IMG/VR virus record: IMGVR_UViG_3300021185_000148
Coordinates: 1 to 43,950 of that record
Direction: 5' to 3' (one strand)
DNA: 43,950 nt
DNA from: a virus
Shown here: positions 1-43,950 of the stretch, one piece after another
How positions within the stretch are numbered: the first letter of the stretch is position 1
Layout of the letters: every line of letters begins with the position of its first letter
Translations under genes and position numbers: made by a program
Notes under the pieces: model-generated
What the model saw: only the letters and a program-made list of their open reading frames with translations
Database searches by the model: none
What the model was told of the DNA's origin: nothing

Positions 1-1
1 T

Positions 2-2134
2 ATGTATACTGCTAACGATGGATCAAATGATGTTGCAGTTAGTGGCGTGGCCAGTGCATTCAAAATCAATCCAATTCAGTCCTTATATAATGATAATCAA
101 CAGCCTACTGTAAGACCTACACTAAACTTAGACTTCGCTAACTCCAAGAAATTAGATGATAGATTTACATTTGGTAGAGCCAGTAGAGCGACTTATTATA
201 ACTCTAAGGGTGAAGTTACATTTGCTCATGATAATGAACCTAGATTTCAGCACGACCCTAAAACAGGAGATTGTTTAGGTCTTCTTATAGAAGATTTCGC
301 TGATAACGTAATATCAGGCACAGAAATCTTTACTAATGCATACTGGGCTAACTCTAGCGGTGGAACAATGTTTAGAATTCCTTATCACGGAGTATCACCA
401 GACGGTAAGTTCTCAGCGACTAAACTAGTACCCGATACTCCAACTGATAGAAAGACTATTCATCGAATTCCTGCTATACCCACAGGAGTAAACACAGTTT
501 CTATATACGCTAAGGCGGATGGTCACACACAACTGAACATGTCTGGAATATTCGGTAGTAACTCTTCAGGATATTCATATAAGTTTGATTTGACAGATGG
601 TACAGTAACAAATAACAGCGCCAATAGTGTCACAGTATACAGCGCAGAAATGCAGGATGTGGGTAACGGATGGTATAGGTGTCACGTTTCATACAACAAC
701 ACTAATAGCATGAACTATGTAGTTATAGGTGTGCGTGGAACTGGAATAACAGCATACGATCCTAACTATAGAGGTGTTTCTGGGACAGGTAATGCAGAAG
801 ATGGCATACTTGTATGGGGACTTCAGCATGAGTCTAATTACTTTCCAAGTTCGTATATACCTAGCTATGATAGATTTGAAAGCAGAAGTAGTTATGCATC
901 ATACTTTGATAAAGACGGCATTCTAAAGTTTGCTCAAAATGATCAAGAAAGATATTCACACAAATACAGTAAAGGTAAATGGGTAGAAACTGGACTATAT
1001 ATTGAGCAATCAGCCACTAACATGCTAACAGGATCTAATAGATTCGATGACGATACCGCAGGTGGTGGTTGGTGGGAAGACAATCAGCAAAATGCTTTCG
1101 CACAACAAACAATGGGAACAACTTCACCAGAAGGATTATATAATGCTACAAAGCTAGTCGAAAGTACTGCATCAAGCGCCGGACACTTTTTACGTGAAAC
1201 GTTTGCAGAAGTAGCGGGAACAACATATGCATATTCAATCTTTGCAAAACCCGCTGGACGTCCAGAAGTAGCATTGAACTTTGGGGCAAGTAGAGCATTC
1301 GCTAGATTCAATGTAAACGATGGCACGGTATCTCAAGTTGGTCACAACACTACAAACTTTGTAGACTCTAGGGCGTATATTGAAGACGTGGGTAATGGCT
1401 GGTACAGATGTACTCTTGTCGCTAAATCTGTAAATGCGGGTGCTAACTATATTAGAATTGCAATTGGTGACGGATCAGCAACAGGACACACTCCGGCTTA
1501 TACTGGTAATGGCACTGACGGTATATACATATATGGAGCACAATTAGAAGAAGGTAGTTTTTCTACTTCCTATATTGAAACGTATGCTAATAGTTCGACT
1601 AGGTCTACCGATATATACGTTACAGATAATGATATGACTAGAGAGCGAGACGTTTGCCACATGGAAGGCATAGATGATTGGTATGATGACGAAAAGGGAT
1701 CAATACACATTGATGTTGATGCATTAGTAGACGTTGGAAATGATGGCTCACTTACATCATTCTTTGCAATAGCAGATTCGGATGAAGTGACTACAACCAA
1801 CGCTAAGTTTTCATTTCACACAAGTAGCACAAATGGTAGACTGTGGATTAGAAGCGATGCTAATCAGCAAAATGCAGATAGTAACTCGGGCAAGAATATA
1901 AAACTATCTATGTCATATGATACTAGCACCATAACAGCTAAATATATGGACGGCGCTCTAACAAATAAAACATTCATATCAGTCAATAGAGGAAGTGCTA
2001 CTAAGCCTAAATATCTAATATTTGGATATCCGGTAGCCGCTGGATATGACGGAAATTATACGCTACGTAAGTTCAGCTACTATCCTGAAACTTTATCAGC
2101 AAATGAACTCATAGCGTTATCGGAGAATGACTAA
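2..2134 (+). CDS. Large modular fibre/adhesin-like structural protein, probably 5' truncated
   Basis: The reading frame is open from the first bases, so the true start may lie outside the window and the first Met may be internal. The 710 visible residues contain two tandem copies of the same module, roughly residues 38-290 and 291-540. Each copy has a GLLIE or GLYIE segment, a Y/S-I-Y/F-AK strand, a VGNGWYRC motif and a closing DGI-x-x-x-G-x-Q segment followed by a SYI turn. These modules recur in marine phage tail and fibre proteins and look like beta-sandwich carbohydrate-binding units, which is an inference. The C-terminal 170 residues resemble a further lectin-like beta domain. The stop overlaps the next start (TAATG). 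A role in receptor recognition at the virion surface is likely but not shown. Confidence 0.7.
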   Translation: MYTANDGSNDVAVSGVASAFKINPIQSLYNDNQQPTVRPTLNLDFANSKKLDDRFTFGRASRATYYNSKGEVTFAHDNEPRFQHDPKTGDCLGLLIEDFADNVISGTEIFTNAYWANSSGGTMFRIPYHGVSPDGKFSATKLVPDTPTDRKTIHRIPAIPTGVNTVSIYAKADGHTQLNMSGIFGSNSSGYSYKFDLTDGTVTNNSANSVTVYSAEMQDVGNGWYRCHVSYNNTNSMNYVVIGVRGTGITAYDPNYRGVSGTGNAEDGILVWGLQHESNYFPSSYIPSYDRFESRSSYASYFDKDGILKFAQNDQERYSHKYSKGKWVETGLYIEQSATNMLTGSNRFDDDTAGGGWWEDNQQNAFAQQTMGTTSPEGLYNATKLVESTASSAGHFLRETFAEVAGTTYAYSIFAKPAGRPEVALNFGASRAFARFNVNDGTVSQVGHNTTNFVDSRAYIEDVGNGWYRCTLVAKSVNAGANYIRIAIGDGSATGHTPAYTGNGTDGIYIYGAQLEEGSFSTSYIETYANSSTRSTDIYVTDNDMTRERDVCHMEGIDDWYDDEKGSIHIDVDALVDVGNDGSLTSFFAIADSDEVTTTNAKFSFHTSSTNGRLWIRSDANQQNADSNSGKNIKLSMSYDTSTITAKYMDGALTNKTFISVNRGSATKPKYLIFGYPVAAGYDGNYTLRKFSYYPETLSANELIALSEND

Positions 2135-4590
2135 TGCCTAATAAACTAATAGGAACTCATCCAAATCAAGTCTCAGCTAATGCTGATCTAGGCAGTGCGG
2201 CTTTCGTAGACACAAAAGAATTTTTACTATCTAAGGGATCTAATTTATCTGCAATAAACTCTGTTATAAGTGAAACTGCTTATGACATATTTCTATACGA
2301 CACCACAAAAGATAGCGATGGCGGGGCTTGGAGAAAAAGAACTAAAAACACTTCATGGTACAATGAAGAACTCAACACTGAAATTAGAGGCTCTAGAAGA
2401 GAGTTTCCGTCTATTGCAATCATAGTCATCGATGCCAGCTTTTCAATGAAAATTTACGATGGAGATGATCCTAATCTTCCTATATGGATGACAGGTAATC
2501 GATGGGGACAATCTGGTGGCAGTGATCAAACTGTTACGTTCAATTATAAAATGATTGGCCCATATGAAATCAGCAGTGTTTGGATGCTGAATGGTATTAT
2601 GACTCTCGGCACATACAGGTCTGCAGGAGAGATTGCTAATATTGTAAAGGGCGTCACAACAATAGATTTTGTCAAAGATGCATCTTTCATGTCAACTGAT
2701 GAAGGAAAGTTTAGAAGACTTGTACCAATTTCAAAAAGAGAAGAGAAAACTGCATACGAAAAGATTAGCACAGCAACATTAGGTACAGGTCAAGTACATG
2801 ATGTTTGTATGACAGTGTTGCCATCTGCTCCTGTTGATGTAGAAACAAATATGCCAGTTCCTACAATTGCGTCGGCTCACAATGGCGGGATTTCAATCAT
2901 AAGAGATGATGAAACTGTCGTAGACATTCAATCTTCACACTCTTCTTACACGTATTCACGTGAAGTAAAATTTTTAGAGAATAATGATTTATTGTTTACT
3001 ATGGGCGATGCGGGCGGTGGGCTTGATTACGTTCACACTATGGACGGAATTCCAACGGCAGACACAACAATTACAATTGACCAAAAAGCTGGTACTGGTC
3101 AAGATATTAGAAGTATGTATCGTGCGGCGATGACCACAAGCACGGCTTTTGATAATCTTCTTGCGATAGGAAGGTCTTCTAATTTAGTTAGATCACTTAC
3201 TCCAAAAAGAGGAAGAGCATTTGCCACAGGCGCCGCAGACGGATTGACTAATCTAGTTGAAGACGTTGATAGTAATAGAGGCGAATATAACTATATCACT
3301 GATAGATACAACACCGGTTGGCTTATAGGCAACACAAGATTAGCCGCAATGACATCTAATAACTACGAAACTTTAGGAGACAATCTGGTTCGCAATGGCA
3401 CATTCGCTACAGATTCAGAGTGGATCAAAGGCACAGACTGGACTATTAGTGGCGGTGTTGCAAATATTGCCGATAATAATAGAACATCTGATTCATTTTT
3501 AGTTCAAGGCGATATACCCTTGATTCCAGGAGAAGCGTATTCAGTAACTTGGACTCAAAACATATCAGTGGGTGATATGGACATTGATCTAAATGGTGAT
3601 AAAATTTGGGGAGTAACACTCGCATATGGTAATGGAACAAATACTATTACATGGATAGCGGGTGTGGGCTTGACAAATACGATTAGATTTGTAGCAAACC
3701 AGCATTGCGTGGGAACAATAGATAATGTCATTGTTAGAAAAGCTGATGCTAATAGAAGCTACTATGGAGCATATGATGGTGGTGGGAAAAACACTCAATT
3801 GGTTCCGGTTGGAAGAGTAAAAAAGAAACAAGTTGCCTCTGGAGCAGAATTAGCATCTTACGGACCATTTAGCACATCAAACTTTTTATATCAACCATAC
3901 ACATCATCTTTGCAATTCGGCACTGGTGAAATGATGTTTGCTTGCTGGTTCAAAACAACTTCAACGACATTAGAACAGACGATTATGAGAAGATTCGGCA
4001 GTGCGGTCACTGGAGGATTTTTGATGCGACTTTTAGGCAGTTCTTCAGAACTGCAATGGTTTGTAAGAACTACTTCGTCAAATAACTACACTGTAGCGAC
4101 ATCAGGAGCTCCAGTAGATGATGGTAAGTGGCACATGGCAGTAGGGACAAGAGCTGGCTCAAGAATAAGATTGTATCTAGATGGAAATCTTGTCGGCACC
4201 AACACCAGCATACCAGGAGGAGCCAGTATTGATGATACCGGCAATGATGCTATTACTTATTTTGGTATTGAGAATGGTCTCGTCGGACCAGTCAATCCCT
4301 ATCCAGGAGAAATGGCTCTAGTAAGGTTTGCATCCGCTGAACCTACAGCACAGCAAGTGAAACGCTGGTACGAAACTGAAAAGCACTTGTTTAGCGAGAA
4401 CTCAAACGCATGTCTCTACGGCTCTAGTCATAATATCATAGACACCGCATTCGATTCGGGCACTGACATGCTTCACGTTGGAACATCATCAGGAGTTAGC
4501 GTATTCAAAGATTTGGCGAGAGTTGACCATTCTGAAAATGGTATAACTAAAAGAATATGGGCATCTAACGAATACGTGATAGAGGAATAA
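2134..4590 (+). CDS. Large virion structural protein with C-terminal LamG/concanavalin-like domain
   Basis: 818 residues, starting at the TAATG overlap with the upstream fibre gene, so the two are probably translationally coupled. The middle part (about residues 415-540) has the look of a carbohydrate-binding beta-sandwich (NLVRNGTFATDSEW onward, typical of CBM-like modules). Residues about 590-750 form a LamG/pentraxin-type domain: a FACWFK strand, a DDGKWHMAVGTR segment, a RLYLDGNLVGT hairpin, and a closing GEMALVRF strand. The N-terminal 400 residues are not recognised. A tail-fibre or decoration role is inferred from neighbours and domain type. It could equally be a baseplate-attached adhesin. 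Confidence 0.7.
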   Translation: MPNKLIGTHPNQVSANADLGSAAFVDTKEFLLSKGSNLSAINSVISETAYDIFLYDTTKDSDGGAWRKRTKNTSWYNEELNTEIRGSRREFPSIAIIVIDASFSMKIYDGDDPNLPIWMTGNRWGQSGGSDQTVTFNYKMIGPYEISSVWMLNGIMTLGTYRSAGEIANIVKGVTTIDFVKDASFMSTDEGKFRRLVPISKREEKTAYEKISTATLGTGQVHDVCMTVLPSAPVDVETNMPVPTIASAHNGGISIIRDDETVVDIQSSHSSYTYSREVKFLENNDLLFTMGDAGGGLDYVHTMDGIPTADTTITIDQKAGTGQDIRSMYRAAMTTSTAFDNLLAIGRSSNLVRSLTPKRGRAFATGAADGLTNLVEDVDSNRGEYNYITDRYNTGWLIGNTRLAAMTSNNYETLGDNLVRNGTFATDSEWIKGTDWTISGGVANIADNNRTSDSFLVQGDIPLIPGEAYSVTWTQNISVGDMDIDLNGDKIWGVTLAYGNGTNTITWIAGVGLTNTIRFVANQHCVGTIDNVIVRKADANRSYYGAYDGGGKNTQLVPVGRVKKKQVASGAELASYGPFSTSNFLYQPYTSSLQFGTGEMMFACWFKTTSTTLEQTIMRRFGSAVTGGFLMRLLGSSSELQWFVRTTSSNNYTVATSGAPVDDGKWHMAVGTRAGSRIRLYLDGNLVGTNTSIPGGASIDDTGNDAITYFGIENGLVGPVNPYPGEMALVRFASAEPTAQQVKRWYETEKHLFSENSNACLYGSSHNIIDTAFDSGTDMLHVGTSSGVSVFKDLARVDHSENGITKRIWASNEYVIEE

Positions 4591-4592
4591 TC

Positions 4593-5150
4593 ATGACAGT
4601 ATATGCAAAACAACCAGAAATAAATGTTAGAGAAAAGTTGAATGAACTTGGAATAAATTCTTCTTTGCCTTTGGATAAAATGCCTTCGGGTAGTGTTGTT
4701 CAAATGCAACACGCCACTTTCAACACCAGAAGCACAACGAACAGCGTTGCTTTTGTAGAGAGTGACATTGAGTTGTACTTTACTCCTAAATATGAAAGTA
4801 GCGAAATATTTATTCACGTATCGACCAGTGGAAACAATAACAATACTGTTGGACATGATTTATTTTATACGATATTTAGAACTAAAGATTTCAACGAGAC
4901 TGATAAAGTAGATGTAAATTTAGGTCATAGCTCTTATGGTCTTGGTGGACTAAGAACAAACCAAGCCGCAAGTGGTACTAATAATAGATTAGAAGTGCCT
5001 GTTGTTATAGGAGCAGTTGACAAACCCAGAAGTATTGAGAGATTGAAGTACGTGGTAAGATTCAGATCAGAGAGCAGTAGTAGTGTTGTTGAAATGCCTC
5101 AACTTGTAGGGCAACCATCACTGATTATGGCAATGGAGATAAGACGATGA
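4593..5150 (+). CDS. Small beta-rich fibre-associated structural protein
   Basis: 185 residues; a GAGGA ribosome-binding site lies in the end of the preceding gene. The sequence is beta-rich with alternating hydrophobic residues (VVQMQHATFNTR; SDIELYFTPKYESSEIFI; YTIFRTKDF; LIMAMEIRR at the C-terminus). This layout, in which a short promoter-proximal helix is followed by a jelly-roll-like domain ending in a hydrophobic strand, is common in small fibre-tip or tail proteins of marine T4-like phages. No enzyme motif is seen. Function as a fibre component is inferred from position between large fibre proteins and a possible tail-assembly protein. Confidence 0.55.
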   Translation: MTVYAKQPEINVREKLNELGINSSLPLDKMPSGSVVQMQHATFNTRSTTNSVAFVESDIELYFTPKYESSEIFIHVSTSGNNNNTVGHDLFYTIFRTKDFNETDKVDVNLGHSSYGLGGLRTNQAASGTNNRLEVPVVIGAVDKPRSIERLKYVVRFRSESSSSVVEMPQLVGQPSLIMAMEIRR

Positions 5151-5818
5151 GTATGGAAAAAGCATTACTAGAACTGGTTCCTGGAGCTGAATGGATTGTC
5201 AAAAACGACAAACTGGTCTGGCTTTCAGAAGATCATGATCAGCCTTCAGAAGAAGATATTGCTCAGAAAGTTGCAGAATTAGATTATATCAAAGAAGTTG
5301 AATCATATAAAGATGTACGTAGAGAGGCTTATCCATCTAGTGGAGATCAGTTTGATAAGATATTTCACGAAGGAATTGATGCGTGGAAAGCAGATGTTCA
5401 AGCAGTCAAAGATGCTCATCCTAAAGCTGTTATAGATAATGATACACTAGAAGCTAGAAAGAGTCAAGCACTATTTGATATTCAGCTAAAAAAATATTCT
5501 AATGCAGTAGAAAGATTAGCGCAATACGAAGTTGCAGTCGGTAGAGCAGAAGTAACAGAAACAGTATCAACAGAAGAAGTTGAGAGAAACGAAGAAACTG
5601 GTGAACTTGAAAATATTATGACTACCGTTGTCTTAGTGAGTGCGATAGATCCAGTAGTATCTACGGTTACATCAGTGTCGTATGACGAAGAAGGAAATCC
5701 TACTACATCAGAAATAGAAAATCCAACTATTACTAAAGACAGTGAGGAGAGAGCAGAAGCACAGGCAGTTGTAGATGCTACTCCTTCAGAAGTGGTTGAC
5801 GCTTACAATGCATTATAA
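5147..5818 (+). CDS. Tail-fibre-associated protein, possible assembly chaperone-like
   Basis: 223 residues, ATGA overlap with the preceding gene. The N-terminal 35 residues contain a short beta region. Residues about 60-100 carry the motif R-x-x-A-Y-P-S-S-G-D-Q-F-D-K-I-F followed by W and D-A-H-P-K, which matches a segment (R..YPPIGDQLDMI) that recurs in proteins encoded next to fibre genes of many marine phages and resembles tail-fibre assembly proteins. The C-terminal half is acidic, Val/Thr/Glu-rich and low complexity. The stop codon overlaps the late promoter of gp13. Assembly function is inference. Confidence 0.5.
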   Translation: MSMEKALLELVPGAEWIVKNDKLVWLSEDHDQPSEEDIAQKVAELDYIKEVESYKDVRREAYPSSGDQFDKIFHEGIDAWKADVQAVKDAHPKAVIDNDTLEARKSQALFDIQLKKYSNAVERLAQYEVAVGRAEVTETVSTEEVERNEETGELENIMTTVVLVSAIDPVVSTVTSVSYDEEGNPTTSEIENPTITKDSEERAEAQAVVDATPSEVVDAYNAL

Positions 5819-5821
5819 ATA
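5814..5821 (+). promoter_or_regulatory. T4-type late promoter TATAAATA before gp13
   Basis: A perfect TATAAATA octamer, the T4 late promoter core recognised by gp55-containing RNA polymerase, overlaps the stop codon of the preceding gene and ends 31 nt before the gp13 start. The same spacing is seen at gp22, gp23 and other late genes in this window. Confidence 0.85.
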
Positions 5822-5852
5822 GTGTATAGCAATCTAACTATGGGAAATAGAA

Positions 5853-6596
5853 ATGGCACAGCCTACTACACGTAAAGAATTCAAAGAGTGGTGCCTTCGA
5901 AAGTTAGGTAAGCCAGTTATTGAGATCAATGTCGATCAAGATCAAGTAGATGATCGTATTGACGAAGCATTATCATACTACTGGGATTATCATTTCGATG
6001 GTACAGAAAGAACATTTCTGAAGCACCAGATCACAGATGCCGATAAGACAAACGGATACATTGATGTGCCTGAGAACATTATCGGTGCTATCAATGTCTT
6101 CAGTATTGGTTCGAACATCACTGCCGGTGGCGGTATGTTCAACGTACAATATCAATTCGTACTAAACAATTTACATGAGTTTGTCAACTACAATATGACA
6201 AACTTCTACATGTCGATGATGAACCTTCAGTTCATGGAGGAGATGCTCGTAGGCAAGACACCACTGCGCTACAACAGACATGTGAATAGACTCCACTTGG
6301 ATACTAAGTGGGATAAACTAGAAACAGGCAACTATCTTGTTATAGAAGCATATCGTATTGTCGATCCAACAGTATACGTAGACGTGTACAAAGATCGATG
6401 GTTACAGAACTATGCTACAGCAAAGATCAAGATGCAATGGGGCTCAAATCTAACCAAGTTTGTTGGTATGTCTCTTCCTGGGAACGTACAGTTCAACGGT
6501 GAACAGATTTTGAATGATGCAAGAGAAGAAATATCCAGACTTGAAGAAGAGATGATGAGTTCATACTCGCTTCCAGTCATGGACATGATTGGATGA
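5853..6596 (+). CDS. 13: gp13-like neck / head completion protein
   Basis: 247 residues. The start MAQPTTRKEFKEWCLRKLG, the D-Q-x-D-D-R-I-D-E-A-L-x-Y-Y segment and the acidic C-terminal helix are characteristic of T4 gp13, a neck protein that closes the DNA-filled head and accepts the tail. T4 gp13 is of similar but somewhat greater length. It is the first gene of the canonical 13-14-15-16-17-18-19-20 order, and it has its own late promoter. The ribosome-binding site is only weakly matching (GGGAAAT). Confidence 0.9.
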   Translation: MAQPTTRKEFKEWCLRKLGKPVIEINVDQDQVDDRIDEALSYYWDYHFDGTERTFLKHQITDADKTNGYIDVPENIIGAINVFSIGSNITAGGGMFNVQYQFVLNNLHEFVNYNMTNFYMSMMNLQFMEEMLVGKTPLRYNRHVNRLHLDTKWDKLETGNYLVIEAYRIVDPTVYVDVYKDRWLQNYATAKIKMQWGSNLTKFVGMSLPGNVQFNGEQILNDAREEISRLEEEMMSSYSLPVMDMIG

Positions 6597-6600
6597 CACT

Positions 6601-7599
6601 GTGGCAAAAAACTACTACTTTGAAAATTATAGCAATTCAATGGAACAAGAACTCATCGAGGATCTTGTCATTGAATCTATTCGTATCTTTGGTATAGACT
6701 GCTGGTATATACCTAGAACGATTAGTGCTAAAGATGACATCTTCAACGAAGATAGTCTAAGCATCTTCAGCGATGCATACATGCTAGAAATGTATGTGAA
6801 GAATGTTGATGGTTTCGAAGGAGAGGGCGACTTCCTATCTAAGTTTGGTCTACAGATAAGAGACAGCATGACACTGACTGTAGCAAACAGAGTGTTTGAC
6901 TTTGAAGTTGGTGCTGGTACAGCGCAAGTAAGACCTAACGAAGGCGATCTAATTTACTTCCCACTGAATCGTAAGATGTTTCAAGTTATGCATGTTGAGC
7001 ATGAAGCAATCTTTTATCAGATGGGTCAACTACAGACATACGACTTACGCTGTGAACTCTTCGAGTACAGTGGCGAAAGATTCGAAACTGGACAAGAGTT
7101 TATTGATGATCTATATGATAGCAGAGATTTGTTTGTAACGCAAGCAAATAATGTATTCGATGTGACAATTTCTAATAACGTATTCGCAATACGTGAAGAA
7201 GGTTCTCAGAGTAATCCAGTTGAACGACCAGTACTCGAAAACTTATTTGTTGGTAGTACTTACATATTCGATCAATCAGACGGCACGAATAGTGGCGTAA
7301 GATTGGAAATCTACGATGGTCCAAGTACCACGCAAGACTCTATTGCTACGATTCAGAATCTAGTAGGCACACCTGGTGCTAATAACGCATACACATCGTT
7401 CACACCAGAGACTCCTGGGACATATCACTACTTAGACGTAAACGTGTCTGGCATTGGCGGAACGCTAGAAGTGTTACAATCTAAACTAGAAGCAGTAGAA
7501 CCATTTGACGCTACCGCAGACAACGAATCTATAGAAACGTTTGCTGATAACATACTAGACTTCAGTGAAGATAATCCGTTTGGGGAGAATAACTTCTAA
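6601..7599 (+). CDS. 14: gp14-like neck protein
   Basis: 332 residues from the GTG at 6601, which gives VAKNYYFENYSN, the usual N-terminus of gp14 proteins of marine T4-likes (MAKNYYFENY). An in-frame TTG at 6589 would add four residues and overlap gp13, and is less likely. Residues 20-190 hold the conserved core (LIEDLVIESIRIFGIDCWYIPR, a F.FEVG strand, and MFQVMHVEHEAIFYQMG). A serine/threonine-rich insertion around residues 195-290 looks like an extra beta-domain. With gp13 it forms the neck to which the tail docks. The gp15 start directly overlaps its stop. Confidence 0.9.
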   Translation: MAKNYYFENYSNSMEQELIEDLVIESIRIFGIDCWYIPRTISAKDDIFNEDSLSIFSDAYMLEMYVKNVDGFEGEGDFLSKFGLQIRDSMTLTVANRVFDFEVGAGTAQVRPNEGDLIYFPLNRKMFQVMHVEHEAIFYQMGQLQTYDLRCELFEYSGERFETGQEFIDDLYDSRDLFVTQANNVFDVTISNNVFAIREEGSQSNPVERPVLENLFVGSTYIFDQSDGTNSGVRLEIYDGPSTTQDSIATIQNLVGTPGANNAYTSFTPETPGTYHYLDVNVSGIGGTLEVLQSKLEAVEPFDATADNESIETFADNILDFSEDNPFGENNF

Positions 7600-8402
7600 T
7601 GTTTGGTAATCATTTCTATAACGAGACAACAAGACGATACGTAGCAGTATTTGGTACGCTGTTCAATGATATTCAAATTGAGCGCAGAAATGCCGAGGGT
7701 GTTGTACATAGTAAGATGAAGGTGCCTATCAACTATGCACCTATTCAAAAGATACTTGCAAGACTAGAGGGTGATCCTGATCTTTCAGCGCCTGCTATGA
7801 CGCTACCACGCATGTCATTTGAAATCACTGGCATGAACTATGCGCCAGAAAGAAAAGTCAATAGTACCCTTAGATATAGAGGTGGCAGTGCGGCAGAAGC
7901 TAACAGCCTGATCACCAGAACAGTTCCTGCTCCATATGACATAGAGTTTCAGTTGAACATTATGACAAAGTATAACGAAGACGCTACTCGTATACTTGAG
8001 CAAATCATACCTTTCTTCAAGCCTGACATAACACCGTCAGTAAAGTTGCTTGACGATCTAGACATGTATCTAGATATACCCATCATTCTCAATAGCACAT
8101 CTATGGAAGATAGCTATGAGGCTGATTTCCTAACTCGCAGAGCATTGATATACACACTATCATTTACGATGCGAGGTTATTTCTTCGGACCTAATACCAA
8201 TAAAAAGATGATCAAGTTTGCTAAGGCAAACGTAAGTCAACCACTAACTGCAACATCGCCTAGCGAATTCGTGTCTGTACAGCCTGGTTTGACAGCAAAT
8301 GGAACGCCTACTACATCACTCTCTCAGACTGTGGATTACAGTAATATAAATATAGATGATAACTGGGATTATGTTGTGGTGGTAGACGATGCAGATGAAT
8401 GA
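7599..8402 (+). CDS. 15: gp15-like tail terminator / sheath stabiliser
   Basis: 267 residues. The opening MFGNHFYNETTRRYVAVFG and the segments LPRMSFEITGMNYAPERK and YDIEFQLNIMTKYNEDATRILEQIIPFFKP are highly typical of T4 gp15, the hexameric ring that caps tail tube and sheath and joins the tail to the neck. Length matches the T4 family (about 270). It starts by TAATG overlap with gp14 and its end overlaps the start of the gp16-like gene. Confidence 0.93.
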   Translation: MFGNHFYNETTRRYVAVFGTLFNDIQIERRNAEGVVHSKMKVPINYAPIQKILARLEGDPDLSAPAMTLPRMSFEITGMNYAPERKVNSTLRYRGGSAAEANSLITRTVPAPYDIEFQLNIMTKYNEDATRILEQIIPFFKPDITPSVKLLDDLDMYLDIPIILNSTSMEDSYEADFLTRRALIYTLSFTMRGYFFGPNTNKKMIKFAKANVSQPLTATSPSEFVSVQPGLTANGTPTTSLSQTVDYSNINIDDNWDYVVVVDDADE

Positions 8403-8826
8403 TGAAATTGGTAACTCTCTTGGGCTAAATCCTATCAAGCCTGAACTAAAAGGGGAACTCGTAAAGAGTGCTCCTTCTACTGTTGTTGTCGGTAAAACAG
8501 CAGAAGATCAAGCAGATAGGGACTATCAATATGCAAGAGAGAACTTCTACAATGTTATCGAAAAGGGAACACATGCGCTAGAGGACATGCTAGATGTTGC
8601 GAAAGCATCAGAGCATCCACGTGCATATGAAGTGGTCTCTACGATTATGAAGACACTTGTTGACGCTAACAAAGACTTAGTATCAATGAGCGATAAGAAA
8701 GCGGAAGCAGAGAAGCCCGAAGAAGATAAGTCAGGTATTGTGACTAACAACAATCTTTTCGTGGGATCAACTTCTGAGTTACAGCAGATGCTAAAGGATC
8801 TACGAAATAATGAATCTAGTGAATGA
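8389..8826 (+). CDS. 16: gp16-like terminase small subunit
   Basis: 145 residues (a second in-frame ATG at 8395 is also possible). Central helices (YARENFYNVIEKGTHALEDMLDVAKASEHPRAYEVVSTIMKTL) followed by a charged segment match T4 gp16-type small terminases, which form rings that regulate the packaging motor gp17 and recognise DNA for headful packaging. It overlaps both gp15 and gp17, as in T4. Confidence 0.85.
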   Translation: MQMNDEIGNSLGLNPIKPELKGELVKSAPSTVVVGKTAEDQADRDYQYARENFYNVIEKGTHALEDMLDVAKASEHPRAYEVVSTIMKTLVDANKDLVSMSDKKAEAEKPEEDKSGIVTNNNLFVGSTSELQQMLKDLRNNESSE

Positions 8827-10420
8827 AAAAGGTTATAACGGCAACGTAAACCTCAAGCGTAAAGGTACACCTATAGAATTTAGTCCTGATATGATTCAGG
8901 AATACTTGAAATGTGCTGGAGACCCCACATACTTTTCTGAGAAATATATTCAAATTGTGCATGTAGATCATGGTCTGATACAGATCAAGTTATACGATTA
9001 TCAACGTGAGATCATCGAAGCTATTACAAACAACAGACGTGTAACTGTGAATACGTCTCGGCAGGCTGGTAAAACAACTACCGCTGTCGCTGTTATTTTG
9101 CATTATGTATTATTCAACGATCATAAGACCGTGGCACTTCTTGCTAACAAGGGTGATGCCGCACGTGAAATCTTAGATCGAATCAAGATAGCATACGAAG
9201 CACTCCCTAAGTGGCTACAGCAAGGTGTCATAGAATGGAACAAAGGTTCTGTTGAGTTTGAGAACGGCTGTAAGATCATTGCGGGTGCTACATCGTCAAG
9301 TGCTATTCGTGGTAAATCTATATCATTCCTCTATATCGATGAGACAGCATTCGTAGAGAACTGGGACGAGTTTTTCGCTTCTGTGTTTCCTACAATCTCA
9401 TCGGGTAAGACAACTAAAATTCTATTCACTTCTACACCGAATGGACTCAATCACTTCTATAAGACATGTGAGGGAGCCAAGGATGGCAGAAACGGATATA
9501 TCTTTATCGAAGTGCCTTGGTATGAAGTACCAGAGCGTGATGAGAAATGGAAAGAAGAAACACTGCAAGCAATGGATCATGACTATCAAAAGTTTGCACA
9601 AGAATTCGAATGCCAATTCTTAGGCTCATCTGGCACACTTATCGAAGGTTCTAAACTGAAGACACTAGTGATAAAAGAACCAGTGGCTGAGAAGCAGAAC
9701 TTGAGAATATTCGACTATCCAGACAAGTCAAAAACATACATAGTAGTAGTAGATGTATCAAGAGGTAAAGGATTAGACTATTCAGCATTTCAAGTGATAG
9801 ATGTATCACAGATGCCGTACAAACAAGTAGCGGCATACAGAGACAACATGATCACTCCGATCGATTACGCAGAGATTCTACACTCTGTTATAAAGATGTA
9901 CAATGAGGCGTACACATTGATCGAAGTAAATGACATTGGTGAACAAGTGTCAGAAATTCTGCACTATGACTATGAAGTAGAAACTCTACTATTTACAGAA
10001 TCGGCAGGTCGTTCGGGTAAAAGAATATCTGCTGGATTTGGAAAAAATGTAGACAAGGGCATACGAACCACTAAATCAGTCAAGGCTGTTGGATGCAACA
10101 TGCTAAAACTGATGACAGAACAAGACCAACTAATTATAAACGATTTTTTTACTATAAATGAACTATCAACATTCTCTAGAAAGGGTAACTCATATGAAGC
10201 AGAAAGTGGTGCCCATGACGATACAGTCATGTGTCTCGTTCTGTTTGCATGGCTGACTGATCAGACCTTCTTTAGAGAGATAACAGATATCAATACAATG
10301 ATGAAACTAAAGCAAAGAAACGAAGAAGATTTGATGGAAAGTCTACTTCCCATTGGCTTCAACTCTAATGATGACTTTGTGGAAGAGGTAGAGACTCCTG
10401 CTGGTTGGTTCAACTACTAA
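8810..10420 (+). CDS. 17: gp17-like terminase large subunit
   Basis: 536 residues. The ATPase domain has a Walker A-type loop SRQAGKTT (Lys88) and Walker B FLYIDE (Asp177, Glu178), followed by the coupling motif TSTPNG. The C-terminal RNase H-like nuclease domain starts at VVVDVSRGKGLDYSAF (Asp315) and ends with SGAHDDTVMCL, carrying metal-binding acids. This is the packaging motor and headful nuclease docked on portal gp20. The start overlaps gp16 by 17 nt; GTG at 8819 is an alternative. Confidence 0.96.
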   Translation: MNLVNEKGYNGNVNLKRKGTPIEFSPDMIQEYLKCAGDPTYFSEKYIQIVHVDHGLIQIKLYDYQREIIEAITNNRRVTVNTSRQAGKTTTAVAVILHYVLFNDHKTVALLANKGDAAREILDRIKIAYEALPKWLQQGVIEWNKGSVEFENGCKIIAGATSSSAIRGKSISFLYIDETAFVENWDEFFASVFPTISSGKTTKILFTSTPNGLNHFYKTCEGAKDGRNGYIFIEVPWYEVPERDEKWKEETLQAMDHDYQKFAQEFECQFLGSSGTLIEGSKLKTLVIKEPVAEKQNLRIFDYPDKSKTYIVVVDVSRGKGLDYSAFQVIDVSQMPYKQVAAYRDNMITPIDYAEILHSVIKMYNEAYTLIEVNDIGEQVSEILHYDYEVETLLFTESAGRSGKRISAGFGKNVDKGIRTTKSVKAVGCNMLKLMTEQDQLIINDFFTINELSTFSRKGNSYEAESGAHDDTVMCLVLFAWLTDQTFFREITDINTMMKLKQRNEEDLMESLLPIGFNSNDDFVEEVETPAGWFNY

Positions 10421-10431
10421 GAAGTGGTTTT

Positions 10432-10439
10432 TATAAATA
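10432..10439 (+). promoter_or_regulatory. Late promoter TATAAATA before gp18
   Basis: Perfect T4 late core, 51 nt before the gp18 start. A second imperfect box, TATAAATC at 10461-10468, lies 22 nt before the start, so there may be a tandem pair. Confidence 0.8.
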
Positions 10440-10490
10440 TAACGACAAAGATTTGAAATCTATAAATCATAATAGACAAGGAGAAATGAG

Positions 10491-12416
10491 ATGGCTTTTC
10501 AAGTAAGTCCAGGAGTTAATGTTTCTGAGATCGATGCAACATCCGTCGTTCCGGCAACATCTACGACAGAAGGTGCTATTGCTGGCGTCTTTCGTTGGGG
10601 ACCAGTAAATCAGCGCATTCTTGTTAGTTCAGAAGTAGAACTTGCAAAGCGTTTTGGTAAACCCCTAAACAGCAAAACTTCAGTAATCTCTGCCGCTGGT
10701 ACCGCAGAGACTGCAACGTTTGATGCGCTAGTACTACCTACTTCAGGTGGGGATGCTACAGACACGTGGACACTTACAGTTGGTAGCGAAAGTTACGCTA
10801 CAGCCGCAGGTGATTATACCACAAAAGGTGACTTAGCAACTGCAATTCAAAGTGCGTTGACAGCCGCTGGAGTATCACTATTTACTGTTGCAGAGAGTGG
10901 TGGCGAGATTGTCCTAACATGGGCAACTTCTGGTAACCAAGTAATCGGAACATATGGCATCGCTTATACAGGCGGTGGCTCAGGAAATACTGATGATGCA
11001 GACCCTACTATTGTAGAGGGTACTGCCGATACAGTAACAAACACACAATGGTCAAACGTAGAGACTTATTACTCTGCGGCTGACTTCTTAGCATACGGTA
11101 ATGCACTGTACGTTGTTCGTGTATCTGATGGTACAAAAGCAGTTAGTACAACAAATACTGATCTGAGAGCAAAATACCCAGGAGCTATGGGCAACACTAT
11201 ATCTGTCAAGATGGTAGATGCTACAGGATATGTGGCAAATGATCTAGGATTTGATTATGCGCCTGGCGCAAATAACTTCCACATTGAAGTATATGTTGGA
11301 GGGCAAGCAGTAGAAAGATACGAAGACGTTTCTTTAGTACAAGGATCAACTGGTTCACAAGGTGGTAACAACTACATCGTAGATGTTCTTGAGAATCAAT
11401 CATCTTGGATTGAAGCAACTGGCGTAACTAATATTGCGACAGATGTTACTGGAACTGCTTTCTCAAGCGGCACTGATGGTGCAGATGAGGGATCAATTGG
11501 AACTGGCATTCTTCAGACAGGCTATGACTTGTTTGAAAACGCTGAAGAAGTTGATATCTCCCTTATTCTACAAGGTAAAGCAAGAGGCGTAGTAGGAACT
11601 GGTTACACTACACTAGGTAATTACATTACTGATATCGCTACTGCAAGAAAAGATTGTGTTGCATTTGTATCACCAGCTAAAGAGTTGGTTGTAGGAATCA
11701 CTAATACACAAACTATTTTAGATAACTTGACTGGCTCTGCCGCAACTTCTGTTGCAACAAGCGGAACTCGTTCAACTTATGCAGTTGTTGATACTGGTTA
11801 TAAGTATCGCTACGATAAGCACAACGATGCATACGTCTACACTCCATTGAATGCTGATGTTGCGGGTCTTTGTGTGCGTACTGATAATGATCGTGACCCA
11901 TGGTTCTCACCAGCAGGTCTATCAAGAGGCATTATCAAGAACATCGTAAAGCTTGCTTACAACCCATCTAAGGCTCATCGTGACACACTATACAAGAAGA
12001 ACATCAACCCAGTGATTACACAATCTGGTCAAGGTACTCTTCTGTTCGGTGACAAGACCTTTGCTAACGCTACAAGTGCATTTGATAGAATCAATGTTCG
12101 TAGACTGTTTATCGTACTAGAGAAGACTATCTCTGTTGCGGCTAAGCAGATGCTATTTGAATTCAACGATGAGTTCACTAGAGCGCAGTTTAGAAACCTG
12201 ATCGAACCGTTCTTGCGTGACGTACAGGGCCGTAGAGGTATATACGACTTCAAAGTTGTTGCAGACGATACTAACAACACAGCGGAAGTAATTGATTCAA
12301 ACAGATTTGTTGGAGATATCTTCATCAAGCCTGCTCGTTCAATCAACTTCATCCAACTGAACTTTGTTGCAGTTAGAACCGGTGTTGAGTTTGCAGAACT
12401 CGTTGGTCAGCAATAA
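10491..12416 (+). CDS. 18: gp18-like contractile tail sheath protein
   Basis: 641 residues, preceded by an AAGGAG site. The N-terminus FQVSPGVNVSEIDATSVVPA and GVFRWGPVNQRILVSSEVEL, and the C-terminal region with DPWFSPAG, FDRINVRRLFIVLEKTI and AVRTGVEFAELVGQQ, are the hallmark segments of myovirus tail sheath proteins (T4 gp18, 659 residues). A Thr/Gly-rich insertion at residues about 65-180 is a variable surface domain. Sheath subunits contract to drive the tube into the host. It has its own late promoter and is followed by the tube gene. Confidence 0.96.
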   Translation: MAFQVSPGVNVSEIDATSVVPATSTTEGAIAGVFRWGPVNQRILVSSEVELAKRFGKPLNSKTSVISAAGTAETATFDALVLPTSGGDATDTWTLTVGSESYATAAGDYTTKGDLATAIQSALTAAGVSLFTVAESGGEIVLTWATSGNQVIGTYGIAYTGGGSGNTDDADPTIVEGTADTVTNTQWSNVETYYSAADFLAYGNALYVVRVSDGTKAVSTTNTDLRAKYPGAMGNTISVKMVDATGYVANDLGFDYAPGANNFHIEVYVGGQAVERYEDVSLVQGSTGSQGGNNYIVDVLENQSSWIEATGVTNIATDVTGTAFSSGTDGADEGSIGTGILQTGYDLFENAEEVDISLILQGKARGVVGTGYTTLGNYITDIATARKDCVAFVSPAKELVVGITNTQTILDNLTGSAATSVATSGTRSTYAVVDTGYKYRYDKHNDAYVYTPLNADVAGLCVRTDNDRDPWFSPAGLSRGIIKNIVKLAYNPSKAHRDTLYKKNINPVITQSGQGTLLFGDKTFANATSAFDRINVRRLFIVLEKTISVAAKQMLFEFNDEFTRAQFRNLIEPFLRDVQGRRGIYDFKVVADDTNNTAEVIDSNRFVGDIFIKPARSINFIQLNFVAVRTGVEFAELVGQQ

Positions 12417-12422
12417 TAAATA
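12415..12422 (+). promoter_or_regulatory. Possible degenerate late promoter before gp19
   Basis: AATAAATA overlaps the gp18 stop codon and ends 21 nt before the gp19 start. It differs from TATAAATA at one position, and the spacing is shorter than at the strong late promoters, so it is only a candidate. Confidence 0.35.
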
Positions 12423-12443
12423 AAAGAAAAGGAGTAAAAGCAC

Positions 12444-12998
12444 ATGGCTTTCAATATCAATGAAATCAAGAGCCAACTGACTTTTGGTGGTGCTAAAGCG
12501 TCTCTTTTCCAAGTGCAGATCACGAACCCTGTAAACGGAATAGCAGACCTAAAAGTACCATTCATGGTTCAAGCGGCAGCAATCCCAGAGGCGACTCTGG
12601 GTATGATCGAAGTCCCGTACTTTGGTCGTAAAGTAAAAATCGCAGGTGACAGAACTTTTGCAGAGTGGACAGTAACAATCATCAATGATGAAGACTTTCT
12701 TGTTCGCAACGCAATGGAAAACTGGATGGCATCGATCAATTCACACCAAGGTAACGTCCGTCAGTTAGAGAATTCTAGCCCTAATCAATATAAAGCGCAG
12801 GGTCAGATCACACAATTCTCTAAAGCTGGTGTACCTCTAAGAGAGTACACTTTCAACGGATTGTTCCCAACTAGTGTTGCAGCCATTACGATGGACTGGA
12901 ATACTACGGATGACATTGAGCGATTTGATGTGACCTTTCAATACGATTTCTGGGAAGTTAGCGGCGGCATTACAGGTGACGCTGGTACAACTGTCTAA
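12444..12998 (+). CDS. 19: gp19-like tail tube protein
   Basis: 184 residues with an AAGGAG site. It has the tube-fold pattern of T4 gp19: an N-terminal helix (FNINEIKSQLTFGGAKASLFQVQI), a VPYFGRKVKIAGDRTFAEWTVTI strand pair, and the C-terminal GLFPTSVAAITMDWNTTDDIERFDVTFQYDFWEV. The length is close to the T4 protein (163) with a small N-terminal and loop expansion. It polymerises into the inner tail tube. A stem-loop follows the gene. Confidence 0.93.
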   Translation: MAFNINEIKSQLTFGGAKASLFQVQITNPVNGIADLKVPFMVQAAAIPEATLGMIEVPYFGRKVKIAGDRTFAEWTVTIINDEDFLVRNAMENWMASINSHQGNVRQLENSSPNQYKAQGQITQFSKAGVPLREYTFNGLFPTSVAAITMDWNTTDDIERFDVTFQYDFWEVSGGITGDAGTTV

Positions 12999-13017
12999 TT
13001 TTTTCAGACTAAGTAAG

Positions 13018-13043
13018 AGAGGGTGGCATTTTTGTCACCCTCT
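13018..13043 (+). other. Stem-loop between gp19 and gp20
   Basis: AGAGGGTG (13018-13025) pairs perfectly with CACCCTCT (13036-13043) over a 10-nt loop. No U-tract follows, so it looks less like an intrinsic terminator than an mRNA stabilising or processing element at the end of the abundant tube transcript. Confidence 0.6.
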
Positions 13044-13060
13044 AATATAGAGGATATAAT

Positions 13061-14596
13061 ATGGAACTATTCGGATTTGAAATAAAGCGAAGAAAAGAAG
13101 AGAATAAAAACGTACAATCGTTTACTGAGCCAGCTAATGATGATGGCGCAGTCAATGTGTCAGCCGCTGGTGGTGCTGTCAGTAGTTTTATCGATCTCGA
13201 AGGTACTGCTAAGTCCGAAGCTGAGTTAGTGCAAAAGTATCGTGGTATGATTGCACAGCCAGAAGTTCAACAGGCTGTTGATGATATCGTAAATGAAGTG
13301 GTAAACATATCGTCAACCGACAAGCCTATTGAGTGCGTCACAGATGATCTAGACTTACCAGACAACATCAAAAAGAGAATACGAGAAGAGTTTGATATAG
13401 TACTCAAACTTCTCGACTTTTCTAACCAAGGCTATGACACAGTACAAAAATGGTATGTCGATGGTCGTGTAAACTATCACGTGATGATAGATGATAGCGC
13501 ACCTAAGAAGGGCATTCAAGAACTCAGGTTTGTTGATCCACGCAAGTTACGTAAAGTACGTGAATATGCAAAAGACAAAGCTGGTACAAATGGTAATAAC
13601 GGCTTTACTAAGAGAGTAAAGAACGAATACTTTATATACAACGACAAGGGTTTTCATAAGAACTCTGGTCAGATTAGTCAAGGGTTTGATCTAAACAACG
13701 CTAATCAAACTGGGCTACGCATTGCTAAAGATAGCATTGTGAACTGTAATTCTGGTGTATTGAATGAGAACAATACGCTAGTGTTGTCACATCTACACAA
13801 AGCAATGAAGCCACTGAATCAGTTACGCATGATGGAAGATGCTGTTGTTATCTATCGTATTTCACGTGCGCCTGAAAGAAGAATTTTTTATATTGATGTA
13901 GGTAACTTGCCGAAGATGAAAGCAGAGCAATACCTACGTGACATGATGACTAAGCATAAGAATCGTCTTACATATGACATGACTACTGGTGATGTTAGAG
14001 ACGATAGACGCCACATGTCAATGACAGATGACTTCTGGTTACCTAGACGTGAAGGTGGCAGAGGGACAGAGATTACTACTCTACCAGGTGGACAAAACCT
14101 GGGTGAGATGGAAGATGTACTATACTTTCAGAAGAGATTATATAAGGCATTGAACGTGCCTATCTCTCGTTTAGAAAGTGATACAGGATTTTCACTTGGT
14201 CGTGCTTCAGAAATTAGCCGTGATGAGATCAAGTTTGGTAAGTTTATTCGTAGACTGAGAGCCCGTTTCTCTATCTTATTCGATAAGATACTTGAGAAGC
14301 AACTCATTCTAAAAGGTGTTATTGCACCAGAAGAGTGGGCATCTATTCAGGCTGCGATTAGATATGATTATATGGTTGATAACCATTTTGAAGAATTGAA
14401 AGAGTCTGAGATGTTACAGAACAGACTACAAATTCTACGTGATATTGATGAGTATAAGGGTGAATACTTCTCTAAAAACTGGATTCGTAAGAAAGTTCTC
14501 TTTATGAATGAGGATGAAATCGAAGACATTGACAAGCAAATAGATGATGAGAAGCAGAATGAACCAGATGACGAAGGTGATTCTGATCAATTCTAA
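13061..14596 (+). CDS. 20: gp20-like portal protein
   Basis: 511 residues (T4 gp20 has 524). Diagnostic segments include LVQKYRGMIAQPEVQQAVDD, FVDPRKLRKVRE, the long helix EDAVVIYRISRAPERRIFYID, KHKNRLTYDMTTGDVRDDRRHMSMTDDFWLPRREG, and SRLESDTGFSLGRASEISRDE. The C-terminal 25 residues are strongly acidic. The dodecameric portal nucleates the prohead and is the docking site for gp17 and the neck. The gene is preceded by an AGAGGA site. Confidence 0.96.
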   Translation: MELFGFEIKRRKEENKNVQSFTEPANDDGAVNVSAAGGAVSSFIDLEGTAKSEAELVQKYRGMIAQPEVQQAVDDIVNEVVNISSTDKPIECVTDDLDLPDNIKKRIREEFDIVLKLLDFSNQGYDTVQKWYVDGRVNYHVMIDDSAPKKGIQELRFVDPRKLRKVREYAKDKAGTNGNNGFTKRVKNEYFIYNDKGFHKNSGQISQGFDLNNANQTGLRIAKDSIVNCNSGVLNENNTLVLSHLHKAMKPLNQLRMMEDAVVIYRISRAPERRIFYIDVGNLPKMKAEQYLRDMMTKHKNRLTYDMTTGDVRDDRRHMSMTDDFWLPRREGGRGTEITTLPGGQNLGEMEDVLYFQKRLYKALNVPISRLESDTGFSLGRASEISRDEIKFGKFIRRLRARFSILFDKILEKQLILKGVIAPEEWASIQAAIRYDYMVDNHFEELKESEMLQNRLQILRDIDEYKGEYFSKNWIRKKVLFMNEDEIEDIDKQIDDEKQNEPDDEGDSDQF

Positions 14597-14601
14597 ATTT
14601 T

Positions 14602-14609
14602 GATAAATA
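14602..14609 (+). promoter_or_regulatory. Possible degenerate late promoter before the gp67-like gene
   Basis: GATAAATA, one mismatch from the T4 late consensus, ends 27 nt before the start of the small acidic gene. The context (same place as late boxes of gp22 and gp23) supports it, but the first base deviates. Confidence 0.45.
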
Positions 14610-14636
14610 CAGTATATAAGATAAAGGAGAAATATT

Positions 14637-14876
14637 ATGAGTGAGAATGTAAAGGACATGATCAATCATGCATATAACAAAGACGCTTCTGGATTCGAAG
14701 CGGCTTTCAATCAAGTTATGGCTGACAAGATGGAAGTAAGCTTAGGTGCTAAGTTCGATTCGATGTACGGCTCTCCAGCAGAAGAGAGTGTAGAAGCGGA
14801 TCTTGAACCTACGGAAGTAGAAGTAGAAGCTGAAGTCGAAGAGTCAGTAGAAGAAACAACTGAACAGGAACAGTAG
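14637..14876 (+). CDS. 67: gp67-like acidic prohead core protein
   Basis: 79 residues with an AAGGAG site. The first 50 residues are helical; the last 30 are almost entirely Glu, Val, Thr and Asp. This design, size and position directly after gp20 and before the protease match T4 gp67 (80 residues, acidic tail), an essential internal core protein that is degraded by gp21 during maturation. Assignment is by synteny and composition rather than strong sequence identity. Confidence 0.7.
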   Translation: MSENVKDMINHAYNKDASGFEAAFNQVMADKMEVSLGAKFDSMYGSPAEESVEADLEPTEVEVEAEVEESVEETTEQEQ

Positions 14877-14884
14877 GTGCTAAA

Positions 14885-15607
14885 ATGAAATCGTTCAAAG
14901 AAATGATCGGCGAGACAGTAAATCCTCCAAAGGGTGAGGACGAAAAGAATTTCGTTGACAAACATATTGTAGATAAGAAAGATCACCCTGTTGCTAAGGA
15001 CGACCAGTTCGTATCCAAAGCAAAAAAGGCAAAGCGTAAAGCAGATCATGAGGACGATGCGGCAGTTTACGAAGAAGCTAGACAGATCGAATGCGAAGAC
15101 TGTGGCTGTATGTATCCTAAAGAAGAAGAGTGCCCTGATTGTGCTAAAGAGCATAAAGAAGGCTACATGACTTCTTCTTACAAAAAGAAAAAGAAGCCTA
15201 TGTCTGAAGAAGAGATGACTGATGCACAGGCTAAGAAGAAAGAAGAAATCGTCAAGTCTATGAAGAAGAACATCAAAGGCTTCAAAGATCGTTACGGTGA
15301 CAAAGCAGACGAAGTGATGCATGCCACTGCAACTAAAATGGCGATGAAAGAAGAAACAGAAGAGGAGATATCTGAGGCAGTCATTGATGATCTACGTAAG
15401 ATCGTAAAGACAAAAGGCGCCAAAGATGTCAAGTTTAAAGATGGGCAGAAGCTAAAAGTTGACATGACTACTGCAAGTGCAATGGTACAAGTACACGATA
15501 AGCTGAACTCAGGCAATGCCAAGAAGTTTGCAGATGCTATCAACAAGAACGAAAATATGTTCATGAAGATGCTAGACTTTGCATTCAGCGGAGGTAAGAA
15601 AAGATAA
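14885..15607 (+). CDS. Lysine-rich protein with a cysteine cluster at the gp68 position
   Basis: 240 residues. The N-terminal 55 residues are highly charged (MKSFKEMIGE, then KHIVDKKDHPVAKDDQFVSK). Residues about 76-93 hold CxxCGC and CPDC pairs that could bind one zinc ion. Residues 98-170 are Lys/Glu-rich with a motif (KKEEIVKSMKKNIKGFKDRYGDKADEVMHATATKMA) seen in marine phage head-region proteins. The C-terminal 75 residues form a compact domain. In T4 this slot is occupied by gp68, a 141-residue core protein; whether this is an extended gp68 counterpart is inference. The stop overlaps the gp21 start. Confidence 0.55.
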   Translation: MKSFKEMIGETVNPPKGEDEKNFVDKHIVDKKDHPVAKDDQFVSKAKKAKRKADHEDDAAVYEEARQIECEDCGCMYPKEEECPDCAKEHKEGYMTSSYKKKKKPMSEEEMTDAQAKKKEEIVKSMKKNIKGFKDRYGDKADEVMHATATKMAMKEETEEEISEAVIDDLRKIVKTKGAKDVKFKDGQKLKVDMTTASAMVQVHDKLNSGNAKKFADAINKNENMFMKMLDFAFSGGKKR

Positions 15608-16305
15608 TGTCATTACTAATCAAAGAAATCGTTGAAGACGTTCAGTATATCTCAGAAGATGTACTAAACGAAGCTGGTGAAGCAACGGGTAAAAAGAACT
15701 ACTTCATCGAAGGCGTCATCATGCAAGGTGACATCAAAAATAGAAACGGACGTGTATATCCAGCATCTACTCTAATGAAAGAGATGGCTAGATATAACAA
15801 AAACTACGTTGAAGCGAAACGTGCATATGGTGAACTGGGACATCCAGCTGGTCCAACAATCAATTTGGACCGTGTATCACATATGTTTACCGAACTCAAA
15901 GAGGACGGACCGAATGTTATCGGACGTGCTAAAGTGATGGATACACCAATGGGTAAGATCGTAAAGAATCTTATCGATGAAGGTGCTAACTTAGGTATTT
16001 CATCACGTGGTATGGGATCATTGAAAAAGAATGGTCAAGGAATCATGGAAGTGCAAGACGATTTTATGCTTGCTACTGCTGGTGATATCGTTGCAGATCC
16101 ATCTGCTCCTGATGCTTTTGTAAAAGGCGTCATGGAAGGAGTAGAATGGGTTTACGATGTTGCTTCTTCATCTTGGACTGCGGCTCAGGCTTTTGATCAA
16201 ATTGAAGAAGAAATAAAAGAAACCGCAAAATATTCTGTTGAAGAATTAGAAGCTAAAGCTTCGGTTATCTTTGAACGGTTTATAAATTCGCTGACGAAGA
16301 AATGA
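15607..16305 (+). CDS. 21: gp21-like prohead maturation protease
   Basis: 232 residues (T4 gp21 about 212). It belongs to the herpesvirus-assemblin-like serine protease group of T4. Likely catalytic residues are His79 in the GELGHPAG segment, Ser132 or Ser133 in GISSRGMGS, and an acidic residue near Asp164 in VADPSAPDAF. It sits inside the prohead, cleaves scaffold and capsid proteins at L/I-x-E sites, and then itself. Overlap with the upstream gene suggests coupled translation. Confidence 0.94.
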   Translation: MSLLIKEIVEDVQYISEDVLNEAGEATGKKNYFIEGVIMQGDIKNRNGRVYPASTLMKEMARYNKNYVEAKRAYGELGHPAGPTINLDRVSHMFTELKEDGPNVIGRAKVMDTPMGKIVKNLIDEGANLGISSRGMGSLKKNGQGIMEVQDDFMLATAGDIVADPSAPDAFVKGVMEGVEWVYDVASSSWTAAQAFDQIEEEIKETAKYSVEELEAKASVIFERFINSLTKK

Positions 16306-16309
16306 AATT

Positions 16310-16317
16310 TATAAATA
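16310..16317 (+). promoter_or_regulatory. Late promoter TATAAATA before gp22
   Basis: Perfect T4 late core ending 35 nt before the gp22 start. The AAGGAG ribosome-binding site lies in between. Confidence 0.88.
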
Positions 16318-16352
16318 CACAAGACAATAATACTTGTTAAAGGAGAAGTCAA

Positions 16353-17279
16353 ATGAGTGAACTAGAACAAAATCTAGACCTAGAACTTGACGAAGCTAAG
16401 GCGACTGGTGAAGATTCGGAATCTGCGGATGCCGTAACTCCAGCAGGAGGAGCAGTCAAGAAACGTAAGGGCGACTTGAAGAAGTCGGCTGACCCTAAGG
16501 CGGACAACGTTGAGGATTCTGTAAAGACTCCCCAAGGTACTAACGATGCCGGTTTGAAAGAAGCATTTCAAGGTCTTTTCGAAGGCCAAGACCTAAGCGA
16601 AGATTTCAAAACTAAGGTCGAAGCAGTATTTGAAGCGGCTGTACATGAGAATGTACTAGCAGAGAAAGCTTCACTAGAAGAGAAATTTGAAAACGATCTT
16701 CAGGAGCAGGTTGAATCTGCTGTAGAAGACCTAGTAGAAAAAGTTGATTCTTATCTAGACTACGTTATCGAAGGTTGGATGGAAGAAAACAGAGTATCGA
16801 TTGAAAGCAACATCAAAGTTGAAGTTGCAGAGTCGCTACTAGGTGGAATCAAGTCTCTTGTATCAGAGCATAACATGGAAGTTGATCAAGAATCAGTTGA
16901 TCATGTTGCTCAGGCAGAAGAGAAACTTGAAGAGTCAAAGACAAAGTACAACGAAGTTGTAGAAGAGTTGATGACCATCAGAGAGGAAAAGCAGAAGCTT
17001 GAAACTGAAGCTAAATTTAAAGAAGTGACTGAAGGTCTCACAGACACCCAAGTTGAGAAACTTGCTACTCTGTCCGAAGGTATCAGCTTTGAATCAGTTG
17101 AAGAATATGCTTCAAAAGTTGCCGCAATCAAAGACAGCTACTTTGCCGAAACAGTTGCTCCAGTAGAAGATGCTACTGAACTGTTAGAAGAAGCCGCTGA
17201 GGAAGAGGAAGCAACTAAAGTAGTAGTCGATCCACAGATCGCCGCCTACGCCGCAAGCCTTGGTCGTTTAGCAAGCTAA
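16353..17279 (+). CDS. 22: gp22-like prohead scaffold protein
   Basis: 308 residues, almost entirely helical and acidic, with long coiled-coil stretches (EDLVEKVDSYLDYVIEGWMEEN, EKLEESKTKYNEVVEELMTIREE). The segment VDSYLDYVIEGWMEEN is conserved in T4-like gp22 proteins. It forms the core around which gp23 assembles and is degraded by gp21. Residues 1-70 form an additional charged N-terminal extension with low-complexity Lys/Asp and Gly/Thr, not typical of T4 itself (269 residues). Confidence 0.92.
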   Translation: MSELEQNLDLELDEAKATGEDSESADAVTPAGGAVKKRKGDLKKSADPKADNVEDSVKTPQGTNDAGLKEAFQGLFEGQDLSEDFKTKVEAVFEAAVHENVLAEKASLEEKFENDLQEQVESAVEDLVEKVDSYLDYVIEGWMEENRVSIESNIKVEVAESLLGGIKSLVSEHNMEVDQESVDHVAQAEEKLEESKTKYNEVVEELMTIREEKQKLETEAKFKEVTEGLTDTQVEKLATLSEGISFESVEEYASKVAAIKDSYFAETVAPVEDATELLEEAAEEEEATKVVVDPQIAAYAASLGRLAS

Positions 17280-17286
17280 ACAAATT

Positions 17287-17294
17287 TATAAATA
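17287..17294 (+). promoter_or_regulatory. Late promoter TATAAATA before gp23
   Basis: Perfect T4 late core ending 33 nt before the gp23 start, with an AAAAGGAG ribosome-binding site between. This is the expected strong promoter of the major capsid gene. Confidence 0.9.
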
Positions 17295-17327
17295 ACATTA
17301 GATAAATCTCAAAAAGGAGAATTTCAA

Positions 17328-18605
17328 ATGAGAAACGAAGAACTAATGCAAAAATGGGGCCCAGTGCTTGAGCATGAAGCACTTCCTGGCATTCAAGACA
17401 AGCATCGTCAAGCTGTTACAGCCACTTTGCTTGAAAACACAGAGACTGCCTTGAAAGAGGGTCAGTCATATTCACCTAATACACTTCTTTCTGAAGCTGA
17501 ATTAGGACCCGTCAACAACGTTGGCCAAATGGACAAGTATGATCCCGTACTAATTTCTTTAGTACGCCGTGCGATGCCTAATTTGGTAGCATACGATATT
17601 GCAGGCGTACAGCCTATGACTGGACCAACTGGTCTGATCTTTGCAATGCGTAGCAACTACGTAGATGGCGCAAACAACGAAGTCAAATCTGAAGCGTTCT
17701 ATAACGAAGCAGACACAGACTTCTCTGGTACTGGTACTCACGCTAACGCATTGGGTGCAGGATCAGAAACATCAGGTACTGGTATGACTACTAATGCCGC
17801 TGAAGAACTAGGCACTACTGCTGGATCTTTCGCTGAGATGTCATTCCAAATCGACAAAGTTTCTGTTGAAGCTAAGTCACGTGCCTTGAAAGCAGAGTAC
17901 ACAACTGAACTCGCTCAGGATCTAAAAGCTATCCATGGTTTGGATGCTGAAACTGAGTTGGCTAACATGTTGTCTGCCGAGCTTCTAGCTGAGATCAACC
18001 GTGAAGTGATCCGTACTGTATACAGCAACGCTGTTGCAGGTTCTGCGGGTACTGCTTCTGCCGGTACTTTCGACTTAGATGTCGATGCTAACGGTCGTTG
18101 GTCAGTAGAGAAGTTCAAAGGTCTTATGTTCCAAATCGAAACAGAAGCTAACGCAATTGCGAAAGCTACTCGTAGAGGGAAAGGTAACATTATCCTTTGT
18201 TCATCAGATGTAGCATCTGCTCTACAAATGGCTGGTGTACTAGACTACGCTCCAGCGTTGAACTCTAACAACCTACAGCCTGACGATACTGGTAACACTT
18301 TCGTCGGTGTTCTGAATGGTCGTTTCCGTGTATATGTTGATCCATATGCAGGCGCAAACTACATGGTTGTTGGCTACAAAGGCTCAAGTGCATTTGATGC
18401 CGGTCTGTTCTATTGCCCATACGTTCCATTGCAAATGGTTCGTGCAGTTGGTGAGAACAGCTTCCAGTCAAAAATTGGTTTCAAGACTCGTTACGGAATG
18501 GTTGCAAACCCATTCGCACGTGGCGCAACTCAAACAAACCAAGGCGCACTGGCTGCTAACACTAACGTCTACTACAGACGTACAGCAGTAACCAACCTTC
18601 TATAA
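17328..18605 (+). CDS. 23: gp23-like major capsid protein
   Basis: 425 residues (T4 521, marine T4-likes mostly shorter). HK97-fold capsid protein with the family signatures LISLVRRAMPNLVAYDIAGVQPMTGPTGLIFAMRS, ELAQDLKAIHGLDAETELANMLS and the C-terminal YCPYVPLQMVRAVGENSFQSKIGFKTRYGM. The likely gp21 cleavage site is Leu54-Ser55-Glu56 before Ala57, in the sequence context LLSE-AELG that corresponds to the T4 processing site. A strong late promoter lies upstream, a UUCG-loop terminator downstream. Confidence 0.97.
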   Translation: MRNEELMQKWGPVLEHEALPGIQDKHRQAVTATLLENTETALKEGQSYSPNTLLSEAELGPVNNVGQMDKYDPVLISLVRRAMPNLVAYDIAGVQPMTGPTGLIFAMRSNYVDGANNEVKSEAFYNEADTDFSGTGTHANALGAGSETSGTGMTTNAAEELGTTAGSFAEMSFQIDKVSVEAKSRALKAEYTTELAQDLKAIHGLDAETELANMLSAELLAEINREVIRTVYSNAVAGSAGTASAGTFDLDVDANGRWSVEKFKGLMFQIETEANAIAKATRRGKGNIILCSSDVASALQMAGVLDYAPALNSNNLQPDDTGNTFVGVLNGRFRVYVDPYAGANYMVVGYKGSSAFDAGLFYCPYVPLQMVRAVGENSFQSKIGFKTRYGMVANPFARGATQTNQGALAANTNVYYRRTAVTNLL

Positions 18606-18610
18606 TAAGA

Positions 18611-18640
18611 AGTCAGAGACTAGCGGGAAGCTAGTTGACT
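18611..18640 (+). other. Bulged stem-loop in the gp23 3' untranslated region
   Basis: AGTCA (18611-18615) pairs with TGACT (18636-18640) and ACTAGC (18619-18624) with GCTAGT (18630-18635) over a GGGAA loop, with a three-base bulge on one side. It precedes the terminator and may protect the capsid mRNA. Confidence 0.6.
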
Positions 18641-18649
18641 GAACAGATT

Positions 18650-18675
18650 AGGGAGCCTTCGGGCTCCCTTTTTTT
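18650..18675 (+). terminator. Strong intrinsic terminator after gp23
   Basis: AGGGAGCC and GGCTCCCT form a perfect 8-bp stem closed by a TTCG tetraloop and followed by seven T residues. It would end the gp23 transcript just before the next late promoter. Confidence 0.95.
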
Positions 18676-18680
18676 GTGCG

Positions 18681-18688
18681 TATAAATA
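18681..18688 (+). promoter_or_regulatory. Late promoter TATAAATA after gp23
   Basis: Perfect late core placed six bases after the gp23 terminator T-run and ending 33 nt before the next gene. It re-initiates late transcription for the tube-fold protein gene. Confidence 0.88.
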
Positions 18689-18721
18689 GTAACAGAGCCA
18701 AATTACTTCTATGAGGGTAAT

Positions 18722-19216
18722 ATGAAGTTACAAAATTTTCTAAATCCAGTTGAGTTTCGCTTTCAACTAAAGCGTATGCCCAACACACAGTTCTTTGTTC
18801 AGAACGTTACTATACCAGACATTTCATCTGGCGTAACTGAACAGATGACACCATTCAAGACTGTATATCGTCCAGGCGATAAAGTGCAGTTTGGTGATCT
18901 CACGATGCAAATCGCTATAGATGAAAATCTTGGTGCGTACTTAGATGCGTGGAACTGGCTGATCAGTCTAACAAAACCTGAGGGCTTTGAACAATACGCA
19001 GATTTGATCAGCGATGGTGGCGACGGAGTATACTCTGATGCTACACTTACACTACTAACTAACGGTAAGAACCCTAACGTAGAGTTCACCTTTATCGATA
19101 TGTTCCCGACCAGCGTTGGCGGTTTGCCACTTGATATAACTAATAGTGTGCCTACTGTACCAACAACAGATATTACTTTTAGATACTCATCGTACACCAT
19201 CAAAGTTCTATCTTGA
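18722..19216 (+). CDS. Tail tube-fold virion protein at the gp3 position
   Basis: 164 residues. It has a tail-tube-like pattern: N-terminal MKLQNFLNPVEFRFQLKRMPNTQFFVQNVTIPDIS, a FKTVYRPGDKVQFGDLTMQIAIDENLGAYLDAWNWLI central part, and a closing FIDMFPTSVGGLPLDITNS segment that parallels GLFPTSVAAITMDWNTTD of gp19. In cyanophage T4-likes the gene between gp23 and uvsY is annotated as gp3, the tail completion and sheath stabiliser protein. By synteny this is the best guess, though a second tube-family or tube initiator protein (gp48/gp54 type) is an alternative. Confidence 0.65.
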   Translation: MKLQNFLNPVEFRFQLKRMPNTQFFVQNVTIPDISSGVTEQMTPFKTVYRPGDKVQFGDLTMQIAIDENLGAYLDAWNWLISLTKPEGFEQYADLISDGGDGVYSDATLTLLTNGKNPNVEFTFIDMFPTSVGGLPLDITNSVPTVPTTDITFRYSSYTIKVLS

Positions 19217-19241
19217 CTTTTGGCTTCTAGCCAGTTATAAT
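19213..19241 (+). promoter_or_regulatory. Sigma70-type promoter before uvsY
   Basis: TTGACT, 17 bp, TATAAT (11 of 12 consensus positions). It overlaps the stop codon of the preceding gene and lies 35 nt before uvsY. The spacer contains a small dyad, TGGCT and AGCCA. Confidence 0.8.
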
Positions 19242-19276
19242 GTATAAGCATGTATTTTTTGACCGTGAGGAATTGA

Positions 19277-19714
19277 ATGAATATAGAAGACATCTACACA
19301 ATGTGGGCTGAAGATAGTGAAATCGATCAGACCAACGTATCTAACGAAAGCGCAAAGATACCTAAACTACACAACAAGTACTTCAAGCACTACGTAGACG
19401 AGGGTCTACGCTTGAAGAAACTCAAAGCAGACTATAAAGAGTTATGTAAACTCAAGGGTCAGTACTATCGTGGTGAACTAGATATCACTGAACTGAACTC
19501 TTTAGGCTGGGAAGTACAACCTCTCAAGATACTCAGACAAGACATTGCCGCATATGTCGAAGCAGATAAAGATGTTATACATCTATCGCTACGCATTGGC
19601 TTTGCTGAAGAGAAGGTATCATATCTTGAGTCTATCATAAAAATGATCAGTAACAGAGGCTTTCAGTTGAAGACTATTGTTGACTGGGAGAGATTTAGAA
19701 CAGGCGCTATGTAA
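19277..19714 (+). CDS. uvsY: UvsY-like recombination mediator
   Basis: 145 residues (T4 UvsY 137). The C-terminal SNRGFQLKTIVDWERFRTG matches the T4 pattern SRGFAIKHIQDMRAFEAG, and the middle part (ADKDVIHLSLRIGFAEEKVSYLESIIKMI) aligns with the T4 ADKDVLKVDTSLQYW region. UvsY loads UvsX recombinase onto gp32-coated single-stranded DNA. It is the first gene of the recombination block and has its own promoter. Confidence 0.9.
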   Translation: MNIEDIYTMWAEDSEIDQTNVSNESAKIPKLHNKYFKHYVDEGLRLKKLKADYKELCKLKGQYYRGELDITELNSLGWEVQPLKILRQDIAAYVEADKDVIHLSLRIGFAEEKVSYLESIIKMISNRGFQLKTIVDWERFRTGAM

Positions 19715-20034
19715 TGGAACAATCAGATCCACTCATGGGCTTACTCGCATTATTTCTAGTGATTGGAGTACCTGCTCTAATTTTTTGGCGCTTGGGTTGG
19801 TTTGAACATCAGAAAGAGAAGACAGACTTTGGCTTTGATAAGCCTGAAAATATGCGTAGTTGGGAAGGTCTGTTGTATGTAATGTGGAACTGGAAAGCAT
19901 ACACAGCAAAAGTTATATGGATAGTAGGTACAATACTTGTGTGGTATGAATCAGATTTGGGTGATGCACTCACTTGGTTCATAGCAGTAGGTATTTTGAT
20001 TTTGATTGGCAGATTTTGGGAATTATTTAGATGA
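19714..20034 (+). CDS. Small membrane protein between uvsY and uvsW
   Basis: 106 residues starting by TAATG overlap with uvsY. Three hydrophobic segments are visible: LLALFLVIGVPALIFWRLG (about 10-28), a middle helix around AKVIWIVGTILVWY (about 65-80) and LTWFIAVGILILIGRFW (about 88-104). The part between the first two is polar. No known family is recognised. A location in the host inner membrane is predicted; its placement inside a recombination operon is curious. Confidence 0.75.
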   Translation: MEQSDPLMGLLALFLVIGVPALIFWRLGWFEHQKEKTDFGFDKPENMRSWEGLLYVMWNWKAYTAKVIWIVGTILVWYESDLGDALTWFIAVGILILIGRFWELFR

Positions 20035-21482
20035 CAGTGCAGATTGAAAAGGTCGATGAGATCAACATACGCATACACGCAGAACCATCGACTAAGATGG
20101 AGTTGAGTGAGTATTTTGAATTCTACGTACCTGGTTATAAGTTCATGCCAGCATATCGTAACCGTATGTGGGACGGTAAGATCAGACTATTCAATAGTAT
20201 GACTGGTATGGTATACGCAGGTCTTACAAGATATGTCGAGAAGTTTTGTTACGACAGAGGCTACACAGTAGAACATATCAATGATGTGTACGAGGCGCAA
20301 GAAGTAAACGATGACGCAGGCTATCAACTTGCTAAAGAGTTTGACAGTTCTTTTCCTCCAAGAGACTATCAGAACAACGCTATCGTTCGTGGTCTAAAGT
20401 ACAATCGTGCATTGTTTCTTTCACCTACAGCGTCTGGTAAGTCTTATATCATCTATACACTAGCAAGATATCACGTAGAACAAGGACGTAAAGTTCTTAT
20501 CATTGTGCCGACTACATCTCTTGTGTTACAGATGTCTACTGATTTTGTAGAGTATAACAAGAACAGAGAACTAGACATACACAAGATCACTGGCGGCGTG
20601 GATAAGAACGTAGAAGCAGACTATACAGTCACAACTTGGCAGTCTATCTACAAACAGCGTAAAGACTGGTTCGACAAGTTTGATGTGGTCATGGGTGACG
20701 AAGCACACTTATTCAAAGCAAAGTCTCTCACTAAGATACTAGAGAAAACTCCGAACGTCAAGTATAGATTTGGCTTCACTGGTACACTAGATGACTCACA
20801 GACTCATAAGCTGGTACTTGAAGGACTGTTCGGTAAAGTGTATAAAGTTACAGAGACTAAGAAACTGATCGAGGAGCAAACACTAGCCGACTTCAACATC
20901 AAAGCAATCATATTGGAATACCAGCAAGAAATAAGACAGATAAATAAGAATAAGTCATATCAAGAAGAAATTGATTGGATAGTAAAGAGTGAAGCACGTA
21001 ATAAGTTTATTAGAAATTTGGCTTGGTCACTTGAGGGTAACACTCTCATACTGTTTCAGTTTGTTGAGAAGCATGGTAAGATATTGCATCCAATGTTACA
21101 GAATGAGAATAAAGCCGTACACTTTATCCACGGAGCAATTAGTGGGGAGGAACGTGAGGCAGTTAGACATTTGGTTGAGTCAGGGACTGACAATATTATT
21201 CTCGCTAGTTATGGTACCTTTAGTACTGGTGTCAATATCAAGCGTTTGGATAACATTATCTTTGCAAGCCCGAGTAAATCGAAAATCAGAAATCTCCAAT
21301 CGATAGGTAGAGTTCTGAGAAAAGGCAACGGCAAAGATAAAGCAACTCTATACGACATAGTAGACAACTTACAGTGGAAGCAGAAAGAAAACTTCGCTGT
21401 GAAGCATTTCAAAGAACGTGTGAAAATTTATAGTGATGAAGAGTTTGAATTCAGAATCTACAACGTTGACATAAAGGGATAA
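20031..21482 (+). CDS. uvsW: UvsW-like superfamily 2 helicase
   Basis: 483 residues (T4 UvsW 502). The N-terminal domain (MTVQIEKVDEINIRIHAEPSTKMELSEYF... and MWDGKIRLFN) is the DNA-binding domain typical of UvsW. Walker A is SPTASGKS (Lys137), the DEAH box is Asp223-His226, motif III is FTGTLDD, and motif VI is LQSIGRVLRKG. It unwinds R-loops and branch-migrates recombination intermediates, helping the switch from origin to recombination-dependent replication. ATGA overlap with the upstream gene. Confidence 0.96.
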   Translation: MTVQIEKVDEINIRIHAEPSTKMELSEYFEFYVPGYKFMPAYRNRMWDGKIRLFNSMTGMVYAGLTRYVEKFCYDRGYTVEHINDVYEAQEVNDDAGYQLAKEFDSSFPPRDYQNNAIVRGLKYNRALFLSPTASGKSYIIYTLARYHVEQGRKVLIIVPTTSLVLQMSTDFVEYNKNRELDIHKITGGVDKNVEADYTVTTWQSIYKQRKDWFDKFDVVMGDEAHLFKAKSLTKILEKTPNVKYRFGFTGTLDDSQTHKLVLEGLFGKVYKVTETKKLIEEQTLADFNIKAIILEYQQEIRQINKNKSYQEEIDWIVKSEARNKFIRNLAWSLEGNTLILFQFVEKHGKILHPMLQNENKAVHFIHGAISGEEREAVRHLVESGTDNIILASYGTFSTGVNIKRLDNIIFASPSKSKIRNLQSIGRVLRKGNGKDKATLYDIVDNLQWKQKENFAVKHFKERVKIYSDEEFEFRIYNVDIKG

Positions 21483-21485
21483 CAA

Positions 21486-21863
21486 ATGACTGAATACGTA
21501 ACGATAAAATTATCATCAGGTCAGGATATCATTGGCGTTGTCGAGGCTGGCAACGTTGAAACTGGCGAAAATGTTCTAGTAAATAACCCCATCCAAGTTG
21601 TAGTAGATCCGCATCAAGGATTGTACGCTAAGTCTTACTTGCTCTTCTCCGAAGAGACTTCGTGCGTCTTCGCTAAAAAAGATATCATACACATGTCTAA
21701 AGCCAGTACGAAAGCCACTCAATACTATGATGATTTTGTTGTGAGAATAACTACCGGATACCAGACTGAAGATGCTGACTACTCTATGTCAGATGATGAC
21801 AATGATGACCTCGAAGATATGTTTACAACCATGCTTGAAGCTAAGTCATCTATAAAACATTAG
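21486..21863 (+). CDS. Sm-like (LSM-fold) small protein downstream of uvsW
   Basis: 125 residues. The first 75 residues (TEYVTIKLSSGQDIIGVVEAG, NVLVNNPIQVVV, YAKSYLLFSEETSCVFAKKDIIHM) have the strand pattern of Sm-like barrels, with the S-G-Q-D-I-I-G-x-V motif found in small proteins next to uvsW in marine T4-likes. The C-terminal 40 residues are acidic with an SDDDNDDLED run. RNA or ssDNA binding is a plausible role but unproven. It is probably cotranscribed with uvsW. Confidence 0.6.
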   Translation: MTEYVTIKLSSGQDIIGVVEAGNVETGENVLVNNPIQVVVDPHQGLYAKSYLLFSEETSCVFAKKDIIHMSKASTKATQYYDDFVVRITTGYQTEDADYSMSDDDNDDLEDMFTTMLEAKSSIKH

Positions 21864-21940
21864 TCTTATCTCAAAGGCGTTAAAGAGATTATACACATGG
21901 TCTCACCGTTTGTCAATACATAAATGAAAAAAACTTTTAC

Positions 21941-21969
21941 TTGACAGGCAGTCGTGTTTGTGATATTAT
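21941..21969 (+). promoter_or_regulatory. Sigma70-type promoter before gp55
   Basis: TTGACA, 17 bp, TATTAT, with an extended -10 TG. It is 39 nt upstream of gp55, in the 145-nt gap after the Sm-like gene. It shares the first seven bases and a 14-base -10 region with the promoter inside dexA. Confidence 0.88.
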
Positions 21970-22008
21970 ATAGACTATTGTATAACTTTATTATACGGAG
22001 AACTATAA

Positions 22009-22581
22009 ATGAAAAAAAGAGCCTCTAAAAATTACGTAAACAACGCAGAGTTTCTGGAAGCGATTATCAACTACAAGAAGCTATGCGAAGAAGCAGAGGC
22101 TTCAGGTGATCCAAATCCTCAGATACCGAACTACATCGGTGAGTGTATCTATCAGATTTCGAACAGATTATCTACTAAGCCAAACTTCTCAGGTTACACC
22201 TACAGAGAAGAGATGGTAAGTGATGGCCTAGAGAACGCTATCCAAGCACTAGGCAACTTTGATCCAACAAAATCTAAGAACCCCTTTGCATATTTCACAC
22301 AAATAATCTGGTATGCCTTTCTCAGACGTATTGACAAAGAGAAGAAACAAGTGTATATTAGACATAAGGTGACAGAAAACTCTATGCTCACAGGCACACT
22401 AGTAGACAAAGATGGTGATGCTGAGGGCGATGCTAACTATGTCGACCTGAACAATGACTACATGACTGACTTCGTTGCTAACTATGAGAAGCGCATGGAG
22501 TCTAAGAAGAAGCAGACTACCAAGGCACGAAAGGGTCTTGAGAAGTTTATCGATGAGGATAAAAAAGAGGAAAAAGAATGA
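22009..22581 (+). CDS. 55: gp55-like late-transcription sigma factor
   Basis: 190 residues (T4 185). The N-terminus NYVNNAEFLEAIINYKKL matches T4 YNYVNNKELLQAIIDWK; the segments NRLSTKPNFSGYTYREEMVSDGLENAIQALGNFDPTKSKNPFAYFTQIIWYAFLRRIDKEKK correspond to the T4 sigma2-like core. The C-terminus is Lys/Glu-rich and should carry the clamp-binding region. With host RNA polymerase and gp45 it reads the TATAAATA promoters found in this window. It is expressed from a sigma70-type promoter, as needed for a switch gene. Confidence 0.94.
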   Translation: MKKRASKNYVNNAEFLEAIINYKKLCEEAEASGDPNPQIPNYIGECIYQISNRLSTKPNFSGYTYREEMVSDGLENAIQALGNFDPTKSKNPFAYFTQIIWYAFLRRIDKEKKQVYIRHKVTENSMLTGTLVDKDGDAEGDANYVDLNNDYMTDFVANYEKRMESKKKQTTKARKGLEKFIDEDKKEEKE

Positions 22582-23645
22582 AGATAGCGATACTCAACGA
22601 CACACACTGGGGCGCTCGTAACGACAACGCCGCCATTGCAGAGCATATGCATATGTTCTATCGTGAGGTATTCTTCCCCTATCTACGTGAAAACGGTATC
22701 AAGACGATCTTTCACTTAGGAGATTTGACAGATAGACGTAAGTATATCAATTTTGTTACAGCGAAGAACTTAGAAGAAAACTTCATGAAGGTGTGTGCAG
22801 AAGAAGATATCCAGCTTTATATCGTTGCTGGTAATCATGACACATACTTCAAGAATACTAACTCAGTGAACAGCCTACGACAATTGTATGGCACGTCTAA
22901 CTACGAGAACTTACATCTATACTGGGAAGAGCCAGTAGAACTCGACATGGACGGGTGTAAGGTTATGTTAGCACCATGGATGTGTGCAGATAACTACGAT
23001 AAGAGCATGAAGGCTTTTGCTGATACTAAAGCGCAAGTACTCATGGGTCACTTTGAGATCGTAGGTTATGAGATGGATAAAGGTCATATATGTGAGACTG
23101 GACTAGATCGTAACATCTTCCAAAAGTTTGACTCAGTATACTCTGGTCACTTTCATCAGCCATCTAAGCTAGGTAACATCACTTATCTAGGCGCTCAATA
23201 TGAGATGACTTGGTCTGATCACGAACAGAAACGTGGCTTTAGTGTATTCGATACTGAGACACGCACTATGGAGCATGTACGCAACCCGTACAGTCTATTC
23301 CATAAGATTATGTACAATGATGCTGACATGACTATAGAAGATGTTGCAAATTTAGACACTTCGCTCTTGACAAACACCTTCATAAAAGTTATAGTATCTA
23401 ATAAGGAGAATCCATACATCTTCGATTTGTTCCTTGATAGGCTACAATCTGCTAACCCTGCCGACATCAAAGTTGTTGATGATCATCAGAACTTAGACCT
23501 TGTAGACGAATCAGAACTGATTGATGAGGCTCAGGACACGATGACCATATTGCGTCAGTATCTTGAGAATTTGGAAGTGAAGGGTGACAAGATGAAACTA
23601 GAGAAATTTCTAGGTGATTTATATAGTGAGGCTATCAATCTATGA
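22578..23645 (+). CDS. 47: gp47-like recombination nuclease subunit (Mre11 type)
   Basis: 355 residues (T4 339). The calcineurin-like phosphoesterase motifs are intact: NDTHWG near residue 7, HLGDLTDRRK, VAGNHDTYFK, MGHFE and SGHFHQPSK. It pairs with gp46 as the nuclease of the SbcCD/Mre11-Rad50 family that resects DNA ends for recombination. ATGA overlaps with gp55 and gp46 make this a tight operon. A sigma70-type promoter lies in its 3' third. Confidence 0.96.
   Translation: MKIAILNDTHWGARNDNAAIAEHMHMFYREVFFPYLRENGIKTIFHLGDLTDRRKYINFVTAKNLEENFMKVCAEEDIQLYIVAGNHDTYFKNTNSVNSLRQLYGTSNYENLHLYWEEPVELDMDGCKVMLAPWMCADNYDKSMKAFADTKAQVLMGHFEIVGYEMDKGHICETGLDRNIFQKFDSVYSGHFHQPSKLGNITYLGAQYEMTWSDHEQKRGFSVFDTETRTMEHVRNPYSLFHKIMYNDADMTIEDVANLDTSLLTNTFIKVIVSNKENPYIFDLFLDRLQSANPADIKVVDDHQNLDLVDESELIDEAQDTMTILRQYLENLEVKGDKMKLEKFLGDLYSEAINL
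23367..23395 (+). promoter_or_regulatory. Sigma70-type promoter inside gp47
   Basis: TTGACA, 17 bp, TATAGT (11 of 12 matches), inside the gp47 coding sequence about 247 nt before the gp46 start. It could give extra gp46 transcript. Confidence 0.6.
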
Positions 23646-25351
23646 TCTTATTCAAGGCGGTAAGATATAAAAATATATTATCAACAGGCAATTCGTGGAC
23701 AGAAATTATCTTAGATAAGAGTAAGTCTACTCTAATTGTTGGCGACAACGGTGCTGGTAAGTCTACTATGTTAGACGCTATCGCCTTTGCTCTGTATGGC
23801 AAAGCATTCCGTAATATCAAAAAGCCACAGCTATTGAACTCTATCAATCAGAAAGAACTGATGGTAGAACTGGACTTCAACATCTCAGGCAACAAGTATA
23901 CTATCAAGCGTGGTATCAAGCCAAACATCTTTGAGATATGGAAGAACGATCAACTACTCAACCAAGATGCATCTGTGCGTGACTACCAAGCGTACCTAGA
24001 AGAGACTATTCTAAAGATGAACTACAAGTCTTTTGGTCAAGTAGTTGTACTGGGTTCTAGTACGTTTGTACCATTTATGCAACTATCTGCTAAAGACCGA
24101 CGTGAGGTCATAGAAGACCTGCTTGACATTCAAATCTTTACTGTGATGAACACGCTCCTCAAAGAACGTGTCTCAGAGAACAAAGAAGAGATTCAAGAGA
24201 TAAAGTACCAGATCGATCTACTATCTAATAAGATTGAAAGTGCTACAGAGCATAATGAATCTATTCGACAACTGAAAGAGACAGAGGTAACTAAACTCAA
24301 AGACAAGTTGAAAGAACAAATCGAACTCATTGAAGCCGAGCAATCGGCAGTAGATACTCTTATAGAAGAGATCAAAGAGATGGGTGAGACTATTGCTGAC
24401 AAGGCTACAGTCAAGAAGAAGTTACAAGAACTAGAAAAAGTTGAGGGTCAGTTATCAGATAAGTTGAAGAAGCTACGTAAAGATATTGCTTTCTACCAGC
24501 ACAACGATGACTGTCCCACTTGTAAGCAAGGTATCGACCATCATTTCAAAGAGGAGACCATACAAGGCTCTAGCGATAAGATCAACAAGATCGAAGAAGC
24601 GACAGTTGAACTTGATGGTAGATTCACTAAGGTCAATGAACGACTTACTGAGATTGATGAGGTAGAGTCCGTTATATCTGATAAGAACATGCAGATGAGC
24701 GAACACAATGCCACACACCGTGTTGCTATGGGTGTATGTAAGTCCATCAAGAATGAACTAACAGAAGCAGAGAAGTCTGTAGAAGCAATCGACACATCTG
24801 CTATTGAGAAGTTACAGGGCGATCTGTTGACGTATCACAATAGACAGAACCAGTTGTTCGATGACAAAGAGATGATGGGCATTGTATCGTCTATGCTGAA
24901 AGATGGTGGTATCAAGACTCGTATCATCAAGCAGTACGTTCCAGTCATGAATAAACTAATCAATAAATACCTAGCGGCGATGGACTTCTTCGTTCAGTTT
25001 GAACTGGATGAGGGATTCAACGAAACTATCAAGTCCAGATTCCGTGACGTATTCTCTTACTCCTCTTTCTCTGAGGGTGAGAAACTAAGAATTGATCTAG
25101 CCCTTCTGTTCACGTGGCGGGCTGTATCTAAATTGCGTAACTCAGTGTCTACCAATTTGCTATTGATGGATGAGATCATGGACTCATCACTCGACAACGC
25201 AGGTACAGATGAGTTCCTAAAAATAATAAATGAGTTGACAGCCGACTCAAATATCTTTATAATAAGTCACAAAGGCGATCAACTCTATGAGAAGTTTGAC
25301 AACGTAATCAGATTCGAAAAGGTGAAGAACTTTAGTAGAATGGCTTCATAG
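23642..25351 (+). CDS. 46: gp46-like recombination nuclease subunit (Rad50 type)
   Basis: 569 residues (T4 560). N-terminal ABC ATPase with Walker A VGDNGAGKST (Lys40), a Q-loop region around FGQVVVLGSSTF, two coiled-coil arms (about 170-280 and 310-400) and a zinc-hook CPTC (Cys291, Cys294) between them. The C-terminal lobe has the signature FSEGEKLRIDLALLF, Walker B LLLMDEIMDSSLD and the IISHKGD switch. It forms the ATPase of the end-resection complex with gp47. Confidence 0.97.
   Translation: MILFKAVRYKNILSTGNSWTEIILDKSKSTLIVGDNGAGKSTMLDAIAFALYGKAFRNIKKPQLLNSINQKELMVELDFNISGNKYTIKRGIKPNIFEIWKNDQLLNQDASVRDYQAYLEETILKMNYKSFGQVVVLGSSTFVPFMQLSAKDRREVIEDLLDIQIFTVMNTLLKERVSENKEEIQEIKYQIDLLSNKIESATEHNESIRQLKETEVTKLKDKLKEQIELIEAEQSAVDTLIEEIKEMGETIADKATVKKKLQELEKVEGQLSDKLKKLRKDIAFYQHNDDCPTCKQGIDHHFKEETIQGSSDKINKIEEATVELDGRFTKVNERLTEIDEVESVISDKNMQMSEHNATHRVAMGVCKSIKNELTEAEKSVEAIDTSAIEKLQGDLLTYHNRQNQLFDDKEMMGIVSSMLKDGGIKTRIIKQYVPVMNKLINKYLAAMDFFVQFELDEGFNETIKSRFRDVFSYSSFSEGEKLRIDLALLFTWRAVSKLRNSVSTNLLLMDEIMDSSLDNAGTDEFLKIINELTADSNIFIISHKGDQLYEKFDNVIRFEKVKNFSRMAS
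25235..25263 (+). promoter_or_regulatory. Full-consensus sigma70 promoter inside gp46
   Basis: TTGACA, exactly 17 bp, TATAAT: both hexamers perfect, within the last 120 nt of gp46 and 99 nt before the DUF465-like ORF. It should drive the accessory block that follows. Confidence 0.85.
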
Positions 25352-25361
25352 GAGATGACTA

Positions 25362-25538
25362 ATGTTAGAAGACAGACTATCATCACTGAAACGAAAGCAT
25401 CACGAACTTCACACTCGCATAGAGGTTCTTGAAGCAGAGAAGTGTCAGTCTAAGTATGTGACACCTCTCAAGAAAGAGAAATTGAGAATGAAAGATGAAA
25501 TGGTATCCATCGAAAGGAAGATTGCCGCTAACTCATAA
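25362..25538 (+). CDS. 58-residue DUF465/YdcH-like coiled-coil protein
   Basis: The ORF starts with ATG eight nt after a GGAG site and ends 10 nt before the next gene. The product opens MLEDRLSSLKRKHHELHTRI, followed by LEAEK and LKKEKLRMKDEM. The H-x-x-L-x-x-x-I-x-x-LE core and the LKKEKLxxKDE segment match DUF465 (YdcH), a short helical hairpin family common in proteobacteria and phages with unknown function. It lies directly downstream of a full-consensus promoter. Confidence 0.75.
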   Translation: MLEDRLSSLKRKHHELHTRIEVLEAEKCQSKYVTPLKKEKLRMKDEMVSIERKIAANS

Positions 25539-25548
25539 GGTGAATTAT

Positions 25549-25998
25549 ATGATGAAGAAATCGAAGCGTGTAGGATTTACATGTAGTACGTTTGACCTGT
25601 TACACGCAGGACATGTTATGATGCTACGTGAAGCAAAAGAGCAATGTGATCACTTGATATGTGGTCTTCAAATCGATCCTGCTCTGGATCGACCAGAGAA
25701 GAACTCTCCCATTCAATCCATTGTTGAGCGTTATACACAACTGTCGGCTGTGAAGTACGTTGATGAAGTTATTGTGTATGCCACTGAAAACGACTTGAAA
25801 GATATCCTCGAACTATATCTCATTGATGTTCGTATCTTAGGTCCAGAATATAAAGACAAAGAATTCACTGGTAGAGATGTTTGTGATAAGCGAAACATAG
25901 AACTTTACTTCAACAATAGAGACCATAGATTTTCGTCTAGCAGTCTACGTACAAACGTAGTATGGGGCGAGTCAGATTTTGTGAACAAGAAAAAATGA
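25549..25998 (+). CDS. Cytidylyltransferase-like nucleotidyltransferase
   Basis: 149 residues from the ATG at 25549, which has an AAGGTG site; an upstream in-frame ATG at 25495 lies inside the preceding ORF and is unlikely. The HxGH signature of the nucleotidyltransferase superfamily is His19-Ala-Gly-His22 (FDLLHAGHV). Downstream, RFSSSSLR near residues 127-134 matches the ISSTxxR motif. Its closest overall look is TagD/RfaE-domain cytidylyltransferases that make CDP-glycerol or NDP-heptose. It probably activates a sugar or polyol for the glycosyltransferases encoded next to it, which is inference. Confidence 0.85.
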   Translation: MMKKSKRVGFTCSTFDLLHAGHVMMLREAKEQCDHLICGLQIDPALDRPEKNSPIQSIVERYTQLSAVKYVDEVIVYATENDLKDILELYLIDVRILGPEYKDKEFTGRDVCDKRNIELYFNNRDHRFSSSSLRTNVVWGESDFVNKKK

Positions 25999-27092
25999 AG
26001 ATACTCTTACCATACTCCACACATTTCGAATTAGTAGAGAACGCTGAAACTAACGGTAAAGTGATCACGGGTGGTATTGAGAAGTTCTGCCAAGACTTAG
26101 AGAATAATATTGATGGCATCATACCAGTTGCAGTCACTAAAGAAGATAAAGAGAAGAGACGTACACGTAAAGTAATCACTGACGCTATTGCGGAGCATGA
26201 TCCAGATATGATCTTGTTCAACAATCCTTGGTGGGGAAATATGATGATGTCTTTCAACGTACCACTAATTTGTATTATGCATGAACCACTTGTGCGTGAT
26301 ATACGTATGGTAGAACTCGGCACAATATTGAGAGATTTGAACGAGAGTGGATGCCATATCTACTTTGTGAGTCCTAAACAATATGAGTACCACAAAGAAA
26401 TGGCATTGAGAATACGTAACGTAGACTTCGGTGAGATCAAGGGATATATCAACCCTTCATATCTGCCAAAAGATACTCCGTTTGAGAACACGTGGAACAA
26501 TGAAGATATATGTTACGATGTCTCTACAGTAGGCAGATGTGACAACGAGAAGGCACCATTTCTCGTACATAGTAAGTTAGAGCGATCTAAGCTAAACAGC
26601 CTAGTGATGACTAACGATGGTGTATATAAGAGTAGCACAGTCAACGACTATGTGCTGAACAATCAACACTGGAAAGATCCACGCTTTACTATGCGTGGTT
26701 TGGCTCATGATGACGTAATGAAGAACATTGCTAAGTCTCTTAGTTTCTGTTCAACTTGGCCTAAAGAGTCCTGGGGTATCACAGCAATGGAAGCATTAGG
26801 CTGTGGTGTACCAACTTTGCTAATGTGTGATGATACTATCACTCACTCAAGCGAAGGCATTGCCGCTGATCCAAGACATACCTATATGATCAGACGTAAG
26901 TGTAGCAGTAGCGACTTTGAGTCTGCTATATTGAAGCACACTAAGGCTATGTCACCATTTCGTAGAGAGATAGCGGAGATGACAAAAGAGAAGCATAGTC
27001 TATCAAATTGGAAAATAAGACTTGACAAGGTGATCGATATACGTTATAATGACCACAATAAATCTTTTTCAGATTTAACGAGGTTTTTATGA
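25995..27092 (+). CDS. GT-B family (GT4-like) glycosyltransferase
   Basis: 365 residues starting at the ATGA overlap at 25995 (an upstream in-frame ATG at 25962 is less likely). The N-terminus MKILLPYSTHFELV is a Rossmann strand. The C-terminal half has the GT4 donor-site signature WPKESWGITAMEALGCGVP with the E-x7-E pair Glu258 and Glu266, and RGLAHDDVMKNIAKSLSF before it. It transfers an activated sugar; the acceptor (DNA base, LPS, protein) cannot be told from the sequence. A full-consensus promoter for the next gene is embedded in its 3' end. Confidence 0.85.
   Translation: MKILLPYSTHFELVENAETNGKVITGGIEKFCQDLENNIDGIIPVAVTKEDKEKRRTRKVITDAIAEHDPDMILFNNPWWGNMMMSFNVPLICIMHEPLVRDIRMVELGTILRDLNESGCHIYFVSPKQYEYHKEMALRIRNVDFGEIKGYINPSYLPKDTPFENTWNNEDICYDVSTVGRCDNEKAPFLVHSKLERSKLNSLVMTNDGVYKSSTVNDYVLNNQHWKDPRFTMRGLAHDDVMKNIAKSLSFCSTWPKESWGITAMEALGCGVPTLLMCDDTITHSSEGIAADPRHTYMIRRKCSSSDFESAILKHTKAMSPFRREIAEMTKEKHSLSNWKIRLDKVIDIRYNDHNKSFSDLTRFL
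27022..27050 (+). promoter_or_regulatory. Full-consensus sigma70 promoter inside the GT4-like gene
   Basis: TTGACA, exactly 17 bp, TATAAT, both perfect, ending 38 nt before the start of the following large glycosyltransferase gene although it lies in coding sequence. Confidence 0.85.
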
Positions 27093-28615
27093 GTGTAAAA
27101 GAAAGTGCAAATTACGATAACTTCTTAGACGCAGACAAGCGTGATAAGGATGAGTACGGTATTAGTTTAGATAGGTTTATGGATGAGCCTGTACAGCCAG
27201 TTCTGTATGATCAGACTAAAGCTAAGAGCCAGTACGATGACGTGTATAAAGTATTATACGTACACTTCCGTAGTTTGGATGATGTTGCCGATTTCTGTTC
27301 TAAGATAGGTCAGATCATACACTCAAACGATAAAGCAGTATTCTTTCCTCTGAACGATCCTGCTGAGTCATTATTCCCAGAAGAGCAAGCAACTAATATT
27401 GAAGTTGACAAACAACTGGTAAAGCCTAAGAGGGCAAACAGAAAAGCGAAAGTCGATACTACTCTTGATGTCGAACTTGCAGAAGATGGCGATAAGAACG
27501 CTAAGTGGTCAGAACATTGGCAAGGTATGCCAGAGTTCATACAAGAAGACTGTCCACCATATCGCACAGTTCACGTCATGTTCAGAACAGAAGAGCATTA
27601 CAAAGACTTCGCAAAAAGAATTGGTCAGAAGCATCTTAGTGAAAAATCTAAGTCTATCTGGCATCCCAAATTGGAGATAACTGCTAATAGACTACTACGT
27701 TGGGTAGATGAGTCGCAGACACTCCCACAGTTTCCCATGTACATCGTGTCAAAGGGTCGTCACGAATCCATGCATACGTCAAGGTCACTTGCCCGCATGA
27801 AGATTCCGCATTACATCGTGATAGAACCACAAGACTTTGATGACTATGATAAGGCGTTAGACAACTTCAGCATACGTGATTACGTGACGCTCCTAGTTGC
27901 CCCTTTTTCAAATCATGGTGATGGTCCAGGTAGGGCAAGAAACTGGGCATGGGACCACTCTATAAGTTTAGGGGCTACAAGTCACTGGGTGTTTGATGAT
28001 AACATCTCTGACTTCTATCGCCTAAACGAGAACAAACGCATTCGCTTTGAGAGCGGAGCTGGCTTTAGAGCCATGGAAGATTTTGTAGGAAGATATGACA
28101 ATGTTTACATCGCTGGTCCACAGTATAGATTCTTTATTGCGCCAGATCAGAAGTATCCTCCTTACGTTGCCAACACCCGTATATATTCTAGTCTTCTTAT
28201 CAGGAATGATTGTAAGCATAGATGGCGTGGTAGATATAACGAAGATACTGACATCTGCCTACGAGTAATGAAAGACGGTGATGTATGTGTACAGTTCAAT
28301 GCTTTCTTACAGGGCAAAGCGGCTACTCAAACAGTTGCAGGTGGTAATACTGCTGAGTTTTATCACGCAGAGAATGTAGAAAGTGAGGGGTTCAAAGAGA
28401 CTGGATACAACACAGAGGGTACTGTGAATAAGTCACAGATGCTAGTTGACATGCACCCAGACGTAGCAAGACTTGTCTGGAGATATGGTAGATGGCACCA
28501 CTTTGTAGATTACACTCCTTTCAAAAAGAACTTGCTAAAGTTGAAGAAAGATGTTATAATATCATCTGATAACAATGAATATGGTATGAGGCTTGAAACG
28601 AACTTTCAAGAGTGA
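27089..28615 (+). CDS. TET-associated/GREB1-type glycosyltransferase with duplicated N-terminal module
   Basis: 508 residues. Residues about 217-440 form a GT-A-like domain: MYIVSKGR (217), a TSRSLARMKIPHYIVIEPQD region, GDGPGRARNWAWDHS, the DDN metal motif (303-305) and EDTD (385-388) with GG. This layout matches the TET-associated glycosyltransferase (TAGT, GREB1-like) family, known from phages and implicated in DNA base hypermodification. The N-terminal part holds two related modules, about 52-94 and 158-205, both with H-x-F-R and IGQ. It overlaps its neighbours at both ends. The DNA-modification role is inference from family knowledge. Confidence 0.75.
   Translation: MSVKESANYDNFLDADKRDKDEYGISLDRFMDEPVQPVLYDQTKAKSQYDDVYKVLYVHFRSLDDVADFCSKIGQIIHSNDKAVFFPLNDPAESLFPEEQATNIEVDKQLVKPKRANRKAKVDTTLDVELAEDGDKNAKWSEHWQGMPEFIQEDCPPYRTVHVMFRTEEHYKDFAKRIGQKHLSEKSKSIWHPKLEITANRLLRWVDESQTLPQFPMYIVSKGRHESMHTSRSLARMKIPHYIVIEPQDFDDYDKALDNFSIRDYVTLLVAPFSNHGDGPGRARNWAWDHSISLGATSHWVFDDNISDFYRLNENKRIRFESGAGFRAMEDFVGRYDNVYIAGPQYRFFIAPDQKYPPYVANTRIYSSLLIRNDCKHRWRGRYNEDTDICLRVMKDGDVCVQFNAFLQGKAATQTVAGGNTAEFYHAENVESEGFKETGYNTEGTVNKSQMLVDMHPDVARLVWRYGRWHHFVDYTPFKKNLLKLKKDVIISSDNNEYGMRLETNFQE
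28532..28560 (+). promoter_or_regulatory. Candidate sigma70-type promoter before dexA
   Basis: TTGCTA, 17 bp, perfect TATAAT, at the end of the glycosyltransferase gene and 57 nt before dexA. The -35 hexamer matches only four of six positions. Confidence 0.5.
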
Positions 28616-28617
28616 GA

Positions 28618-29256
28618 ATGAAAAAAGATTTTATATTTGATTTAGAGACAGTTGGTGCCAACGTTCACATCTGTCCAATAGTTGATATGGCGTACTACGC
28701 ATTTGAGTGGGATAGGTTTCTAGAGAACCCGTACTCATTTGAGGAGTTAGCGTCCAACATTCAAACGGTCAAGCTAGATGTAAGAGATCAAGTCGAGAAC
28801 TGGAAATGTGGCTTCGAACAAGAAGACCTCAAGTTCTGGCAGAGATTGCCTAAAGCCGCAAGAGATAAACTCAAGCCAACAGAAAATGACTTGACAGTAC
28901 AGCCCTTTTGTGATATTATACTAGCATATCTAAGAGAACAGAGAAATGTGGATTACTGGTGGTCAAGAAGTAACACCTTTGATCCCATTATCATATGGAG
29001 AATTATGAACGAGAGTGGTAACGGACACTTGTTTAGCGAGTATCTAAAGTACTACAAAGTTCGTGATATACGTACCTTCATCGATGCCAAATTCAACTTC
29101 GGCATCAAGCACAATGGGTTCATCCCAGTAGCAGATGAAGATTACTGGCATAAAACTTTCGTTGCACATGATAGCACCCATGATGTAGCGGCAGATATTC
29201 TTAGACTACAAATGATCCATCGTGCTGAAAATGGACATGACCAAACTGAGAGGTAG
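28618..29256 (+). CDS. dexA: DexA-like 3'-5' exonuclease
   Basis: 212 residues from ATG 28618 (a GTG at 28612 is in frame). DnaQ/RNase-T fold: Exo I D-x-E is Asp8-Leu9-Glu10 (FDLETVG), Exo II lies near WWSRSNTFDP, and Exo III is FVAHDSTHDVAADIL. The RDIRT and VAHDS-x-HD segments align with T4 DexA, exonuclease A. In T4 DexA degrades DNA from 3' ends and is non-essential. A promoter with extended -10 is embedded in the gene. Confidence 0.88.
   Translation: MKKDFIFDLETVGANVHICPIVDMAYYAFEWDRFLENPYSFEELASNIQTVKLDVRDQVENWKCGFEQEDLKFWQRLPKAARDKLKPTENDLTVQPFCDIILAYLREQRNVDYWWSRSNTFDPIIIWRIMNESGNGHLFSEYLKYYKVRDIRTFIDAKFNFGIKHNGFIPVADEDYWHKTFVAHDSTHDVAADILRLQMIHRAENGHDQTER
28891..28919 (+). promoter_or_regulatory. 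Extended -10 sigma70 promoter inside dexA
   Basis: TTGACA, 17 bp, TATTAT preceded by TG. It has the same TTGACAG start and the same 14-base -10 region as the gp55 promoter and lies 340 nt upstream of the next gene. Confidence 0.65.
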
Positions 29257-29259
29257 ATA

Positions 29260-29787
29260 ATGAAAATTGGAGCAAGTGGCTTACAAGCACAATTGCATAA
29301 TGTGAAAGAAAGTAAATGCGGTCCTAAGATAGACCTAGAGAGTATTGGTAAGTTTGCGGCATCAGAGAGTGGTGCAGAGCGAGAAGCACTTGGTGTGCCT
29401 TACATGAAACAATTACCTCTAGAGGGGCTAGCCGCCGGTGCGGCAGCCTTAGAATATGGAGCGCAGAAGTACGCTGATCGTAACTGGGAGAAAGGTCTTC
29501 CATGGCAACAGATGATTGATAGTCTAAAGAGACACATCGATGATTTTGAGCGTGGTCGTGATTATGACAATGGCTCAGATGGATCTGGTATGCATCACGT
29601 CTGTATGATTATGGCTGGTGCGTTGATGTTATCTTCATCTGTTATTAGAGGCATCGGCACAGATGATCGTATGCCTAGCGTAGATGGTGGCGCATTTACA
29701 TCTAAACAATCTGCAAAGTGGATTCAAGAGCAATTGAATCTCGCTGAAGAATTCAAAAGAAAGCGTGAGGAATATAATGAATCTTGA
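29260..29787 (+). CDS. dATP/dGTP diphosphohydrolase-like protein (DUF5664 family)
   Basis: 175 residues. Residues about 60-127 carry the family core YGAQKYADRNWEKGLPW, a RH-I-D-D-F-E-R-G segment, and a D-G-S-G-M-H-H-V-x-M-I-M-A-G-A-L-M-L helix, which match the N-terminal domain of phage dATP/dGTP pyrophosphohydrolases (MazG-like helical bundle, metal-binding acids Glu/Asp plus His). It would convert dNTPs to dNMPs and so reshape the nucleotide pool. Whether the catalytic set is complete cannot be decided by eye. Its neighbours are an exonuclease and a glycosyltransferase. Confidence 0.7.
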   Translation: MKIGASGLQAQLHNVKESKCGPKIDLESIGKFAASESGAEREALGVPYMKQLPLEGLAAGAAALEYGAQKYADRNWEKGLPWQQMIDSLKRHIDDFERGRDYDNGSDGSGMHHVCMIMAGALMLSSSVIRGIGTDDRMPSVDGGAFTSKQSAKWIQEQLNLAEEFKRKREEYNES

Positions 29788-30694
29788 TCTTGAAGTACTA
29801 AGAGGCAAGCGGCTATTTGTTGCAACGCCTATGTACGGTGGACAATGTGCAGGCTTATACACTAAGTCAGTAAACGATCTAACGTCTATATGCACAAAGC
29901 ATGGGATTAGTCTTAGACATTACTACATGTTCAATGAGTCTCTAATTACTAGGGCTAGAAATTATTGCGTAGATGAGTTTCTACGTTCTGATGCTACCCA
30001 CTTACTCTTTATTGATAGTGACATTGGGTTCGACTATCGTGATGCCTTGACACTACTGTTTCTTACAGATAGTGACGCAGGTAAAGACGTTGTGTGTGGA
30101 CCGTATCCTAAAAAGACAATAGCTTGGGAGAAGATCAAGAAAGCATCTGATCTTGGATACGGTGACAAGAACCCATTCGATCTAGAAGATTTTGGTGGAG
30201 ATTACGTCTTCAATACTATAGACGGCATGAAGTCGTTTCAGATAAAAGAGGTAACCGAAATCAAAGAGGGCGGCACAGGTTTCATGTGCGTAGATAAGAA
30301 AGCGTTTATCAAGTATGCTGATAAGTATCCTGAGTTACGCTACAAGCCTGATCATGTACGAACTGAGAACTTTGATGGTTCGCATGAGATCACAGCATTC
30401 TTTGATACGATGATTGAACCAGTGTCAAAAAGGTATTTGTCAGAAGACTACATGTTTAGTAACTATGCTCGTAAGATTGGTCTAAGCATATGGATGTGTC
30501 CATGGATGCAGATCAAACATGTGGGGTCTTATACTTTTGGAGGTAGCTTAGGTCATATCGCTATGATCGATGCATCACCTACAGCGAGTAAAGAGTCAAG
30601 TAAAAAACATTATGATAATAATGAAAAAGACTTGACAAAGACGGCAAAATCGAGTATAAATAAACCTACTAACCGTAGAAAGAAGAGGAAATAG
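29777..30694 (+). CDS. GT-A family glycosyltransferase
   Basis: 305 residues, taking ATG 29777 with GTGAGGA upstream; a GTG at 29765 is possible. The pattern LFVATPMYGG, SLITRARNYCVDEFL and HLLFIDSDIGF (D-x-D at Asp80 and Asp82) is that of GT-A glycosyltransferases widespread in marine T4-like phages. A conserved C-terminal part has GGTGFMCVDKKAF, SEDYMFSNYARK and IKHVGSYTFGG. The last 40 residues are Lys/Ser/Thr-rich and disordered. It could act on DNA, on virion proteins or on cell-surface glycans. The gp45 promoter is embedded in its 3' end. Confidence 0.85.
   Translation: MNLDLEVLRGKRLFVATPMYGGQCAGLYTKSVNDLTSICTKHGISLRHYYMFNESLITRARNYCVDEFLRSDATHLLFIDSDIGFDYRDALTLLFLTDSDAGKDVVCGPYPKKTIAWEKIKKASDLGYGDKNPFDLEDFGGDYVFNTIDGMKSFQIKEVTEIKEGGTGFMCVDKKAFIKYADKYPELRYKPDHVRTENFDGSHEITAFFDTMIEPVSKRYLSEDYMFSNYARKIGLSIWMCPWMQIKHVGSYTFGGSLGHIAMIDASPTASKESSKKHYDNNEKDLTKTAKSSINKPTNRRKKRK
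30632..30662 (+). promoter_or_regulatory. Fused sigma70 and late promoter before gp45
   Basis: TTGACA (30632-30637), 17 bp, TATAAA (30655-30660), and the same -10 is the first part of a perfect late box TATAAATA (30655-30662). It ends 35 nt before the gp45 start. The one site could be read by host sigma70 early and by gp55 late. Confidence 0.8.
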
Positions 30695-30697
30695 ATT

Positions 30698-31348
30698 ATG
30701 AAATTTAGTGACGAAACAATGAGCGTTTTGAAAAACTTCTCTCAGATCAACCCAAGTCTGTTGTTCAGACCTGGTGATATGATTAGAACAATCTCTCCAC
30801 AGAAGACAGTTATGGCTGCCGCAACTGTGAGTGAGAATTTTGATAGTCAAGCTGGTGTATACGACTTAGGTCGATTCCTTGCCACGCTTGGTTTATTTGA
30901 AGATGCAGATGTTGCATTTGGCGATGGTCGATTCAACATCAAAGGTAAGCGCAGTTCTTTGAACTATACTTACACTGCTGAAAATATGATTGTCGTTCCA
31001 CCGAACAAAGACATTACTGTTCCAGATCCTGAAGCAGTTGTCAAAGTGACTTGGGATGATATCGATAGTGTCATTCGTGCCGCTGGTGTACTAGGACTAC
31101 CTGAGATCGCTTTCAAAGGCGAAGGTAGCACTCTTTCATTGGCTGCCGTTGACAGCAAAAATCCAACATCTGACAATTATGACGTTGTTGTTGGTGAGAA
31201 CGGAGACTTTGGTCATTTCACTATGACAATCAAAGTTGACAATCTCAAGCTAATGCCATACGACTATGAAGTCGCCTTGTCTTCTAAAGGTATGGCACAT
31301 TTCAAATCTGACAAGGTACAATACTGGATTGCAATCAACAGTAAATAG
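30698..31348 (+). CDS. 45: gp45-like sliding clamp
   Basis: 216 residues (T4 228). Clear family features: MKFSDETMSVLKNFSQINPSLLFRPGD, YDLGRFLATLGLFED, and the C-terminal VDNLKLMPYDYEVALSSKGMAHFKSDKVQYWIAINSK. It forms a trimeric PCNA-type ring that tethers gp43 to DNA and also activates gp55-dependent late transcription. The leader just before ATG (GAGGAAATAGATTATG) resembles the RegA target in T4 clamp-loader mRNA. Confidence 0.96.
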   Translation: MKFSDETMSVLKNFSQINPSLLFRPGDMIRTISPQKTVMAAATVSENFDSQAGVYDLGRFLATLGLFEDADVAFGDGRFNIKGKRSSLNYTYTAENMIVVPPNKDITVPDPEAVVKVTWDDIDSVIRAAGVLGLPEIAFKGEGSTLSLAAVDSKNPTSDNYDVVVGENGDFGHFTMTIKVDNLKLMPYDYEVALSSKGMAHFKSDKVQYWIAINSK

Positions 31349-31358
31349 GAGTAATATT

Positions 31359-31643
31359 ATGACTGAAGCAACAGACACTCAGGCAACTGAGCAAGCACCA
31401 GACCAGGGTCCTGGTCTTTCACTAAACGACATCGCCGCCACTGTGCAGATTATCGATGCCGTTACTGCGAGAGGTGCTATCAGAGGCGAGGAGCTGGTTC
31501 CTGTCGGGACAGTTCGTGAGCGTTTCATGGCGTTCTTGAATCATGCCAAAGAGCAAGGTCAGATCGACCGTGTTCCTGGCGACCCGATGCCAGAATCACC
31601 AGCGCCTGCACCTGAGCAAGCAACGGAAGAAGCATCTAGCTAA
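31359..31643 (+). CDS. Conserved small protein between gp45 and gp44
   Basis: 94 residues from ATG 31359, which has a TAGGAG site at the end of gp45; an upstream in-frame start at 31266 lies inside gp45. Termini are Thr/Glu/Pro/Ala-rich and probably disordered. The core SLNDIAATVQIIDAVTARGA and EELVPVGTVRERFMAFLNHAKEQG is a short helical domain found at this locus in marine T4-likes. Function unknown. It is followed by a terminator. Confidence 0.7.
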   Translation: MTEATDTQATEQAPDQGPGLSLNDIAATVQIIDAVTARGAIRGEELVPVGTVRERFMAFLNHAKEQGQIDRVPGDPMPESPAPAPEQATEEASS

Positions 31644-31654
31644 TTCCACGAAAA

Positions 31655-31679
31655 GGGGGCTTGACATAGCCCCCTTTTT
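31655..31679 (+). terminator. Intrinsic terminator after the gp45 operon
   Basis: GGGGGC (31655-31660) pairs with GCCCCC (31669-31674) over an 8-nt loop and is followed by five T residues. The loop carries the -35 box of the gp44 promoter. Confidence 0.9.
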
Positions 31680-31689
31680 ACTCTATACT
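31661..31689 (+). promoter_or_regulatory. Sigma70 promoter of gp44, interlocked with a terminator
   Basis: TTGACA (31661-31666) in the terminator loop, exactly 17 bp, TATACT (31684-31689). The 3' arm of the terminator and its T-run form the promoter spacer. The promoter lies 31 nt before the gp44 start. Confidence 0.85.
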
Positions 31690-31720
31690 ATGTTGATATA
31701 TTTTTATTATGAGGTGACCT

Positions 31721-32662
31721 ATGACAGAAGACTTTCTATGGGTAGAGAAGTATCGCCCGCACACTGTGCAAGATGCTGTACTACCTGAGTCTCTAAAGAC
31801 TACATTCCAACAGTTTGTCGATCAAGACAACGTTCCTAATTTATTACTAACTGGTCGTGCTGGTGTCGGTAAGACAACTATCGCTAAAGCAATGCTTGAT
31901 GAAATCAATGCAGACTATATAGTTATCAACGGCTCTATGAATGGTAACATCGATACGCTACGTGTTGAAATTGCCAACTTCGCTTCTACTGTATCATTCA
32001 GTGGTGGTCGTAAGTATGTTATATTAGATGAAGCAGACTACTTGAACCCCAACTCTACGCAACCTGCATTGCGGAACTTTATGGAAGAGTTCAGTAAGAA
32101 CTGCGGTTTCATTCTAACTTGTAACTTCAAGAACCGTATCATTGAACCCTTGCACTCACGGTGTAGTGTTGTTGAGTTCAGTATCCCTAAAGATGAAAAG
32201 CAAGCAATTGCTGGTCAATTTTTCAAACGTGTAAAAGGCATTCTCAATGACGAAAATATCGAATACGATAGTAATGCTGTTGCTGAGTTGGTCAAGACTT
32301 ATTTCCCTGATTGGCGTAGAGTCCTCAACGAACTACAGCGTTACTCTTCTACTGGTCGCATCGACTCTGGTATCTTAGCCAATAAGTCTAGTGACAACAT
32401 TAGTACACTCATCACTATGATGAAAGAGCGTGACTTCACTAACATGCGTAAGTGGGTTGCAGAGAACACTGATATAGACAGTGCGGTCTTGTATCGCCAG
32501 TTGTATGATATACTGCCAAGTAAAGTAAATAGTACACAAAGCGTGGCAGATGCTATCATCATTCTGGCTGAATATCAGTACAAAGAAGCATTCGTTGCTA
32601 ACTCTGAGATCAACCGTGTAGCCGCACTCGCTACTCTCATGGCAGAGATCGATTGGAAATGA
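31721..32662 (+). CDS. 44: gp44-like clamp loader large subunit
   Basis: 313 residues (T4 319). AAA+ ATPase with Walker A GRAGVGKTT (Lys51), Walker B LDEAD (Asp103-Asp106), sensor 1 FILTCNFKN and the SRC motif LHSRCSVVEF that supplies the arginine finger. With gp62 it opens and loads the gp45 clamp. Start has a GAGGTG site. Confidence 0.97.
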   Translation: MTEDFLWVEKYRPHTVQDAVLPESLKTTFQQFVDQDNVPNLLLTGRAGVGKTTIAKAMLDEINADYIVINGSMNGNIDTLRVEIANFASTVSFSGGRKYVILDEADYLNPNSTQPALRNFMEEFSKNCGFILTCNFKNRIIEPLHSRCSVVEFSIPKDEKQAIAGQFFKRVKGILNDENIEYDSNAVAELVKTYFPDWRRVLNELQRYSSTGRIDSGILANKSSDNISTLITMMKERDFTNMRKWVAENTDIDSAVLYRQLYDILPSKVNSTQSVADAIIILAEYQYKEAFVANSEINRVAALATLMAEIDWK

Positions 32663-32835
32663 AACTCCTGAATACTAAGAAGTGCCTAATCTGTCGTAAG
32701 AAATGCGGCAAAACATACTCAACCATCAAGTATCGATATGAAGATGAAAGAATAGGTGAAGTGTATGTATGTGAAAAGTGCTCCGAAAAGCACGACCTAA
32801 CTTATGTGAGTGAAGACTATGAGCAATCCGTTTGA
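32659..32835 (+). CDS. 58-residue zinc-ribbon protein between gp44 and gp62
   Basis: ATG 32659 forms an ATGA overlap with the gp44 stop (a TTG at 32653 is also in frame). Two cysteine knuckles are visible, CLICRKKC (residues about 9-16) and VCEKC (about 38-42), which should coordinate one zinc. The gene also overlaps gp62. No named family recognised. Its position within the clamp-loader operon suggests a role linked to replication or RNA binding. Confidence 0.8.
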   Translation: MKLLNTKKCLICRKKCGKTYSTIKYRYEDERIGEVYVCEKCSEKHDLTYVSEDYEQSV

Positions 32836-33214
32836 TTATGTAAATACCATAAACCAAAGCAAAAAGAATATGATGCGTGACAGCGAGAATGATGCTTTGG
32901 CTGAGAAGCAGTACAGTCCGTTTCTAGTGAACAAAGCACTGTCTTACTTCCCAGACACTATTCTCCACGCCAATCTAGTAAACCAATTCCACAGTCTAGA
33001 CCATCGTCCTCAGTACGAGTTTTTACTAAATAGTGTAAGACCTCAAAAGCGATTTGCGAGGTGGGTAAAAGATGCTGGTGATAAGGAATTGGATATGATA
33101 TGCGCTACTTATAAATGTAACCGCAATATCGCAAGAGAATATCTACCTTTGTTGTCCAGTGAACAGCTAAATTTTATGGAACAACAACTAGAAACAGGTG
33201 GAAATAAAAAATGA
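32819..33214 (+). CDS. 62: gp62-like clamp loader small subunit
   Basis: 131 residues from ATG 32819 (GTG 32810 is in frame). Shorter than T4 gp62 (187). The segment YSPFLVNKALSYFPDTILHANLVNQFHSL and the later LNSVRPQKRFARWVK align with T4 [24 protein letters not shown] and MAAVPRGKRYGKWAK. The N-terminal T4 domain is missing or reduced, as in other marine T4-likes. It overlaps the zinc-ribbon gene and regA. Confidence 0.85.
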   Translation: MSNPFDYVNTINQSKKNMMRDSENDALAEKQYSPFLVNKALSYFPDTILHANLVNQFHSLDHRPQYEFLLNSVRPQKRFARWVKDAGDKELDMICATYKCNRNIAREYLPLLSSEQLNFMEQQLETGGNKK

Positions 33215-33606
33215 ATATCGTAGAGAGACTTGTCGAAGTCGAACTACCAAGCGAAGAAAGTTTTCTAAAAATCAAAGAGACATTGACTCGTATTGGAATC
33301 GCTTCGAGAAAAGACAAGAAATTATATCAATCCTGTCACATTCTTCACAAACAAGGTAAGTACTATATCGTACACTTCAAAGAACTGTTTATGCTTGACG
33401 GCAAGATAAACAACTTCTCTGATGAAGATAAAGCACGTAGAAATACCATTGTGAAACTTCTTGAAGAATGGGGACTGATCAAAACTATGTCTGCATCAAT
33501 AGCAGATGAGCCAGCGGCACCCTTGTCGCAAATCAAAATATTGCCATACAAAGAGAAGGACCAGTGGGAACTGGTAGCGAAGTACAGTATCGGCAAGAAA
33601 AAGTAA
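33211..33606 (+). CDS. regA: RegA-like translational repressor
   Basis: 131 residues (T4 122). FLKIKETLTRIGIASRKDKKLYQSCHILHKQGKYYIVHFKELFMLDG is nearly colinear with T4 RegA, as is LLEEWGLI and the C-terminal WELVAKYSIG. RegA represses many early mRNAs by binding around the start codon. It overlaps gp62 by ATGA, the same order 44-62-regA as in T4; gp43, which follows in T4, is moved about 3.7 kb downstream here. Confidence 0.96.
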   Translation: MNIVERLVEVELPSEESFLKIKETLTRIGIASRKDKKLYQSCHILHKQGKYYIVHFKELFMLDGKINNFSDEDKARRNTIVKLLEEWGLIKTMSASIADEPAAPLSQIKILPYKEKDQWELVAKYSIGKKK

Positions 33607-33621
33607 ACAGGAGAATTTGTT

Positions 33622-33732
33622 ATGATAGAACGCATCAAGCGTTGGTGGAAACTTCTGAACGACCCAAAGCCTCAAGGCGACTTGAGCAAACATCGACTTT
33701 ATAGTGAAATGTATGAGGACCTTAGACAATGA
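33622..33732 (+). CDS. 36-residue ORF before dUTPase
   Basis: A short ORF with an AGGAG site, product opening MIERIKRWWKLLND and continuing to YEDLRQ. It fills most of the gap between regA and dUTPase, and its stop overlaps the dUTPase start by ATGA, so it may couple translation or be a real small helical protein. No family recognised. Confidence 0.6.
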   Translation: MIERIKRWWKLLNDPKPQGDLSKHRLYSEMYEDLRQ

Positions 33733-34394
33733 CAGAGAAGCAACTTTATGACTCGGAGTTTGGTACTCCACAGTTAGACCTTTTTCCAGACACACTCGGC
33801 GTGAGTACATCCTTTACAGTGGATTACCCTATTACGAGTGAGTATTCAATTCCATCCAACGTAAAGGTGTCATGGGACCATGTTTGGCCCACAACACTAC
33901 GAGTGTACAAACTTTGGGAAGATGCGTGGTTGCCTGAATACGGTAGCCAATGGGCTGCCTGCTTTGATCTAAAAGCAAGTCTACGTGCCTTTGACGAAGT
34001 AACTGTATACGGTAACGTTAGTAAAAAAGGTAAACGTACAGTCGATGAATATGGTGCATTGACACTATACTCAGATGAGCGCATTCTAGTGCCTACGGGA
34101 CTAGTGTTCGACTTAGACGCAAACAAAAGTTTACGAATTCACCCTAGATCAGGACTTGCATTGAAGAATGGTATCGTAGTTGCTAACTGCGAAGGCATTG
34201 TAGATTCTGATTATGTGAACCAAACTTTTGTCATGCTTCACAACATCTCACATGAGCCGTTTCATATTAGAGACGGTGATCGTATTGCACAAGGCGAGGT
34301 AGTTCCAATGGAACAAGTCACGTTTGAAGTTGTAGACGAAGAGCCTGGTTTGAAGACTGACAGAAGCGGTGGCTTTGGTAGTACTGGAGTATAA
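33729..34394 (+). CDS. dUTP diphosphatase with N-terminal extension
   Basis: 221 residues, longer than the usual 140-160 because of an N-terminal extension of about 70 residues. All five trimeric dUTPase motifs are visible: ACFDLKA, HPRSGLALKNGI, NCEGIVDSDYVNQTFVMLHN with catalytic Asp in motif 3, GDRIAQGEV, and the closing DRSGGFGSTG. It hydrolyses dUTP to dUMP and pyrophosphate, keeping uracil out of DNA and supplying dTMP synthesis. ATGA overlap with the short ORF. Confidence 0.93.
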   Translation: MTEKQLYDSEFGTPQLDLFPDTLGVSTSFTVDYPITSEYSIPSNVKVSWDHVWPTTLRVYKLWEDAWLPEYGSQWAACFDLKASLRAFDEVTVYGNVSKKGKRTVDEYGALTLYSDERILVPTGLVFDLDANKSLRIHPRSGLALKNGIVVANCEGIVDSDYVNQTFVMLHNISHEPFHIRDGDRIAQGEVVPMEQVTFEVVDEEPGLKTDRSGGFGSTGV

Positions 34395-34421
34395 CTCAGT
34401 AACATCCTAGTCATTACTAAA

Positions 34422-34462
34422 ATACATGAAGATTTTTTGTAGCATTACCATTCTTCATGTAT
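34422..34462 (+). other. 11-bp inverted repeat before hsp20, overlapping a late promoter
   Basis: Positions 34422-34432 (ATACATGAAGA) are the reverse complement of 34452-34462, separated by 19 nt containing a six-T run. The right arm shares three bases with the late box that follows. It may be a terminator-like or regulatory structure. Confidence 0.65.
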
Positions 34463-34467
34463 AAATA
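34460..34467 (+). promoter_or_regulatory. Late promoter TATAAATA before hsp20
   Basis: Perfect late core, 61 nt before hsp20. The transcript leader would contain a hairpin with GTAAG (34473-34477) paired to CTTAC (34490-34494), an inner CCC/GGG, a TTGA loop and a two-base bulge. Confidence 0.8.
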
Positions 34468-34528
34468 AAGACGTAAGCGCCCTTGAGGGCTTACATAATT
34501 AATCTTGCTTTTATAAAGGAGAAATGAT

Positions 34529-34981
34529 ATGACATTTACGCAAGTAAACAATAGCCTACGCAACGACTTAGTTGGTTTCGACCGAATCTTTGATCGTATG
34601 CACATGTTGAATGGCATTCAACAAAAACAAAGTAACTATCCTCCCTACAACATCGTAAAGACTGAGGACGATCATTACGTGATCGAAATTGCCGTCGCTG
34701 GATTCATTCAGGACGAAATCAATATTACTGTTGAAGATGGAGAGTTGAAAGTATCTGGTACGAAGAAACTAGATGACAGTGCAGAGTATCTTCACAAAGG
34801 CATCGCCGCACGTGACTTTACACGCACATTCACTCTTGCAGATACCGTTGAAGTACGAGGGGCAGACCTTGTAAATGGTATCCTAAAGATTGACCTAGAG
34901 AACGTAATTCCAGAAGAGAAAAAGCCTCGAAAGATCGATATTGGATCCGGAGAGGAAGTCTTTCTAACAGAAGACAAATAA
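34529..34981 (+). CDS. Hsp20 / small heat-shock protein
   Basis: 150 residues with an AAAGGAG site. Alpha-crystallin domain at about residues 40-140: PPYNIVKTEDDHYVIEIAVAGF, LKVSGTKK, IAARDFTRTFTLADTVEV, and NGILKIDLENVIPEEKKPRKIDI. The closest family pattern is IbpA-like bacterial sHsp, which marine T4-likes carry as a conserved gene. It holds unfolding proteins in soluble form; a head-assembly role was proposed for the phage copies. It is controlled by a late promoter although surrounded by early genes. Confidence 0.95.
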   Translation: MTFTQVNNSLRNDLVGFDRIFDRMHMLNGIQQKQSNYPPYNIVKTEDDHYVIEIAVAGFIQDEINITVEDGELKVSGTKKLDDSAEYLHKGIAARDFTRTFTLADTVEVRGADLVNGILKIDLENVIPEEKKPRKIDIGSGEEVFLTEDK

Positions 34982-34988
34982 GAACCTG

Positions 34989-35012
34989 GGGAGGGGTGCA
35001 AATCCCTCCCTT
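34989..35012 (+). terminator. Weak terminator-like hairpin after hsp20
   Basis: GGGAGGG (34989-34995) pairs with CCCTCCC (35004-35010) over an eight-base loop; only a short T-run follows, so termination is probably partial. Confidence 0.6.
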
Positions 35013-35045
35013 ATCATCCACGCACCAATAGGAGTAAAAGAGGCG

Positions 35046-35168
35046 ATGAATAGAGCAATCTCTTTTCTGAAGAGTTGCGATGGCACATTCTGCGATGCAG
35101 TTGCACAAGTTGCATTGAGTGGATTATGTGTCTTTGTAATAGCTACATGTCTAAGTAGCATATCCTAA
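35046..35168 (+). CDS. 40-residue single-pass membrane peptide
   Basis: ATG 35046 with an AGGAG box at 35030 and GAGG nearer. The N-terminal 20 residues are mixed; residues about 21-39 (QVALSGLCVFVIATCLSS) form a likely transmembrane segment. There are four cysteines in total. No family recognised. First of three tiny hydrophobic ORFs between hsp20 and ligase. Confidence 0.5.
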   Translation: MNRAISFLKSCDGTFCDAVAQVALSGLCVFVIATCLSSIS

Positions 35169-35203
35169 GAATGAAGACAACACACACAACACAGGAGAAA
35201 AGT

Positions 35204-35437
35204 ATGTCTAATAAAAACCCGTTTGAAATCAGAGCAGAAATGCTTCAACTTGCAAAAGAATACATGGATCAACAGTATCATATGAACATCCAGTTCTATG
35301 AGAACATGATCGGAGAGGGTGAAAAAGCCCGCAAAGACATTGAGGCGCAAGTCAAAGATGCCTATAAAATGTACTCAATGGAAGAGTTGATGGAAAAAGC
35401 AAAGGAGTTATATTCTTTCGTAGCTGAAAAGAAATAA
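35204..35437 (+). CDS. 77-residue conserved helical protein
   Basis: Start at ATG 35204, which has a CAGGAG site; a further in-frame ATG at 35171 lies upstream of this site and is unlikely. The product opens MSNKNPFEIRAEMLQLAKEYMDQQY, a pattern that I recognise from a conserved small protein of marine T4-likes, and continues as charged helices with MEELMEKAKELYSF. No catalytic motif; function unknown. A terminator follows. Confidence 0.75.
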   Translation: MSNKNPFEIRAEMLQLAKEYMDQQYHMNIQFYENMIGEGEKARKDIEAQVKDAYKMYSMEELMEKAKELYSFVAEKK

Positions 35438-35451
35438 ACAACACGTCGGTA

Positions 35452-35487
35452 AAATGCGAAGGTCAATAGGCTTTCGCATTTTTTTAT
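35452..35487 (+). terminator. Intrinsic terminator after the 77-residue protein gene
   Basis: AAATGCGAA (35452-35460) pairs with TTCGCATTT (35473-35481) over 12 nt and runs into T residues. Confidence 0.85.
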
Positions 35488-35505
35488 TTAAAAAAGGAGT
35501 AAAGT

Positions 35506-35673
35506 ATGAGCATAGTATTTTGGGTTATAGTAGTCGTGGGTACAATCAGCGCAACAAGCGGTAACGCTAAGTTGAACGCACTATGTAAAAAAGAACTTCA
35601 AGAAGGAGTATCTGAGACTATGAAAGAATGCAAGCAATATCACTTTGACAACCGAGCAATGAAAGGTTGGTAA
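35506..35673 (+). CDS. 55-residue small protein with N-terminal hydrophobic segment
   Basis: ATG 35506 preceded by AAAAAGGAG. The first 14 residues (SIVFWVIVVVGTIS) are a strong hydrophobic stretch, followed by A-T-S-G-N-A that could be a signal-peptidase site, then a charged part with two cysteines (LCKKE, MKECKQY). It may be an exported peptide or a membrane-anchored peptide. No family recognised. Confidence 0.6.
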   Translation: MSIVFWVIVVVGTISATSGNAKLNALCKKELQEGVSETMKECKQYHFDNRAMKGW

Positions 35674-35676
35674 TAG

Positions 35677-35787
35677 ATGAATGAACATCAAAACTACTGC
35701 ACCACAAAGGGGCTCTTTCCTGCATTTCTTGTTATCGTTTTTATTATCGTTGGTATACCCTTACTGACGATGGGTATCTGGCAATAG
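35677..35787 (+). CDS. 36-residue single-pass membrane peptide
   Basis: ATG 35677 follows the preceding stop by four bases. Residues about 13-32 (LFPAFLVIVFIIVGIPLLTM) are a transmembrane helix. The Shine-Dalgarno match is poor, so expression would depend on coupling with the upstream ORF. It ends just before a terminator. Confidence 0.5.
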   Translation: MNEHQNYCTTKGLFPAFLVIVFIIVGIPLLTMGIWQ

Positions 35788-35813
35788 CTTGAAAGTAACA
35801 GGAACACATCTAG

Positions 35814-35842
35814 GAATAGCAGTCATTCTGCTATTCTTTTTT
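35814..35842 (+). terminator. Intrinsic terminator before ligase
   Basis: GAATAGCAG (35814-35822) pairs perfectly with CTGCTATTC (35828-35836) around a five-base loop, followed by TTTTTT. It ends the small-ORF transcript before the ligase promoter. Confidence 0.92.
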
Positions 35843-35856
35843 CTTCAAATTAGTTG

Positions 35857-35886
35857 TTGACATCCGCTTGACATTCGTGTTATAAT
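35857..35886 (+). promoter_or_regulatory. Sigma70 promoter of DNA ligase, with doubled -35
   Basis: TTGACA (35857-35862), 18 bp, perfect TATAAT (35881-35886). A second TTGACA at 35868-35873 lies inside the spacer, too close to be a -35 for this -10. The AATACACGT just after and overlapping the -10 is also found at the polymerase promoter. Confidence 0.88.
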
Positions 35887-35911
35887 ACACGTCTAACACG
35901 GAGAATATAAT

Positions 35912-37042
35912 ATGAAAAACGTAACAGCATTACCCACGCTGTATAAGCGTGACACTAAAGGCAAAGTGAGGGTACTGACCATTGAGTATGGTTATGATGA
36001 TGAATCCACTGCAGGCACAAGATCGATTGCGGGTATTCAAGACGGTCAACTAGTGACCTCTGGATGGAAACTATGCTTACCAAAAAACGTTGGTAAGGTA
36101 AACGCAACGACCAATATCACTCAAGCTATCGCTGAAGCCCAAGCAAGTTGGGATAAGAAGAGCGAGAAAGAGTACTTCGCTGATATCAAACTAATCGATA
36201 CATACGAGAAGTTCAAGCCTATGCTTGCGGGTGACTACACTAAGCAAAGAGTTCAACTTGACTCTGGCTTTAGTCAGCCTAAGCTAGACGGTATTAGATG
36301 TGTCGCTAACTCTACTGGACTATGGACAAGAGCGGGTAAACCAATCACAAGTTGTCCACATATCTGGAATGCAGTCAAGCCAATACTAGTAGCAAACCCT
36401 ACACTAACATTAGATGGTGAGTTGTATAACCACGAACTCAAAGATGATTTCAACAAGATCACCTCACTAGTTAGAAAGCTAAAGTCTACAGAAGCAGACA
36501 TGAAAGAAGCGAAAGAGTTGGTGCAATATCACATCTATGATGCACAAGATTCACTATCACCTGAATTGTCGTTCTCGTTACGTAGCACCATGATTGACAG
36601 TCTAGTCAACGATAAGTGTCTGTTCCTCAAGAAAGTGCCTACAGAACTGTGTGTCAATCAAGAAGAACTTGATGAGTTGTATTCTAAATATATGACAGAT
36701 GGCTATGAGGGTCAGATGGTACGTAAAGATACTCCTTATGAGAACAAGAGATCGAATGGCTTACTCAAGCGTAAAGAGTTCATCACTGAAGAGTTTACAG
36801 TGGTGTCTATGCTAGAAGGTCAAGGCAACTGGGCAGGTCATGTGAAACACTTCGCTCTTACTTTGCCAAGTGGTGAGACCTGTGGTGCTGGAGTTAGAGG
36901 CAAGCAAGAAGTTCTGAAAGAGTTGTGGGAAGTTGGTGATACACCAACATGGGCTACACTGAGATACTTTGGTCTTACACCTGATGGTGTGCCAAGATTT
37001 CCTGTAGTTATTGATTATGGTTTTGGACAGAGGGAAGACTAA
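35912..37042 (+). CDS. ATP-dependent DNA ligase
   Basis: 376 residues. The adenylation motif KLDGIR has the nucleotide-accepting Lys124; motif III is LDGELY with Glu170; motif IV is EGQMVR (266-271); motif V is LLKRKEF (284-290). An N-terminal domain of about 100 residues (LYKRDTKGKVRVLTIEYG ... KNVGKVNATTN) resembles the WGR-like N-terminal region of other phage ligases. The C-terminal OB fold has GAGVRGKQEV. It seals nicks in replication and recombination. Function equals T4 gp30 but the architecture is different and shorter (T4 487), so I give no T4 symbol. Confidence 0.92.
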   Translation: MKNVTALPTLYKRDTKGKVRVLTIEYGYDDESTAGTRSIAGIQDGQLVTSGWKLCLPKNVGKVNATTNITQAIAEAQASWDKKSEKEYFADIKLIDTYEKFKPMLAGDYTKQRVQLDSGFSQPKLDGIRCVANSTGLWTRAGKPITSCPHIWNAVKPILVANPTLTLDGELYNHELKDDFNKITSLVRKLKSTEADMKEAKELVQYHIYDAQDSLSPELSFSLRSTMIDSLVNDKCLFLKKVPTELCVNQEELDELYSKYMTDGYEGQMVRKDTPYENKRSNGLLKRKEFITEEFTVVSMLEGQGNWAGHVKHFALTLPSGETCGAGVRGKQEVLKELWEVGDTPTWATLRYFGLTPDGVPRFPVVIDYGFGQRED

Positions 37043-37254
37043 TGACGATGCCTAATGAACGAAAATGGGCTATCGATAACACTAGATTGTTTTTGGTAGA
37101 CCTTATGGATCCTAAGAAAACTCCTAGAGTACCAAGTGCTATACGTAAAGAAGCGTACCGATGCTTGAAGCATTACCCCGGTGAATACTACATGGAAGAA
37201 GCACAGAGACTTGCTCCTAGCGTGTTCGGTCAGTACACTAGCATTGACAAGTGA
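37042..37254 (+). CDS. BPSL0761-like small protein
   Basis: 70 residues starting by TAATG overlap with ligase. The pattern KWAIDNTRLFLVDLMDPKKTPRVP, then IRKEAYRCLKHYPGEYYMEEA corresponds to the BPSL0761 family (R/K-A-I-x-x-T-R-x-F-L, P-x-x-I/V-R-x-x-A-x-x-L-L-x-H-Y-P), a short helical protein found in bacteria and phages with unknown function. The polymerase promoter begins at its stop codon. Confidence 0.65.
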   Translation: MTMPNERKWAIDNTRLFLVDLMDPKKTPRVPSAIRKEAYRCLKHYPGEYYMEEAQRLAPSVFGQYTSIDK

Positions 37255-37272
37255 TATCGGATGTGATAGAAT
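37244..37272 (+). promoter_or_regulatory. Sigma70 promoter of DNA polymerase with extended -10
   Basis: TTGACA, 17 bp, TAGAAT, preceded by TG (extended -10). It overlaps the stop of the preceding gene and lies within the left arm of an inverted repeat. Confidence 0.85.
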
Positions 37273-37308
37273 ACACGTTATATTCGACAAAATGTATCAT
37301 ATCCGATA
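37255..37308 (+). repeat. Inverted repeat around the DNA polymerase promoter
   Basis: Positions 37255-37268 (TATCGGATGTGATA) and 37295-37308 are reverse complements at 13 of 14 positions. The left arm covers the promoter spacer and part of the -10 box. The right arm is itself flanked by a TGTATC and GATACA dyad (37293-37310). It looks like a protein operator or, in the transcribed part, an RNA hairpin 31 nt before the start codon. Confidence 0.75.
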
Positions 37309-37341
37309 CATTGTAAATTATATGAAACAGATTGAGGTCTT

Positions 37342-39855
37342 ATGAGTTTTTACACTTCCGTACATAGATATGGCAACAAGATGCTATTCCGTGGCTACAC
37401 AGCCGACGGTCAACGCATTCACAAGAAAGTGCCATTCAAGCCAACACTATTCGTCCCATCTAACAAATCGTCTGAGTGGAAAGCACTAGACGGTAGTGCG
37501 GTTGAACCTATGCAGTTCGATAGTATGTCTGAAGCGCAAGAATTCTCTAAGAGTTACGCAGACGTAGACAACTTCAAAGTTCACGGCAACAACAACTTCG
37601 TGGCACAGTTCATTGAGAAGGCGTTCCCTGGTGAGATCGATTATAAGTTGCGACATATCTGTGTTGGTAATATCGATATCGAGGTTGCATCAGACGATGG
37701 CTTTCCTCACCCAGAGCAAGCTGATCATCCTATCATCTCTATCGCATACAAAGACAGCAAAAGCAAAGTCTATCATGTATGGGGTCTAGGTCATTATGAC
37801 TCTACCAAGAGCGAACTAGATAGTATTGAGTTGATACAGTATCGTCACTGTGACAATGAGAAAGACCTGATCGAAAAGTTTCTGGTCTTCTGGCAGAATA
37901 ACACGCCTGACATCATCACTGGTTGGAACATTCGCTTGTTCGATATCCCGTACATGATCAATCGTACACTCAAAGTATGTGGCGAAGAGACTACCAAACT
38001 CTATTCACCATGGAAGATATACAAGCACCGTCAGATCGGCATCAAGGGTAAGTCGATGGATGCATATGAACTTTACGGCATTGCCCAAGTTGACTACTAC
38101 GATCTGTTTCAGAAGTTTGGCTACACGTATGGTAATCAAGAGAGTTATGCACTCAACCATATTGCTCATACAGTTCTCGGTGAGAAGAAGATATCTTATG
38201 AAGAGTTCGGTACTCTACACAATCTATACAAAGAGAATCACCAGAAGTTCATCGACTATAACATACGAGACGTTGATCTAGTTGACCGCATTGACAAAGA
38301 GACTGGTCTTATGGACTTGGCTCTCGTAATCGCATACAAAGGTGGTGTGAATTACCCAGATGTGTTCGGTACTACGGGCATATGGGATTCTATCATCTAT
38401 CGCTACTTGTCTGAACGTAAGATTGCTGTACCACCAAACAAAGATAAGCACAAGAATCCATATCCTGGTGGCTATGTGAAAGACCCACGTGTTGGCATGA
38501 GTGAATGGATTACCTCGTTTGACTTGAACAGTCTGTACCCTAACCTAATTGTACAGTACAACATGTCGCCCGAGACGTTGATACGCACCCCGGCTGATAT
38601 GTATCCCATGGGTGTTGATACTTATCTCGCAAATGATACTCCTGTATCCGATGCACAGTTGAATCACGGTGTCGCTATCGCCGCAAATGGATCTACATAT
38701 CGTAAAGACAAACGTGGTTTCATGCCTGAGATCATTATTGATCTGTACAATGAACGCCGTGAGACTAAGAACAAGATGCTTGAGTTACAGCAAGAATCTC
38801 AGTCTGATGGCTCCCACGACTTGAAGCGAGAGATAAATAGACTAAACAACACACAGCAAGCGGTCAAGATTTTGCTCAACTCGCTTTATGGCGCACTCGG
38901 CAATCAATACTTCCGTTACTTCGAAATGTCCATTGCTGAAGGCATTACATTATCTGGTCAACTATCTGTTCGATGGGCTGAGAAAGCCATGAACAAATAC
39001 ATGAACAAACTACTCAAGACCGATGAAGAAGATTATGTAATTGCTATCGATACTGACTCTCTTTATGTTGACATGGCACCACTGGTCAAGATGGTAAACC
39101 CTTCTGATCCAGTGAAGTTTATTGACAAAGCCTGCCAAGAAAAGTTTGAGCCAGTTCTAGAGCGTTCTTATGCTGTGTTGTTTGACCGAATGAATGCATA
39201 CGAAAATCGTATGGAGATGGCACGTGAAGCTATTGCTGATCGTGGTGTTTGGACTGCTAAGAAGCGGTACATTCTGAACGTACATAATAATGAAGGTGTG
39301 CAGTACGCAGTGCCTAAACTAAAGATCATGGGCATTGAGGCAGTCAAGTCATCGACACCTCAAGTAGTGCGTGATAAGTTCAAGCAAGCGTACCAGATTA
39401 TTTTGAGTGGTAGTGAGAGTGAGTTACAGAAGTTCGTGTCTGACTTCTATGAAGAGTTTACTAGCCTACCTGCCGAAAGCGTCTCGTTTCCACGTGGCGT
39501 ATCCGATCTAACAAAGTGGAAAGATACGACCACTATGTACAAGAAAGGCACACCTATACATGTGCGTGGTGCGATTATGTTCAACCACAAAATGAAAGAG
39601 ACTGGACTTGATAGAGTAATGGAGGGTATCAAAGATGGTAGCAAAGTAAAGTTCTGCTATCTCAAAACTCCTAATCCACTGAGAGAGAACGTCATCTCGT
39701 TTCCTCAGTTCTTGCCTAAAGAGTTCGATCTAGACACATACATAGATTATCAAACTCAGTTCGATAAGACATTCAAAGAGCCACTAAAGCTGGTCAGTGA
39801 TGCTATCAACTGGAACTTAGAAGAGACTAACACATTGGAGGATTTTTTCTCATGA
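37342..39855 (+). CDS. 43: gp43-like family B DNA polymerase
   Basis: 837 residues (T4 898). The proofreading exonuclease has Exo I NIDIEV (Asp112, Glu114), Exo II TGWNIRLFDIPY and Exo III YNIRDVDLVDRI. The polymerase has motif A FDLNSLYPN (Asp394), motif B KILLNSLYG (from Lys509) and motif C DTDS (Asp570, Asp572). The extreme C-terminus ending LEDFFS should be the gp45-binding peptide. It overlaps the next gene by ATGA. The leader has the inverted repeat described separately. Confidence 0.97.
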   Translation: MSFYTSVHRYGNKMLFRGYTADGQRIHKKVPFKPTLFVPSNKSSEWKALDGSAVEPMQFDSMSEAQEFSKSYADVDNFKVHGNNNFVAQFIEKAFPGEIDYKLRHICVGNIDIEVASDDGFPHPEQADHPIISIAYKDSKSKVYHVWGLGHYDSTKSELDSIELIQYRHCDNEKDLIEKFLVFWQNNTPDIITGWNIRLFDIPYMINRTLKVCGEETTKLYSPWKIYKHRQIGIKGKSMDAYELYGIAQVDYYDLFQKFGYTYGNQESYALNHIAHTVLGEKKISYEEFGTLHNLYKENHQKFIDYNIRDVDLVDRIDKETGLMDLALVIAYKGGVNYPDVFGTTGIWDSIIYRYLSERKIAVPPNKDKHKNPYPGGYVKDPRVGMSEWITSFDLNSLYPNLIVQYNMSPETLIRTPADMYPMGVDTYLANDTPVSDAQLNHGVAIAANGSTYRKDKRGFMPEIIIDLYNERRETKNKMLELQQESQSDGSHDLKREINRLNNTQQAVKILLNSLYGALGNQYFRYFEMSIAEGITLSGQLSVRWAEKAMNKYMNKLLKTDEEDYVIAIDTDSLYVDMAPLVKMVNPSDPVKFIDKACQEKFEPVLERSYAVLFDRMNAYENRMEMAREAIADRGVWTAKKRYILNVHNNEGVQYAVPKLKIMGIEAVKSSTPQVVRDKFKQAYQIILSGSESELQKFVSDFYEEFTSLPAESVSFPRGVSDLTKWKDTTTMYKKGTPIHVRGAIMFNHKMKETGLDRVMEGIKDGSKVKFCYLKTPNPLRENVISFPQFLPKEFDLDTYIDYQTQFDKTFKEPLKLVSDAINWNLEETNTLEDFFS

Positions 39856-40115
39856 GCGATGATATATTTGATTTCGGCTTTACAGCCGTAGACGAAGACG
39901 AATTACAGGCAGTCAAGGCTGTCGAAGAAAAGGTAGCCGCCGCATCAAGCACGGCAGAAGCAACGCAAGAAACATTAGACAAGTTGTACAATGCTATTGC
40001 ACCGTTGCTGGCTAATCTGAAAAAGAACCCAGAGAAAGAGTACATTCTCTGGCCAAACAGAACAGCGAAGATCGAAGAATTCGAAGCCAAGCTGTTCGAA
40101 ATCTATAATAGTTGA
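39852..40115 (+). CDS. Small conserved protein downstream of DNA polymerase
   Basis: 87 residues. It opens MSDDIFDFGFTAVDEDEL and has a helical middle (TLDKLYNAIAPLLANLKKNPEKEYILWPNRTAKIEEFEAKL). The same two segments are recognisable in the gene after gp43 in other marine T4-likes. Function unknown; coupled with gp43, it may be a replisome accessory. It ends 2 nt before the uvsX promoter region. Confidence 0.75.
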   Translation: MSDDIFDFGFTAVDEDELQAVKAVEEKVAAASSTAEATQETLDKLYNAIAPLLANLKKNPEKEYILWPNRTAKIEEFEAKLFEIYNS

Positions 40116-40116
40116 C

Positions 40117-40145
40117 TTGACAAGCAAGCCCTTTCCTGTTACTAT
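40117..40145 (+). promoter_or_regulatory. Sigma70 promoter of uvsX
   Basis: TTGACA, 17 bp, TACTAT (four of six), beginning one base after the preceding stop and 32 nt before the uvsX start. Confidence 0.75.
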
Positions 40146-40177
40146 GAATAAATTGAATACACAATATAGGAGATATT

Positions 40178-41245
40178 ATGTCGCTAATTGAAAAACTAAT
40201 GAAGAACAGTTCTATCAAGCAGACTGCGCCAATTATGGACTCTAAAGTCTATGGCAAAAAAGAGATGGCTACTACACCAGTACCTATGGTAAACGTAGCA
40301 CTATCTGGTCGCATTGATGGTGGCCTTGTTCCTGGGCTTCTGATGCTTGCTGGACCATCGAAACACTTCAAGTCAGCCTTTGCGCTGATGATGGCTGCCG
40401 CATATCAGAAAAAATACGATGATGCTGTCGTACTGTTTTATGACTCGGAGTTTGGTACTCCACAGTCATACTTTGAGAGTTTTGGTATTGATCTTGACAG
40501 AGTGTTGCATACGCCTATTACTGACGTAGAGCAACTCAAGTTTGATATTACAACTCAATTGAACCAAATTGACAAGGGTGAGAAAGTCGTTATCATTATC
40601 GACTCTATCGGTAACCTTGCTTCGAAGAAAGAAGTAGATGATGCACTGGATGGTAAGTCAGTGGCAGATATGTCACGTGCAAAGCAATTGAAGTCTTTGT
40701 TCCGTATCGTCACGCCACACTTGAACCTAAAAGACATCCCGTTAGTATGTGTCAACCACACGTACAAAGAGATCGGTATGTTCCCTAAAGACATCGTGTC
40801 TGGCGGTACTGGTTCTTACTACAGTTCAGATGCTATCTGGATCATTGGTCGCCAACAAGAGAAAGAAGGCACCGAGATTGCAGGTTATCACTTTGTCATC
40901 AATATCGAGAAATCACGTCATGTGCGTGAGAAGTCTAAGATCCCGATTACAGTTACCTTTGAGGGTGGCATAAGTAAGTGGTCTGGACTACTTGATATTA
41001 GTGAGAAGTTAGGTTATATCAATAAACCTAAAGTGGGCTGGTACGAGGCTGTAAATCCAAGTACTGGTGAGGTACTTTCAGATAAACTTATGAGAGCGAA
41101 AGAGTTTGCTGTCAACGGTGACTTCTGGAAGATGATGTTGACTAAAACCGATTTAGCTGATGCTATTCGTAAACGATACAGTATGGCTAACGGTGCGTTG
41201 ATCTCCGATGAGATTGAGGAAGTTGAAAGTGAAACTGAAGCTTGA
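40178..41245 (+). CDS. uvsX: UvsX-like recombinase
   Basis: 355 residues (T4 391). Walker A AGPSKHFKS (Lys65) matches the T4 loop, Walker B is VVIIIDSIGNL and the L2-preceding segment is LKDIPLVCVNHTYKEIGMFPKDIVSGG. The tail is acidic (DEIEEVESETEA). RecA-family ATPase that performs strand invasion, loaded by UvsY. It shares 17 nt with a 40-residue ORF before gp41. Confidence 0.97.
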   Translation: MSLIEKLMKNSSIKQTAPIMDSKVYGKKEMATTPVPMVNVALSGRIDGGLVPGLLMLAGPSKHFKSAFALMMAAAYQKKYDDAVVLFYDSEFGTPQSYFESFGIDLDRVLHTPITDVEQLKFDITTQLNQIDKGEKVVIIIDSIGNLASKKEVDDALDGKSVADMSRAKQLKSLFRIVTPHLNLKDIPLVCVNHTYKEIGMFPKDIVSGGTGSYYSSDAIWIIGRQQEKEGTEIAGYHFVINIEKSRHVREKSKIPITVTFEGGISKWSGLLDISEKLGYINKPKVGWYEAVNPSTGEVLSDKLMRAKEFAVNGDFWKMMLTKTDLADAIRKRYSMANGALISDEIEEVESETEA

Positions 41246-41351
41246 AATTGAATTGGACACAGCTAGTGTCCAAGACATTGATTACACCAAAGCACTAGTT
41301 GAAAAACTAATCGAAATACAGCAATTGTTAGAGGAGCTAAAAGAGGAATGA
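41229..41351 (+). CDS. 40-residue coiled-coil peptide between uvsX and gp41
   Basis: GTG 41229 with a GAGGA site eight nt upstream inside uvsX. The product runs MKLKLEIELDTASVQDID... and ends with IEIQQLLEELKEE, a single heptad-like helix. The frame ends at an ATGA junction with gp41, so it would couple uvsX and helicase translation. The tight packing (both ends overlapping neighbours) supports reality. No family recognised. Confidence 0.65.
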   Translation: MKLKLEIELDTASVQDIDYTKALVEKLIEIQQLLEELKEE

Positions 41352-42766
41352 TCGAAGAAACAATCTTAGCGGGACTTATTAGTAATGATGAATATGCACG
41401 AAAGGTTCTGCCGTTTCTCCAAAATGATTATTTCGACCAGCAGTCACACCAGACTGTATTTGTCGAGGTCGCTCAGTACGTAGACAGTTACAATAGTATT
41501 CCTACCAAGGGTGCATTGAAGGTGTCTATCGATGAGAAATCTAATATCAATGAGGAGCAATACAAGCAAATCAATGATATGATTGATTCTTTATCGTATG
41601 ACGATAAGACTGACCTCGACTGGCTGGTTGACAAGACTGAAAAGTTCTGTCAAGACAAAGCCATCTATAATGCTGTTCGTGAGTCCATTCTAGTGCTAGA
41701 TGGTAATCACAAACAATTAGATAAGGGTGCTATCCCAGAACTTCTTGAGAAGGCTCTGGGTGTATCCTTTGATAACAGTGTGGGTCACGATTACTTAGAT
41801 GATTCTGATGAACGTTACAATTTCTACCACACTAAAGAAGATAAGATTCCATTCGATCTGGATTTGATGAACGTTATCACTAAAGGTGGTGTGTCACGTA
41901 AATCACTCAGCGTTGCGCTTGCAGGTACAGGTGTTGGTAAGACATTGTTCATGACCCACTGTGCGGCAGCCAATCTGACTGCCGGATTGAATGTACTCTA
42001 TATCACAATGGAAATGGCAGAAGAACGTATTGCAGAGCGTATCGATGCCAATCTATTAGACTTGACTGTAGACCAGTTGCGTGAAGTACCACGTGATGTC
42101 TACGAGAAAAGACTCGGTCGTGTGAAGAATAAGTCTACTGGTAAGTTGATCGTAAAAGAATATCCAACTGCTAGTGCTGGTTCTAATCACTTCCGACATC
42201 TGCTAAACGAATTGAAACTAAAACGTAATTTCAAGCCAGATATGATCTACATCGATTATCTGAACATCTGTATGTCTTCTCGTATTCGCATGGGTGGTAG
42301 TGTAAACTCTTACACACTAATCAAAGCAATCGCAGAAGAGTTACGTGGTCTTGCTGTTGAGTTCAATGTGCCTATCATGTCTGCTACTCAGACTAATCGA
42401 ACTGGGTTCAGTAGTTCTGACTTGAACTTAGAAGACACCTCAGAATCATTTGGTCTACCCGCAACGGCTGACTTTATGTTTGGTTTGATCTCTACAGAAG
42501 AATTAGAATCCCTTGGTCAGTTGATGATCAAGCAACTCAAAAATCGTTGGGGCGATACCAATGCTCACAAGCGTTTCGTTGTCGGTATCGACAGATCGAA
42601 GATGCGTTTATTTGATGCTGAAGAGAGTGCCCAACAAGGTCTTATGGATGACAGTCCAGTGATGAACAAGACACCCGTTGGTCAAAGAATGAGCAGTGAA
42701 AATGATGGCGATACTGTCCTCAGTTTCAAGGGTAAGTCTAAGCCTAAGTTTGAGGGATTCAAGTAA
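41348..42766 (+). CDS. 41: gp41-like replicative DNA helicase
   Basis: 472 residues (T4 475). DnaB-type: N-terminal domain (IEETILAGLISNDEYARKVLPFL), RecA-like core with Walker A GTGVGKT (Lys198), Walker B MIYIDYLNI and the C-terminal motif QLKNRWGDTNAHKRFVVGIDR. The hexamer unwinds the fork and works with primase gp61. It overlaps the next gene at TAATG. Confidence 0.97.
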   Translation: MIEETILAGLISNDEYARKVLPFLQNDYFDQQSHQTVFVEVAQYVDSYNSIPTKGALKVSIDEKSNINEEQYKQINDMIDSLSYDDKTDLDWLVDKTEKFCQDKAIYNAVRESILVLDGNHKQLDKGAIPELLEKALGVSFDNSVGHDYLDDSDERYNFYHTKEDKIPFDLDLMNVITKGGVSRKSLSVALAGTGVGKTLFMTHCAAANLTAGLNVLYITMEMAEERIAERIDANLLDLTVDQLREVPRDVYEKRLGRVKNKSTGKLIVKEYPTASAGSNHFRHLLNELKLKRNFKPDMIYIDYLNICMSSRIRMGGSVNSYTLIKAIAEELRGLAVEFNVPIMSATQTNRTGFSSSDLNLEDTSESFGLPATADFMFGLISTEELESLGQLMIKQLKNRWGDTNAHKRFVVGIDRSKMRLFDAEESAQQGLMDDSPVMNKTPVGQRMSSENDGDTVLSFKGKSKPKFEGFK

Positions 42767-42978
42767 TGTCGTATGTTATCAAGAGTGATAATAGTATCCA
42801 CATGGTAGTGGAGAAAAGAAGTAGTCTGATTATGCAGAAGTTTAGTAATAAAACACAAGCAAGGGAGTTATGCACTCAGCTAAATCTTGGTAATGGTTTC
42901 GGGGGCTGGAGCCCTAGTTTTATGGGGTTGGGAGTTTTTTATCAGCCCAATAAAAAAGGCGACTACTCGCTAGAATAA
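42766..42978 (+). CDS. 70-residue unknown protein after gp41
   Basis: Starts at a TAATG overlap with gp41. The product has NKTQARELCTQLNLGNGFGGWSPSF, a pattern reminiscent of small phage proteins of the F-x-GW-x-P-x-F type, and an aromatic Gly-rich C-terminus. Function unknown. Confidence 0.65.
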   Translation: MSYVIKSDNSIHMVVEKRSSLIMQKFSNKTQARELCTQLNLGNGFGGWSPSFMGLGVFYQPNKKGDYSLE

Positions 42979-42987
42979 TCACCCTCT

Positions 42988-43104
42988 TTACTGGACTGAT
43001 ACGTGGCAGACCCGAACCCCACGGACATTCTTGATGTTACGTCTGCTATTCCTGGTATGATTTCTCAAACACTTGCCTCTTACGTTGTTTACACGTACTA
43101 ACAC
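42988..43104 (-). CDS. Possible 38-residue basic ORF on the minus strand
   Basis: In the 173-nt gap between two + strand genes. From GTG 43104 it encodes an Arg/Asn/Val-rich peptide (RVNNVRGKCLRN, then RNSRRNIKNVRGVRVCH) ending at TAA. The repeated N-V-R-G motif is striking. A perfect late promoter on the same strand lies just upstream, but there is no ATG and no clear ribosome-binding site, and the frame stays open upstream. It is a candidate only. Confidence 0.35.
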   Translation of the reverse strand: MLVRVNNVRGKCLRNHTRNSRRNIKNVRGVRVCHVSVQ

Positions 43105-43115
43105 GCACCCGATCT

Positions 43116-43123
43116 TATTTATA
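43116..43123 (-). promoter_or_regulatory. Minus-strand late promoter TATAAATA
   Basis: TATTTATA on the + strand reads as a perfect late box on the minus strand. It is the only perfect minus-strand late box noticed and lies in an intergenic gap. Confidence 0.55.
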
Positions 43124-43151
43124 CAAACACGAAATTCAGAGAAGGAACTAC

Positions 43152-43484
43152 ATGGACGATCCAAAAGACAATCTTAGTTATGCTTGTCTACAGATAGTTG
43201 ATGATGATATGAATCTAATAATACCTTGGTACATTATGGCAATGTACGCAAAAGATGAATTAGGCGAAACTCTCTTAGATGAGAAAGTACTTGACAAGCT
43301 ACGCAATCGTATGATACAATATTGGGATAAGATAGAGCATAGATACAAAAGCTTTATCTCGTTAGAAGATGTGCGTGAAGGTAATAGGTTAGAGGATTAC
43401 CCGACACACACATTCTCAAGTGTAAAAGTATTATGGGAGTCATATTATGGCAAAGAGCGAAAAATTAGTAGACCAGATCATTGA
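43152..43484 (+). CDS. Unknown 110-residue protein
   Basis: ATG 43152 with an AAGGA site. The N-terminal 40 residues are mixed hydrophobic (SYACLQIVDDDMNLIIPWYIMAMYA), followed by charged helices (LLDEKVLDKLRNRMIQYWDKIEHRYKSF). The mixed composition suggests a soluble helical protein. It overlaps the next gene by 38 nt. A sigma70-type promoter lies inside. No family recognised. Confidence 0.6.
   Translation: MDDPKDNLSYACLQIVDDDMNLIIPWYIMAMYAKDELGETLLDEKVLDKLRNRMIQYWDKIEHRYKSFISLEDVREGNRLEDYPTHTFSSVKVLWESYYGKERKISRPDH
43291..43320 (+). promoter_or_regulatory. Sigma70-type promoter inside the 110-residue gene
   Basis: TTGACA, 18 bp, TACAAT (five of six), about 126 nt before the next gene start. 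Confidence 0.55.
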
Positions 43485-43635
43485 GGCAATCGAAGAAGCA
43501 CGTATCCTCGAGTGTGCAATGGAAGAGTACTCTAAAGAAAGGATGTTAGTTACGGCCCAGAGGTTATCTGGTACTACCATGACAACTGAAGAAATAGATC
43601 AATTTATGTGTGAAATATTTTCAAAAAGGGGTTGA
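43447..43635 (+). CDS. 62-residue helical protein, overlapping its upstream neighbour
   Basis: ATG 43447 lies in the last 38 nt of the preceding gene, with a GGGAG sequence before it. The product is helical (LVDQIIEAIEEARILECAMEEYSKERM, then TTEEIDQFMCEIFSKRG). No family recognised. The promoter of the next gene overlaps its stop. Confidence 0.6.
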   Translation: MAKSEKLVDQIIEAIEEARILECAMEEYSKERMLVTAQRLSGTTMTTEEIDQFMCEIFSKRG

Positions 43636-43659
43636 CATTTCTGCCAAACCTGTTATCAT
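43632..43659 (+). promoter_or_regulatory. Sigma70 promoter before the 76-residue gene
   Basis: TTGACA, 16 bp, TATCAT (five of six), overlapping the stop codon of the upstream gene. The surrounding GGGGTTGACATTTC recurs at 43919. Confidence 0.75.
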
Positions 43660-43687
43660 AGCATAGTAAATTGAAATGGAGATGAAA

Positions 43688-43918
43688 ATGAAAAACGTTC
43701 AACAGAAGATGCAGGCGATTAGTGCCGCTCAGAATGCCTTCGCTACTATAGAAAGTATTCGTCCAGGTGCGATACCTCAAGAAACTAAGGTGCTGTTAGC
43801 TGAACTGAAAGTTGATCTAATGGATATCCAAGATGCCCAAGAAGAGGAGAACTCTATTGGTCCATTCGGAGAAATGGATAAAGTAGTTGATAATTTTTTC
43901 GAAAATAGTGCATTTTAG
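43688..43918 (+). CDS. 76-residue helical protein
   Basis: Taken from ATG 43688, with GGAG six bases upstream; ATGs at 43676 and 43682 are in frame. Product MKNVQQKMQAISAAQNAFATIESIRPGAI ... ends in an acidic helix and a hydrophobic FFENSAF tail. No family recognised. Confidence 0.6.
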   Translation: MKNVQQKMQAISAAQNAFATIESIRPGAIPQETKVLLAELKVDLMDIQDAQEEENSIGPFGEMDKVVDNFFENSAF

Positions 43919-43921
43919 GGG

Positions 43922-43950
43922 TTGACATTTCCGAAAATGTGTTGTACAGT
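43922..43950 (+). promoter_or_regulatory. Sigma70-type promoter at the right edge
   Basis: TTGACA, 17 bp, TACAGT (four of six), directly after the last stop codon. The gene it serves lies outside the window. Confidence 0.6.

Follow-up and report, generated by a model that had tools for sequence, protein, structure and literature searches.

The closest described systems are those of phages that place sugars on the bases of their DNA. In phage T6, a TAGT glycosyltransferase (GT) adds a second sugar to one already linked to the base (PMC13216743, PMC13390438). Many phages have a TAGT but no T4-type partner for it, the function of such solitary TAGTs being open, and they are reported for 288 of 753 phage genomes (PMC13216743). 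Phages RB69, NP, and Thanatos combine a dCMP-type thymidylate synthase (TS) homologue with UDP-sugar enzymes (PMC13390438, PMC6024577, PMC12838424), and Petrov et al. hold that major dCMP modification is probably absent wherever a T4 relative has no gene-42 network (PMC2993671). Links to the replication machinery are also on record: the C-termini of T4 gp43, gp55, and gp33 bind gp45 and are exchangeable (PMC2988020), and T4 alpha-GT co-purifies with gp45, the share of alpha-glucosylation being set mostly by gene expression and not by clamp contact (PMC13216743).

The locus described here is a six-gene block on a marine T4-like phage fragment, and it is quite probable that it constitutes a DNA sugar-hypermodification cassette, of which the acceptor base, the sugar, and the order of steps are unknown. 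Sequence likenesses further suggest that modification may be coupled to replication, with the phage coating its own DNA with sugars while copying it. The genes, their conserved catalytic motifs, and their place among replication genes are read directly from the DNA, as is the clamp-type tail on GT-B. The core idea of an earlier sequence-only reading, namely sugar-adding enzymes for phage DNA, gains support from the clamp-type tails of the GT-B enzyme and of its TAGT-type replacement in other genomes, and it remains an inference for which there are no nucleoside data.

Setting of the locus

The window is the entire 43,950-nt stretch of IMG/VR record IMGVR_UViG_3300021185_000148. All six genes are open frames on the + strand at their assigned places between gp46 and gp45, and the block first delimited at 25362-30694 is thereby upheld. 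The features are as follows.

25235..25263, + strand: sigma70-like promoter match (12/12) upstream of the nucleotidyltransferase, within the frame of gp46; consensus match only
25495..25998, + strand: CDP-type nucleotidyltransferase with HAGH signature, which may make the activated donor (Pfam/PHROGs)
25962..27092, + strand: GT4-type GT-B glycosyltransferase, likely start 25995 (fold model, aligned relatives)
27022..27050, + strand: sigma70-like promoter match (12/12) in the GT-B frame, upstream of TAGT; consensus match only
27066..27089, + strand: codons of FSDLTRFL, the clamp(gp45)-binding-type C-terminal peptide of GT-B (sequence likeness, no binding data)
27089..28615, + strand: TAGT (PF20691) glycosyltransferase, DDN at residues 303-305 (Pfam/PHROGs, alignment)
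27236..27364, + strand: first copy of the N-terminal module of TAGT, spanning residues 50-92 with a beta-alpha-beta fold (model, profile)
27551..27706, + strand: second copy of the N-terminal module of TAGT, spanning residues 155-206 with a beta-alpha-beta fold (model, profile)
28612..29256, + strand: DexA-like exonuclease, a neighbour not specific to the cassette (Pfam/PHROGs)
29260..29787, + strand: dATP/dGTP pyrophosphohydrolase-like protein, a neighbour not specific to the cassette (Pfam/PHROGs)
29765..30694, + strand: GT-A-like phrog_1574 protein of uncertain role, immediately upstream of gp45 and with a basic C-terminus
30698..31348, + strand: gp45 sliding clamp, to which the GT-B tail presumably docks (Pfam/PHROGs)
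37342..39855, + strand: gp43 DNA polymerase, whose C-terminus NTLEDFFS serves as clamp-tail reference

The nucleotidyltransferase, GT-B, TAGT, and DexA frames overlap successively. Two full-consensus sigma70 promoters had been proposed to feed the block; the 12/12 matches stand, each with a 17-base spacer, but both lie inside the gp46 or GT-B frame, and such sites, taken together, show no excess over shuffled sequence (26 against an expected 23.2 +/- 4.7). Among the matches listed, TAGT lies near gp46, gp45, gp43, or gp32 in marine contigs. In Vibrio phage 1.076.O it adjoins the portal gene and not replication genes, and in Aeromonas phage 65 it sits among tRNA genes. Megablast of 24000-32000 against named phages gave no match. 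The analysis took in 80 of the 500 TAGT relatives found, and neighbourhood counts include overlapping loci of one contig as well as near-identical contigs.

Enzymes of the block

The nucleotidyltransferase matches CTP_transf_like (E 3.9e-13), and its nearest solved structures by profile are ethanolamine-phosphate cytidylyltransferase (E 3.1e-26) and glycerol-3-phosphate cytidylyltransferase (E 1.1e-15). The product of 25962-27092 matches Glycos_transf_1 only weakly (E 0.0017, below the family cut-off), and its predicted structure (pLDDT 81.6) clearly adopts a GT4-type GT-B fold, aligning with 6kih_A over 330 residues (Z 27.7, rmsd 3.1). Residues 269-277 form an EX7E motif, which we take to be the GT4 signature, with E269 and E277 invariant in all 11 aligned sequences. 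The true start is probably the ATG at 25995, since it overlaps the preceding stop and most relatives begin there. In Pfam searches, the only comparison made with beta-GT, neither PF11440 nor PF09198 was matched at E values up to 1, and profile comparison with T4 alpha-GT gave no meaningful match; the enzyme thus fails the criterion of a T-even-type system, namely membership of the T4 alpha-GT or beta-GT family. A tblastn search with the GT-B protein against named phages found nothing.

The TAGT identity proposed for the 27089-28615 product is secure by profile search (PF20691, E 7.5e-40, 137.5 bits versus a curated cut-off of 27.5; phrog_842, E 1.5e-42). D303, D304, and N305 are invariant in 21 of 21 aligned sequences and presumably form an acidic metal-type motif equivalent to the GT-A DxD. 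The repeated N-terminal module, also suspected earlier, proves real, its two copies matching each other by profile with 98.3% probability (E 1.2e-14); a search of named phages with the module-2 peptide found nothing. The structural model of TAGT is of low quality (mean pLDDT 62.2) and no PDB match reaches E 0.001; structural matches were kept out of the functional reading, and a solved-structure search with the TAGT profile yielded one chance-level match.

The GT-A-like protein belongs to phrog_1574, of unknown function (E 2.5e-57), and has an invariant DxD and no Pfam family over cut-off. Profile comparison with TAGT gave no meaningful match, and a solved-structure search with the GT-A profile found nothing. 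Its family lies directly or at most three genes upstream of gp45 in all 66 copies with a downstream gene (not de-duplicated), and the family is found near gp45 in phages without a TAGT match too, so that its proposed role as a third step could not be sustained. The same holds for the DexA-like protein (Rv2179c-like, E 2.2e-6; phrog_255 exonuclease, E 7.4e-23) and the pyrophosphohydrolase-like protein (dGTP_diPhyd_N, E 5.3e-22), which had been counted as parts of the system; both were rejected as unspecific because they are also present in clusters without TAGT. None of the three GTs has a membrane segment, their maximum 19-residue hydropathy being 0.79-1.26, where the usual threshold is about 1.6, and by this measure none is the membrane-spanning transferase of a Gtr-type surface-glycan cassette.

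A clamp-type tail

The C-terminus of the GT-B enzyme resembles, in its residues, the C-termini of the phages' own polymerases. The criterion for a clamp-type tail, a gp43/gp55-like peptide at the very C-terminus following a loose linker, is met. The tail is modelled as a short helix at pLDDT under 50, and all 11 aligned GT-B sequences, down to 41% identity, keep one L and one F unchanged in it, the window's LTRFL being a weaker form than its relatives' LTEFFT. A motif derived from gp43 and gp55 tails, counted only on representatives under 70% identity, occurs in 8 of 9 GT-B relatives (one a fragment with only the C-terminus), in 6 of 6 representatives of a second TAGT-type enzyme from the same slot, in 10 of 16 gp43 and 2 of 13 gp55 proteins, and in 14 of 623 others. 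About eight of these 14 are of modification type (three C5-methylase-like, two beta-GT-like, one N-methylase-like, one with a methyltransferase domain, and one a fragment of the second TAGT family), the remainder being unknown or, once, weakly GIY-YIG-like. Among 72 families with at least three distinct tails, only the second TAGT, GT-B, C5-methylase-like, and gp43 families carry the motif in over half of them. TAGT itself shows the tail in 0 of 37 distinct C-termini, and it is likewise absent from the GT-A protein and from the C-terminus of T4 alpha-GT.

Similar tails occur on C5-cytosine methylase-like proteins (loci L096, L108, and L120), on an N6/N4 methylase-like protein whose match is just below cut-off (L130), on a weak T4-beta-GT match (L120, E 0.02), and, by eye and outside the strict motif, on a 5-hmdU-DNA-kinase-domain protein (L120, PF18723 E 9.6e-9). 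The strict motif also misses extended gp55 tails, NIMDFAQ of the L106 methylase, TVDSFFC of the kinase-like protein, and TIFDMFA of the L120 GT-B relative. Tailed proteins of these kinds and GT-B relatives share a cluster with a TS homologue of dCMP type (D177, by eye) in L106 and L120. With overlapping loci not removed, a tailed partner of GT4 or second TAGT type adjoins TAGT in 49 of 78 loci and is absent from the other 29. In other genomes the second TAGT-type enzyme occupies the clamp-tailed slot beside TAGT; TAGT is therefore the constant member and the clamp-tailed partner the exchanged one.

In the mechanism we propose, the nucleotidyltransferase would help make an activated donor (CDP- or related), and the GT-B enzyme, docked on gp45 through its tail by an inferred binding, would attach the first sugar to a modified base of freshly replicated DNA. 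TAGT would then extend or complete the modification, the likely purpose of which would be protection from host nucleases. Weighing against this reading are the 29 TAGT loci without a tailed neighbour, the absence of the tail from TAGT, the GT-A protein, and T4 alpha-GT, the weaker form of the window's own tail, the named phages whose TAGT lies away from replication genes, the leading part of gene expression in T4 alpha-glucosylation, the view of Petrov et al. cited above, and the lack of a base-hydroxylating enzyme among the fragments searched.

The base substrate and alternative explanations

No base-hydroxylating enzyme was found in the window or on the TAGT contigs searched, all of which are fragments. 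The earlier remark that the window lacks a hydroxymethylase agrees with its annotated genes, and for the rest of the genome no D177-type TS homologue appeared on the TAGT contigs searched, again all fragments. PF00303 was matched in 6 of 39 contigs; the three of these that bear TAGT are all N177-type, their TS genes look like ordinary thymidylate synthase, and one adjoins a DHFR-looking frame. Conversely, among 39 contigs that carry a relative of the D177-type enzyme (8 of them 100-218 kb), none has TAGT above the cut-off; this count covers 39 of 80 loci, and one of the 39, G059, has a TAGT match below cut-off. Residues 177 and 147 were read by eye, as were the frames that resemble DHFR and dCMP deaminase. 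TET/JBP was matched in 0 of 39 contigs, a result that is uninformative because the control matched nowhere. The complete genome of phiAS5 has TAGT and a single, N177-type TS homologue, and TAGT-bearing Tenacibaculum phage PTm1 (L161) has an N-type homologue and a second reading D there. In Kuja and Aeromonas phage 65, the TS homologues read N at 177 and M, not H, at 147, a pattern that could mark a dUMP hydroxymethylase; 5-hmU was not adopted as acceptor since the pattern is absent from the window's clade.

These observations bear on a T-even-type pathway, in which a dCMP hydroxymethylase encoded elsewhere makes 5-hydroxymethylcytosine, and GT-B and TAGT add the first and second sugars as alpha-GT and TAGT do in T6. 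The T6-type TAGT does act so in print (PMC13216743, PMC13390438), distant GT-B relatives (32-33% identity) share the L106 and L120 clusters with a D177-type TS homologue, PTm1 has its second homologue, and the window is fragmentary, as are the contigs nearly identical to it. The N177-type genes of the TAGT-bearing contigs, the absence of TAGT over cut-off beside relatives of the D177-type enzyme, and the complete phiAS5 genome argue the other way, and the pathway seems unlikely without being negligible. A more serious possibility, to which we give somewhat less than an even chance, is that GT-B and TAGT modify DNA while the GT-A protein and the nucleotidyltransferase are mere neighbours from another pathway. 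The gp45-linked placement of the GT-A family suits this well, as does the assignment of a nucleotidyltransferase in only 32 of 95 TAGT loci (not de-duplicated, many of them short); against it, the nucleotidyltransferase, GT-B, and TAGT frames overlap, and in L006 and L100 a kinase with a weak nucleotidyltransferase match adjoins TAGT together with an epimerase.

It is improbable that the GTs and the nucleotidyltransferase serve to change the host's lipopolysaccharide or capsule as a guard against superinfection, even though many enzymes with a GT4 fold have substrates other than DNA, the nucleotidyltransferase shows likeness to HldE/TagD types, and rfaE-like genes with GTs in pelagimyophages have been read as LPS-related (PMC7029224). 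TAGT family membership, the lack of membrane segments, and, among the matches listed, the marine contigs' placement among replication genes count against a surface role, and DNA is favoured because the clamp-type tail is shared with DNA-methylase-like and 5-hmdU-kinase-like enzymes in related clusters. A tail gives only location and not substrate, so that a tailed GT-B whose substrate is a replisome protein or a free nucleotide is conceivable; most recognisable tailed families besides gp43 and gp55 are nonetheless of DNA-modifying type, and the T6 TAGT acts on DNA in print (PMC13216743), making this the least credible alternative. Within the preferred reading of a DNA hypermodification cassette, it is tempting, if still tentative, to envisage a replisome-docked line in which unrelated enzymes (GT4- and TAGT-type GTs, C5- and N-methylase-like, 5-hmdU-kinase-like, and beta-GT-like proteins) share an exchangeable gp45-binding tail, the window representing a branch with a new sugar, possibly CDP-donor-derived, and a base made without dCMP hydroxymethylase.

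Comparison with known systems

Like T-even glucosylation (T4 alpha-GT, T6 TAGT), the locus combines TAGT and a GT-B enzyme among gp43-gp47, T4 alpha-gt itself lying between gp47 and gp55, and a T4 GT-B enzyme contacts gp45 in print (PMC13216743). The window differs in that its GT-B enzyme is GT4-like without a profile match to T4 alpha-GT and ends in a clamp-type peptide not seen on T4 alpha-GT, in having its own nucleotidyltransferase and a duplicated TAGT N-terminal module, and in that no dCMP hydroxymethylase has been found so far among the fragments searched. It shares with the arabinosyl or pentosyl cytosine phages RB69, NP, and Thanatos a GT with sugar-activating genes and, by inference, at least one sugar on the base, and departs from them in its CDP-type nucleotidyltransferase and in that no dCMP-type TS homologue has been seen on the fragments searched.

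The locus supplies a defined group of candidates, open to experiment, for a base modification in marine phages. Being legible in sequence, a short tail of this kind would make it easier to spot enzymes that modify DNA, among them ones so far unrecognised, in T4-like phages from metagenomes, and it would link hypermodification in time to the replication fork. Compared with the solitary-TAGT phages, which likewise have TAGT without a T4-type alpha- or beta-GT, a clamp-tailed partner adjoining TAGT has here been identified at most loci. Finally, the short hydrophobic C-terminal peptide for gp45 recalls the T4 clamp clients gp43, gp55, and gp33, whereas here it is carried by enzymes of DNA-modification type.

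Genomic setting of the block

IMG/VR classes the record (43,950 bases) as linear and probably a fragment. Its gene content is that of a T4-like phage, in the order gp13-gp23, uvsY, uvsW, gp55, gp47, gp46, the glycosyltransferase-containing block, gp45, gp44, gp62, regA, dUTPase, hsp20, ligase, gp43, uvsX, and gp41. The closest named polymerase to the window's is that of phage C48C1 (52.9%), in which gp45 comes directly after gp46; relative to C48C1, the block is thus an insertion between two replication genes. The G+C contents of block (0.409) and window (0.408) are equal. Elsewhere in the window, the genes at 12444-12998 and 18722-19216 both match one tail-tube family, phrog_45, and an 818-residue protein with a laminin-G/concanavalin-like domain (2134-4590) is likely an adhesin or fibre part.

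Fold and conserved residues of the block enzymes

The predicted model of the GT-B protein aligns with 6kih_A over 330 residues (Z 27.7, rmsd 3.1), and a phage HY126 glycosyltransferase is also among its structural matches (Z 24.0); as modeled, the protein is a GT4-type enzyme. E269 and E277 of its EX7E motif are unchanged in 11/11 aligned sequences, and comparable conservation is seen for D303-D304-N305 of the TAGT (21/21), D84 and D86 of the GT-A protein (28/28), and H37 and H40 of the nucleotidyltransferase (14/14). The best solved structures for the nucleotidyltransferase profile are ethanolamine-phosphate (E 3.1e-26) and glycerol-3-phosphate (E 1.1e-15) cytidylyltransferases, with an LPS-core-type structure at E 7.7e-9. 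Because the profile lies nearest to the former two, the product is open and not necessarily a common NDP-sugar.

The repeated N-terminal module that the sequence-only reading had proposed for the TAGT was borne out, residues 50-92 and 155-206 being true repeats (hhalign probability 98.3%). A stand-alone small frame with this module directly follows the TAGT gene in phage phiAS5 (L146:9194-9394; L-numbers denote loci of related phage contigs) and Pectobacterium phage POP12 (L147:9089-9268). An accessory or nucleic-acid-binding role for the module is only a guess.

A clamp-type tail on GT-B and other proteins

The window GT-B ends in SDLTRFL and its relatives in SDLTEFFT, NSLVDFFV, SNLEGFM, NDLMGFFNE, KDLTSFFI, and ASLEDFFS. 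The phages' own gp43 proteins end in NTLEDFFS, DTIEDFFT, SLESFFG, and similar sequences, some gp55 proteins in KKLEYFMA, and T4 gp55 in SLDFLYEAND. Across aligned GT-B sequences, L372 and F375 never vary, unlike the residues flanking them; residues 369-376 are modeled at low confidence, with a short helix. From these tails, the motif [LI]xxF[FMLI], no more than three residues from the C-terminal end, was derived and scanned against 1,961 proteins of at least 100 residues with a stop (252 families), taken from the loci fetched by then. Counting only families represented by three or more distinct tails (72), the motif was present in more than half of the tails for four families and never for 64. 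By distinct tails, it was found in the second TAGT (10/10), GT-B (14/15), a family of ~400 residues (4/5), and gp43 (13/23). Among representatives below 70% identity, the counts were 8/9 for GT-B, 6/6 for the second TAGT, 10/16 for gp43, 2/13 for gp55, and 14/623 for all others. The GT-B count is not blind, because the motif was chosen after the gp43, gp55, and GT-B tails had been inspected. The second-TAGT and ~400-residue families surfaced from the scan itself; the former had previously been recognised as TAGT, and the identity of the latter was assigned later.

That ~400-residue family resembles C5-cytosine DNA methylases (PF00145; E 1.7e-18 to 1.9e-15 for the proteins of L096, L108, and L120); its representative in L106 (E 3e-18) has the C-terminus NIMDFAQ, outside the motif. 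Further tailed proteins include a 425-residue N6/N4-methylase-like protein (L130; E 9.2e-6, slightly below cut-off), a 288-residue protein with a methyltransferase domain (L036), and, in L120, a 341-residue protein weakly matching T4 beta-GT (E 0.02) and a 363-residue protein with a 5-hmdU-DNA-kinase helical domain (PF18723, E 9.6e-9), whose C-terminus, TTVDSFFC, was spotted by eye. The DNA methyltransferase that C48C1 encodes between gp43 and uvsX has the C-terminus STLDAFFG, and a DNA-methyltransferase-related protein encoded three genes past the phiAS5 TAGT (phrog_21201, E 1.5e-36) ends in NTLEAFF. Apart from gp43 and gp55, recognisable tail owners are thus mostly of DNA-modification type, though not exclusively so: the tail is also present on unknown proteins and on an L033 protein with weak GIY-YIG resemblance.

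In C48C1, the gp43-uvsX interval (L179:17492-21238) holds the clamp-tailed methyltransferase, a primase, a nucleotide-sugar epimerase, and a UDP-glucose dehydrogenase; the part of PMC6024577 consulted places the RB69 sugar module in that interval. A 235-237-residue protein of unknown function on the minus strand (L106:18169 and L120:17558) ends in RSFFI, or SDFFS in L012 and L027, and is possibly another clamp client.

GT-B relatives and thymidylate synthase homologues

In L106 (a contig of 194,645 bases) and L120 (100,569 bases), a single run upstream of DexA, GT-A, and gp45 brings together a short thymidylate synthase (TS) homologue with genes for a GT-B relative and a C5-methylase-like protein, among others. 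The GT-B relatives are 32-33% identical to the window GT-B, the L106 match being nearly full length (E 1e-62). The L120 cluster additionally has UDP-glucose-dehydrogenase-like and inositol-1-phosphate-synthase-like genes. Both TS homologues, read by eye, have D at the Asn177 position, a change described in the consulted part of PMC8670742 as the mark of a dCMP substrate. In L143 and L144, a dCMP-deaminase-looking frame adjoins a D177-type homologue. Through this neighbourhood in L106 and L120, the GT-B family is connected with the modification of DNA pyrimidines.

As a separate observation, L120:297-9147 encodes a D177-type TS homologue, UDP-glucose-dehydrogenase-like and inositol-1-phosphate-synthase-like proteins, a GT-B relative, and 5-hmdU-kinase-domain, beta-GT-like, and C5-methylase-like products, four with clamp-type tails. 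An inositol-related DNA modification is conceivable here.

The TAGT itself keeps different company. A profile search matched the TS family (PF00303) in 6/39 contigs: three have D177-type enzymes and no TAGT, and three (G013, G020, G033) bear a TAGT and canonical-looking N177-type enzymes, with a DHFR-like frame, seen by eye, beside the G013 gene. PF00145 was matched in 3/23 records, the same three D177 contigs. No TAGT exceeded the cut-off in the 39 contigs (of 80 loci found) encoding relatives of the D177-type enzyme, with one match under it; eight of these contigs span 100-218 kb. Six of seven named TAGT phages have a PF00303 match, with none in 1.076.O: the homologues appear N177-type in phiAS5, henriette, and POP12, read N at 177 and M at 147 in Kuja and phage 65, and in PTm1 comprise one N-type and a second reading D. 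Aeh1 and phage 65 both carry a TAGT and, in the portion of Petrov et al. (PMC2993671) consulted, are not in the list of gene 42 carriers. Judging from these counts, the named phages, and that list, TAGTs of this kind often occur without a dCMP-type enzyme, PTm1 being an exception; with only an incomplete genome to hand, the matter is undecided for the phage of the window itself. In Vibrio phage Kuja (Ackermannviridae), two TAGT genes stand in tandem (L149:6611-9299), and the N177/M147 homologue (by eye) is possibly a dUMP hydroxymethylase.

Neighbours of the TAGT and GT-A genes

Among the TAGT loci that extend beyond 1.3 kb in both directions (78, not de-duplicated), a tailed GT-B lies within 1.3 kb in 32, a tailed second TAGT in 17, and neither in 29; a tailed neighbour is therefore not required wherever TAGT occurs. 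Neighbours in the loci with neither are, for example, a kinase that weakly matches a nucleotidyltransferase in the L006 family, an epimerase in the L100 group, an FkbM methyltransferase in L025, and an unknown family of 353-387 residues. Where TAGT adjoins gp43 (L066 and others), the gene before TAGT is SNase-like, and in named phages TAGT is also found away from replication genes. The variety of neighbours fits a modular system with TAGT as its constant part.

Every GT-A family copy that has a downstream gene (66/66, not de-duplicated) sits upstream of gp45, either adjacent to it or no more than three genes away, two further copies being at contig ends; the family is also near gp45 in phiM12, RHph_I1_18, OC, DLP6, and Cr30. 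Basic residues end many marine members, and the window protein's basic tail is not shared by the phiM12, DLP6, Cr30, OC, and RHph members. A DNA target for GT-A is possible, without support from this tail test.

Comparison with known systems

The interpretation that suits the block best, and in our judgment a probable one, is DNA sugar hypermodification, with base and sugar unidentified and no clamp-binding data. According to the portions of the literature consulted, the T2/T6 TAGT attaches a second glucose onto the base-linked glucose, and solitary TAGTs occur in 288/753 phage genomes (PMC13216743); gp45 pulls down T4 alpha-GT and not beta-GT (PMC13216743 and PMC6024577, both citing a 2004 gp45 paper), and the alpha-glucosylation share is mostly attributed to expression (PMC13216743). 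Arabinosyl and pentosyl cytosines are described in the parts seen of PMC13390438, PMC6024577, and PMC12838424. Beyond the T4 alpha-GT work, no clamp-tailed phage glycosyltransferase appeared in the titles and abstract openings of the literature searched, the coverage of which was incomplete. The proposed system is T-even-like in a novel form: it combines a GT4-type glycosyltransferase, whose clamp-type tail is only inferred to bind gp45, with a TAGT that carries the repeated module and a nucleotidyltransferase of CDP type.
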